The position numbers were made by a program, and so were the translations under genes. From Panopea generosa (taxonomy: Eukaryota > Mollusca > Bivalvia > Adapedonta > Hiatellidae), in the NCBI GenBank assembly GCA_029582155.1, contig CM055908.1, forward strand, positions 24,614,757-24,678,756: DNA of 64,000 nt. The letters are read 5' to 3'. Under the pieces are notes generated by a model. The model did not search any database and was not told the origin of the DNA. It saw nothing but the letters and a program-made list of their open reading frames with translations. Positions 1 through 64,000 of this stretch are shown here, in pieces. Within the stretch, counting starts at the first letter, position 1, and each line of letters begins with the position of its first letter.

Positions 1-120
1 GACTATACGAGGCTTGGTTACGTTGAGTTCATAAGTGATACTAGCTAAGGGAAATCTCATAGAACCAACCAAGTGGGCTCGGTTACTTTGAGTTCACGAG
101 TGGTACAAGCAAACGGACAT
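1..120 (+). repeat. Two tandem copies of a roughly 60-bp unit
   Basis: TTGGTTACGTTGAGTTCATA near 12 and TCGGTTACTTTGAGTTCACG near 79 begin related copies, both ending ATCTCATA. An array may extend beyond the left edge. Confidence 0.55.
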
Positions 121-1841
121 CTCATAAAAATAAGGTAGGCCATACTCCTGAACAAAAGTTAATATTTCTATTCATAAAAATATACCTCAAGGCAGAAACG
201 AATGAAATTTTTTATCTGATTGTTTAATGGAGATCGGTAAGAAATCCTAAAATAACATTTTTCTTATTTTGATGAAGTGGGCGGGTCAGCGTACCTTGTG
301 TCCATTCATCAGTTCCTCCTGTATGCAGTATTTCAATGTCAGTAGTACGCAAGAAATACTTCCATTTCTAACCTTAGCGTTCGTTCTTTGCCAATCAATA
401 AAAATGTTTAGATGATGTATTTATTATGTAAAGGCAAATTATAAAGGGATTCTTCTCTAATCCACCTTGCAATGTCAAAACAGTATTTTACGCAAAAATA
501 TACATACATGTATATGTAGGTAGAATCACACCTCACCGTTAACATTTTGGTTCGGTCAGTTTGTACACTTCAACATATATTATAATCTTAAGTAAGTTTT
601 AATAAACACTACACATAATCAAGTGCGTACCGACATTGGCAGTGTACATTCTCTATTCCAGAAATAATCTTTTATATGTTGTGAACTTATTTGCAAATCT
701 CAGACCATAGTTTTCTTTATGATCTAATAATATTTCAGTTACACCACACGGTCCCTTTATCAGTTCGCTGCATGTTATGCTGTCGAAACCTAAAATTGTA
801 TGGAACATCTCTCTGTTTAACATTTGTTTTAATATCTAAAATAACATTATATCCGACATTTTGGAAAAGTTCCTATGATGAAGATAAATAGGTTTTGCAC
901 CGTTCTTAAATCAATGACAAAATAGAAAAATTTCAGCTTAAAAAAACATTAAATTTTAGAATTATAAGTATGTATGATACAGAACGGTATCTTGCAAAAA
1001 TAAATTGTAAACTACATACTTTTGATATAATTTGGAATGATAATGAGCCACTAATACCTTGGTATAGCTTTGAAACATTTTACATGTTACTCTTTCAAAT
1101 TTTATTTATACACATTTGTTTCATTTCAAATACACCTATAATTTGTAAAGACATATTAATCATATCAGTTCCATTCCCCCTCCCCAGAGTGTTTTTTATA
1201 TTTTCTTTGATTTTTTTACTTCAATCTAGTACAATATTTAACTACTCATTATCACGACTAGACCTTAAAAAGAATAATTATTTATTGTTTTTAGAACTCG
1301 ATAGAGCATTACTTCCTTTTCAAACCAATAAGTTCAGATAAGAAATTCAATGCTGAATATTTTGTGACAATCGGATTGTTTTCATGTATTTATTTACCTT
1401 CAGTAATTGAAACCAGACACTCAGTTTAATATGTTATTTTTTTTTTTTTTTTTTTTTTTTTTTACAGTTTATGCATTATAATAAATGCAAATCAGTTTGA
1501 TAACACTTCTGTAATTATTAAAAGGTTGATTCTCATCAATGTTTGTTAAACTATGTGAATACATAAAGAACTTATATGTGAAATTTTGCACGTTTTCTAT
1601 AAGAAATTATAAAAATGTATATACAATTGTCATGAACTATTTATGTATCAACGTGTCTGATTTTGCACAACTAAATTGAAATAGAAGCTACAAAAAACAT
1701 TTAGAAAAGTTTGAATTTGTTCGTTAGCGATGGTAAACACTTTTCCGAATCCGCCACAGGGTTATATCTGCGATAGTGTTATCAATAGTAACATTGTTAC
1801 TTGTAATGTTATTTTAAATCAAATACTATGTTTAATCTTAC
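121..1841. other. Presumed MCT-B intron 3, no feature seen
   Basis: AT-rich sequence left of MCT-B exon 3. I see no exon-4-like coding sequence on the minus strand and nothing else beyond the poly(T) tract. Confidence 0.5.
1437..1463 (+). repeat. Poly(T) tract, 27 nt
   Basis: Uninterrupted T run in presumed MCT-B intron 3. Confidence 0.9.
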
Positions 1842-4800
1842 TTTACCAACGGGTTGAAGGCAAATCCACCCAGTCCTGAGCCAGACACAGCAAGTCCTAT
1901 TGCTAAAGACCTCTTCTTCTCAAAATACTGGATCAAAACCAAATATGCTGTCATGACCATCATGCTCAGACCTAAACCTGAGAAGAGAATCAAGAAAACA
2001 CGAGTATATTTCACAACAATTGAAAGTTCCAATTTGTTAAAGAAAAGAAAAAAAATGTAAGGGATATTGCCCAGGAAGGAGGTAATCTATGGAGGTAATC
2101 TAACGAGGTAGTCTAATGGGGCTCGGGTGATTAAACGATGCAAAAGGCGATTCCTTAGTGTATTTTAACATAAAATATGAAAACTCTACGTTTCTAAAGA
2201 TTTTAATACAAATGATCAAACATTCATTATAGGATTAAACTTTTCGAAGCACGCATAAATCAAATAAAGTCCGAAGGACTTTGTCAGATTTGTGTGTGAT
2301 TCAACATACTTTACACATGCATGAAAAGCAGAATTTTTTTTTTTTGAGACACCCCTTAAATGAAAATATATTAAGGAAACTTAAAATTATCCGCTGTGTA
2401 GTAAACGCGTATGAATACATAACATCTGATATTAACTGAAATTCACTAACAGCCTATGCACATTCCGCATTTTGGGGAAAAAAGTAAATAAAATGCACTA
2501 TTCGACACATTTTATTAACCAATGATGATAATATATTCGAAACAATAACAAAACAACGAAGATCGTAAAGAACTATAATTTTCTGTAACACTATGGGGTT
2601 TCCTCCACTTATTTATACGGGTCATCTATTCATTTAGTTGTTAACAAAGTGGAATGAACCATGTGTTACAAATCCCGACAACTGATGAATGTCTGGATTT
2701 ATCTGCGATTTATACAAACGAGCGACTGTGCTAGAATTTTGTGAATAAGGACACGGAGATGTTGAAGGGAAACACAATGATTGAGTAAACGATGGCTGCA
2801 GTGCACGCCCGATGGTGGATGGAGAACAGGTTCAGCAACGGGCATGGTGTTTTTCCAACCGGTAGCTACCGATTCAAACACAAAAAAAATATGTTGTTTC
2901 GTGTCGTACTAGGACGGCGAGAATGATTTTTGAGTGATTCTTCACGTTTGTGGTCTGCCATGAACATAATATTCCGACTTTCAAAGCCAACATCATTCAT
3001 GGCCTGGATTGCTGTGGCCCTTATAGAATGGCCAGTGTACCGTTTAACACTAACATATTTGCAAATATCTGGCATGAAACTAGAAACATGCTTCACCTTT
3101 ACTGGGGCATCTTTATACCAGATGGGAGTTGCGGGATCATGAATAGCTGCTGGGTTGCATTGGTTAAATAGGTGAGTAGGTTTTTGGTCTGTTTTTGTTA
3201 AACGCAATTTTACACACTCTACAGGACACATGGATCCCCCAGTAGCATACATTCGTTTGTATGGTGTTTCCTCAGAGTCTGCTGTTGACTCGAGGCCACC
3301 TTAGTTGTTTTTCCGGTGGGTTTCGTGTGTGAACGTAATATATTCGAGGCCAGAGTCGTCTCTTAAAACTTTTAAAGACGTTGTTTTCAGTTGGTTGTGA
3401 AACTCATCCCTCGGGCGGCAAAGTGATACCCTAATATGTACCACATTTTAAACCGCATTACAACTGGGTTGTTATTTTGTAGGTAGGTATTTTTTCAAAA
3501 TCTTTGGTCTCAATGCTTTGGTAGTGCTTTGTCGGTCGTGATAAACCCTGCTTCAAATTCAACTTCATCTTTGCACTTAGCATGCTGTTAGTTTTCTCAC
3601 AAACTTTGTCTTTCGCAATATCAAAATCTCTGTCTATGTCTTTAAGATGCATGTTTATTGCTGACCGGGCATTTTTCATATAGAGTTCTTGTGATACTCT
3701 TTTGCCTGCTCATCGTTCATGTGGCGCTGTCTGCTTTTTGGAGTTACTCCAGCATAGAACGTTCTCAATAATTGACTCAGGCAATTGTTGAAATTGCCAG
3801 AAAGTCAATCAGACTACTTAAACACTAACTGCACCATTCTGAAAAGAATAACATTTAAAACTGATTGGACAAACATCTTGGTTTCAGTGTTCTTTTTTTT
3901 AACACTGTTTTTTTTTATCAATAAAGGGTGTGGCGTTTGCAGAAACAGTGACTTAATAGCATATATCACTGGCAGGAATAACACACATGAAATTGGAGAT
4001 TGCTCGTCTCATCAAGTGAATATTTCATGGAAAATGAGTAGTTTCTTGTTAGAATCTGGGGAGAGGGGGTAAGAATTAAAAGCACTTGTAGCGACATACA
4101 CCTGTTTTTATTGAAGGTATTGATTTAATATTTAGCATTGTTTTTATTCCATTGTGGGATTACAGAGGATCAGTGTAATCAGGTCCCTCTTTCATGGGAA
4201 CCAATATTCAACCACACCTTTCTCCACGAGAACCTGATAACTTTTCCACTTGAATCACTGGTGAAACAAACAAAATAAAATTATACACGCAATTCCACAG
4301 AGATTGTGGCCGGGAAGGGATTACAACTCGCGGCCCTTGCATTGATAGTCAGATATGCTTGCTACCAACCGAGCTAACAGAGCCCGGCTTTTGTCCAAAC
4401 AAATAGAGAGAGTTAGATTTTAACCCGAAAAAAAGATTACATTATAGAAATAAAGCATTTTTTAAGCATTTAAAAATTCGTCCTGACAATAATTAACACA
4501 ATATTTTTACGAGTAATGAAACTGATTTTTGTTCATTGATGCTAAATTTGCAACAACATTGATTCATCAATGAATTCAGTTATCATATTATTAATAAAGT
4601 TGCGTATGGTAAAGATATAGTACACATTCATTGAAGGTACATTTCATTACAGTAAAAAACTATAATAATACTGGCATTCAATTATACATGTGGGCCGCTA
4701 ATTTAGCAATATTTAGGAAATCTGAGTGTCACAGTGTGTACTTATTTCGTAAAAAGAGAAATATATGCAAGCAATCTGGCTAGCTAAGTCGGTAGAGCAT

Positions 4801-7800
4801 TCGCCCTGTAAGCGAAATGTCTACCGTACTGGCTGTATATTTTTCTCGTCCTGTTACATTGGCACCCAACGGGCAACTGTGACATATACAGTTTCTTAAT
4901 TTTGAGATTTCATGAGTTTCTGTGTATTTGTAATGGTTTCGGATAAGGCACCCTTCTACAAAAACTAAAAACATGCTTACAAATTTATATATTTGTATTA
5001 TATTATTTTCACATGTGATAAAGTAAAGAAAGTAAAGAAAATACACTATTCAGTTTCTAATTTCTTCATTGCATACAGCATCAATGTAATTCAGAAAATA
5101 ATCTAAATTATTGTTTACCATTGAAAACTCTAACACCCCATTTTGTGTTTTGTTAGGTAAATGACTTCCAATGTGTTCAATGGCGTTTCATCCAGACATT
5201 TGAACCTCTTTGCTGGATGGGCTTCTTGCCATGGTTTATAGGTTTTATGTGGGAGCGGATCCTCGACTGGGAGACGTTCTGTTGTTGAGAGCGACTCTGC
5301 TATTACGAGTGGATCGACTGTTGCAAGTCCATGGTTGGCAGTGGGTCGGTTGTTAGGAGAGATTCTGTGGTTAGAAGTGGGTCGATTGTTGCAAGACAGT
5401 CCTTGGTTGGCAGTGGGTCGGTTGTTAGAAGAGATTCTGTGGTTGGAAGTGGGTCGATTGTTGCAAGACAGTCTTTGGTTGGCAGTTGGTCGGTTGTAAG
5501 AAGAGATTCTGTGGTTGGAAGTGGGTCGATTGTTGCAAGACAGTCCTTGGTTGGCAGTTGGTCGGTTGTTAGGAGAGATTCTGTGGTTGGAAGTGGGTCG
5601 ATTGTTGCAAGACAGTCCGTGGTTGGCAGTGGGTCGGTTGTTAGGAGATAGTCTGTGGTTGGAAGTGGGTCGATTGTTGCAAGACAGTCCGTGGTTGGCA
5701 GTGGGTCGGTTGTTAGGAGAGATTCTGTGGTTGGAAGTGGGTCGATTGTTGCAAGACAGTCCGTGGTTGGCAGTGGGTCGGTTGTTAGGAGAGAGTCTAT
5801 GTTGGCAGTGGGTCGGTTGTTAGCGTCTCCTTCTCTGGAACCTTTGTTAAAGTACATTGATTAACATGTATTTACACATGCATAAAAATAATTTATAAAC
5901 TATCGACATTTGAAACACATTAAAAGAAGTTTTAACAGACAATTTCTTGTATTTTCTTGTTTTTATATGTTTATCAAGGCAAATTTTGCATTTAATTTTT
6001 AAAATTGAAAACACTGACTGAAACATGCATTCAATCAGTACTATGATATTTATTTTCGTACCTTCAATTGTCTGCGTTAAAATGACTGCAAATCCGTCAA
6101 CATCTTGCATTAATGAGTGAAACAGTGACTGCTTTTCTTCTTGATTTATTCAGTCGTCACAAGGTACCACAAACTCAAAATTGCCGTAATCGGCCATTTT
6201 GTCGACACGGTGCGAGTACGATGTAATTAATTTGGCAATTCTGGCAGACGCTTTGAATCAAACATACGTTTATAAACAATGAAAGTGTAAAAAAAATACT
6301 TTGTTATTTGTGTTATATTTTATTATTTAAATAATAGTTTAACCGCGATGCACGCCATTTTCGTTTGTATTATTACCGAATACCAAATGCTGATGGATTT
6401 ATTTTCTAGTGTCCTTATCAACAATCCGCAATCTTTGTTTACGCTAGACAACGTAAATAAATAGTCAAGCTCAAGCGGGTTTTATCGAAAAATAAAAAGT
6501 CTTGAAAACGTTGGCCTTGACCAATGAAATGCCTTAAATACATAAAATTATGTAAAAGTGCGACTGCAAATATGGTACAATAATATGCACTTACATTGCA
6601 ACAAATAAGTGTGGATTCTGGAAGCTGCAGATCTCTGCAGAAATGTAGAAATCTTTCAGTTGGATTGATTTGGAACATAAAGCTTTTTACACTGATGTAC
6701 TTACCTCCTAGTGCGTCTAGTGACAGTTCTGATTGAAAATAACAATGTACTTACCTCCTAGTACGTCTAGTGACAGTTGTGATTGCTATTAGCAATGCAC
6801 TTATCTCCTAGTACGTCTAGTGACAGTTGTGATTGCTATTAGCAATGCACTTACCTCCTAGTACGTCTAGTCACAGTTGTGATTGATATTAACAAGTACT
6901 TACCTCCTAGTACGTCTAGTGACAGTTGTGATTGCTATTAACAATGTACTTACTTCCTAGTACGTCTAGTGGCAGTTGTGATTGCTATTAACAATGTACT
7001 TACCTCCTAGTACGTCAAGTGAATGGCAGTTCTGATTGATAATAACAATGTACTTACCTCCTAGTACGTCTAGTGACAGTTGTGATTGCTATTAGCAATG
7101 CACTTACCTCCTAGTACGTCTAATGACAGTTGTGATTGATATTAACAATGAACTTACCTCTTAGTACCTCTGGTGACAGTTGTGATTGCTATTAAAAATG
7201 TACTTACCTCCTAGTACGTCGAGTGACAGTTGTGATTGCTATTAACAAGTACTTACCTCCTAGTACGTCGAGTGACAGTTGTGATTGCTATTAACAAGTA
7301 CTTACTTCCTAGTACGTCGAGTGACAGTTGTGATTGCTATTAACAAGTACTTACCTCCTAGTATGCCGAGTGACAGTTGTGATTGATATTAACAGTTGTG
7401 ATTGATATTTGCAATGCACTTACCTCCTATTACGTCTAGTGACAGTTGTGATTGATATTAACAATGAACTTACCTCCTAGTACGTTTAGTGACAGTTGTG
7501 AATGATATTAACAATGTACTTACCTCTTAGTACGTCTTGTGACAGTTGTAATTGATATAAACGATAAACTGGTACTCACAGTGACAAATAACGACTGTAG
7601 TTGGTTATAGCGATTAACTTACCTAGTAATACCCCCAGTGACAGGCATAAATAGGGAATACGTGTAATCATGCAGATGTACTTACTTAGTTACTAAAATC
7701 TCTTATTACAGACAGAAAAAGTGAATACTTCATATTACATCAATGTACTTACCTTCTAATTCTACCAATGACTTACAGAACTATGGAATTCTTGTCATTT

Positions 7801-9664
7801 TACCTTCTTATAGTCCCAATTACAGACAAAGGAGGGGTTGTTTTTTATATATTGATGTACTTGCCATCTAAAACTCACAATGACATAAATATATCTACCT
7901 CCCAGTACGCCTAGTGACAAGCAGAGGTAGATCACACTTGTAGCAAACACACTTATAAACAACGCCGCAGACAGTAGCAAACTTCCGCAGATCGTCACGA
8001 CCCTGCATCCAAATTTGTTTACCAAAGAACCGGAAATTGGTCCTGTGATAAAATACAGATGCCACATAGTGTACATTTTTTTTATCTCATCTGTAAACTA
8101 AATTGTTATTGTTCAATGGTATATATTTCTGATATCTTCTAGTTCAATTGTAAATATTACTGAAGTGTTATTGTTCAATGGTAAATATTACTAAAGTGTT
8201 ATACTTCAATGTTTAATATTATTAAAGTGTTATAGTTCAATATGGAATAAATTACTGATGTGTTATAGTTCAATGGAAACTATTACTGAAGTGTTATAGT
8301 TCAATGGTAAATATTATTGAAATGTTATAGTTCAATGGTAAATGTTACTAAAGTGTTATAGTTTAATAGTAAATATTACTAAAGTGTTAAAGTTCAATGT
8401 TTAATAGTACTACAGTGTAATAGTTTAATATGGAATATATTACTGAGGTGTTATAGTTCAATGGCAAATATTACTGAAGTGTTATAGTTCAATGGTAAAT
8501 ATTACTAAAGTATTATAGTTCAATGGTACATATTACTAAAGTTTTATAGTTCAATGGTACATATTACTAAAGTAATATAGTTCAATGGTAAATATTACAA
8601 AAGTATTATAGTTCAATGGTACATATTACTAAAGTATTATAGTCCAATGGTACATATTACTAAAGTATTATAGTTCAATAGTAGATATTTCTGAAGTGTT
8701 ATTGTTCAAAGGCAAATATTACTTAAGTATTATAGTTCAATGGTAAATAAAGTATTATAATTTAATGGTAAAAATTACTGAGGTGTTATAGTTCAATGGC
8801 AAATATAACTAAAGTATTATAGTTTAATGGTAAATATTACTAAAGTATTATAGTTCAATGGTATATATTATTAAAGTGTAATAGTTCAATGGCAAATATT
8901 ACTGACGTGTTATTGTTCAATGGCAAATATTACTGAAGTGTTATAGTTCAGTGGTAAATATTACTGAAGTGTTATAGTTCAATGATTAATATTACTAAAG
9001 TGTTATAATTAAATGAAAAATATTACTAAATTGTAATAGTTTAATGGTAAATATTCCTTAAGTGTTATGGTTCAATATGTGGTATATTACTCTAGTGTTA
9101 TATTTCAATGGTAAATGTTACTCAAGTGTAACAGTTCAATGGTGAATAAGACTAAATTGTTAAACATTGCTCAAATGTTACAATTTAATGGTTAATATTA
9201 CTAAAATGTAAAAGTTCAATATGGCAAATAATACTGAAGTGTTAACAGTATTGTGGCACTTACTATAAGAACGTATTCTTTCTTTGATATCCATGGGTGA
9301 ATTGATGGACACCATATAAAATAGCTGTTATAATCACTATAGAAATACGAAGAAAAATCAAGGGTGGTATTACACCACAACAGTCAATATTTGAATATTT
9401 ACCGCTTCTGCAGTCAATATAATTACAAGAGTAGTATGGTCTTACAGACGATAAATGTGCCTTACCAGCTGTCAGCGTTAGTCCGAACACAATCCCACCT
9501 ATACAACCTACAGCTCCTTTACTGCCACCGAAGTAGTCGTAAAATTCAATATAAAGGATGCCAAACGAAAATCTTATACCATCCATGATAAAGTTTAAAA
9601 AGAATGCAGCAACTACTATGACCCAACACCAGCCCCCATCTTTGACATTAGTATCTGTTGTCAT
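1842..9664 (-). CDS. Monocarboxylate transporter-like protein MCT-B (SLC16 family), 5' part; 3' exons beyond left edge
   Basis: Three coding exons are visible, transcribed right to left: exon 1 9466-9664, exon 2 7899-8042, exon 3 1842-1977. They give 479 nt in one frame, ending in phase 2. Exon 1 carries the SLC16 first-helix signature KDGGWCWVIVVAAF. Exon 2 has the TM2-TM3 loop NKFGCR and ends ...LCLSLGVLG. Exon 3 has QYFEKKRSLAIGLAVSGSG and FNPL. Splice sites: donor GTAAGG after exon 1, acceptor TTTATCACAG and weak donor GTAGAT around exon 2, acceptor TTCTCTTCTCAG and donor GTAAGA around exon 3. The ATG at 9664 is preferred over an upstream GTG because it aligns with the start of the MCT-A copy. 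Members of the family are 12-TM plasma-membrane transporters, often proton-coupled, for lactate, pyruvate, aromatic amino acids or creatine; the substrate here is not predictable. The missing loop exon, TM7-12 and stop should lie left of position 1. The 2- and 3-exon lengths match MCT-A exactly, showing tandem duplication. Confidence 0.9.
2870..3690 (-). pseudogene. Decayed Crypton-type tyrosine recombinase
   Basis: Read on the minus strand, three blocks in order and in shifted frames match the DUF3504/Crypton-type recombinases common in invertebrate genomes. 3480-3680 encodes a core-binding-like start (KNARSAINMHLKDIDRDFDI ... GLSRPTKH). About 3250-3450 encodes LWYILGYHFAARG, with the first catalytic Arg region. 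2870-3250 encodes the catalytic C-terminal part, with YTGHSIRAT (the HxxR motif) and ADHKREESLKNHSR. The position normally holding the nucleophilic Tyr reads His (CAT, one transition away from TAT), and there is an in-frame stop plus frame breaks between blocks, so it is dead. It lies inside MCT-B intron 2 in the same orientation as the gene. Element ends were not found. Confidence 0.72.
4120..4392 (-). mobile_element. tRNA-derived SINE, family 2
   Basis: On the minus strand a tRNA-like head has an A box TAGCTCGGTTGGTAGC and a decayed B box GCGAGTTGTAATCCC near 4320-4390. The body contains GATTCAAGTGGAAAAGTTAT and ends GCTAAATATTAAATC. The same body and end occur at 61797-62073. It lies in MCT-B intron 2. 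Confidence 0.65.
4776..4840 (+). mobile_element. tRNA-like SINE head
   Basis: TAGCTAAGTCGGTAGAGCAT resembles a tRNA A box and D arm, followed by an anticodon-arm-like GCCCTGTAAGCG. There is no B box and no acceptor pairing, so it is a fragment and not a functional tRNA. Confidence 0.4.
5303..5830. repeat. 72-bp minisatellite, about 7 copies
   Basis: The unit is itself two related halves, GTGGGTCGGTTGTTAGGAGA and GTGGGTCGATTGTTGCAAGA. Since 72 is divisible by three, long open frames appear on both strands (minus-strand period DPLPTTDCLATI). It lies in MCT-B intron 2. I do not consider it coding. Confidence 0.85.
6697..7898 (-). repeat. 50-bp tandem array of the MCT-B exon 2 end and splice donor
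   Basis: About 17 well-conserved copies (6697-7565) read on the minus strand as GTCACTAGACGTACTAGGAG followed by GTAAGTACATTG, then about 15 nt of spacer. The first part corresponds to the exon 2 end GTCACTAGGCGTACTGGGAG. The stretch 7565-7898, directly next to the exon, holds about five more strongly diverged copies recognisable by their donor-like ACTTACC/ACTTGCC blocks. The array is therefore continuous with the exon 2/intron 2 junction of MCT-B. Confidence 0.85.
8100..9245. repeat. AT-rich tandem array, unit about 30 bp
   Basis: Roughly 37 degenerate copies of a unit containing GTTATAGTTCAATGGTAAAT and ATTACTAAAGT. It fills nearly all of MCT-B intron 1, between exon 2 (ends 8042) and exon 1 (starts 9466). 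Confidence 0.85.
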
Positions 9665-10463
9665 GTTTCCTTTTAACACAATAAATGTTTTTATATGCAG
9701 TGGAGATGCTCATCACCCACAGTGCAATGCATCAACATTATCTGTGTGTGTGTGTGTGTGTGCATACGGACAAAAGTTATTTAGTGTTTTGCAGTACTTC
9801 TTTAGTCACGTGTTGACTTTGTAAAGGTTAATGAAGTGGACATAATGCACGGCGTTGAATCGAGTGCACAAAACATAATAGATGATATTTGGAACATGGT
9901 TTACTGGTGGGTACACATGTGATGATTCACATTAGTTGAGGAAAAATACTAGGGCAGAAATATATAAAGCAAATGTAATATACTGTATCGGTTTATTTTT
10001 GTATTGAATGCACTGTTCTTCATTGACATATATCTATTGTACTCTGCATATTTAAATAGTAAAAAAATAGACAATCGTGATGGTTCTTAATGACTACAAA
10101 ACTGACACAATTAAATTGTTGTCACCGTCAACTAATGCCCGATGATCGGCGTCAATTTGGTCACTATAAACAGCTGTCTAAATGAACAGAACTATGATAA
10201 AAACAACAGAAAATCATAAAAACGACTTCAGCAACAATTTCTTTATTCTGTATTCTGTGGTTTAACCGATTTTTAAAAAGTATTTTTATAGTTTAAAATG
10301 TCAAGATCTCAAGATCATATGTATCTCATAGAATCTGGTACTAATTAAAATATTAAAAAGCGTCTTAATAAGATAGAAACAATTTTAATTCTTAATACGA
10401 CGATTTTAACACTGAGATAATGCAAAGGTCAAAACAAATTGCTAGTGAGTGTAAGTTTTATGA
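9665..10463. other. Intergenic region between MCT-A 3' end and MCT-B start
   Basis: About 0.8 kb, with a (TG)n tract at 9741-9762. A TATAAAA on the minus strand (9695-9689) lies only about 25 nt upstream of the MCT-B ATG, too close to be convincing as its promoter. The MCT-B promoter should lie here, but no clear element is visible. Confidence 0.5.
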
Positions 10464-10469
10464 TTTATT
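10464..10469 (-). promoter_or_regulatory. Candidate polyadenylation signal of MCT-A
   Basis: AATAAA on the minus strand, about 50 nt beyond the MCT-A stop codon. It is the first such hexamer downstream, which would give a short 3'UTR. Confidence 0.5.
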
Positions 10470-10517
10470 AAGTGTACATTCAAATATCAACATATAGAAG
10501 TGACTACTAAACTCAAA

Positions 10518-13500
10518 CTAATCTGTTCCTTTCCGTTCTTGAATACACGGAATGAGAAGAAGGCACACGCCACCCAGGACAAACGTCACACCGCCAGTTA
10601 AGAAAGATATTTCATATGTGTGTGTTAGGTCAAATATCCAACCTGAAAGAAGATTTAAACGAATGGGTTATATTCGGAACAGAACGGCTAACCGGTCACC
10701 TGGCACGTATCAAAGAATTTTAGCTAACCTGCCATCTAACATTTTTTGTAATTTCTCAAAAAGTATCAAAGCAATTTTCGTGAAATTTGGACTTAAATTA
10801 GAAAGAAACTTTAGGATAACAATGACATACGGGTCTGATAATGTCGTTATCCACTAGTTTGGCGAAGATATTGGAAAAACAAAAGTGACGGGTTAGCTGC
10901 TCTGTTCAGTATAATTGTAACAAGAAATTAAATGATAGCTAGTTAATACTTATATATATTCTTGACGTATCTCATTCTTTTAACCGAGTATTTAAAAAAA
11001 AAATAGTTCTATCCCATTACTGTACAATTACAATGGACGCTCCAGTATGCATTTTGATACATTGTCGTGCATTTGGATACATTGTCGTGGTCTGTATTTA
11101 TGAAGCGTCACTGATGATCATTGGTATCAGTCATTTAATGTAAGTTATCAGTGATTGAAATACTCCAATGGGCTGAGGCTGAACTGTTCGGCTCCAAATT
11201 ATACTTTAGTATCAATTATATATACGTTTATACTGTATCCAGAATTAGACTTTAGCAACATAATTAACTTTCGAATATATATATAGAGAGAGAAAGAGAG
11301 AGACAAGCATAAATAACAAACTTTATTATCGAAAATATCCTCGTTTACACCCACTGTTTCCTGACATAGATCTACATTCATACTATTTCAGACTATATAG
11401 TTGATCATTTAGTGACGAGCGATTTATAAAAACATGTTTTAACAGTTGTTGCGAAATATCTACTGATCGAGAACTGACAGCTCACCTGCTAAAGGACTTC
11501 CTATCACGCCAGCAACACCACCGAAGAACAGTGACAATCCAAATGAATTGGCCACGATGGCATCTCCAAACAGTTCGCTCAGAACAACCGGTATAAGCAC
11601 CATAGCAGACACTGGAAATGAATTAACAGTTACACTGTTATAGTTCACAACGGCGGTTCTTCATTTGTAATACATTTACTAACACACACGTACAATTAAG
11701 CCATACGCTACGTATAGCCTACATAACATGACAGCAATAATGTTTTGTCTGTAGAACGAACCCAGCTATACCGATTGGGTCTGTTAAATTGCAATGAACG
11801 GAAAGCCCATTTGAGCGCCTTGATTGGTCAGTTGCTTCAGGGAAAATTTAAATGGCGTCACTGTTTAATAAGAGTTTGATTGCTATGAATTATGGGACAG
11901 ACATAGAACTTTGGGTGTTAATAGACCTGATTCGGGAGATATCATGTTTTGGAATAGACTAATGTAAATTTTGGAAATCATGTCAATAGGTTATACCGTT
12001 AGAAATATGAAATCACGATGTTTTGAATTGTGTTTTTCTGACTTTACGCTTTATGAATATGTCAACATGAATATGAGTTGTTCTAGCTATATATTTGAAT
12101 CGCTAAAAGAAGTTAAAGGTAATACATTGTGTTAAGATGCAATGTTCATTTTGATCCAGTTGTGTATTTATCATTGAACCAGATGGTATTGTTTTTTAGA
12201 AATATTTTACCCTTAATTGTCGTAACAGTCGTGTTTAAAATTATTTGGAAGTGACTTTATTATTAACTTTAACTCAATGCAGATTTCAGACTAAAAAAAA
12301 GAAGAAAAAAAAAACTCCACAATTAAATGGTATACAAGCAGGCTTATATATTTCTATTGCAAAGTGTTGCGCTGGCCCTCGATGTATTTTGGTGAATATA
12401 TGACGTATGATTTACTGAAAATATGCGCATATCTGTGAAGTACAGTAAGTAGATCTTTTCACAATTCAATATCACAACATAAGTGTGCCAGTCAGGATAT
12501 ACACCGGCAAAGTTTTGGATTTTATACCACATCAATTGCAAAGAAAGCTTTATATTATACACGAAGAAAACCTAAACTAAAATATGTTAGGTCGAAACAA
12601 ACTTTCAGTTACAATATTATGGTAGAATTAGAAAGTATTTGTCATATTTAAGTAGATCTAATTTGTAGGATAAAATTTAAGAAACTATGTGTCCAACGGA
12701 AATCGTGATATTCAAAAACAGTCATCGCAACAGAATTCTATATGATCAACTGTAAGTCTATAAAAGTAATACAAACTGTAAGCCTTACCTATACTTATTG
12801 AGTACCATATACACGCTGCCATTAGCAGTCCGTACAAATGACAGAATGGCATCACTGCACAAGACACTCCAGCAGACGTACATAATATAAACATCAACTT
12901 TAAACCTGAAACAAGTTTTTTGTCCGATATAATGCCTATTGGGATACGGCTGACGACATTTGCTATACTCATGGCGTTCATAATCCAGATGACGTCATTC
13001 TGCGTCACGTTGTCTAAGTTTTCAAATACCATATCCGGAACGTAAATAAAAGGCACCATATAGAACATATTGATAAATATTTCAAATAGTATAAATAGTA
13101 AAAACTTCTTTCTACGAAGAAGGGATATCATAAAAATACCGGTGCAAAATGAACGTAGTGTCGACACTTCTTTAATGGGTTCACTAAGCATGCTGATGTT
13201 TTCATCTGGCGCCTTATTTTCCAGATCAACTTCGTCTCTTAAGTTTTCAGTTTTAGAGTCTGTCAAAGAGTTTTTGTCATTTATTTCTTCTTTTCCAACT
13301 GAACATCCGTTTTCATCTAGATTATTTGTATCAATGTTTCTTGTACTATATCGCATTTCTGTTCCGATTTCATCGTCTAATGTTTCTTGTTTCTGCCTGC
13401 ATGATTGGAAAGGTCTCATTGCTGCACCACAGACGACACCGTTCAGAAGGATTCCCGCCAATATCAGCAATGTTCCACGCCAGGCGTACGTGTCCAGAAG

Positions 13501-16500
13501 CCACCTGAATGAAGAAACTATTGCATCGAAATATAATCGTTAAATGAGGTATTTAGGTCTTTATCTTTAGACAACCGCACCCACTACATACAGGTCATTT
13601 AAGTGCAGAAAATGTCATCCGACATTAATATACATTAAGAGTGCCAACTCTATCTTATACTGTCAACATTCCATGACTGAGACTTTAATACAATTATTTT
13701 ATGAATTTATTTCGATTTTTCGAAGCTATCGCTAAAAGTGAATATTCTACGGCGTCAATAACGGGTTTATATATCCTGGCGAATGGTTTATGCGCTCGTT
13801 ATTGACGCCTGTGAATTTTCACTTTTAGGGCTAGCTTTAAATAATAACGCTTATGTCATTATGTCGAAATAATATTTAGATAACTTGTATTGCAGCTTTG
13901 CAATCATTATATCCACCCTATTTACTGGCCCAGCATCATGTAAGTGTATCCAGGGAGATGGGTTTATAAGACTGACGTGGACCTACTCGTAAATTGTTAT
14001 TCATCCTGTATTATATTTCAAGATTAAACACCGCTAATAATTCTAGACTTACTTAGTCAACGGGTTGAAGGCAAATCCCCCAAGTCCTGAGCCGGACACA
14101 ACAAGTCCTATGGCCAATGATCGTTTCTTCTCGAAATACTGGATACAGACCATATAAGTCGACATAAACAGCATGCTGAATCCCAGTCCTGATTAACACA
14201 AAATAAAAACATGAGACTTTCACGCGACACTGACTGTTTAAGCAAACCTTATAACAATTACCTCTGTGATATTCGGAGCAGATATCATGACTTGCAAGCT
14301 ACAGAAATGTGATATATTTCTTGCAACCAGATAGATATTTTCATTTTATCGTAGTTATATATACTATTTCTATCACATCCTAGTGTTTTAGCACGTGCCG
14401 TTGAAATCATTTATAATGTTTCGTTTAAAATATACAATGGAACGTATATGTAAGCTGACGTCTTAAAAACGATCGTCGTAAAAAAATACATTTGATGGAT
14501 TGAATAAAATAATTACTAAATGTGTTTGATATGCAAGGAAACGAATCATTAATGACTTTTTTTTTATCCTTCGGGACGAAATGTTGTGTCCGATTTTCAA
14601 ACTCATTCAAGACTATAGTCTATCATTTTGTTATATCAGAAATTTGAAATATACGAGAGGTGTTCGAAATGTATTGTGTATTTACCCTCTTACCATTAAT
14701 ATCTTACTAAATCGCTAATGTCTTCATTTCATACCCTCAAAGTATTCTTCCCGGTTAGAAAAAAGTAATTTTAGTCTGGGATCCATTTCTGTTTATGTTG
14801 TTTATCAGAGAAAGAATCACGGTAAGCTGTTTGGGGTATACTACGAGGACACGGGTTAACGCCAAAATCAAGAGTCTGCCGTGACCCATATCTACAACCT
14901 GAGAAGAAGTGTTTCTTTTTTAATTAAGGATAGAGAAAAAAAAATCACATGGGACAAGATTTGGGGAGTCAGGGGTGCTTTAGCACTGTCACTTTCTCAA
15001 ACTTCAAAGAATTCGTGACAATGAAAGAGGAACGTTCGGGCATTGTCATGCAAAAGGCGTACATGTTTGAACACAATGACTGGGCGACGTTTTTCGTAGT
15101 TCTTTTTCAGTTTTTCAGTACCACATCACAAAAGTACATCCATTTAAATGTTTACTCTTGTTTACCGGTACTTTCATCGCTAAACCTTTAACAGAGAAGG
15201 TTTTTTTACGCTCAAGGTCCGTTTGGCCTTCTGTCCTGTTTTGTGGCCCGTATTTTGTTTCCAGCTTATCGCACTGGTTCTAGATAGTGTACCCAGGTTT
15301 CGTCACCAGTGACAAAATTTGCAAATTGTCTTTGTTTATATTCAGGAAACATTTTAAATAGTTTCTTTGGCAGTTTCAACACGAGCCTTCTTTTGGTCAT
15401 TTTCAACAAGTGGGGCCTCAACTAACAGAAATTTTCCTGACTTTCATGACTTCTCAGAATGAAATGAAATGAAGATACCGAAACGCCTGCATTGTGTGCT
15501 ATATCACGCACATTATATCGCGCATAATTTCGAACCATTTCTCTACTTTTAGGAACATTTTGCTAACATGTTGCCGTCTTTGGTCGACCAGATATGGTTG
15601 CATTTTTAACAGACTCTACACAAGATTCAGCATTACTTTTTCCATCTACGTACTGTCTCATAAGACACTTATGTCAACCCATAAACCCGTGTGATTTCAT
15701 TAAAAATATATTTTAAAGAACAACCGAGTTTAGCACGAACTTTGATATAAGTCCGAATTTCCACATTATTTGCTACTCGTTTCCCAACCATTTTTAAAAC
15801 AAAGGTCAACGACTGCCTATATTGAAATGACTAATTCTTGAACCCCTTGTTTCAGCAGATACATGTATATACCATTGTGTAGGTATCAGATAGAGCTAGC
15901 CATGCGTATCAATATCGATGTAAAATTCCACGTGAAACTTGCGCGACTTTTAAGTACATGTTCAACACCCCTCGAATGTGATTATATGGATGTATTTACA
16001 ACCTAAAACCCTCACTGCTAGGTAGATATACGATATACTTACCTCCATAGACGTCCAGTGATAGACAGAGGAATGGACAACTGGTGGTTATATCTATATA
16101 CGATATACGTACTCTCAAGACGCCAACTGACAGGCAGAGGTAGGGACCACAAGTGGTTATATCGATATATGATATACGTACACTCAAGACGACCGGTGAC
16201 AGACAGAGCTAAGGACCGCTTGTGGTTATTTCGTATATCGATATACGTACTCTCAAGACGCCCAGTGACAGGCAGAGGTAGGAACCACTGGTGGTTATAT
16301 CGATATACGATATACGTACTCTCAAGACGCCCAGTGACAGGCAGAGGTAGGGACCACAAGTGGTTATATCGATATATGATATACGTACACTCAAGACGAC
16401 CGGTGACAGACAGAGCTAAGGACCGCTTGTGGTTACATCGATATACGATATACTTACCTCCCAAGACGCCCTGTGACAGACAGAGGTAGGGACCATTTGT

Positions 16501-19500
16501 GGTTATATCGATATACGGTATACTTACCTCCCAAGACGCCCAGTGACAGACAGTGGTAAGGACCGATTGTGGTTATATCGATATACGATATACTTACCTC
16601 CCAAGACGCCCAGTGACAGACAGAGGTAGGGGACACTTGTTGTTATATCAATATACTTATTTCCCAAGACGCCCAGTGACAGGCAGAGGTAGGGACCACA
16701 AGTGGTTATATCGATATATGGTATACGTACACTCAAGACGACCGGTGACAGACAGAGGTAAGGACCGCTTATGGTTATATCGATATACGATATACTTACC
16801 TCCTGAGACGCTTAGTGACAGACAGAGGTAGGGACCACTCGTGATTATATCGATATACGGTATACTTACCTCCCAAGACGCCAAGTGACAGACAGTGGTA
16901 AGGACCGCTTGTGGTTATATCGATATAGGATATTTACCTCCCAAGACGCCCAGTGAGAGACAGAGGTAGGGGACACTTGTGGTTATATCGATTTAAGATA
17001 TCAACTCCCAAGACCCCGGGTGAAAAACAGAGGAAGGAGACACTTGTGGTTATATTGATATGCGATATACATACCATACCGCCCAAGACGCCCAGTAAGA
17101 GACATGTATTTACAACCTAAAACTCTCACTGCTAGGTAGATATACGATATACTTACCTCCAAAGACGCCCAGTGAGAGACTGAGGAAGGGATCACCTGTG
17201 GTTATATCGATATACTTACTTCCCAAAACGTCCAGTGAGAGAATGAGGTAGGGACCACTTGTGGTTATATCGATATACTTACCTTCCAAGACACCCAGTG
17301 ACAGAGGTAGTGATCACTTGTGGTTATATCGATATACGATATACTTACCTCCCAAGACGCCTAGTGAGAGACAGAGGTAGGGATCACTTGTGGTTATATC
17401 GATATACTTACCTCCCAAGATGACCAGTAAGAGACACAGGCAGGGACCACTTGTGGTTATATCGATATAGGATATTTACCTCCCAAGACCCCCAGTGAGA
17501 GACAGAGGTAGGGACCACTTGTGGTTATATCGATATAGGATATTTACCTCCCAAGACGCCCAGTGAGAGACAGAAGTAGGGACCACTTGTGGTTATATCG
17601 ATATACGATTTACTTACCTCCCAAGACACCCAGTGAGAGACAGAAGTTGGGACCACTTGTGGTTATATCTATATACGATATACTTACCTCCCAAGACGCC
17701 CAGTGAGAGACAGATGTAGGGATCACTTGTGGTTATATCGATATACTTACCTCCCAAGACGACCAGTAAGAGACACAGGCAGGGACCACTTGTGGTTATA
17801 TCGATATAGGATATTTACCTCCTAAGACCCCCAGTGAGAGACAGAGGTAGGGGACACTTGTGGTTATGTCGATATGCAATATACTTACCTCCCAGGACGC
17901 CCAATGACAGACAGTGGTAGGGACCACTTGTGGTTATATCGATAAACGATATACTTACCTCCCAAGATTCCCAGTGAGAGACAGAGGTAGGGACCACTTG
18001 TGGTTATATCGATATAGGATAGTTACCTCCCAAGAACCCCTGTGAGAGACAGAGGTGGGGACACTTGTGGTTATATCGATATGCGATACACTTACCTCAC
18101 AAGACGCCCAGTGAGAGACAGAAGTTGGGACCACTTGTGGCTACATCTTTATACGATATACTTACCCCCACGACCACCAGTGAGAGACAGAGGTAGGGGA
18201 CACTTGTGGTTATATCGATATACGATATACTTACCTCCCAAGACCTCCAGTGAGAGACAGAGGTAGGGGACACTTGTGGTTATATCGATATACGATATTC
18301 TTACCTCCCAAGACACCCAGTGAGAGACAGAGGTAGGGACCACTTGTGGTTATATCGATATAGGTTATTTACCTTCCAAGACCCCAAGTGAGAGACAGAG
18401 GTAGGGAACACTTGTAGTCATATCGATATACGGTATACTTACCTCCCAAGACACCCAGTAAGAGACAGAGGTAGGGGACATTTGTTGTTATATATAAAGA
18501 ATGAGGTAGAAGACACTTGTGGCTATATCGATATGCGATATACTTACCTCTCAAGACGCCCAGTGAGAGACAAAAGTTATGGACCACTTGTGGTTATATC
18601 GATATACGATATATTTACCTCCCAAGACACCTAGTGAGAGACAGAGGTTGGGACCACTTGTGGTTACATCGATATAGGATATTTACGCCCCAAGACCCTA
18701 GTGAGAGACAGAGGTGGGGGACACTTATGGTTATATCGATATACGATATACTTACCTCCCAAGACGACCAGTGAGAGACAGAGGTAGGGATCACTTGTGG
18801 TTATATCGATATACGATATACTTACCTCCCAAGACACCCAGTGAGAGACAGAGGTAGGGACCACTTGTGGTTATATATCTATATACGATATACTTACCTC
18901 ACAAGACACCAAGTAAGAGACAGAGGTAGGGGACACTTGTGGTTATATCGATATACGATATACATACCTCCCAAAACACCCAGTGAGAGACAGATGTAGG
19001 GGACACTTGTGGTTATATCGATATACGATATACTTACCTCCCAAGACACCCAGTGAGAGACAGAAGTAGGGACCACATGTAGTTATATCTATATACGATA
19101 TACATACCTCCCAAGACACCCAGTGAGAGACAGAGGTAGGGAACACTTGTAGTCATATCGATATACGGTATACTTACCTCCCGAGACACCCAGTAAGAGA
19201 CAGAGGTAGGGGACATTTGTTGTTATATCTATATACGGTATACTTACCTCAAAAGACGCCCTGTGAGAGACACAGGTAGGGATCACTTGTGGTTATATCG
19301 ATATGCGATATTTACCTCCCAAGACACCCAGTGAGAGACAGAGGTAGGGGACACTTGTGGTTATATCGATATAGGATATTTACCTCCCAAGACACCCAGT
19401 GTCAGACAGAAGTAGGGACCACTTGTGGTTATATCGATATACGATATACTTACCTCCCAAGACATCCAGTGAGAGACAGAGGTAGGGGACACTTGTGGTT

Positions 19501-20786
19501 ATTTCGATATATTTACCTCCCAAGACACCCAGTGAGAGACAGGTGTAGGGGATACTTGTAGGTATATCGATATACTTACCTCCCAAGACACCCAATGAGA
19601 GACAGAGGTAGGGGATACTTGTGGCAAACACGCTGATAACAAAGCCCCCAGATACTAACAAACTGCCGCTTATTGTCATGAGTCTGCATCCAAACTTATT
19701 TATCAGAGAACCTGAGATTGGTGCTGAAATTGAGAAATGTTTGTTTATTTATATATTGACAAACTTGACATATTTGTTTATATACATCCATTACAAACTA
19801 AGCTTTACACGACCTTAAAAGCGGGAATGAAAACATAATTGCTGTGGTTTTGCTTTTGAGATTCCCAAATATGTGTCCAATTGACGACCACTTACTGATT
19901 TTACTTTATCTGGTTATTTAAATCGTTTATCAAGAGAATTAAGCACATGACTTGTTGGATTGAACACAGTTTTAATGTAACTGTTCAAACAGGTTATACA
20001 CTTTATAAATAGGTCCTTTGATTTAGCTTTTGAAAGCTATGCACGCTCGTCTTTTTCGAAGAAAATAATGTCTTAGATAAATAGATAAATGAATTAATTC
20101 TAAATGTGACAATAAATGGAATGTTAATCTTCAAATTTGAATTCTGTTAGCTCGTACTTTATCTGTATGTATTTTTTTCTGACAGTTATGATATATATTT
20201 TTAACAAAATATTATTTATTTTGCCCCGCACCCCCCCCCCCCCCCCCCCCCCCCCCGGTAAAGATAAACTACCTGATAAAGTTTATCAAGTACAATGTTA
20301 ATCAACACACATGGCGTATAAACAGGAGTAGTATTCACCAACCATTCTTGAGAATATTCTTAGACTTGAGCTTGAAAATCCAAATTTCAAGCTTTTATAT
20401 GTGGTTTACAATACAATGACAAATAGAATAATTGTGCTAACTTATTTTACTACATATTAGGTGTTCCTACATGCTTCCCATTTTTTACCTAAAACATGGT
20501 CTCTACGTGTGTTTTTCAAAATTCATTTGTGTGTTCAAGTCTTGAACATATTCTTAAGAATAGTTGGTGAATACCATTTCAGGTATATTGGTTTCTTACC
20601 GGCAATAAGCAATAAGCCAAACATTACACCACCTATCCAGCCAACAAACCCCTTTCCACCGCCGAAATAGTCGTGAAATTCAATGAAAAGGATGCCGAAT
20701 GAATACCTGATACCATCCATGAAGACGTTGATTACGAAGGCGGCAAACACCACTACCCATCCCCAACCTCCGTCTTTTGTCGTCAT
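10518..20786 (-). CDS. Monocarboxylate transporter-like protein MCT-A (SLC16 family), complete
   Basis: Six coding exons: 20600-20786, 19580-19723, 14053-14188, 12789-13504, 11486-11611, 10518-10642. They join to 1434 nt, 477 codons plus TAG, with every GT-AG junction in phase. Exon 1 opens MTTKDGGWGWVVVFAAF, the SLC16 TM1 signature. Exon 2 holds NKFGCR, exon 3 QYFEKKRSLAIGL and GSGLGG. Exon 4 (716 bp) starts WLLDTYAWRGTLL, then encodes a charged cytosolic TM6-TM7 loop of roughly 90 residues, then TM7-TM10 with an Arg in NVVSRIPIGIISDKK that sits where the functional TM8 Arg lies in the family. Exons 5-6 encode TM11-12 and a short tail ending ERKGTD. The sequence just before the ATG reads as a 3' splice site (ATCATCAG), so a non-coding 5' exon probably lies upstream (above 20788). 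The length is typical of SLC16 proteins. The subfamily and substrate are not determined. Intron 2 contains a mariner copy and a 3.6-kb array built from the exon 2 donor region. Confidence 0.93.
13723..13838. other. Long hairpin / foldback in MCT-A intron 3
   Basis: The left arm AAGCTATCGCTAAAAGTGAA...GGCGTCAATAACG pairs with the right arm CGTTATTGACGCC...TTCACTTTTAGGGCTAGCTT. The stem is about 42 bp with few mismatches and a loop of about 30 nt. It is either a miniature foldback element or a structured RNA precursor. Confidence 0.6.
14654..15974 (-). mobile_element. Mariner-family DNA transposon, degenerate
   Basis: The element is 1321 bp, the usual mariner size. Its ends are imperfect inverted repeats: left CGAGAGGTGTTCGAAATGTA at 14654, right (reverse complement) CGAGGGGTGTTGAACATGTA ending at 15974. 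On the minus strand a start at 15791 opens MVGKRVANNVEIRTYIKVRA and is then interrupted. The catalytic VTGDETWVHY box lies near 15283-15314, and a later HDNART box (first Asp codon of the box at 15047-15045) supplies the third catalytic Asp. The HPPYSPDL region that normally follows is altered to KAPLTPQIL, and stops break the frame. It sits in MCT-A intron 2 between exon 3 and the exon-derived array. Confidence 0.85.
16020..19579 (-). repeat. 63/70-bp tandem array of the MCT-A exon 2 end and splice donor (about 50 copies)
   Basis: Each unit, read on the minus strand, carries about 45 nt matching the last codons of MCT-A exon 2 (frame TSIPYLCLSLGVLGG). GTAAGTATATCG follows, then an 18- or 25-nt AT-rich spacer rich in ATCGATATA. 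The array abuts the real exon 2 donor (19580/19579) with no gap. Two unit lengths occur: 63 bp, which keeps the reading frame, and 70 bp with an extra CGATATA. Copies in the left third (16.0-17.0 kb) mainly carry GACAG, while those nearer the exon carry GAGAG, so subfamilies are spatially ordered. Confidence 0.92.
20231..20256 (+). repeat. Poly(C) tract, about 26 nt
   Basis: Nearly uninterrupted C run in MCT-A intron 1, left of MITE copy 1. Long dC/dG runs are rare in an AT-rich genome and its length may be affected by assembly. Confidence 0.85.
20331..20574. mobile_element. MITE copy 1 (244 bp, inverted terminal repeats)
   Basis: It starts GTATTCACCAACCATTCTTG and ends with the reverse complement of the same sequence, TATTCTTAAGAATAGTTGGTGAATAC. 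There is no coding capacity. It lies in MCT-A intron 1, 26 bp beyond the exon 1 donor. Copy 2 is at 36177-36399. Confidence 0.75.
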
Positions 20787-22194
20787 CTCTGATGATTACA
20801 AAACAGTTGTATTTTAAATGTATATTTTATCTGAAACTTTACTTGAATTGTATATGTATATTTTACTTGAATTTTACTTGAAAACCATGCACACTTTTTT
20901 TTAATTAGCGTAGAAAAAAGAACAAAAATCAAAAGTAGGCTTTCACCTATAGATAAGACAGACTTCAGCGAAATAGGGTTGATTTTCCCAAATGCTAATT
21001 GTAGTAGAATAACCTCGTAGTTACACTCTCGTGGTCTTGAATGGTAAATTGGTGACATTTTCATAATAAAAGACACATTATGTCATGTTTATGCCTCAAA
21101 TAAAGTATTTTATGCATATTTACATTGAAATGTCACGAAAAATCACTAAATTTTGAAGATTAGTTTTCAATGATTGAAAAGGGCATATTTCAGCATTTAC
21201 ACAGTATTGAAGAATGTATTTTGTATGATGTCCTCAATGTGTCATGAGACTGTTTGGCGTATAATTTAGGTAAAAATAATAGTTTTGGTAAAACAAGTGA
21301 AAAACATCATGATTGCATGTTGGCCGACATCTCTCCCCTGTATATATTTGAGCATGTGACCATGTGGACAATGGTATTCAGACAAAAGTTTCAGTATTAA
21401 ATGAAACTTGGCAGTATTGCTGCAAATGTATAGTATTTACTTAGAAATACTGTCATAATACATGTAAAAGAGTTCAGACATTAATCATAAATATTACGAA
21501 ATTTCATCAAATTCTATTCATAGGGGAAATGGAGCAACCAATAGCAATCATCTTAGATATGTTTACTATACTTAGACTTAAAACGTATATTTTACTTAAA
21601 AACGTCTCGCCTATATATGTTATTTCCACAAAATTATCCAACTGTACCTAGTCTGAAAGAAACCCATTTAACTTGTAGAAAACGGGTATATTTTCTTGGA
21701 CAAAACGTGTTATTTTCTAGAAATAAGTGTTTAAATATGTCGTTTATAAACAATTGTATTCGTTATTGATTTTAGTGAAATCAATTCCGGATACTTTAGG
21801 AAAGCACCTCGCTGATTACCGGTAATCCGAATTTTTTTTATTATCGCTCGTAAATTACCGGATTTAGAATAGTTTTGTTGCAGCATTTAGAGCGGGGCGC
21901 AATTTAATCGACAACAACAACACTTCACATTCTGACTGTAAAATACACATTACAGAAGCAGAAAAAGAACATATGTTTCTTAACAAAGGTTGATAAAATA
22001 GTTTTAATTATATGATAGCATTTATAAAATCAGTGTTAAATATTTTATTCTAAAATATCAGACTTATAGGTGATGCTTTTTTAAATGTTACCTAAAGTTT
22101 AAATGTACACATTTTTTAGATTTAGCATGCATACTTAGCTTAAATACTATTTGCATACTTTATTTATATATAAAATTTCTTTAATATTATATGT

Positions 22195-22417
22195 ATAATT
22201 AACGTTAACCTAATATATATGCTTTATATATATATATATATATTTAACGTTAACCTAATATATATGCTTTATATGTATATACTTAACGTTAACCTAATAT
22301 ATATGCTTTATATATATATATTAAACGTTAAACTAATAAATATGCTGTATATATATACTGAACGTTAACCTAATATATATGCTTTATATATATACTTAAC
22401 GTTAACCTACTATATAA

Positions 22418-22472
<55 letters not shown>
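22195..22472. repeat. AT-rich tandem repeat with TTAACGTTAA, then (TA)n
   Basis: About six copies of a 37-47-bp unit with the palindrome TTAACGTTAA and CCTAATATATATGCTTTATA, followed by a pure (AT)n run at about 22425-22472. It is intergenic. Confidence 0.8.
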
Positions 22473-22475
<3 letters not shown>

Positions 22476-22739
22476 ACTTAAAGGTATGCTTCACTTTAAC
22501 TATATTTTAACATTACTATTGTTGTTCCATACTTTTATTGATTATTGTTTAATCACAGAGCAAAAATGTTTGGTTGACATGTACATGTATATATCTTCTT
22601 CTTTTTTATCTTTCCGCTTTTATCTTTTCAAATTACTGTTTATCATCTGTTTGATCAAAGTACTAAACATTTCGCACTTTACTTATTCTTCCCAGTGTTA
22701 ACATGTATATTGTATACTATTCAGAGAATATGTTTGTGT

Positions 22740-22912
22740 TTGCTTAAGCATTGTATTTGTTTATAAAAGTATAACTTTCTTATAACATTTTAGCCATGCA
22801 TTAATTGTATGTAATATTGTATTTAGGGAGTGGTCGTAACAAACGTTGTAAGAACTTGTGACCCGACCCAATTGTATCTTTATGGCAATAAAATATGTTT
22901 AAACTGAAAAAA
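22740..22912 (+). mobile_element. Probable LINE 3' end
   Basis: Non-coding T-rich sequence ending in a motif resembling a LINE 3' UTR (TATGGCAATAAAATATG) followed by an A-rich stretch. The call rests on general resemblance only. Confidence 0.4.
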
Positions 22913-23059
22913 AACTGTTCCATACTTAAACATAACCGTTGTCATCGGGTCATCAATGTACTTTAAATGTTACTGTGATACCATATTCGTACTTTAATCT
23001 TACACTTTAACATTAAAGTTAACTGTATATATACTCGTATTGTTAAATCTCTTATTGTC

Positions 23060-23290
23060 CTATATTAAAGTATATGTTTCTCGTCCTATTGTTTTGCAAC
23101 ATTTGTCCAAGTATGCTAAAAATCGACGTTTAGCTAAATTGTAATCTTGTTTCATCGCATAGATTTAATATTAAAGCAGGTCGATGATCTCGAACAGACA
23201 GTATATCTGTCAGTGAGAGAATATGCTCGGTGTGTGATGTTTTAGAAGACGAATATCATTTGTTATTTAGTGCTCTGTGTACGTTGAACT
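23060..23290 (+). mobile_element. LINE fragment, end of the RT polyprotein
   Basis: The plus strand reads QHLSKYAKNRRLAKL, then after stops RTDSISVSERICSVCDVLED and EYHLLF, the cysteine/histidine box found near the end of many LINE polyproteins. It is degenerate, with several stops, and lies in the MCT-A to P5CS intergenic region. Confidence 0.65.
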
Positions 23291-24802
23291 GAGAAAACAA
23301 TACATAGAATCATAGTAAAGGAAATACCCAACTATGTTTAAATTTATTGAATTGATTAATTAAACTTATATGTGTATACTAAAATAAGTAGCACCATAAA
23401 AGAAAAGAAGTGTTTAAATAAAAGTGTTTGTAAATATAAAGTGAAAAATGTAAATACTTATTTAATGGTTACCGGTATGTAACATACCAACCTTGGGTTT
23501 CGTTTCGATAAGGTGGTTTTTAACATCTTACTGTTTTACATTATATAGTCCATTATTTTCATATGAATAACCAAATTGTTGATCTTTCTCGTCTCAAACA
23601 ACAATTAATTTTGTACTGTTCTACATATTGAGAAATCCACTTCTGGAACACTGAATACATTACCAATGGTTTTAAAAGTGCCTTGTTCCCATAGATAGTC
23701 CTCTTTTGGTGTAATTATGCAAAAAAAATACATGGGGTTGACCAGGTTGCTTTTTCGCAATTTCGATGGTTTGATGGCACCCCTTCATTTTTGACAATTC
23801 TGCCCATCTGTTGCAGTGTATCACTACGGATATTTAAACTGTTATAGCTTCATCAGACAATTCTTAATGTCATCCAAACTTGGCAGAAATCATGAAAATG
23901 TTCCAATGTTCACATATGCACAAAGAAATATGATATGTTATGCATTTTTAATAAAAATAAATGCCCAATCGCTTTACACAGCTCTAATTTCTTCTTAGAC
24001 GTAAGAATCTTGCTACCGTCTTGTAAGGGAGGTAATTCTTAAGTGAGACCTTCAGAGAAGAAAGGTCGACATATACTTTGGAAATATTCCATCAATTGCA
24101 AAAAATAAAAAATAACCTTTGATTTTCTGGTAATGGAATTATGGTGATATACCAAAAATATTAGAATACGAAATGATCTCCATGCTTAAAGTACATTTAC
24201 ATGAAATATCATCTGTACGACTTAACGATACTCTGAAACAGTTTAAATGTTGTTTGTTTTGTACTTTTCAAATTCAATACATGTATTTGATATATTGTAA
24301 AGATATAATTCTGTACATCATACTATTGTGATACCTTCTCCAAATATATGTGTATTCATATGTGTAGCTAGTTTTGGATGTATATCTATGAATTAGATAT
24401 ATTCCCGTATATAAATCAAACATTATGTGTGTACATATGTGTAGCTAGCTTTGGGTGTATTTATATGAATAAGATATATTCTCGTATATAAATCAAACAT
24501 TATGTGGAAATTAATTACTCTTGTATATACAAAAGTATTACTTTAACTGTTCATCTTGAAATATGCTTGTATATGTGGACTTTTAGTCTAAGGGATTTAA
24601 AATAAACTACTTAATGACAAAGACAATCAGCGCGCATGCATATGTCGTTAAAAAGAAATAAACATCAATTATCACTACGGTCGTGGTTAAGATCAGATTA
24701 CGTTTACACATAAAATCATACACGTTTCTTTTCCTTGTTTTTTTTTTGTATATACACGTTACTTCAGTTTGTTTGACTAAATCAGTTATACTGTAATACC
24801 AT

Positions 24803-25043
24803 AGTTATATATAGTAGGTATATTAGGTAGAGTTAGGCACTTCATGGCTCAATGCTATCTGATATGTCACTGTTTGGACGTGTGGCCGCCTAACAAGTCA
24901 GAGGTTGTCAGTTTAATCCCCATATTATATATAGTAGGTATAGTGGGTAGGGTTAGGCACTTCATGGCTCAATGCTATCTGATATGTCACTGTTTGGACG
25001 TGTGGCCGCCTAACATGCTAGAGGTTGTCAGTTTAATCCCCAT
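24803..25043 (+). repeat. Two tandem copies of a 120-bp tRNA-like unit
   Basis: Copies at 24803-24922 and 24923-25043 are almost identical, including TTCATGGCTCAATGCTATCT and GAGGTTGTCAGTTTAATCCC. The second motif resembles a SINE B box, so the unit may be a duplicated tRNA-derived head. High identity implies a recent duplication. Confidence 0.75.
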
Positions 25044-28000
25044 TAAGTTGTTCTAACTGCTCAATGTCAAATATGAGGATATTTGGTTTAAGAGAAAGGT
25101 GTTTATGTCATGGAATAATAAATTATATACGTGATAAAGCACTTCTAAAGCGTTCGAAATTATATACAGTCAGTGGTGTAGCTGCCTTTACGCCATAACG
25201 CCCTGACTTGCACTTTTTTTTGCGAATGCATCATTATATCTCCTGGAAATTCCCGCAGAACACAGAAAATGCATCCTTAAAATTACCCCCCCCCCCCCCT
25301 CCCCCGACTCCCTAGAACCTGATGGGATCGCACATCATTTAAGGTCAGCTACGACACTGACAGTTATGCAACAAGCACACGATCTACTTACAGGCGACAT
25401 GTTAAAACTCGTGTTCAGCATACATATATATACATTATCTACACACGATTGTACGTTATAGTTATACGTATGTATTTTAAACTCTTATCGCTAGAGATAA
25501 AGCGAAGTGAAGAAATCATTATAAAAATAAAGTTTATATATATACGATGTATAAAAATGGTATAAATACCTGAATCTGAGCCTGTATGTAGTTACCCCGA
25601 ATAGTCAGACAGACACATGAATTGAAATATGTAAACGAGATACCTTATGCATGACCATGCATTTTATTGATTCAGACAATTAGGTTTAAGAATACCATTA
25701 GCGGATGCAGGGACAACCACTACGCCTCTTTTAAAATAGGGATACGTTGTCAATAAACAGCACTAAAATGATCTAAAATCCGTGAAAAGCCCATCAATAT
25801 CGACTGTTAACGCAGAAATGAAAGTGAAAATACATTTTCCGTAAAATGCTGAAGGTTAAGACTGAGGGGCTTAAAGGGGCACTAGACAATGTGCATTGAA
25901 ATCTGGAAAAAAATCAGTAATATGTTAAGAAGCTTGACACCATGTTGCAATGAATATTGCTAGAAATACGAGTTTGTACGGTTAAGAGCTGTAAAACCAC
26001 TACAAGGACGTCTAACTCTAATCGACTGTGCTCTGATTTAAATCATAATAGATTGACATGTATTACATTATTTAAGAAAATATAAAAAAAACAAAAGAGC
26101 AATGTCTTTGCGTTTTCAACATGCCAAGGCCGTCTGAACATGAGAAAAGCTATTGGGATATTGGTGGCTAGAATGACTGTCTTTGTCGTTGCGGGTACAT
26201 TTGGATCTTCCGGGCAAACCATAGCATTGTGAGTATCGATAGTTTGACCACTTTCCCTGAACAGGCAGACCACGTGTAACTAATGATAGCCAACACATAT
26301 CGTCAAATCACATATACGCACAAACGTTACTCGTTTGTGAGCCACCGTAATGGCGCTAGGCGGTACAAGGTATCTGATCAGATCAAATGGAATATTCTAT
26401 GGCAAAACAACCAGCCAATACACTGCTGTCAAGCGTACACATTTCTAACAACATTTATAACAACACAGTGTCAAGTTTCCTTCTTTTCTCGGTATATTAT
26501 TAACACATTAATAGCATCGTCATGTTTGCAGTGTGATTTTAGAAGAAATGAAATAGACCTACAAATAGGGCTGGCGGTCTACTTTCAATGTATACACAGG
26601 AAAATATATTTTAGATGAATAACTCCCCTACATTTGTAATGATGTGTTGATAAGCAAATATAAACACACAATAAATGAGATAATCCTTCTTTAAGTTTGA
26701 TATTGCTATGATTGAACGCCATCTAAAATATTCTATTCTCAATAGAAATTTAATAGAAAGAAAAATGTACACCTACAATATTATAGGCCTTTTCCGAAAC
26801 TAGATTGACCTCTCTTGGTAAAGCCACGACAATGTCCCCTGATGGAGACTAATAACAATATGTCTTGTACGCACATGTACCTTTGCAGTCGCCTGCAATA
26901 ACCACAATTGCACCTGTATGTTTACAACTTGTAATACCGATTACAGCTTGAAAATGCAGTAAATATAAAAGCAATATGCGATATTTTCAATGGCGGTAGT
27001 ATATAGATTTAAGATTCTAGCACACACGCAAGTAAGAAAGCACGCAGACAAACATGCATGCAGGAACGAACGTACGCACGCGCGCACGCACGGACACATA
27101 TAGCGTGATCTTAAAGTTGTTAATACATGGATATTTAGATAAGGTCGAGTTTACTATTTCATGTCTCAAGAATAATAATCAAAATCGAATAGTTTTAGTT
27201 AGTTATTTGTTTCAATATGTTGTTGTTGTTTTTTTAGACCAAAACTGTATATTTAGTCGAACTAGTTATGGTCTTACTACACTGTTGTGCCAATTTTTGT
27301 CACGGTAGCGGGATTCTTGCACTTAAGTTATTGTCCTATGAAACTGAAACTTGGTTTGAAATAGTTTCAAAAAGGTTCGTAGTGGCTGTGATTTCTTGCT
27401 GCAGATGAGTAAAGCAAAAGCTGGCATACCATATACAGATGTATGCATTTTAGAGCATTTGAAAATATTTTTTTAACAAAAAAAGCGTGTTACTGCAGTC
27501 TTAAAAATAAGCTGGACAAACTGACAGTTATTTTGCATTTTTATGTGCTGATACATTCCTGCTATGAAAAAAATAATACTTTGAAAATGATTCTATAAAT
27601 CTTGCCTTATGCTTTATAGAACAAAGAACAAAATTCAACGGTGTAGTGAGACCTATAGATTTCCGCCATTAACAAAATAGCGATTCGGTTTGAGATTTAC
27701 CGCACGCATCTCCAAAGATATCTGCGTTTAGCACCGTTAAACAGCAAACACGTTTAATGACTGGTTCCTTTAGTTTAAACATATTTTATTTCAACATGAA
27801 ATGGGGTTGGGCCACAAGTTCTTTCAACATTAGGTTCGGCCCGTCCCCTATATTATCGCGTACTGTGCGCTTATACGAGGTTGGGCCAGTGTCCAGGAAA
27901 ATATGTTAAATGTTTAACCGAACTGAACGCAGCCCAGGTTATACACGGTGACTCACGCTTATTACAAAACCGAATGAAAACTACATTTCCCGGGAGGTCA

Positions 28001-28092
28001 CTTAATTTCTGGAAAGTTCTATACTGGATACTATTGAGAATGATGCAACCTTTAACAGAATAACCACTAGTGACTAAACACGACAATGTTAC

Positions 28093-28110
28093 ATTTATTT
28101 CTCATTTATT
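28093..28110 (-). promoter_or_regulatory. Candidate polyadenylation signals of P5CS
   Basis: Two AATAAA hexamers on the minus strand within 55 nt of the P5CS stop codon, in AT-rich sequence. Confidence 0.5.
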
Positions 28111-28144
28111 TCATCATTTAGTCATATCACACACTATTATTATA

Positions 28145-31100
28145 TCAACTCTGCGCATGCGTGTACTGTAACTTTCCCTCATTAAAGTCTTTCACAACAT
28201 GTCCATCTCCTTCCAATATCCACTTAGTGGTCAGTAGTCCCTCCACGCCCACAGGGCCACGTGCATGGATCCTGGATGTACTGATTCCAACTTCCGCTCC
28301 TAAAACAAACAACAGTTTGAATGAGTTAAAGTTGATATTTTGGTTATTTAATAGGTGGAAAAAAACAACAACCGTAAACATGTGTGTTTGGAACAGTTAA
28401 CAGGTCAACATCCCTGTCTTTCATTGTTTAAACGTTTTAAACTGTTAAATTGGCATTAAACCCCGTTTAAAGTATATATATTTCGGCCATTAGGGGGTGG
28501 AACATACTACACGTATCTTGGTATAGTGCTACAAGAACATTTGGATTTAAATGTTACAGCTAAAGCTGTCGCGCAGAGTGGAAGTCGTGCCCTTGGTCTT
28601 TTAATTGCTAAATGCAAAATAATTGGAGGAGTTCCTTAAAATGTATATACAAAGCTTTATGACTCCATTGTATGGCCTGTAATAAATTATGGGGCTGCAA
28701 CATGGGGTTGTAAATCATTTTCATGTATTGATGCTGTTCATAACCGTGCTATGCGATTCTTTTGAGGGGTTGGCAAATATACGCCAAATTCAGCTATTGT
28801 TGGTGAAATGGCTTGGCAACCTACTATTGTTCGTCAATGGAAAACTATTTCTACATACTGGTGTCGCCTATCCTCTATGAATGAAAGTAGACTCAATCAA
28901 AGGATTGCACTCTGGTCTTACTTAAAAGCTAATGTTTCTTGTAAAAATTGTATGTATATGGTAAAAAAACAATTTATATCACTAAACAGTTTTCGAATAT
29001 TAATGTTAACATCACTATGCGTACTCTTGTTGATGACGTCACAAAGACAGTTCTGGATATTTATACCAGTGATTGGTTTTCATCTATAAGGCGAATAGAC
29101 AGTATTTCTGGTAAAGGACGAAACAAACTACGCACCTACCGCTTATTTAAATCTCATTTTGAAGTTGAAAATTATTGTAAAATTATATTACCTTTAAAGC
29201 ACAGGTCTGCTTTTAGTAAGTTTCGTTGTGGTGTTGCCCCAATAAGAATTGAGACCGATAGATATGACAATCTCAAATTAGAAGATAGAAAATGCCCCTT
29301 TTGTAACACAGTGGAAGATGAAAGTCATGTTATTTTAGAATGTCATCTTTATAATGATCTTAGAAAAATTTTATTTGAAAAAGCAGCTGCAATTAATGAC
29401 AATTTTAATAATTTGTCAAATGTTGATAAGACAGTATTCTTATTTTCCCACTCTTCTTTGATTCGTGTTTGTGCCAAAACCTGTTTTAACATATTACAAA
29501 GATGTGCATTTTACCTCTGTAAATAATGCATTTTTTGTTTTATATGTATAATGTTACCTTTTTATCAACTCCTATGTGTATGCTGCAAATCAGTTCTTTT
29601 CTGATCTGATCAGAGGGGATAATCGATACTTTAAAATATTTTTTATATTGCGCACTAGTGCTTTTTTTTCTTGTCAGAATTTTAAAATGTTGTTTATCTT
29701 AACACTTTTTTAATCAATCGATTTGCAGCATAACACATAGTCTTATTATGTGAATAAATAATTGTATTTTGCATTGTGTGATAGTCTCTTGTAATTCATA
29801 TATTTGAATGGCTATGTACATATACTGTTTGATATTAATGTTATCGTTATTGCGATGTACAAATAAATATTTAATATATATAATATTTTGAGGCCCCGGA
29901 ATGAGGTTGAATATTTGGGGTAAAATAACACTGCATGCAATGTAGATTATTCAACAAAATCCCTATAAAGTATATGTAGATTATCAAACAAAATCCCTAT
30001 AAAGAACATGCAGATTATTCAACAAAATCCGTATAAAGTACATGTAGATTATCAAACAAAATCCCTATAAAGAACATGCAGATTATTCAACAAAATCCCT
30101 ATAAAGTACATGTAGATTATCAAACAAAATCCCTATAAAGTACATGCAGATTATTCAACAAAATCCGTATAAAGTACATGTAGATTATTCATCAAAATCC
30201 CTATAAAGTACTTGTAGTTTATTCAACAAAATCCCCATAAAGTACATGTAGATTATCAAACAAAATCCCTATAAAGAACATGCAGATTATTCAACAAAAT
30301 CCCTATATAGTACATGTAGATTATCAAACAAAATCCCTATAAAGTATATGCAGATTATTCAACAAAATCCGTATAAAGTACATATAGATTATTCATCAAA
30401 ATCCCTATAAAGTACTTGTAGTTTATTCAACAAAATCCCCATAAAGTACATGTAGATTATTCAACAAAATCCCCATAAAGTACATGTAGATTATTAAACA
30501 AAATCCCCATAAAGTACATGTAGATTATTAAACAAAATCCCTATAAAGTACATGTTTTATAAACATGCTGCTTACGTAAATGAAAAAGAATGTCGGAGAT
30601 ATATGTGAGACTTCTTTACAACACGTATGTGTGGTCTCACATAAGCTTCACCCTGTGTTAATAATTTAGTTTCATTTCAGCAATTTTATGGCCCAAGGGA
30701 GATAACAGATTTAACATATTAATGTATATATCTAACATTGTATTAATTCCTATAAAAAAAACACCAAAAAATACGCGATTTTTAAAACTACGTCATTCTA
30801 TTTTAGATGGAACCTACCGTATTAGGGATGACAGCACATTCATCTGTTACAATCAAGTACAAATACCATCTATACAAACCCCAGTGTAACATAGAAAAAA
30901 TGAATTGTCCTTTTTTCAACTCACGTTGAAACTCACGTAACATAAGTCTACACATTTCACGACCTATTTTGCCACGTTACTCCTGTTAGGTCCTGCCAAG
31001 AAGTACACCGAGCGTGAACAAATTCTAACTCAGATCAGATTTAATTTAGGAAATGCTCTTTATATAACGTCTCTTTAAAGTTACGTAAAAAATAAATGTC

Positions 31101-34100
31101 ACCACACGAGTGGCGTAAAAGGAATGAAGGATGGTGTTGAGAGAAAGAAACAAGTGTAGTGCTGCAGATGGAGGGATAGTGTGGTGGTTGTATGAATAGT
31201 GTTGTGGCCGGAGGAATGGTGTGAAGAGTATATAGGTGGTGTCGCGGCGTGACGGCTGGCGTGAATGGCAACACGCACGGTATTGCAAACGAAAAGATGG
31301 TGTAAATAACGAATATGTGGTGTGTTGTGGGCGGAGGGATTGTGTTTCGGACGCACTTTAGTATGAAGGACGTATGAATCGTGTTGTGGACGTTGGAATT
31401 TTGTTTTGGACAGAGGAATTGTGTTTCAGATGCACTATATATAGTATAGTGTGAAAGGCGTATGAATTGCGTTTTGGCCCTAGGGATTGTGTTTCGGAAG
31501 CACTATACGGTGATAGTGGCATTGTGGACCTAGGGATTGTGTTTCGGACGCACTTTAGTAAAGGACGTATGAATGGCGTTGTGGACGTAGTGATTGTGTT
31601 TCGGACGTGTTATAGTGTGAAGGACGTATGAATGGCGTTGTGGTCCTAGGGATTGTGTTTCGGACGCGCTATAGTGTGAAGGACGTATGAATGGCGTTTT
31701 GGTCATAGGGATTGTGTTTCGGACGCACTATAGTGTGAAGGACGTATGAATGGCATTTTGGTCCTACGGATTGTGTTTCGGACGCGCTATAGTGCGAAGG
31801 ACGTATGAATGGTGTTGTGAACCTAGGGATTGTGTTTCAGACGCGCTATAGTGTGAAGGACGTACGATTGGTGTTGTGGTCCTAGGCATTGTGTTTCTGA
31901 CGCGCTATAGTGCGAAGAACATATGAATGGCGATTTGGTCCTAGGGATTGTGTTTCGGACGCGCTATAGTGCGAAGGACGTATGAATGGTGTTGTGAACC
32001 TAGGATTTTGTTTCGGACAAGCTATAGTGGGAAGGACGTATGAATGGTGTTGTGGACCTAGGGATTGTGTTTCGGACGCGCTATAGTGTGAAGGATGTAT
32101 GAATGGTGTTGTGGACCTAGGGATTGTGTTTTGGACGCGCTATAGTGTGAAGGACGTATGAATGGCGTTGTGGTCCTACAGATTGTGTTTCAGATGCGCT
32201 ATAGTACGAAGGACGTATGAATGGCGTTTTGGTCCTAGGGATTGTGTTTCGGACGCGCCATAGTGTGAAAGACGTATGAATGGTGTTGTGGACCTAGGGG
32301 TTGTGTTTCGGACGTGCTATAATGTGAAGGACGTATGAATGGCGTTGTGGACCTAGGAATTGTGTTTCGGACGCGCTATAGTGTGAAGGATGTATGAATG
32401 GCGTTTTGGTCCTAGGGATGGTGTTTCGGACGCGCTATAGTGCGAAGGATGTATGAATGGTGTTGTGGACCTAAGGATTGTGTTTCGGACGCGCTATAGT
32501 GCGAAGGACGTATGAATGGTGTTGTGGACCTAGGGATTGTGTTTCGGACGCGCTATAGTGGGAAGGACGTATGAATGGTGTTGTGGACCTAGGGATTAAG
32601 TTTCTGACGCGCTATAGTGCGAAAGACATATGAATGGCGTTGTGGACCTAGGTATTGTGTTTCGGATGCGCTATAGTGTGAAGGACGTATGAATGGCGTT
32701 TTGGTCCTAGGGATGGTGTTTCGGACACGCTATAGTGCGAAAGACGTATGAATGGTGTTGTGGACCTAGGGATTGTGTTTCGGATGCGCTATAGTGTGAA
32801 GGACGTATGAATGGTGTTGTGGTCCTAGGCATTGTGTTTCGGACGCGCTATAGTGCGAAGGACATATGAATGGTGTTTTGGTCCTAGGGATTGTGTTTCG
32901 GACGCGCTATAGTGCGAAAGACGTATGAATGGTGTTGTGAACCTAGGGATTGTGTTTCGGACGCGCTATAGTGCGAAAGACGTATGAATGGTGTTGTGGA
33001 CCTAGGGATTGTGTTTCGGATGCGCTATAGTGTGAAGGACATATGAATGGTGTTGTGGACCTAGGGTTTGTGTTTCGGACGCGTTATAATGTCAAGGACG
33101 TATGAATGGTGTTGTGGTCTTAGGGATTGTGTTTCAGACGCGCTATAGTGTGACGGACGTATGAATAGTGTTGTGGACCTAGGAATTGTGTTTCGGACGC
33201 GCTATAGTGTGAAGGACGTATGAATGGCATTTTGGTCCTACGGATTGTGTTTCGGACGCGCTATAGTGCGAAGGACGTATGAATGGTGTTGTGAACCTAG
33301 GGATTGTGTTTCGGACGCGCTATAGTGTGAAGGACGTATGAATGGTGTTGTGGACCTAGGGATTGTGTTTCGGATGCGCTATAGTGTGAAGGACTTATGA
33401 ATGGTGTTGTGGACCTAGGGATTGTGTTTCGGACGCATTATAGTGTGAAGGACATATGAATGGTGTTGTGGTCCTAGCGATTGTGTTTCAGACGCGCTAT
33501 AGTGCGAAGGACGTATGAATGGTGTTGTGGACCTAAGGATTGTGTTTCAGACGCGCTATAGTGTGAAGGATGTATGAATGGTGTTGTGGACCTAGGGATT
33601 GTGTTTGGGACACGCTATAGTGGGAAGGACGTATGAATGGTGTTGTGGACCTAAGGATTGCATTTCGGACGCGCTATAGTGGGAAGGACGTATGAATGGT
33701 GTTGTGGACCTATGGATTGTGTTTCGGACGCGCTATAGTGTGAAGGACGTATGAATGGCGTTGTGGACCTAGGGATTGTGTTTCGGACGCGCTATTCCGA
33801 AGGATGTATGAATATTGTTGTGGACAGAGTGATTGTGAAGGACGTATGAATGGTGTGTATTGAGATTTTTCTAAACTAATGTTTAATTCGAAACCTCTGT
33901 GTTACTGTATGTAGGCTATGACATGTACATACCTAGACCAAATCTGTACCCGTCTGAAAATCGTGTACTCGTATTGTGGAAAACGCATGCGCTATCAACT
34001 CCCTGTAGAAAACAATCGGCAGTCTCGTCTGAAATCGTAAAAAAATGCAAAGTCCTTTACTTGTATATCTAAACATAATGCACTGACAACTAATTTAAGT

Positions 34101-37100
34101 AGAACTATTTCATATAATATAATAATAGGTATACTTGATTACATTATCATTAAATGTTAACATTCTGTGAATATACACTAAGTGGCAGAAATCTCACCAT
34201 TAGTTGTAACGACAACATCAGTGTGTGAGCTGCCAAACTTGTTGATGTGTGCGATGGCGTCATCTACATCGTCAACAACCTCAAGTGTTACTTCCAGATC
34301 GCTATACTCGGTACGGAGTGAGGCCGCCGGTGGTGGACAGAACTTGAGCATCGATACAAGACGGGGACCTGAGTGCATCTTCACCTGATTAAAATAAAGA
34401 TGGGTAAAAATATTTTGTAATGCTTGGTACAGTGACATATAAACAATTCATTACACCCCAGGTGTTATTTCAGTACATTATGTTTAAGATAATCGTAAAA
34501 GAATGCAAATAAGCACTAGAAACTCAATCGCGTTCCTTGAAACATTTAACAAACATAGCATAAATGGACATGTATTAAAATTGGAAAATATTTTTTTAAA
34601 AAAACAGGAACTTCTTTTTCTTGAGTATTTTGAAAACGTATTAGGAAGTAGTTATGCGGTGTATATGAAATGAACTACATTTACAGTATACAACTACCAT
34701 CCCAGAGAGTCACCTGAAGGTCTGCTTGAAAGTGTAGTTTTACTTTGTTTTCTAATTTTCTGCCGATATAAGGACAAATTCAATCTCTGAATACATATTT
34801 CAGCGTCTTCTCTTGCATGGGGGTAGTGGCATTTTCAACATGCTACGTTATAATATTGCAAAGCGTGATAATGTCCGATGAAAACCACAGATGCATGAAT
34901 TAAAATCCACCATTTACGTAAATTCAAGTAGAATCATCGCCATTTCCAAACAAAAAGTACTTTTAAAATATTTTGACCGAACTAGCCATGAATGCCCGAC
35001 CTAAGCAGTGGGAGGCTATTGAGCTACAAACGGCGGCGTTCAGGACTCACACCACTATTATCTCCCTTGAGTACTCCGGACCTACGTATGATGGAGGTAG
35101 AAATAATACTTTAGTTCTCTTTTTGTTCTTTTTTTCAGGGCTTTGTACTGCAATGGTTTGTTTTTTGCTAGCATGAGTTAAATGGTCTGTATTTTAGAAA
35201 TCACCACTGAAAATTTGATGCTGATACCAGCTATCTGGACAATTCTGTGTCATTTCAGAATTGTTGGTTCGGACCGCATCTAGGGCGAATAGTTGACATA
35301 GTATCACTCTGGAAATTGATAGGTCTCACAAAAGCATTAAATTTAAAAAAAAAAAAAACCTGGTCAAGGTATGCTTTTTTTCATTATTATTGCATATCTT
35401 GAACTAGTACAGAATTTGAGACCAGGCACATGCTGCAGAATCTGATTTTTCACTCTGTTTTGGACATAAATGTTACAATGGAGTCCCTGGGAATCACAAC
35501 GTATGCTGGTGTAGTTACCTTGTTAGTTTTAAACATATCACAGAGAGAATCAAATAAACCGGAAGTAAGGTGGGACTTGTGTATGAGCAGTGTTTCCATG
35601 GCATTACAGGCAGACGGGTAGTCGCACTTGGAATCTTCAACTGCAAGAAGAACAAAACTGAACATAAAAATACTGGTACGTATTGCAATGAAGCAACACT
35701 TGAGCAACCTTAGAACACTTACTGGACATATGTTTAAAAGATTGTGGAATAATATTATGGTTTTCACCGAGCCCTTTCGAGCATTTTTCTTTGAATACAG
35801 CTATTCAATTTATCTTTATATCTTGAATATAATATAAAGCATTATTAGTGGTATCATTAGTTCAGAAAGTATTAAAATAATTTATAAATCCTGCTATTAT
35901 TTTATTTGAAAATAATAAAAATAATAATAAAATATTTACTTAACAAGAGAACTCATTTGAACAAGTGCCAATCTTCCACGAGACCCTCAAACGTTTATGC
36001 ATGTACATTATTTACATAAGTGTGTTAAATAACACAGTTACATAAAAAAACACTAACAGCATAAAAAAAAATATTCCTCGATTTTATGTACAAGAATATG
36101 AACTTTTAACAATGCGGATAATGACACAGAGATATATCAAAACAAGTCATCAACTAGTCGTTATGAGTCTGGGGTCGTATTTACCAACCATTCTTTAGAA
36201 TATTCTTAGACTTGAGCTTGAAAACCCAAATTCCGTTTACCATGACATAAAAAATAATTATAAGAGTTTATCTGACTATATATTAGGTGTCCCTACATGC
36301 TTGCAAATTATGGCTTAAAAAATGGTCTCTAAATGTGTTTTTCAAAATTCATTCTTGAGCTAAAATCTAAGAATATTCTTGAAAAAGGTTGGTGAATACC
36401 ACCCCTGGACTCTGGAGCTTATGCTTAAACCCATCGCTAGTACAAAGTAGTGAAATGTTTCACTTAAACATTGGTATTTTTTACATTTAGTGGAAGACTA
36501 TCTCAAAATTATTTTTAATTACCGAATATAATTATTTGTCTTATACCACCGGCTATCGGATTGTTTCATCTAATCAATACGTATTTATAAGAGTGTTAAG
36601 AACATTGTGTTTTGCATTACCTATTTTAATGGCCATGTCTGTATCAACCTCGTCGTCAATGTACACGTGACAAATCCCCTCGCTGTGTCCCAGCACGGGT
36701 ATACCCTGACTCTGTGTCTGTATTGTTCGGACAAGACTACTTGAGCCCCTGGGAACCACCAGGTCGATGTACTCCGTCAGATGCATCAGGTCTTCTATAT
36801 CCTCCCTCTTGCCCACCTGGAACATCAATATTCACACAAATGAATACTTGTATTTACCTGCTGTCCATATATCAGTAATGTCATACTTCACTGGACTCTT
36901 CCTTTCCTTAAAACCATAATATGGTGTGGTCTACAACAGTGAGACATAGCCTAGATTAGATGACGCCATCCACCTGCAGTGGCATCCATTTATCACGCAT
37001 TTGTCATTTACTCATTGTCTGTATTTACTCCCTTTGTTTCTTTGCCATGTAGTTTTGCACACGTGAAGTTTTGTGCATCTGAATTTATGTTGTACACACA

Positions 37101-40100
37101 CTCTTTGGCGTGAGAGAACGTTTGCACTTATCTTTCGAACAACTGGCAGTTATTTTCTAGCGTAAAATATATAGTGAATTCGTCTTTACATTTATTTAAA
37201 ACTATTCAGGTCGTCTTACTACAAAGTTAAATTTTGATCTTTGTTCTATATAGATTTCAATGGTAAAACATCTACACAGAAAAGTTTTAAAGTATTTTTT
37301 CAATATCTCCTCATAAAAATGCACAATAGCTCGTGCGTTAACGCGTTTGCTTTTGTACAGTGTACTGTACAGTGTACTGACAACCCTAAGTTATTTTGTT
37401 TTTGGTTTGTTTTAAAATAAGTCCTCAAATGCTCTATGTTGTATACATCTGTTAAAATCCAATGAAAGTCACGTTTTAATGCCAGTGATGTCATAAATAT
37501 TTCGAACCAAATAACATAGGATTATTTCTTAACGCAAGAATTGTCACGTATAATAAAAATGCAAAGAAATCAAAATATCACAATTAATTTTAACACTGTT
37601 AACCACATTTATAAACGGCCGACTCACCAATGCAACAGTTGACTTCGGTACGTGGGGAGCTAGTGCTTCCTGTACCAGGCTATGTAATATGGCGTTACTG
37701 TGCTGGGCTTCCTTCCCACCCTTCAGCAACAATCCGTTGCCGCTACTTATGGCCAGGGCTGCCACCTGTATCAATAGTAAATAATCAATTACTAATGCAA
37801 CCAACCAATCACATATCTTAGTTAGTGTTAAGCCTCATTTGACAACCTATGGAATCGCTTCAATTTTCAGAATTGTGTCGCTCTTATTTGTTAAAACAGC
37901 CTGCAAAATAACTTAATTATTAAGTTCGTTCTTAATTATCAAGAAGTTCGTCATCCCTGTGGTCGCTCCGTTTGCGTTTCTTAATTGTTTTTTTTTACTT
38001 AATGAACACTAATTATTACATAAAACGTGTTTAAAACTTTCAAATTACAAAAAAAAAGAACTTTTGGTAAAAATTACAATGATCATCAATTAAGTTACAT
38101 ATTACACTAATGTCGTTTTCTCGAGGTAATAACCAAATACAAGGTTACTCTATTCGAGTTAAATACTTACAATACACACACGATATCTTTATTGCATTAA
38201 TTATCTCGCTGATATCGACACTGGAACAGCGGTTTTTAATATTTGACTTAATGTTAGTTATTTTAAAGAGATAATTTTAAAAAATAAGATTGTTTTAAAA
38301 AGTGCTACTACCATAGATATTCATTAGAGTATACAAACAATTTCAAGACACAATAAAATAAGAAGAAAATAGTCTTAAACATACGGTGCTCCAGCTGCAA
38401 TATTCGCTACTAATTAATAAATACAAGAGAACTTAAATGCCAGTAAGACTCAACATATGGGGAAAAAATTTCCACTAATCTCCTTGTTTATAAGACATTT
38501 AGTTCATATCGAGTTAGTTTATCTTGGTATCAAAGTAAGATAATAGTTGGTTTGAATCGCTCAAGTAAAACAAGTACCACGCGTTGTTTTTGAGACATAG
38601 GATCGAGCCTGGGTTCGAACCCGCGACCTTTGTTGTGAGCGGCTATCACTCTGTTTGTTGCACTAACGTTCCGCTATAACAGCCATATGAGTAGAATTAT
38701 TACCTGTGGTAGACAGTCTGGCCTGGATTCGAATATCACCAACAAAACACCTATAGGGGCAGTGACCTGCTTCAGGTTCATGTTGTCACTGATTTGCTTA
38801 CTCTTCAACACACGACCTATATTGTCCGGGGACGACCTCGCTATCTGACGCAGACCGGTAGCAAGAGTTTGGAGTTTAGCTGGGGTAAGTTGTAAACGTG
38901 ATCTCATCACTTCCGATAATCCTGCAAAATAGCCATGTCGTTTTATTAGTCGGGCGTATACCTTATTCACAGGGTACCGAATGTGGACAACGTGAAGTGA
39001 CATACAGACAAACTACTATTTTCATATTTATTTGAGACCGCAGACTGGTCTAGTGGTAGAGCGTCCGCCTCGCATGCGGAAGGTCGTAGGTTCGATATCG
39101 CTCCGACCGCATCATACCAAAGACTTTAAAAATGGAATTAGAAGTTTCCTCGCCTGACGCTCAGCATTTAGAAGAGAGTTCTAGGTCTGGTCAGCCCGGT
39201 GTCGGTATAATGTGACAGGGTGGGGTATCATACCTGTGTCTGCAGCATGATACTCCAATGTGACAGCGCTCAGAATACTGTCTCAAGTAGACACCGTCTA
39301 TGACTGGACATTTTTTGAAAGCGACGCTATACACCATACAACAACAAAATCATATATACTAGTCTCGTATACCAGAATTATGTGCTTCTATCATGTCTTG
39401 ATTGTTTGCCTCCATGATACTATCTTGTCGTTCCAGAAGTAAGTCAGCTAATCTAGAAATAATCTGCATCCTGTCTTCTGGACGTAACGCTTGTAAAGCC
39501 AAGCTGCCGTGTTTAGCTGAAATACAAAGGTTGGATGAATACATGAATGCATCGTTGGATACCCACGTGTGATCCATTCCGATACTCTACAGTGTCGGAC
39601 GGAGAGTACCGGAATTGACACCCGTGGGTATCCGACAATGACCTGAACGTTGCTGTTGATATCGTTGGAGTCTTACACAATGTCTATAGATTTTATTTTC
39701 TAACACGTGTGTGCTCACTATGGAACCACACCGATGTTATAATTCCTGTTTATCAGTTTACTGTTGAATGCTTACTTTTATTTATACATTTATATTGTTG
39801 TACATAACATAGGTGATTCTCTATAATGCATATACTTTATTATCATTATTGCTAAAGTTGTATATAATGAATTCAACTTCCGTTCAAATCATATCGTCCC
39901 ATTGATGCAAAATGGTACCAGGTGCCTTCTTATTTCATATACATTTGGTACCGTATTGATGTAATGGGACGATATACCGTATATCAAATTAAAAAATAAT
40001 ACTTAATTAATATTGTTAAACACTATAGAAATGCAAGTACTGAAAAAAAAAACAGTAGGATACAAAGCAGACACAAGACAAAACGACAACAGTATACAAT

Positions 40101-43100
40101 AATAAAGGAATCATAAACTATTTAGATTAATCGTATATAAAGATTAAGACTTTTATTCAATGAAAAAGGCTGACCTCTTTTGGGGGCCTCATAAATAACT
40201 AAGGGAGTTAAACAAGACGATTCGCTAAAGGGAAGTTATTTGTCCCGAATTAGTTATAAAGACATGTGGCGTAAGATAAAGTACATTATTTCAAGGAAAA
40301 ATAATAAGTTTAATTATAGAGCTGGCCTCATGATTAATTTAATTTTATATTTGTTAAGTACAAGATTTTAATGATACTGTATCATGTATCGTAGAATGAT
40401 ACATAACAAGTGTAGTACATACATGCAGAAAAGTGAGTACATGTGTTACCGACCTTAATCAACCAGCAAAACTTTGAAATTGCTCATTCCACATTTGTCC
40501 TTCCTTTAAAAAGTACATTTATATTTACAGACAATGTTTCAATTCTGAAACAACACACCTTGCATTGCTTCTACTTCCACTGGCGTGTTTGTACTCTTGG
40601 ATTGTGTGAAGAATGTGCCCACACTCTTCCCCTGCAGTATGTTGACTATAGCTCTCTCCTCCTTGCCGTTACAAATCACCACAGACACTCCGTGGTCCAG
40701 CGCCCAACCTCCAGCGGCAACCTAAAGTTCAAATTAAAGACATTATACACGTTACATCCAACAATCCGTTGCCCAGTGTTCAATCAACAGTAAGTTGGCG
40801 TAAAATAAAAGAATCATCTAACTAAAATTTACAAACAATAGTCAGGGTCCGAGGTTATCCTCATATAAAACCAACGGAAACCATGCTATCAATTTGATTG
40901 GTTGATTAGTTTGACTACTTGGTTACGTAAATGGTGATGGAACTCGACCCTGGCAATTGCCGTCGTACAGTCTATATATGAAAGTGTCGTTACCTTTGAC
41001 TCCATTCCGCCGAGTCCTACCCTGGACTTGCCGTGAAAGTTGATATTCTGTAAATCAACCTTTGGTGAGAATGTCTTAACAAGCCGGGTGCCATCCATTC
41101 CCGGTGGACCGGTATACAGACCGTTGACGTCAGACATAAGGACCAGCAGGTCAGCCGACATTTGAACCGCCAAGGTGGCCGCCAGACTGTCATTGTCTTT
41201 AATGCTGATAATCTATAACATAAATAGATATGATACGCCGTTGTTTTAATAAATATTTATACATATCCCGATCTATTTAAAAACAAGTTTGTACAACTTA
41301 GACTAGCTCTTGCTCGACGTTTTCCTGGGTAGAACCAAGAACACTACACATCGCCGTGGTGGAGGATCGAATCCGCGCTCCCTAGATCCCAGGTCCGATG
41401 CTTTACCACTGGGGCACGCGCTCCACCATGACAAATGCTTACAAGTCCTTGGTGAATTAAAAATAGAGTAGCAGATTTGACTCACTTGCGGAGATGGGGT
41501 GAGCTCGAGTATTGCTTAATCCCAGGAAACAGTGGTTAGGTTAACTGAACGTCTGTTTGTCCTCGATGGCATAAAATGACGCTAAATATTATTCAATCGA
41601 TCAATCATTTGACTCACTCCATATACACATGTGCTGACGTCAACTAATTATAACAAGCATGTGTTACCATGTTGTTAATATTGTTTAGTAGAACGTTGAG
41701 GTGACGTTTAAAGTTTCTGTGTTTACGTAAAATCGCTGTGTATGTCTAAACAGTAAGACTAATACTATAGCAATGTATTATCATTTATTATCTTTACTAT
41801 TCATGAACGAATGATTTGGATTTTCCGGCAAATCATCTAATACGTCGCAAAAGATATTTTGATAGAATTGTTGCAACTGAAATAAAATTCCTATTAGTTA
41901 GACTGTAATTAGATTTTTCTTTAAAATCTGGCTTATCAGAGGCCTGATTATGACGGAACCAGCTGCTCTATTAAACATGAGTGCAACACTTGTGAGATAG
42001 ACAAAATTGAAAACCCAAAAGAAATAGAATTATGTTTGTGTTTTCTGTCTTCACCAACGATTCGATACTATTTGATAACATCTATGATACTTCATTTGTT
42101 TTTAACGTTTTTCTTAACACCAAGTTAGTGTAATCCAGTTTCTTCTAACTATATTTGTAAATATATTTGGTATATAAAGTATGGTTGGTGGTAGTGACGA
42201 AGGACAACGAGTCCTTCTGGCCTTCTTGATAATAGTTTAACCATTCGGTACAGTTGTCAGCCCACCATTGATTGTTTGTTATTTATTCTATAGTAAACAA
42301 TAAAAGTTTGAAAGATTGTCATTCATAGAGAACCCCAAATGAATGAAGTGAAACTTACATTTTATTGTTTGTCAGCCTCTGCACTACCAAAATTTTATGA
42401 GAAAAGAAGGGGTCATGTGTCATATACGAGATTGTTTTCCTGCTCAGTTTGTACACTGTTGACAAAGTGTTGAACTTCCGGAATCATGTATTCATACCCC
42501 AATTTCCTAGCATATTTTTTTTTTTATAAATTCACAATTCAAACATGACAATGCTGTCAACATGTTCAAATACATCAATTATGCCATTCAAATAAAAAAT
42601 GATCATTAAAATAAGGAAAATGCATGCCTATACATAAGTTGTTAAATACCATGCATGTATGCTACCAACTTGTTTGATCCACTTTCTTGAATGAGTTGAA
42701 TATTATTGAGAGCTCATTCATGTCTTATATAGGGCAGTGTGTATATTAATCATACCAACCCCTACCAAGTCTTTATCCATCTCCGGGGGTGCGGCAATGG
42801 CGTCGTTGCCGTTTATTATAGGTATTATATTGTAGAACATCAGCTCGTGTAACGTGCTGCTCAGGTTATTCTTGGTAAACTCATTCTGGAAATCTCTCTG
42901 GTTCACCAAAACCTGAACCAGAAAAAAATTAGCACAGATCGATATAAGCTTATATATAGCAATGCAGTTGTACTTTTGTCTTAATTTTCAAATAGTGTTT
43001 TAATTTATTTCGTTCGTGCTCATGTGCCGTTTTTTCTATTTCAAATTAAATGTCAAACAAAGGACATGTGTTCTTAAAGCTTCTTTGTTAAATATTAACT

Positions 43101-44961
43101 TTTTTTTCAAATTTTACCTTTTTTTCACATCAATTTCTGTATACATTTTCTATTAAAATTCGTATATGATCAACAAATTTAAAGATCATTCAATGTCACC
43201 AATGAAAATTTAAGCATTATAATCCATATGATTTATGGAAAATCTTAAATTCTGAGATAATCGGTGATTTTTTTTCAGTTAATATTCTGCATATAACATT
43301 GACCCTGAATATTTATCCTAAAAACTATCTATTTTTTAAATAAACTGGCCTCATACAAAGATTGGATTCTAGGCTGTTTTGATGTTTAACAACATATCTA
43401 CCAGAATTATTTTAAACGTTTTTTATTTGACTTCAGTTGTGGAACAAGCTTTTAAAACTTAGACAAATCGCACTTTAAATCTTTCTGGTTGAAACCTGTA
43501 CTAGGCATATGCGGAAAACGTGTCTTGCTAAAGAACATCACACCTAGCCATGGCGGAGAATCGGACCCATGACCCTCCTATACTGGGTGCGGTGCTTTAC
43601 CGCTGAACTATAGACCCCAGATGTCAATTTACTAGTGCAAAATGTATGAAATTGTTTTTTAATGTTTTATCATATACGATATGTCTTGTCAAATATCTCT
43701 ACATAGGGTGAATCATACCTGAGCTGTTTTAAATCCATACTGGGCAAACATAGCTTCATACAGAGCCATCAGTCCGCTCTGACCCGCAGCCGCGCATGCA
43801 CGTGGTTCAAAGTATGAGTTACCCTGGAATGTTGAAAAGTCAAGTCAATCAATTTTATATATAACTTGTTCAATAATGATAACGTGGCTTATTTCAAGTG
43901 ACTTGTTTTTATATTTTTATTCCGAGACTAATTTCAGTTACATAAAATATGTTTAATGCACATTTAGTTAATATGCTAATCTAAATTAATTTCTCGATTC
44001 CGTAAAACCAGTACCGAATGTTGTATTTGAGATGCATTGGATCGGGCTGGGGATCGAAGCCACAACCTCTGACGTATGCGGCCAACACTCTATACATTAC
44101 GGTACTGTCTCGCTTAATGCACATTTGTATTTATGAAAACTTATAATTGTGAAACGTCAAAATGTGGGCAAATTCGGTGGATGATGTCCCGATATTTCAC
44201 TTTAAGAAGATTTAACACAACCAAACAACTATGAACGATGTTTGCTAACATTCGCCAAACACATCGTTCAGCTGGGTTGTGTTATCACACGTTAGCTAGT
44301 ATTCAACATTGAACGTTTCTGAATGCAGGCCTGGATATAGCATTTACATTGTTTACCGTTCGAATGGAATATAAACTATCAACTAGGCTAAGATAAAAAG
44401 CCCGTAGTCTCGCAAAAAAGAAATAAAATTTCAAGACAACAATAGAAAGCATATTTTAGAGATGGCCCGATGGTTAGGTAAGCGCTTTGTAAACAATTAT
44501 GTCAGTCAGGTTACTTGGATGGTATTGCATTATGCAATCCTGACCAAAATGACGAAATATTTCATTGCTATCACCGGGTATTATTTGACATAATGAAGAA
44601 ATCACTTAATAAATTAAAGTTTATTCGGCAGGTACCTAAATACAATACAATTGGAATTTTAGTCAGAAGGGTACATAAAATACTAGAATATACATTTCAT
44701 TACAATCGTTATGTTCTGCATAAAGAACAAATAGCTCATCAGAGACTCGTCTTGTTGTATTTCTAAGCTTCATCTAATTAACTATGTGAGGAGAGACACT
44801 AACTACAGTAGTCTTCATATAGCCATCATCGCAAGTTATTATAGAATATATCAGTATTTTCGGACATTACTCCAATAAAATATAAATGAATTTTGAATCA
44901 TAGCTGGACATGCCCTTCGATCTCGGGTCCACTGATCAGCTTTACACCAATCATCACTATA

Positions 44962-45026
<65 letters not shown>

Positions 45027-46688
45027 CTGATTGACTGCGGAACAATTTCATTATCCTCCGATTCCAGGAGTTGTCATTCGTCTCTTTTTTGTCTAGTTCC
45101 CTACTTTTTATTCTTGTTTTCAATTTATCTCTTCGTTTTATTTGCTAGTTTTATTTTCTATGGAATGTCATTGTCATCTTCATTCTAATGTTATTTGTTA
45201 ATTGAAGAGGAGGACCTTTTTTTATTTTGCCGTCGATTGTAAAACGAGTTCTTACATCTAAGGCAAGTCAAGCTCGAAGTTTTCCTGGGTAGAACCAGTA
45301 CTAAGTATATGCGGAAAAGGTGTCTTATTCAAGGACACCACACATGATCATGAGCTAGATGCTCAACCACTGGACCATGCGCTCCGCAACAACTTTACCG
45401 TAACTAATGTTTCTATATATTGTACCCCAATCCATTTGCTTGGTATTTAAAAAGCAATCAAATGTGTTTAAACCGAACTCGTGTCCACCTAAATCATTTC
45501 TAAATTTGATTGACTGAATCCAAATTCAAAGATTTTTTTTCTAGCGCTTGATATTTCCTGCTTATCGGTAATGTGTGAAGTAAATAAAATCAACATGGAC
45601 ATGTATTCACCCACTGGCCATAACAAAAACATCACATTATGGCCTCCAGGAGTAAATATATTTACCGGTCTTATATTTGATGTGGTTGTAACAGATGTAA
45701 ATAATTAAAATTAAAAGAAATGTTTACGTAGCTATCCCCTGCACTAAGTGTCTGTCGTACGCTCCTGGACATGTTGATCTCTTGTCGGAGCTTCTGTTTG
45801 CCGAATGCTACTGCCCCACTGGTCACCAGCGTGATCTGCTTACCCTGATTCTGCAACTCCGATACCTGAAAAAGACAGACAAATGTCACGGTGGACAGTT
45901 AGGGAGTAATTAAAATGAACTACTGACTTATATTTGCATACTGATGATTTTACCAAATGAATGAAATTCAAGTGATATACTTCCAGTCGACAAATCTGCA
46001 CATTTCGACATAGGCGGATTAAGAGTGTATGTGGGGGGTGTGTGTGTGTGGGGGGGGGGGGGGCAAGAGAACCAGAACCCTCCCCACACACCCTCGTAGA
46101 TTCCCCAAATATTACACAATGAGAGATGTTTCAGTAAGCAATTTTATATTATCAGTGTACTTAATCGGATGCCCTCCCTACACATACCTCCATGAAAGTG
46201 GATGACACACCTAAACAAGGTCAACGGCTCAAGGGATAGTAAACCAATCGTCAATTTTCACAGAAACTTGTCTGCCTCTCTTTACACACTTTAACATAAT
46301 AACACTTTTTAAAGGAGGCTGATAAAACAATACTTACCTGTTCGACAATAGAAGCGAGTCTGCCCAGGGCCAGCCCGCATTCGTCCTCCCGAGTGATGAC
46401 GGCACTACCAAGTTTGATTATAATTCTGTTAGCGTTCTGGAGATCATTTCTGTAAAGGAAGCGTCTGTTCATATGTCCAGTTGTCACGTGACGTTTTTTA
46501 ATATTCGACCCATTATGTGTACTGTATAGCCGATGCTGGTGTATATAACGCGATTTCGAGTAAAAGCTATGATTAGATGCTGTGTTGATGCTCACATATG
46601 AATGTTTCTTTGAAACAAAAGAACTGTTTTGTAAACAGCGTTTACAAATTGTCATTTGTAGAGTTTTGGAGTTCTGTAGTAAAGACAT
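28145..46688 (-). CDS. ALDH18A1: Delta-1-pyrroline-5-carboxylate synthase (bifunctional glutamate 5-kinase / gamma-glutamyl phosphate reductase)
   Basis: Fourteen coding exons: 46338-46688, 45728-45865, 43719-43823, 42760-42912, 40994-41212, 40559-40721, 39373-39516, 38704-38921, 37628-37765, 36621-36816, 35519-35640, 34198-34384, 33933-34028, 28145-28299. They sum to 2385 nt, 794 codons plus TGA, against 795 residues in human P5CS. Residues 1-80 are rich in Ser, Lys, Arg and His without acidic residues, as in a mitochondrial presequence. The kinase half shows [15 protein letters not shown] (about 88-102), [32 protein letters not shown] and [12 protein letters not shown]. The reductase half shows [51 protein letters not shown], catalytic Cys in [10 protein letters not shown] (about residue 620), SSHTDVVVT and [20 protein letters not shown]. 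The enzyme converts glutamate with ATP and NADPH to glutamate semialdehyde/P5C in the mitochondrion, for proline and ornithine synthesis. All expected motifs are intact. The exon 4 donor is ambiguous by 6 nt (42766 or 42760). Confidence 0.97.
28490..29885 (+). mobile_element. 5'-truncated non-LTR retrotransposon (LINE), C-terminal part of the RT polyprotein
   Basis: The plus strand encodes the region after the reverse-transcriptase core. 28490-28620 gives [15 protein letters not shown], then about 28650-28720 [18 protein letters not shown], both typical of post-RT segments. An open frame at 28948-29526 (192 codons) ends with the zinc-finger-like [21 protein letters not shown] stop and a frame change separate the parts, so this is a dead 5'-truncated copy. 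The 3' end is AT-rich with AATAAA-like motifs near 29866. It lies in P5CS intron 13, antisense to P5CS. The clade (CR1/I/RTE-like) is not resolved. Confidence 0.8.
29935..30556. repeat. 34-bp minisatellite, about 18 copies
   Basis: The unit contains GTACATGTAGATTATTCAAC and AAAATCCCTATAAA, with alternating variants (GTACATGTAG / GAACATGCAG). It is in P5CS intron 13, just right of the LINE tail. Confidence 0.85.
31330..33860. repeat. 59-bp CpG-bearing minisatellite, about 42 copies
   Basis: The unit contains GGACGTATGAATGGTGTTGT, GGACCTAGGGATTGTGTTTC and GGACGCGCTATAGTG, with several CpGs per copy in an otherwise AT-rich intron. Edges at 31100-31500 and 33790-33860 decay into irregular partial copies. 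It ends about 70 bp from the donor of P5CS exon 13. Confidence 0.9.
36177..36399. mobile_element. MITE copy 2 (223 bp, inverted terminal repeats)
   Basis: Same family as 20331-20574. The left end is GTATTTACCAACCATTCTTT followed by the shared AGAATATTCTTAGACTTGAG. The right end is the inverted form finishing GGTTGGTGAATAC. It lies in P5CS intron 10. Confidence 0.75.
38583..38688 (-). mobile_element. tRNA-derived SINE head
   Basis: The minus strand contains the B box GGTCGCGGGTTCGAACCC and a degraded A-box region. It lies in P5CS intron 8, within about 20 bp of the exon 8 donor (38704), in the sense orientation of the gene. Confidence 0.5.
39036..39352 (+). mobile_element. tRNA-derived SINE, family 1, near full length
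   Basis: The tRNA-like head has A box TGGTCTAGTGGTAGAGCG and B box GTAGGTTCGATATCG. The body contains GTTCTAGGTCTGGTC, GTGACAGGGTGGGGTATCAT and AGAATACTGTCTCAA, and the tail is ACAACAAAA. A second copy is at 63064-63371. It is inserted in P5CS intron 7, antisense, ending about 20 bp from the exon 7 donor. Confidence 0.8.
39552..39640. other. Hairpin in P5CS intron 6, next to the exon 7 acceptor
   Basis: GTTGGATACCCACGTGT pairs with ACCCGTGGGTATCCGAC, and inside it ATTCCGATACTCT pairs with AGAGTACCGGAAT. The total is about 30 bp of stem in 89 nt. It begins 35 nt upstream of the exon 7 acceptor. Confidence 0.55.
39891..39975. other. Hairpin in P5CS intron 6
   Basis: ATATCGTCCCATT pairs with AATGGGACGATAT, and further in ATGGTACCA pairs with TGGTACCGT, around a 25-nt loop. 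It has an 85-nt stem-loop shape. Confidence 0.55.
41295..41432 (-). mobile_element. tRNA-derived SINE, family 3
   Basis: The minus strand has the A box CCCCAGTGGTAAAGCAT and B box GCGGATTCGATCCTCC, then TTCTTGGTTCTACCCAGGAA. The last motif also occurs in the 45262 copy. It lies in P5CS intron 4. Confidence 0.65.
41466..41592 (+). mobile_element. SINE family 2, tail only
   Basis: Shares GACTCACTTGCGGAGATGGG, ATCCCAGGAAACAGTGGTTA and the terminal TGACGCTAAATATT with the body and tail of the 61797-62073 copy. The tRNA head is missing. It directly abuts the family 3 copy. Confidence 0.65.
42200..42640. repeat. Dispersed repeat, copy 1
   Basis: Shares TTGTCAGCCTCTGCACTACC-like, GGGGTCATGTGTCATA and GCCATTCAAATAAAAAA blocks with 58780-59200, and partly with 58480-58690. 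It is non-coding, in P5CS intron 4. Confidence 0.7.
43500..43622 (-). mobile_element. tRNA-derived SINE, family 3
   Basis: The minus strand has AGTTCAGCGGTAAAGCACCG (A box), ATGGGTCCGATTCTCC (B box) and the shared GACACGTTTTCCGCATATGC. It lies in P5CS intron 3. Confidence 0.6.
44036..44112 (-). mobile_element. tRNA-like SINE head
   Basis: The minus strand has the B-box-like GAGGTTGTGGCTTCGATCCC and a weak A box. It is a short fragment in P5CS intron 2. Confidence 0.4.
44214..44283. other. Hairpin in P5CS intron 2
   Basis: AACACAACC pairs with GGTTGTGTT, and GAACGATGTTTG pairs with CAAACACATCGTTC, around an 11-nt loop. The whole is 70 nt. Confidence 0.5.
44961..45037. repeat. (GATT)n tetranucleotide microsatellite
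   Basis: About 17 perfect GATT units ending with two GACT variants, in P5CS intron 2. Confidence 0.9.
45262..45392 (-). mobile_element. SINE family 3, decayed
   Basis: The minus strand has GGTCCAGTGGTTGAGCATCT (A box), then GACACCTTTTCCGCATATAC and GGTTCTACCCAGGAAAAC, shared with the 41295 and 43500 copies. The B box has been lost. Confidence 0.55.
46029..46064. repeat. G-rich tract, (TG)n with poly(G) of about 14
   Basis: A run of GGGGGG, TGTGTGTGTGTG and about 14 G in P5CS intron 1; it could form a G-quadruplex on the plus strand. Confidence 0.8.
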
Positions 46689-47385
46689 TTTTGATATTCA
46701 CACAAGTGGTCACTTTCCTGTCATAAAGATCCTTGTATCACAGTTTGAATGAATCAATAACAAATAATTACAAAATACCTCCCGAACTTCTACTCCTCTC
46801 TCCGAGTAAGACTGTTTGTGAGGTACATTCGGTTGATCAGCTGTTTTTAACGTTTAAGTATCGGCGTTAACGGTACTCCGGTGCTTTTTTGTCACTATCC
46901 CAAAATTTTATATTTCCTCCGTTTTTTGCACCTGAAACAATATACGCTCACATGTGTCTATTACAATCAGTTCACTCTGTAGTATTACTAAATAGAAGAA
47001 TGAAAATAATAAAAGGTCAATGTAAACACATATAACGTAACTCACTTAACCTCCTTTAACTGCCTCTTTTCATTGGTTACGGTTTAGTATTTACGCCAAT
47101 ACGCTAGTCACACAAAACCGCACAAACAGCGGTGTAGCGTGTGAGTTTCCTTAAGCAGCCGATAGAAGTGCAAACGCAATATTGCATCACCGCATCCACC
47201 ACTGCAACGACACGATAACGTTTCGTGAACATTTAAAGAAAACTCGCTTACTTAGCAACTTTTGTTTAACTGAAAGAGACAAAGTATCGATTTCACATTG
47301 CGTCATATTAGCAAGAACATTAACTCCACACCGTGAATATATATAATTTTAATAAACTTTGACAAGAGAGAGATGGAGAGTGTGT

Positions 47386-47389
<4 letters not shown>
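46689..47389. other. 5' flank of P5CS
   Basis: Should contain the P5CS 5' UTR and promoter. I see no TATA box at a suitable distance and no CpG island, so the start site cannot be placed. Confidence 0.4.
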
Positions 47390-47427
<38 letters not shown>

Positions 47428-47926
47428 AAATAAAAGTTTCATGGGAGGAAATTAAATAAAAAGTAAAAGTTTCAACGCATAACAATGGAAAGGGGCGTAA
47501 CAATTTGGGCATTTTACTATATAGCGCATTGAAAAAACTGACTATTCACAATTTTATCACATTTTTCAAGTTGCTGCATGGTGTTCATTAATAATTCAAA
47601 AGAGCTGTTTTATATTTGCATCTATTTAATTTAATAAGCAATACGTAATTTACAGGTGTTCATAAATGTAAAAATAACAACGAAAATTGCTCGCTAGTTT
47701 TTAACAGTCTTTTTAACAGTTACTTGTCTTTGTGATGGTTATTTAAGTTCTCGTATGTCTGGCATTGTCTTTTTTGTTGATATAATGACACAAAAATATA
47801 TGTATGTCCGATATGCCAGGCAGCATTAAAAGAATACAGCAATCGCACAAAAATAAAATAGTATAATTAATATTCTGAATAGTATTAATCAGAACGACAG
47901 ACGTATTAGCGCACACAAGCACGTAC

Positions 47927-48025
<99 letters not shown>

Positions 48026-48027
48026 GA
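47390..48027. repeat. GA and GACA microsatellites flanking a duplicated block
   Basis: (GA)n occupies 47390-47425, and (GA)n with (GACA)n occupies 47930-48027. Between them is the first copy of a block repeated at 48054-48182 and 48797-49040. Confidence 0.85.
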
Positions 48028-49040
48028 AAGCGTAAATTCCTCATGATAAATTATTGTAAAATAAAGTTTCATGGGAGGTAATAAAATAAAAAGTAAAAGT
48101 TTCAACGTATAACAATGGAAAGGGACGTAACAATTTGGGCATTTTACTATATAGCGCATTGAAAAACGTGACTATTCACAATGTGTGCTTTTATCGTTTG
48201 ATTTACTTCCGTTTCTTCGTATTTACTTGTACTACCTCGGCGAAGTTCGTATATCACCATGTATCACGGAAATTGAAGAGAATGTGCGATTAATTAAGAC
48301 TTTGTATTAATGATATATAATTTATAATGCAGATCTACTGTTTTTATGTACGCTTTACACAACAATATTAATAATTTAATTGTTAATATTACATGGAGAA
48401 TTCATACTGGTGACATATCTTGCATATTTAGCACGTGCATTGCGTGATTTTCTATACTATATTCACAATAAACACATCGAAATGGGAAATAGTGAATGTG
48501 GCTGCTTAAAACAAGTGGCTGCATGCTTAAAACAGGTGACTATACATCGTTTTAAAAACAAATAAACATTAATAATTTGGTATAAATAGCATGCCGGTGT
48601 AATATCGCATCTCTGACGGACGAGCCATGTGCATTCATAATTCATAAGCGTAGTTTAATTATGGCGAAGTTTTAACATTTTACGTTATTCAGTAGTTGTG
48701 TGATTCCTCAGTGGTGGTATAGTGGTAAAGCGTCCGCCTCCCATGCAGAAGGTTGTGGGATCGATCCCCGGCAAGACTAACTAAAATTTTATAAATTGTT
48801 TCAAGTTGCTGCATGGTGTTCATTTATAATTCATAATAGCTGTTTTATATTTGCATCAATGTAATTTAATAAGCAATACGTAATTTACAGGTGTTCATAA
48901 ATGTAAAAATAACAACAAAAATTGCTCGCTAGTTTGAAACAGTCTTTTTAACAGTTACTTGTCTTTGTGATGGTTATTTAAGTTCTCGTATGTCTAGTAT
49001 AATTAATATTCTGAATAGTATTAATCAGAACGACAGTCGT
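47426..49040. repeat. Segmental duplication, second copy split by a 0.6-kb insertion
   Basis: 47426-47770 recurs as 48054-48182 (shared AAAGTTTCATGGGAGG, GGGCATTTTACTATATAGCG) and 48797-48995 (shared TTCAAGTTGCTGCATGGTGT, GTGATGGTTATTTAAGTTCT). The block AATTAATATTCTGAATAGTA occurs at both 47866 and 49002, before the dinucleotide tracts. The break in copy 2 holds about 0.6 kb containing a tRNA-Gly-like head. Confidence 0.8.
48712..48776 (+). mobile_element. tRNA-Gly(CCC)-like SINE head
   Basis: GGTGGTATAGTGGTAAAGCG, a CTCCCAT anticodon-loop-like segment and B box GTGGGATCGATCCCC follow a tRNA-Gly layout. The 5' and 3' ends do not pair as an acceptor stem, so this is derived and not a functional tRNA. 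It lies in the 48.2-48.8 kb insertion between duplicated blocks. Confidence 0.5.
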
Positions 49041-49047
49041 GTGCGTG

Positions 49048-49052
<5 letters not shown>

Positions 49053-49138
<86 letters not shown>
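49053..49138. repeat. (CA)n(GA)n compound microsatellite
   Basis: About 19 CA units followed directly by about 24 GA units. It is the third dinucleotide tract attached to the duplicated block. Confidence 0.95.
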
Positions 49139-49140
<2 letters not shown>

Positions 49141-49202
49141 TGAGAAAAGCAAAATATGAGTATGTATATAAATAAATAGCAGGAAAATATGGACACATTT
49201 TT

Positions 49203-50690
49203 GCCGAAAATGGACACAATTTTGCGGAAATCCAATACGAAGAAAATCGATAATCGCCGAAGGCGAATGAACGGGGTATATTAGTTGAAGTTTAAACGGA
49301 AACGGACGAGCGAATATCGGCTTTTATTTTACTTCGGTTAATGGGATTGAAGTAACAGAAGGAAATAGCTTGAAGTTTTATTAGTTACATTATGTTTATA
49401 GACTAACATAAAAAAGCAGACGTAAAATGTTTTCATACGTAAATTGTTTTATTATATTTTACAAAATAGTATTCTCATCATACGTTGGTTATTTAAAGAT
49501 TACACGTATACTTGTTAAGGTTCTTAAAAACATTATCAACAACGTTATCAGAAAATCGGTTGATATTAGTATATAAAGTATTTACCCTTAAGGCTGATTC
49601 ATTAATCATCCAAGGACATACAACGTAACAACAAGATATTTGCTTTTGTCATATTTTACGCATGGGAGAATTTAAACTGGTACATATTTTAGGAAAAGTA
49701 TTGTTGGTATGTTTAATCGTACTGATTCCATGTATCTACTTGTGCCTACTTAAAAGACGACAAAACAGATTCAAAACCTACTTCGTTACTATCGGAGGAC
49801 AAACTATTCCTATAACAGATTTAAAAAATATAAAATGTCTCAAACCTACGTCAATACGGTAAGAATGGAAAGTCGAGAACGTGATGAGTCTGGAGATTCA
49901 ATAAAACATAAAGATCTTAAAGACAAAGATTGGGACGAGGAATTAAATTTTAAACAAACTGGATAAATATGTTGCTTTAAATGTGTTAAATGCAACAAAA
50001 ACATGAGAATAAAGTTTATCTACCAAAGTGAAATAATTAAAAAAATTGTTGTTTACAAAATGAATCAATTTGTAAAGTATTAAACATTGATGATCAAAAT
50101 GGACATCCTCTTTTAACAGTGAAATAAGATTTGTCTTCCGAAAGTGAGATAAGATGTGATGTGTACACATTCTATGTCTATATAAAAACTTCGTGGTAGC
50201 TTGCAGTATATGTAATTCGCATGTATTTCAAATTTAACTCTTGCGTGCTTCCTCAATCCTGATTGAGGATTTAGTTTTAACTCCTCATTTAAATGAGTTA
50301 ACTCTGCGATTCTAATGCAAGACTTTAGAAACAAGGAGTCAACAAAAAACGGTTGAAGATTTAAAAAACATTACACATTGTTTTAAACTTGTTTGATAAC
50401 ATTAAATAGCGTGACTAAAGCGAAATGTATGCAACCAACAAAATAAAATGTGATATGCACATTCTATGCCCATATAAAATGAATTAAAAGTGAACAAATC
50501 ATTCAGTAGTTTGCTGTCGCCGTGGATGTTTGCCTGTAATCTTTGTAAAAAGGAGTATAAACGTAAAGAAATTATGCTTCCGTTTCCGTTTAAGATCGTT
50601 TGTGATAACTTCAACAAATATACCGTGTTCGTTCGCCTTAGCGATTATCGATTTTCTTCGTATTGGATTTACGCAAAATTGTGTCCATAT
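49203..50690. mobile_element. Possible DNA element bounded by roughly 110-bp inverted repeats
   Basis: The left arm (about 49207-49320) contains CCAATACGAAGAAAATCGAT at 49232; the same 20 bases occur inverted near 50645-50668 (right arm about 50570-50690). Both arms continue with related sequence, including ATGGACACAATTTTGCG and AAACGGAAACGGA. The roughly 1.25-kb interior holds a TATAAAG box (49572-49578), a 66-codon open frame at 49662-49862, an overlapping 43-codon frame at 49835-49966, two hairpins near 50251-50297 and a repeated TGTGATRTG..CATTCTATG motif. No transposase is recognisable and no target duplication was defined. Confidence 0.5.
49662..49862 (+). CDS. Small hypothetical membrane-protein ORF inside the inverted-repeat element
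   Basis: 66 codons, opening MGEFKLVHILGKVLLVCLIV. A single hydrophobic helix at about residues 6-30 is followed by KRRQNRFK, giving a type III/signal-anchor look, then a short polar tail. A TATAAAG box lies 84-90 bp upstream. It overlaps a second frame at 49835-49966 (43 codons; opens MSQTYVNTVRMESRERDESG; highly charged). I recognise neither. They may be chance openings in AT-rich sequence; the case for coding rests only on the helix and the upstream box. Confidence 0.2.
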   Translation: MGEFKLVHILGKVLLVCLIVLIPCIYLCLLKRRQNRFKTYFVTIGGQTIPITDLKNIKCLKPTSIR

Positions 50691-51404
50691 TTTACACCTT
50701 TTTTCCCTAAACATATATTACTCCTGGCGGGGTTCCGCCTCTGATCTTGGGTAAGATAAGTAAATGTAAGACTGTACAGGGTCGGCTTACTCCATAATAT
50801 ATACAACTATAAGATAAGTAAATGTAAGACTGAACACACCTAACTTCCATCTCATGATAATGATTCTATCAACACACAATGAAGACAGCAACCATAACAC
50901 TAACTTCCATCTCATAGAAATGATTCCATTAACACGCAGTGAAGAAAGACATTATAACGCTTGCGTTCTTCTGAGTCGTCCTGTTTTATCATTCAGTAGA
51001 CATGCACGTTGTGGAAGAATGATATAGATAAAGTATCGGCATCACAGATGTAGTATGTTCCAAAAATAAAGACACGATGTGGACCTCTTGAACACTTTAA
51101 GATATGTTCATTCGACGGAAGCGTTATTGGGACGTTGGTGATGGATGGATGTACACTTTATTATACAAACCCAAAACAGGCCATGTTGATGTAGAAGTTA
51201 AGCAATGGGTCACTTTGGCAATAAATAAATACGAGTTTAAAATTGATATCTAATGTTGTTGATTTTTGCTAATTAATTTATTACAGCAAAACTATGTTTA
51301 TGTGAAAAGAAACGCGTATAAAACGTAGTCCCGGGTAGTATTGGGGACCACGTGATGAAAAGCGCCGTTTCGAAACACTGTTTTATATTTCTGTTGAGAT
51401 ACTG

Positions 51405-51480
51405 TTGGCGATGGCAAGAGTGTTAACCGCTAACACCAGAGGTTGTAGGTTACATCCACGGCTCAGCTCGACCCGATGAT
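51405..51480 (+). mobile_element. tRNA-like SINE head
   Basis: GGCGATGGCAAGAGTG followed by CAGAGGTTGTAGGTTACATC gives weak A and B boxes just left of the 46-bp array. Confidence 0.35.
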
Positions 51481-51499
51481 CTCTGAAAAAAACAAATTG

Positions 51500-54400
51500 G
51501 TGTGGTGTGAAGGCAGTTGTTGATGTTGGTTGAAGGCGGTTGTTACTGTGGTATGAAGGCGGTTGTTGATGTTGGTTGAAGGCGGTTGTTACTGTGGTAT
51601 GAAGGCGGTTGTTGATGTTGGTTGAAGGCGGTTGTTACTGTGGTATGAAGGCGGTTGTTGATGTTGGTTGAAGGCGGTTGTTACTGTGGTGTGAAGGCGG
51701 TTGTTGATGTTGGTTGAAGGCGGTTGTTACTGTGGTGTGGAGGCGGTTGTTGATGTTGGTTGAAGGCGGTTGTTACTGTGGTGTGGAGGCGGTTGTTGAT
51801 GTTGGTTGAAGGCGGTTGTTACTGTGGTGTGGAGGCGGTTGTTGATGTTGGTTGAAGGCGGTTGTTACTGTGGTGTGGAGGCGGTTGTTGATGTTGGTTG
51901 AAGGCGGTTGTTACTGTGGTGTGGAGGCGGTTGTTGATGTTGGTTGAAGGCGGTTACTGTGGTGTGGAGGCAGTTGTTGATGTTGGTTGAAGGCAGTTGT
52001 TACTGTGGTGTGAAGGCGGTTGTTGATGTTGGTTGAAGGCGGTTGTTACTGTGGTGTGGAGGCGGTTGTTGATGTTGGTTGAAGGCGGTTGTTACTGTGG
52101 TGTGAAGGCGGTTGTTGATGTTGGTTGAAGGCGGTTGTTACTGTGGTGTGGAGGCGGTTGTTGATGTTGGTTGAAGGCGGTTGTTACTGTGGTGTGGAGG
52201 CGGTTGTTGATGTTGGATGAAGGCAGTTGTTACTGTGGTGTGGAGGCGGTTGTTGATGTTGGTTGAAGGCAGTTGTTACTGTGGTGTGGAGGCGGTTGTT
52301 GATGTTGGTTGAAGGCAGTTGTTACTGCGGTGTGGAGGCGGTTTTTGATGTTGGTTGAAGGCAGTTGTTACTGTGGTGTGGAGGCGGTTGTTGATGTTGG
52401 TTGAAGGCGGTTGTTACTGTGGTGTGGAGGCGGTTGTTGATGTTGGTTGAAGGCGGTTTTACTGTGGTGTGGAGGCGGTTGTTGATGTTGGTTGAAGGCG
52501 GTTGTTACTGTGGTGTGGAGGCGGTTGTTGATGTTGGTTGAAGGCGGTTGTTACTGTGGTGTGGAGGCGGTTGTTGATGTTGGTTGAAGGCAGTTGTTAC
52601 TGTGGTGTGGAGGCGGTTGTTGATGTTGGTTGAAGGCGGTTGTTACTGTGGTGTGGAGGCGGTTGTTGATGTTGGTTGAAGGCGGTTGTTACTGCGGTGT
52701 GGAGGCGGTTGTTGATGTTGGTTGAAGGCAGTTGTTACTGTGGTGTGGAGGCGGTTGTTGATGTTGGTTGAAGGCGGTTGTTACTGTGGTATGAAGGCGG
52801 TTGTTGATGTTGGTTGAAGGCGGTTGTTACTGTGGTGTGGAGGCGGTTGTTGATGTTGGTTGAAGGCGGTTGTTACTGTGGTGTGGAGGTGGTTGTTGAT
52901 GTTGGTTGAAGGCGGTTCCTACTGTGGTGTGGAGGCGGTTGTTGATGTTGGTTGAAGGCGGTTGTTACTGCGGTGTGGAGGCGGTTGTTGATGTTGGTTG
53001 AAGGCGGTTGTTACTGTGGTGTGGAGGTGGTTATTGATGTTGGTTGAAGGCGGTTACTGTGGTGTAGAGGCGGTTGTTGATGATGGTTGAAGGCAGTTGT
53101 TACTGTGGTGTGAAGGCGGTTGTTGATGTTGGTTGAAGGCGGTTGTTACTGTGGTGTGGAGGCGGTTGTTGATGTTGGTTGAAGGCGGTTGTTACTGTGG
53201 TGTGGAGGCGGTTGTTGATGTTGGTTGAAGGCAGTTGTTACTGTGGTGTGGAGGCGGTTGTTGATTTTGGTTGAAGGCAGTTGTTACTGTGGTGTGGAGG
53301 CGGTTGTTGATGTTGGTTGAAGGCGGTTGTTACTGTGGTGTGGAGGCGGTTGTTGATGTTGGTTGAAGGCGGTTGTTACTGTGGTGTGGAGGCGGTTGTT
53401 GATGTTGGTTGAAGGCGGTTGTTACTGTGGTGTGTAGGCGGTTGTTGATGTTGGTTGAAGGCGGTTGTTACTGTGGTGTGGAGGCGGTTGTTGATGTTGG
53501 TTGAAGGCGGTTGTTACTGTGGTGTGGAGGCGGTTGTTGATGTTGGTTGAAGGCGGTTGTTACTGTGGTGTGGAGGCGGTTGTTGATGTTGGTTGAAGGC
53601 AGCTGATACTATTGTATGTAGGCGGTTGTTGAAGTTGGTTGAAGGCAGTTGTTACTGTGGTGTGGAGGCGGTTGTTGATGTTGGTTGAAGGCGAATGTTA
53701 CTGTGGTGTGGAGGCGGTTGTTGATGTTGGTTGAAGGCAGTTGTTACTGTGGTGTGGAGGCGGTTGTTGATGTTGGTTGAAAGCAGTTGTTACTGTGGTG
53801 TGGAGGCGGTTGTTGATGTTGGTTGAAGGCGAATGTTACTGTGGTGTGGAGGCGGTTGTTGATGTTGGTTGAAGGCGAATATTACTGTGGTGTGGATGCG
53901 GTTGTTGATGTTGGTTGAAGGCGGTTGTTACTGTGGTGTGGAGCCGGTTGTTGATGTTGGTTGAAGGCGGTTGTTACTGTGGTGTGGAGGCGGTTGTTGA
54001 TGTTGGTTGAAGGCAGCTGTTACTGTGGTGTGGAGGCGGTTGTTGATGTTGGTTGAAGGCAGTTGTTACTGTGGTGTGGAGGCGGTTGTTGATGTTGGTT
54101 GAAGGCGAATGTTACTGTGGTGTGGAGGCGGTTGTTTATGTTGGTTGAAGGCAGTTGTTACTGTGGTGTGGAGGCAGTTGTTGATGTTGGTTGAAGGCGA
54201 ATGTTACTGTGGTGTGGAGGCGGTTGTTGATGTTGGTTGAAGGCAGTTGTTACTGTGGTGTGGAGGCGGTTGTTGATGTTGGTTGAAGGCGAATGTTACT
54301 GTGGTGTGGAGGCGGTTGTTGTTGTTGGTTGAAGGCAGTTGTTACTGTGGTGTGGAGGCGGTTGTTGATGTTGGTTGAAGGCGAATGTTACTGTGGTGTG

Positions 54401-55290
54401 GAGGCGGTTGTTGATGTTGGTTGAAGGCAGTTGTTACTGTGGTGTGGAGGCGGTTGTTGATGTTGGTTGAAGGCGAATGTTACTGTGGTGTGGAGGCGGT
54501 TGTTGATGTTGGTTGAAGGCAGTTGTTACTGTGGTGTGGAGGCGGTTGTTGATGTTGGTTGAAGGCGGTTACTGTGGTGTGGAGGCGGTTGTTGATGTTG
54601 GTTGAAGGCGGTTGTTGATGTTGGTTGAAGGCGGTTGCTACTGTGGTGTGGAGGCGGTTGTTGATGTTGGTTGAAGGCAGTTGTTACTGTGGTGTGGAGG
54701 CGGTTGTTGATGTTGGTTGAAGGCGAATGTTACTGTGGTGTGGAGGCGGTTGTTGATGTTGGTTGAAGGCGAATGTTACTGTGGTGTGGAGGCGGTTGTT
54801 GATGTTGGTTGAAGGCGAATGTTACTATGGTGTGGAGGCGGTTGTTGATGTTGGTTGAAGGCAGTTGTTACTGTGGTGTGGAGGCGGTTGTTGATGTTGG
54901 TTGAAGGCAGTTGTTACTGTGGTGTGGAGGCGGTTGTTGATGTTGGTTGAAGGCGAATGTTACTGTGGTGTGGAGGCGGTTGTTGATGTTGGTTGAAGGC
55001 AGTTGTTACTGTGGTGTGGAGGCGGTTGTTGATGTTGGTTGAAGGCGAATGTTACTGTGGTGTGGAGGCGGTTGTTGATGTTGGTTGAAGGCGGTTGTTA
55101 CTGTGGTGTGGAGGCGGTTGTTGATGTTGGTTGAAGGCGAATGTTACTGTGGTTTGGACGCTGTTGTTGATGTTGGTTGAAGGCAGTTGTTACTGTGGTG
55201 TGGAGGCGGTTGTTGATGTTGGTTGAAGGCGGTTTTTACTGTGGTGTGGAGGCGGTTGTTGATGTTGGTTGAAGGCGGTTGGGGCGGTTG
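51500..55290. repeat. 46-bp GT-rich satellite, about 82 copies
   Basis: The unit contains GAAGGCGGTTGTTACTGTGG and GGAGGCGGTTGTTGATGTTG. In the consensus, G greatly exceeds C on the plus strand (21 against 3 per unit), a strong strand asymmetry. Variants at one site (GCGGTTGTT, GCAGTTGTT, GCGAATGTT) are patterned; from about 54060 to 54530 two variants alternate strictly, a 92-bp higher-order repeat. There is no gene inside. Confidence 0.95.
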
Positions 55291-57185
55291 TTGATGTTGA
55301 TTGGAGGCGTTTGTTGATGTGGTGTGGAGGCGGTTGTTGATGTTGGTTGAAGGCAGTTGTTGATGTTGGTAAGAGGCAGTTGTTGATGTGGTGCGGAGGC
55401 GATTGTTGATGTTGGTTGGAGGCGGTTGTTGATGTGGTTTGGGGCGGTTGTTGATGTTGGTTGGAGGCAGTTGTTGATGTGGGTTGGAGGCGGTTGTTGA
55501 TGTTGGTTGGAGGCGGTTGTTTGTGTGAGGGGTGGCAGTTGTTGATGTTGGTTGTTGATGTGGTGTGTGGGGGTTGTTGATGTTGGTTGGGGGCAGTTGT
55601 TGATGTGGTTTGGGGCGGTTGTTGATGTTGGTTGGAGGGGGTTGTTGATGTGGGTTGGAGGTGGTTGTTGATGTTGGTTGGAGGCAGTTGTTGATGTGGT
55701 GTGGGGGTGGTTGGTGATGTTGGTTGGAGGCGGTTGTTGGTGTGAGTGGGCGGCGGTTGTTGATGTTGGTTGGAGGCGGTTGTTGATGTGGGTTGGAGGT
55801 GGTTGTTGATGTTGGTTTGAGGCAGTTGTTGATGTGGTGTGGGGGTGGTTGGTGATGTTGGTTGGAGGCGGTTGTTGGTGTGAGTGGGCGGCGGTTGTTG
55901 ATGTTGGTTGGAGGCGGTTGTTGATGTGGGTTGGTGGCGGCGATTGTTGATGATGTGGGTTGTAGGTGGTTGTTGATGTTGGTTGGAGGAGGTTGTTGAT
56001 GTGGGTTGGAGAGGTTGTTGTTGTTGGTTGTAGGTGGTTGTTGTGGGTTGTAGGTGGTTGTTCATGTTGGTTTGAGGAGGTTGTTGATGTTGGTTGGAGG
56101 AGGTTGTTGATGTTGGTTGGAGGCGGTTTTTGTTATGGGTTGGAGGCGGTTGTTGATGTGGGTTGGAGGTGGTTGTTGATGTTAGTTGGAGAAGGTTGTT
56201 GATGTTGGTTAGAGGAGGATGTTGATGTTGGTTGGAGTAGGTTGTTGAAGTTGGTTGGAGGTGGTCGTTGATGTTGGTTGAAGGTGGTTGTTGTTGTTGG
56301 TTGGATGCGGTTGTTGTTGTGGGTTTTAGGCGGTTGTTGATGTTGGTTGGAGGCGGTTGTTGTTTTGGGTTGTAGGCGGTTGTTGATGTTGGTTAGAGGA
56401 GGATGTTGATGTTGGTTGGAGTAGGTTGTTGATGTTGGTTGGAGGCGGTTGTTGAAGTTGGTTGGAGGTGGTCGTTGATGTTGGTTGAAGGTGGTCGTTG
56501 TTGTTGGTTGGATGCGGTTGTTGATGTGGTGTGTGGGCGGTTGTTGATGTTGGTTGGAGGCAGTTGTTGATATGGGTTGGAGGCGGTTGTTGATGTTGGT
56601 TGGAGGCGGTTGTTTGTGTGAGGGGTGGCAGTTGTTGATGTTGGTTGTTGATGGTTGTTGATGTGGTGTGTGGGGGTTGTTGATGTTGGTTGGAGGCAGT
56701 TGTTGATGTGGTTTGGGGCGGTTGTTGATGTTGGTTGGAGGGGGTTGTTGATGTGGGTTGGAGATGGTTGTTGATGTTGGTTGGTGGCAGTTGTTGATGT
56801 GGTGTGGGGGCGGTTGGTGATGTTGGTTGGAGGCGGTTGTTGGTGTGAGTGGGTGGAGGTTGTTGATGTTGGTTGGAGGCGGTTGTTGATGTGGGTTGGT
56901 GTCGGCGGTTGTTGATGATGTGGGTTGTATTAGGTTGTTGATGTTGGTTGGAGGAGGTTGTTGATGTGGGTTGGATGCGGTTGTTGTTGTGGGTTGTAGG
57001 CGGTTGTTGATGTTGGTTAGAAGAGGATGTTGATGTTGGTTGGAGGCGGTTGTTGATGTGGGTTGGAGGCGGTTGTTGTAGGTTGGAGGCGGTTGTTGAT
57101 GTGGGTTGGAGGTGGTCGTTGATGTTGGTTGAAGGTGGTTGTTGTTGGTGGTTGGATGCGGTTGTTGATGTGGTTGGAGGTAGTT
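55290..57185. repeat. Irregular GT-rich tandem repeat, unit about 23-27 bp
   Basis: A continuation of the 46-bp array with the TTACTGT half mostly lost. Units are variants of GGTTGGAGGCGGTTGTTGAT with interspersed GATGTGG. Longer segments of about 1 kb appear twice (compare 55440-55950 and 56540-57000), showing a higher-level duplication. Confidence 0.85.
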
Positions 57186-58261
57186 GGTTTGGTTAATGGC
57201 CCAGGTTTAAAGGGACACTGACCAATTTTGATAAATTTCACTTGGAACTCTTTCTGAATATTATGTTGACATGATACAAATGTATGTTCTTTATTAAAGA
57301 AATACAGATATATGTGCCGGCCTTTGATTTCAGTTCACTTTTTTAAAAAGGCATAGCTCTGGTAAATAGTTGAATTTATATTTTATAAAAGTTTTCATTC
57401 ACATTTTCAATAATTTTTTTCTTCAACAGTCATACCTTTGAGATGAATATAATTATCTACTCGTATACCGTTATAGTTACAGATGTAAAAGACATATTTG
57501 AGGGTTGTGAACATGAGCAGATGCATGCCCCTTGCCAAGAATCCAAGTACAAGAACCGAGGTCCGAGGTCCAACTTTGTGGCACGTCCATAACCTGATTT
57601 TGGGAGTCCCAAGTAGAATTCTTATATAACTCAACTGATATAATCACACCAATGACAACTGACTGGAATTTTCCGCTCTGTCATTACGATGCACTAATCT
57701 ATGCACACTCTCTTCGCACATATTTGTTCTTGTCTGATTATAATCTCAAGTCGTTGGGATGAACAATTTGGGCGATAAAATGCCTGTTCAATTTATTCTT
57801 GAAATTATTTTTTTTTAATTCCTCAGGAACAAAATAAAACTGTTGTCGACAGGAGGTCATGTAACTTAAAGTTTGTTTGGGCCGATGCGACCCTTGACAG
57901 ACAGGTCAACCTCGAATGTATTTTCTTCTTGTCTCCGAGCATGTAACTCCATTTTGAATTAAAGACTGGGAGCAGTGTCCAGTACATGAATTGAGTTTTC
58001 CACAGTCGTCTCTTAAAGTAATAGTTCTAAAAGCAATATTTCAAAAGACACCCCATCCCAACCACACCCCAACAATAAAATTGCAGAAAAACAATATATT
58101 CCCAATCAACCATGTTACCATGTGACGTAGACGGCCACACTCAATTATATAAATATTCAACTAAGACCTGCAGCAGTTACAGCTTAATGCATACGACTAA
58201 GATCAGTCTAGATTAAGTTGCATATTGAGATGCTATGTGTTGTTTTATACATTTTATAAGT
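57186..58261. other. Intergenic, no gene seen
   Basis: Sequence between the GT-rich satellite and the class II tRNA-headed SINE. The opening AAAGGGACACTGACCAATTT resembles the start of the block near 25872 (AAAGGGGCACTAGACAATGT), suggesting the end of a dispersed repeat. Confidence 0.4.
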
Positions 58262-58462
58262 CGTCGGTGGCCGAGTAGTCTAAGGTGCTGTCGTCTAGTC
58301 ACCACTTGTCTGTCTCATCACTGAGGCGGTCGTGGGTTCGAGTCCAGCTCGGTCCATGAATGTTATTTGAGATACGTGTATCAGTTACTTACAGACGGAC
58401 GGTGGTTATATTCAGATTAATTCTGAGGTTTTCCTCTAGCAATAAAACTGGATACCATTAGA
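58262..58462 (+). mobile_element. SINE with a class II (Ser/Leu-like) tRNA head
   Basis: The head GGTGGCCGAGTAGTCTAAGG, a long variable-arm-like insert and B box GTGGGTTCGAGTCCAGC look like a tRNA with an extra arm. A body with TTCTGAGGTTTTCCTCTAGC and an AATAAAACTGGATAC end follows. Acceptor and T stems pair poorly, which argues against a functional tRNA. Confidence 0.6.
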
Positions 58463-58479
58463 AAAGTAGAGACATTTTT

Positions 58480-59200
58480 CTTCTATTCAGTGTGTACACT
58501 ACTGACAAAGTGAAAGGAGATTTCAAAAATAATGTAGTATTCTTTTTTTATATGAATTCACAAGTCAACCACGACAACGTTTTCAAATATTCCAAATACA
58601 TCAGTAATGCCATTCAAATCATAAAATCAGCATTAAAATAAGGAAAATACATATTTAAATTTAAAAATAACAAGGCTAATTTACCACTGTCACTATGACT
58701 ACCCTGCGGGCTCTCCCGTTTTACAAATGGTTATGTTAGGCATGCAGCCATACAGCATGATCTAAGACGGCGGCGGATGACGACACACATAGTCATATAG
58801 GTATAACCCCACCATTGATTTTTGTTCTTTATTATATGGTAAATAATAAAAGTTTGAACCCTTGACAATCATATAGAGAGAAAAAAGTGAAACTTACACA
58901 TTACTGTTTGCCAACCTCTGCACTACCAAAATATGATGTGAAAAGTAGGGGTCATGTGTCATACAAGAGATTGTCTTCCTGCTCAGTGTATACACTGTCA
59001 ACAAAGTGAAAGTAGACTTCCGAAATCATTTATTCATACCCAAATTTCCAAGCAGTATTTTTTTTTCTAAATTCACAATTCATGACAATGCTGTCAAAAT
59101 GTTCAAAATACACCAATAATGACATTCAAATAAAAAAGAACATTTAATTAAGGAAAATGCATTTTAAAGAAGAAGAAACAAAGATTATTGATAACCGCCA
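58480..59200. repeat. Dispersed repeat, copies 2 (partial) and 3
   Basis: 58480-58690 and 58780-59200 both contain the CTGACAAAGTG/CAACAAAGTG block, an internal T run, and GCCATTCAAA or GACATTCAAA with an AAGGAAAAT end, matching 42200-42640. The two copies are tandem and separated by about 100 bp. Confidence 0.65.
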
Positions 59201-59689
59201 TTATGTGATTACCCCACGGAAACACTTCCTTTTACAATGATGGTACTATGCCGATAGTCCATTATATGTCAATGATGATTTACATTATCAGAAATTTTGA
59301 AACAAAACTCGACCTCATGTTTATTATCTATAGTCGTGTTGTGTCCGTAATAATTAATGTTTCAAGGATTAATCACTTTTTTGTCTTTAATGTACTACAA
59401 TTAACTTTAAAATATCATCAGCTTAAACAAGACAAACACTGACATCCAGACTCATTACAGACTATTTGATTGAACATTTTAGGAAACAGAATTAAAAACA
59501 CCATACACATGCTATGTAACATCAAAAATAATTTATTAAACTTTAAACAAAATACATAATACTGAATTACACGCAAACAATCAGCATTGCATATATTTCT
59601 GGACGGAATAAACATGATATGAGAAGAAAAAACAACCACCTGTATTTGATATAGTACCCAACACATACACAACATGTGTCCTATCAAAT

Positions 59690-61020
59690 ATGGAAGTTCC
59701 GGGCATAGCCAAACAGTCTATGATACTCCATAATGTTAAATGTGCAATTTTCTATAACAGACATGTTAAATGTTCAGTCTTCACATACAGAATACACTTT
59801 ATAACGTGATTAGAACATGCTGACATACAGAACATATGATAATATGCTATCTTTCACATACATAACTAATGTTTTAACTTTAATATGTCACATTACAGAA
59901 TGCATGTTACATGTGTTATCTTTACCATAAAGAACATGTCAAATGTGTAGTCTTATACATACAGAGTGCGAGGTTATATGCATTATTTTAGACATACCAA
60001 ACATATGTTAAATGTGTAATGTAAGACCTACAAAACATATATGTTAAATGTTCAATCTTAGACATACAAGATATATGTTGAATGTGCAGTCTTAAGACAT
60101 ATAGAACATATGCTAAATGTGTTACGTTTCACGTGCAAAATGAAAGTTGAATGTGCTATCAGATACACAACTTCTACTAAATATGTGATATCACTTAAAA
60201 ACATACTGAGCAATGTTGACAGACTGATCTGTCACATACAAAAACAAGTCAATGGTGAAATTGAGTTTTAATAAATACAAAATAGTAATCTGTAATCTGC
60301 TAAAGACAGTTGGCTGACATGTTGAATATGAGAATAATCACATAAAGACCATATTATGTATGGTTCATTATAAACAGATTCTTCACATATCATATACTGA
60401 GCGCATATTATATGTGTGATTCATCACACACAGATTACATTTTATATGTGAGATGCATCAAATACTGAGCAAATTTTATATGTGTGTTTCATCACATATA
60501 GAACACATGTTAAGTGTGTGATTCATAATATACACATCAAGAACACATATGAAATATGTAATCACATAATAAGCACATGTTATATGTGTCATGAAACACA
60601 AACATAATAAATGTTATACAAGTGATCCATAACAAACAGAGCACATACCAAATATGTGATTCATCACTAACAGAATACACAAAATGTATGTGATGCATAA
60701 CATAAGGAGCACACATTAAGTTAATGATACAACACATAGGAAGTATATGTTATATGTATGAATCATCACATACAGAGATCATGTTATATGTGTGATATAA
60801 CAATGAAAGCAAACATTATTTCTGTTATTCATCTCATACAGAACATTTGTTATATGTTTTATACATAACATATGAAGAATACATATTATGTATGTGATTC
60901 AACCCATACAGAGCACATGTTATATATGTGAATCATCACAGTCAATCATATCACATCATATGTGTGATACATCACATAAAAATCATGTATCATATATGTG
61001 ATTCATCACTTACAGAAATA
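59690..61020. repeat. Degenerate tandem repeat with CACATGTTATATGTGTGAT
   Basis: About 30 loose copies of a 35-50-bp unit containing variants of CATACAGAACACATGTTATA and TGTGATTCATCACA. The unit is partly palindromic and diverges most to the left. Confidence 0.7.
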
Positions 61021-61796
61021 TATATACATGTATAATATATAACATACTGAGAAACCACAACACAATATTGAGCATCAAAGAACAATTGAAAGTAAATGTC
61101 AGACTTAACCTGCAACATTTAGTATGCTTTATTGCCAAATATAATTTGCATAAGTAAACTCCCATAACCATGGGTTCCCAGCATGTTCTATCAGTAAAAG
61201 ACAAAAATAATGTATCATGAACACAATTATCAAAACTGAACTTTATTTGAAATATGAAATAAAATTAATAATGTATTGAAAAACGCTCAAAATTGTCTTG
61301 CATAACAATGTTTGTGTTCAGGAAAAGTATAATTGTTGATTATTTTAGTTATGGTTATCATGGTAATCACGTTACAAAATGACAATAGGACCGTAAAGCC
61401 CACACCATGCAGCAAATTACCAAGTACACTATATACTCATCCGGTGCACTAACGCTGTGGTCTTGAGGTAATCTATACGAGCTTTGAGGGTTTGCAGGTT
61501 CACAGAACTATGTATTATGATGTGTAGAAGAAAGGATGACATCACACGTAGATCAGAACAATTTAAAATTAATAAAATAAATAAAGAAATGACAATTTTA
61601 CAGGTTTGCAGGTTTAAACAAAGCAATTACTAGACCAGTATTACACAAAGAAAAATTAATATCAGTTTCAGAATGAAAAGGCCCTCTTGTAATGCATCTA
61701 GAAATGAGAATTGTGTGGAGCGGGTGGTCTGAGTGGTGGAGAATTGTGTATCCCCAACCAGGACTACATGGATACAACATAATCCACACGGCTAGG

Positions 61797-62073
61797 CCCG
61801 GTTAGCTCAGACACTAGTGTATCAGACTATCAATCCAGGGGCCGTGAGTTCCAATTCCCGTCCAGCCACAGTCTCCATGAACATTGATATATGTCATTGC
61901 GTCTCACTGTCATTCATCTCTCATTACTGATTCAAGTGGGAAAGTTATAAGTTACTTGCAGAGATGGGTGTGCTCAAGCACTGGGCAACCATACAGGATC
62001 CCAGGAATCAGTGGTTAGGTTAACTGATCATCTGTTAGCCCTTGATGACATAAATATGAGGCTAAATATTCAA
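61797..62073 (+). mobile_element. tRNA-derived SINE, family 2, near full length
   Basis: The head has CCGGTTAGCTCAGACACTAG (A box) and CGTGAGTTCCAATTCCCG (B box). The body contains GATTCAAGTGGGAAAGTTAT, GGATCCCAGGAATCAGTGGT and GGTTAACTGATCATCTG, ending ATGAGGCTAAATATTC. The conserved central block shared by head-bearing copies is the hallmark of tRNA-headed SINEs. Confidence 0.75.
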
Positions 62074-63063
62074 ACAAACTTTATACGAATATATTTATGT
62101 TAAGGGTTTCATCAATGCTAGATGGTTCATATTTACATTGGTGGGTGCTGGAAAGATTTTAACTGGGTATATTTAAAACAGATCAATTTAGTTTTTGCTT
62201 AATTGACCTTAAAACAGCAAAGAAAATTGAGTAGCCTTAACAGGTTAGCGTGCAGATGTTAAATGTTTTATTATGTTGTAACAAACTGGTTAGACCAGCA
62301 GTGATCCTTGTAGATATTATCTCATTATACAGTCTTATCTTTTATATAAGTCATTGCCCCATATGTGGAAATTAATGATTGTGTGTGGAACTCATCCACT
62401 TAGTTATATTTGTAAAATTCTTATCTCCAAAATAATGTGGAAATACTGTATGTCACCAATTCTCTGAGATGTCATGAGAGTAGCAATGAACTATATAGGT
62501 CATTAACACATAAATATAAGTAGTATTCCAAGTATAAAAATATATAATCTTTTCGGACTGACTCCATTATTTCAGTGGTCTGTCTTGTCTGCTCAATTAT
62601 GACAATGCCAGGTCATTAACCATGTTTTTGTAGACATAACACATGATCGAATTATGTTCTTAAGAAAGTCATAACTACACGTGATCAAAACATCCAAAAA
62701 GGGTCATAACTGTGCCAAAATGCAATGCAGTGTTATGATTCTTGTCTGTGTGTGTTCCATTGATGATGGTGAACTCACATGTGAAGTTTCATTCACATCC
62801 AATGAGTGGTTGCATAGATATGTTAAACTTAATGCAAAAGTTTAACCTAGTTGTCTGCAGACGACGATACCAACAAAGACAATTTACAGAAAAAAAGCTC
62901 TGCAAATGCTCATATTCCTAGTCCTACCAAGTTTAATGAAGAGAGGACTTCCCCAACCAATACCAACATTAAGTTGCTGTACATACAAGTACAATCATAC
63001 TGACAAAATACAAATGTATTGAACACTGATACATTTTAAAGCAATTTCTTCATAACAAATGAA
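62074..63063. other. Intergenic or 3' UTR sequence, no feature seen
   Basis: AT-rich sequence between two SINEs with no convincing open frame. The 61021-61796 stretch likewise shows nothing supported. Confidence 0.4.
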
Positions 63064-63371
63064 TGACTTGGTGGTCTAGTGCCAAAGCGTCCGCCTCACA
63101 TGTTGAAGCTTGTGGGTTCGATCCCCAGCTGGGTCATACTAAAGACTTGCAAATAGAATCAGAAGCTTTTTCAGCATTAAGTTGATAGTTCTAGGTCTGG
63201 TCGACCCAGTTTCAGTATAATGTGACTGGGTGGGGTATCACACAATGTGTCTGCGGCATGATACTCTAGTATGGTAGTGCTTAGAATACTGTCTCAAATA
63301 GACACCATCACAATATGACTGAAAAATTGTTGAAAGTGACTCTAACACAATACAACAACAACAATAACAAC
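63064..63371 (+). mobile_element. tRNA-derived SINE, family 1, near full length
   Basis: The head has GGTCTAGTGCCAAAGCGTCC and B box GTGGGTTCGATCCCC. The body shares TTCTAGGTCTGGTCGACC, TGACTGGGTGGGGTATCA and AGAATACTGTCTCAA with the 39036 copy, and ends in an (ACA)n-rich tail. Confidence 0.8.
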
Positions 63372-63560
63372 ATTTATGACATATGTTGTGCCATTTATGA
63401 ATGCTACATGCACATGTCATACCATATATTCATGACAAATATCATGTCATTTCTTTATGTCACATATCATATATGTCACTTCTTCATGACAAATACCACA
63501 TCATTTCTTCATGTCACATTTCTAATCATTTGTTCAGGACACGTGTCATGTAACTTCTAA
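63330..63560. repeat. Degenerate repeat with CATGTCATTTCTTCATGTCA
   Basis: Short imperfect tandem copies of a unit of about 30-40 bp, just beyond the stop of the acidic gene and possibly within its 3' UTR. Confidence 0.55.
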
Positions 63561-63635
63561 ATTACATTTGACATGTCATGTGACATGGCATTTTATCATG
63601 GCACTTGTCAGCTCTTTCCTATCAGTATACATGTA

Positions 63636-63866
63636 CTATGATTCCTTCTGGTCATCTTCTTGTTTCGCTTTAATGTCCCTGTCTGCACTAGTTGCACTTC
63701 CATCCTGCTCCTCCTCCTCTTCTTCCTCGCTTTCATCTTCATCTTCATCATCATCATCTGTTCCATCACTGCCAATTATGTGTAGCTCCTCGTCATAAAA
63801 TCCATTTGATTCATCCCCCGTGAGTCCATCTAGCCCAGTTTTCCCCACCAATATATAGTCCAGACC
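63636..63866 (-). CDS. Last coding exon of an unidentified gene with an acidic C-terminal tail
   Basis: A minus-strand exon begins after a good acceptor (ATGTTTTCAG, AG at 63868-63867) and runs open to TAG at 63638-63636. The frame reads LDYILVGKTGLDGLTGDE, then FYDEELHIIGSDG, then a run of about 22 residues that is almost all Asp and Glu with a few Ser, then a hydrophilic tail ending DDQKES. The exon has about 76 codons and the gene continues beyond the right edge; no second exon is visible between 63867 and 64000. The structured N-terminal part followed by a DE-rich tail fits many nuclear or chaperone-like proteins, but I do not recognise the family and give no function. The non-repetitive codons upstream of the acidic run and the clear acceptor argue that it is a real exon and not a chance opening in simple sequence. 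Confidence 0.6.
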   Translation of the reverse strand, partial: GLDYILVGKTGLDGLTGDESNGFYDEELHIIGSDGTDDDDEDEDESEEEEEEEQDGSATSADRDIKAKQEDDQKES

Positions 63867-64000
63867 CTGAAAACATTTAGGGATATTAATGTCTGAAAAT
63901 TTAACATTATAACAGAAATTTCATAATTAAGAACTTTGTATTGAACAACATTAAATGCAAGAAATAATTCTTTATCCTGCTTAAGGTCTCACTACTGTAC

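Follow-up and report, generated by a model that had tools for sequence, protein, structure and literature searches.

How the spliceosome chooses a donor among many near-identical sites is an open and testable question, and the start of MCT-A intron 2, with 44 donor-like sites in a row, offers a natural series in which to ask it. The window analysed here, a stretch of 64,000 nucleotides from the bivalve Panopea generosa (assembly total 1.47 Gb), carries MCT-A on its minus strand. This gene is a monocarboxylate-transporter (MCT2/MCT1) homologue, its product matches the MFS_1 domain with an E-value of 2.9e-35, and its exons 1-5, when joined, give an open frame of 436 amino acids with no stop. An initial annotation had described an amplified exon/intron junction in intron 2, and such an array is indeed present in the following arrangement:

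20600..20786, minus strand: MCT-A exon 1, running from ATG to GCCG|GTAAGAAA, placed by open frame, MCT homology and splice sites
19580..19723, minus strand: MCT-A exon 2, from whose 3' end (TSIPYLCLSLGVLG plus G) the repeat unit derives
16025..19579, minus strand: junction array of donor type, in which the exon-2 end, the 5' splice site and an AT-rich spacer occur in 51 intronic copies, in units of mostly 63-70 nt
14053..14188, minus strand: MCT-A exon 3, the first exon downstream of the array
12789..13504, minus strand: MCT-A exon 4
11486..11611, minus strand: MCT-A exon 5, the last exon of the model

The array abuts the genuine exon-2 donor at 19580/19579 with zero gap, as the annotation had stated, and the next copy's donor lies 63 nt further on. 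TRF returned 16025-19624 with a period of 138, 16025-18493 with periods of 70 and 208, and 18513-19624 with a period of 70, while wrap-around alignment of 15990-19640 to a 70-nt unit gave 55 rows, three of them with at least 25 gaps; the 52 fuller rows are the genuine exon-2 end and its 51 intronic copies. The exon-like part of the unit comprises the 29 nt before the donor and ~14 nt upstream of those, in agreement with the ~45 nt of exon 2 per copy originally claimed. At a threshold of at least 20 of 29 positions identical to the MCT-A exon-2 end, 51 matches were found in 15990-19560 and one in intron 2 of the paralogue MCT-B (2101-7898), compared with none in each of 20 shuffles and none on either strand of 19701-64000, which excludes chance as the origin of the similarity. 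All 50 DNA matches of the unit found in the genome by a non-exhaustive search fall within this array. Tandem units of minisatellite size, a unit spanning exon and intron across the splice site, and contiguity with a genuine exon-intron boundary are the marks of a class of elements called mirages, and each of them is seen here.

The copies have diverged, with a mean identity to the exon end of 24.8/29, and their identity drops with distance from the exon (Spearman -0.59, n = 51), as would be expected if the exon end is their source or exchanges with near copies. Third codon positions in the exon-like part vary twice as much as the others (permutation p 0.069), which would suit copies re-seeded from a coding exon; we claim no coding selection on the copies. 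The distal edge of the array recurs in its interior, consistent with a ~1.1-kb block duplication:

17104..17214, minus strand: internal copy of the distal edge, matching 15990-16100 and including ~35 nt outside the unit

MCT-B, which differs from MCT-A at 31 of 55 fourfold sites, has an array of the same type:

7899..8042, minus strand: exon 2 of the paralogue MCT-B, with donor GTAGATAT
7563..7898, minus strand: stretch from MCT-B exon 2 to its array, with degraded junction copies and donors at 7803, 7752 and 7622
6695..7562, minus strand: junction array of MCT-B, likewise of donor type, for which TRF gives 17 copies of a 50-nt unit

Here, 19 sites before a GTA match MCT-B's own exon end at 11 or more of 20 positions; among 733 background GTA sites, one does so. 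A donor-anchored test of the spacers, made up of 42 comparisons (21 MCT-B positions with two spacer types), yielded a few matches: the spacers after the genuine donor (7898) and two degraded copies (7752 and 7622) agree with the 63-nt-type spacer of MCT-A at 11-13 of 20 positions, levels that the background reaches in 3, 1 and 1 of 370 cases. Local alignment gave a weak signal for spacer homology (best 26 of 2000 shuffles, among 6 tests). With these few of the 42 comparisons as its basis, the MCT-B array is apparently related to that of MCT-A and older than the split between the two genes. The array in MCT-B intron 1 (8097-9162), compared with the exon-2 acceptor, had no place exceeding the shuffle maximum.

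Elsewhere in the genome, another MCT paralogue (L027) has an acceptor-type array; in the gene of an M1 aminopeptidase (L075), a donor-type array lies against a recognised coding exon. L075 belongs to the seven loci (L071-L077) whose edges were read, out of 19 array loci among the AGGTAAGT matches listed; the units of L071 and L072 are alike by eye, the reading of L072 stopping short of the array edge, and at L073, L074, L076 and L077 no exon was recognised at the array by eye. Genome-wide, three AGGTAAGT words with gaps of 24-54 gave 7043 matches versus 2128 for the reversed word, the AGGTGAGT pattern 3233 versus 1313, the acceptor word TTTNCAGG 5549 versus 2727, and the shuffled word GATGAGTA 1797 versus 1928. 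On C1 up to ~23 Mb, the matches listed (the first 100 places per search) represent seven AGGTAAGT and five GATGAGTA loci, so that match counts do not translate to loci. The AGGTAAGT and AGGTGAGT matches listed have at least four places on C1 in common (near 28.98, 41.58, 47.25 and 51.92 Mb): a dispersed unit reads AGGTAAGT on one strand and AGGTGAGT on the opposite one, which raises both donor counts. For these reasons, a genome-wide excess of donor arrays drawn from word counts was set aside. As to the origin of the DNA, a tropomyosin fragment had one match, 83% over 29 residues, among the 150 scored of 344 candidates, too little to decide it.

Taking GT sites that score at least 6 bits as donors, we count 44 in the array region of MCT-A, the genuine one included; among the 43 intronic sites, 28 read GTAAGT, nine GTAAAT and three GTATGT, several distal copies carry GTACGT, and 17195 is out of register. 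The annotation's some fifty near-consensus U1 sites hold for the copy number, but not every copy is near-consensus. As possible roles the annotation had named a U1 sink, a splice-site choice array and a source of variable exon length. The density of 12 donor-like sites per kb, compared with 1.4 (minus strand) and 1.1 (plus strand) in 19651-64000, would suit a regulatory donor array, whose many U1 sites vie with the genuine donor or keep U1 bound to the nascent transcript, and whose length tunes MCT-A output by way of frameshifting 'poison' donors, exon 3 skipping or protection from premature polyadenylation. So would the frame effects, as only three of the 44 scored donors, the genuine one included, keep the frame over exons 1-5 open and 41 introduce a stop. 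In human ABCA7, moreover, the length of a donor-containing VNTR in intron 18 is reported to correlate with skipping of the next exon, exon 19, and with lower expression (PMC5954066). Judged by substitutions, the donor window of the array (0.044, versus 0.084 overall) is surpassed in conservation by only one of the 70 nine-base windows, a possible hint of selection; it ranks, however, 63rd by gaps and 58th by all changes, and many copies have the weaker GTAAAT, GTACGT or GTATGT. As the lancelet Adh and TnC mirages are, in addition, said to yield no aberrant mRNAs (PMC3902484), we regard a regulatory array as distinctly unlikely.

A different use of the array, as a source of protein isoforms, is suggested by the two units nearest the exon, which are 63 nt long, in frame and stop-free:

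19454..19579, minus strand: the two 63-nt units next to exon 2; use of donor 19516 or 19453 is predicted to add 21 or 42 in-frame codons

Donor 19516, however, is a weaker GTAAAT (7.8 versus 11.6 bits), the insert would presumably repeat part of a membrane helix, which counts against such a role, and since units of 63 nt are found far inside the array as well, the length of the first two may be due to chance, leaving proteins 21 or 42 residues longer as a highly improbable purpose. Recursive splice sites consist of a pyrimidine-rich acceptor with C or T before the AG and a donor directly after it. Each AG|GTAAGT of the array could on that model be acceptor and donor in one, acting as a recursive (ratchet) site or ready-made mini-intron for stepwise intron removal, but the base before the AG is G at 38 of 40 AG|GTA sites in 15990-19640, the genuine one included (15 of 18 in MCT-B), and the upstream pyrimidine content in MCT-A is 0.54, as opposed to 0.67-0.87 at six genuine acceptors, which makes this reading barely credible. 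An assembly artefact or chance resemblance, in favour of which nothing was found, has a negligible probability in view of the diverged copies, their ordered gradient and the like arrays in other genes. We also consider it unlikely that in this genome intronic arrays arise time and again from exon ends (donor type in MCT-A, MCT-B and the M1 aminopeptidase gene, acceptor type in the other MCT paralogue), survive old gene duplications and are replenished from the exon; if true, a coding exon end and its array would evolve together, and array length would determine how genuine and poison donors are balanced.

Very probably, then, the MCT-A array is a mirage that arose from a boundary duplication, was tolerated, grew, was carried into both MCT-A and MCT-B, and is spliced mostly at the genuine donor. 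In an ancestral MCT gene, a short duplication spanning the end of exon 2 and the start of intron 2 would have placed a second exon end and donor in the intron, tolerated because the exon-proximal copy retained an intact exon and donor. Growth would have followed via unequal exchange or slippage, probably including the ~1.1-kb block duplication, and both daughters of the gene duplication would have inherited the array, each then diverging and re-amplifying. In most splicing events the spliceosome most likely picks the genuine donor beside the exon; if the next two in-frame donors are used at a low level, the protein would gain 21 or 42 residues at a site that we take to lie close to membrane helices three and four, and use of any other scored donor would bring in a stop and probably lead to decay. 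Near-neutrality, which this account would imply, is not to be assumed for MCT-A given the length correlations in ABCA7 (PMC5954066). From this locus it seems that minisatellites across exon-intron boundaries, known mainly from lancelets in the literature consulted, can attain far higher copy numbers and outlast a gene duplication as old as this one (31/55 fourfold differences).

The annotation knew of no described class of such elements, but mirages are minisatellites of this kind (PMC3087553, PMC3902484), and the ABCA7 VNTR likewise contains a donor (PMC5954066). Lancelet mirages are reported across exon-intron boundaries of Adh3, the globins BflGb6 and BflGb9, and TnC, with like repeats in PGBD5; they include donor and acceptor types, with unit lengths of 10-160 bp (PMC3087553, PMC3902484). 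MCT-A shares with them tandem units that hold exon, splice site and intron beside the genuine boundary, but has ~52 units where BflGb6 has 3 and 6 in two haplotypes, lies in a genome whose size does not fit a lancelet, and differs, going by the portions of these reports available, in having a related array in an old paralogue. Undisturbed regular splicing and lengths that vary between haplotypes or cells are further marks of mirages; on these points MCT-A shows a canonical product that is open over exons 1-5 and, in the one assembly, the trace of a block duplication. The ABCA7 VNTR, a polymorphic, disease-associated repeat with isoform data, has ~24 copies in the reference of a 25-bp unit that is said to begin with GT (PMC5954066); like the MCT-A array it is an intronic repeat whose first GT is the genuine donor, but the available text does not describe its unit as an amplified exon end. 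Two frameshift isoforms there amount to 14 +/- 6% and 2 +/- 1%, one of them, taken to be the second figure, arising by single-unit retention, which is unchanged with VNTR length (PMC5954066). Internal tandem repeats in human segmental duplications, that is, in recent paralogues, are also minisatellites, with about half lying within coding exons and some at exon-intron boundaries, where they are reported to form novel introns (PMC2812944). Intron gain by tandem duplication with AGGT proto-splice sites resembles the MCT-A case in a duplication across or near a splice signal, but usually involves one duplication that makes a new intron (PMC2891723, PMC4974935), and none is evident in MCT-A. For earthworm metallothionein intron repeats, the available part of the account makes no mention of a splice-site-spanning unit (PMC12783039). 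Set beside these systems, the related array in MCT-B, the acceptor array at L027 and the donor array at L075 are new here, and the MCT-A array is a very large mirage.

Intron 2 of MCT-A, one of two paralogous monocarboxylate-transporter-like genes in the window (C15:24614757-24678756), begins with a tandem array that extends from the exon-2 donor at 19580/19579 to about position 16025, with copies consisting of the end of exon 2, its 5' splice site and an AT-rich spacer. The two genes were modelled as follows.

20786-20600, 19723-19580, 14188-14053, 13504-12789 and 11611-11486, minus strand: exons 1-5 of MCT-A
9664-9466, 8042-7899 and 1977-1842, minus strand: exons of MCT-B

The five joined MCT-A exons, with GT donors and with AG acceptors for exons 2-5, amount to 436 open codons; the encoded protein matches MFS_1 in Pfam (E 2.9e-35) and, in a comparison with proteins of solved structure, monocarboxylate transporters 2 (E 4e-33) and 1 (E 1e-31). 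For MCT-B, two more homologous stretches lie just outside the window, in locus L068. Over an alignment of 155 residues, 117 are identical between the paralogs, and 31 of the 55 fourfold sites carry a difference (JC 1.04). Elsewhere in the window, minus-strand open frames at 35450-46697 presumably resemble delta-1-pyrroline-5-carboxylate synthase exons, one matching AA_kinase in Pfam and another having no match there, and the open frame at 28945-29526, which we take to resemble a non-LTR retrotransposon end, gave no match in a Pfam search. Large minisatellites occupy 51501-57180 (46 bp x 123) and 31522-33837 (59 bp x 39). On contig C1, a dispersed minisatellite occurs near 28.98, 41.58, 47.25 and 51.92 Mb; its unit of about 51 bp carries AGGTAAGT, with AGGTGAGT on the opposite strand, and more places near 57-59 Mb are spaced in a similar way.

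The initial annotation had described the MCT-A array as a roughly 50-fold amplification of the exon 2 end together with its 5' splice site, and this description holds: an alignment of 15990-19640 on a 70-nt unit gave 55 rows, comprising 51 intronic copies that start at the genuine donor, the genuine exon end and three gappy rows (25 or more gaps). The likeness of unit and exon, for which a comparison with chance had been proposed, is borne out by 51 exon-end matches of at least 20/29 in 15990-19560, versus none in 20 shuffles and none on either strand of 19701-64000; MCT-B intron 2 contains one such match. A scan with a donor matrix, at a threshold of at least 6 bits, found 44 GT sites in the array, the genuine donor included; donor-like sites number 12 per kb here, versus 1.4 and 1.1 on the two strands of 19651-64000, and 28 of the intronic scored donors read GTAAGT. 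In the genome (1.47 Gb, 39 contigs), all 50 DNA matches of the unit returned by a non-exhaustive search lay inside the array.

The farther a copy lies from the exon end, the less identical to it the copy tends to be (rho -0.59, n=51). Inside the array, at 17214-17104, there is a second instance of the stretch 16100-15990, the last 35 nt or so of which are foreign to the unit; this is consistent with duplication of a block of about 1.1 kb. Substitutions in the donor window of the copies are the second lowest of 70 windows, whereas gaps are commoner there (rank 63) and all changes combined place it at rank 58, a pattern that does not demonstrate selection on the donors.

An array of the same design, with 50-nt units, is present in MCT-B at 6695-7562. 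Nineteen sites before GTA match the MCT-B exon end at no fewer than 11 of 20 positions, versus 1 of 733 background sites; three of them, at 7803, 7752 and 7622, are degraded junction copies between the exon and the main array. The exon ends of the two genes have 14 of 20 positions in common, and the mean match over all 19 sites is 16.1/20 to the exon of MCT-B and 11.6 to that of MCT-A, while the MCT-A copies score 14.6 to their own exon and 12.9 to that of MCT-B. The degraded copies score 11, 12 and 14 to MCT-B, and 12, 13 and 13 to MCT-A. In a spacer comparison that took in 21 MCT-B positions and the spacers of both the 63-nt and the 70-nt MCT-A units, and in which most results were unremarkable, the 63-type spacer matched those after the genuine MCT-B donor (7898), 7752 and 7622 at 11, 13 and 12 of 20 positions (equalled by 3, 1 and 1 of 370 background sites), and the main-array copies 7003 and 6953 had 12 matches to the 70-type spacer (equalled by none of the 370). 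We infer that the array predated the split of the two genes and was later re-amplified in MCT-B. The same gene carries a 31-bp x 34 array in intron 1 (8097-9162), close to the exon-2 acceptor yet apparently not derived from it, and, in intron 2, a 36/72-bp array traversed by a 229-aa open frame (5130-5819) and an open frame that we take to resemble a tyrosine-recombinase fragment (2866-3300).

A protein search with exon 2 returned 117 matches at E <= 1, namely MCT-A, MCT-B, eight array copies and 107 others. Many of the latter cluster on C14, mostly at 44.0-47.5 Mb, in a big expansion of MCT-like genes. We read 35 of the 107, 28 with 1.5 kb per side and seven with flanks of 2 kb on the upstream side and 7.8 kb on the downstream side. 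Both exon-2 junctions were tested within 1.5 kb at 37 loci, MCT-A and MCT-B among them, many being neighbours on C14 and hence non-independent; in three of them, copies scored above the best shuffle at more than one place, MCT-A (19, donor), MCT-B (18, donor) and L027 (22, acceptor). L021, L023 and L028 had one place each, one match over the maximum, and 31 loci had none at either junction within that distance; at L008, L009, L012 and L019 the acceptor was set at an AG that lies some 6 nt into the exon, leaving the tested side slightly out of register. At L027, the exon-2 acceptor and first exon bases are repeated in 27 copies at 21/32 or better (best of 20 shuffles, 19).

C18:36571005-36574148: locus L027, with an acceptor-type junction array at the end of intron 1, upstream of exon 2 (33 copies by TRF)

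A separate 32-bp array of 46 copies begins 54 nt past the exon-2 match of this locus. Another junction array came from seven array edges sampled from the places listed in a genome search for a repeated donor word.

C1:54177126 onward: locus L075, with a donor-type junction array against an M1 aminopeptidase exon

The exon reads WFGNIVSPTWWDDLWLNEG, an M1 aminopeptidase motif (best match glutamyl aminopeptidase, E 2e-6), and is followed by a donor and then by a 51-bp array (7.4 TRF copies in view), whose consensus unit has the last 13 nt of the exon ahead of GTAAGTG. Single copies fall within shuffle range (seven score 13-16/20; 10 of 200 shuffles reach 14, the top one 16), so that the case stands on regular spacing and contiguity.

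When the 44 scored MCT-A donors were joined to exons 3-5, the frame stayed open for three, the genuine donor and those at +63 and +126 nt; all others bring in stops. Since the units are poor acceptors, stepwise splicing through the array is unlikely.

The initial annotation knew of no described class of amplified exon/intron junctions, yet mirages, minisatellites known from lancelets whose unit spans an exon-intron boundary, have the defining anatomy of the MCT-A array, which is therefore a further mirage. In the open-licence literature, as far as it was accessible, we found no report of a mirage of this size or outside chordates. Judging by its size, with slight help from a tropomyosin match, the genome may be that of a bivalve; those of lancelets are about a third as large. 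Mirages in lancelets are reported to leave splicing undisturbed (PMC3087553, PMC3902484). For human ABCA7, with its donor-containing VNTR, two frameshift isoforms are reported at 14 +/- 6 and 2 +/- 1%, the second taken here as one-unit retention; unit retention is described as independent of VNTR size, but a larger VNTR goes with more skipping of the next exon and less expression (PMC5954066). By analogy with these reports, the genuine MCT-A donor would be expected to be used in most cases, and array length may possibly affect splicing efficiency.
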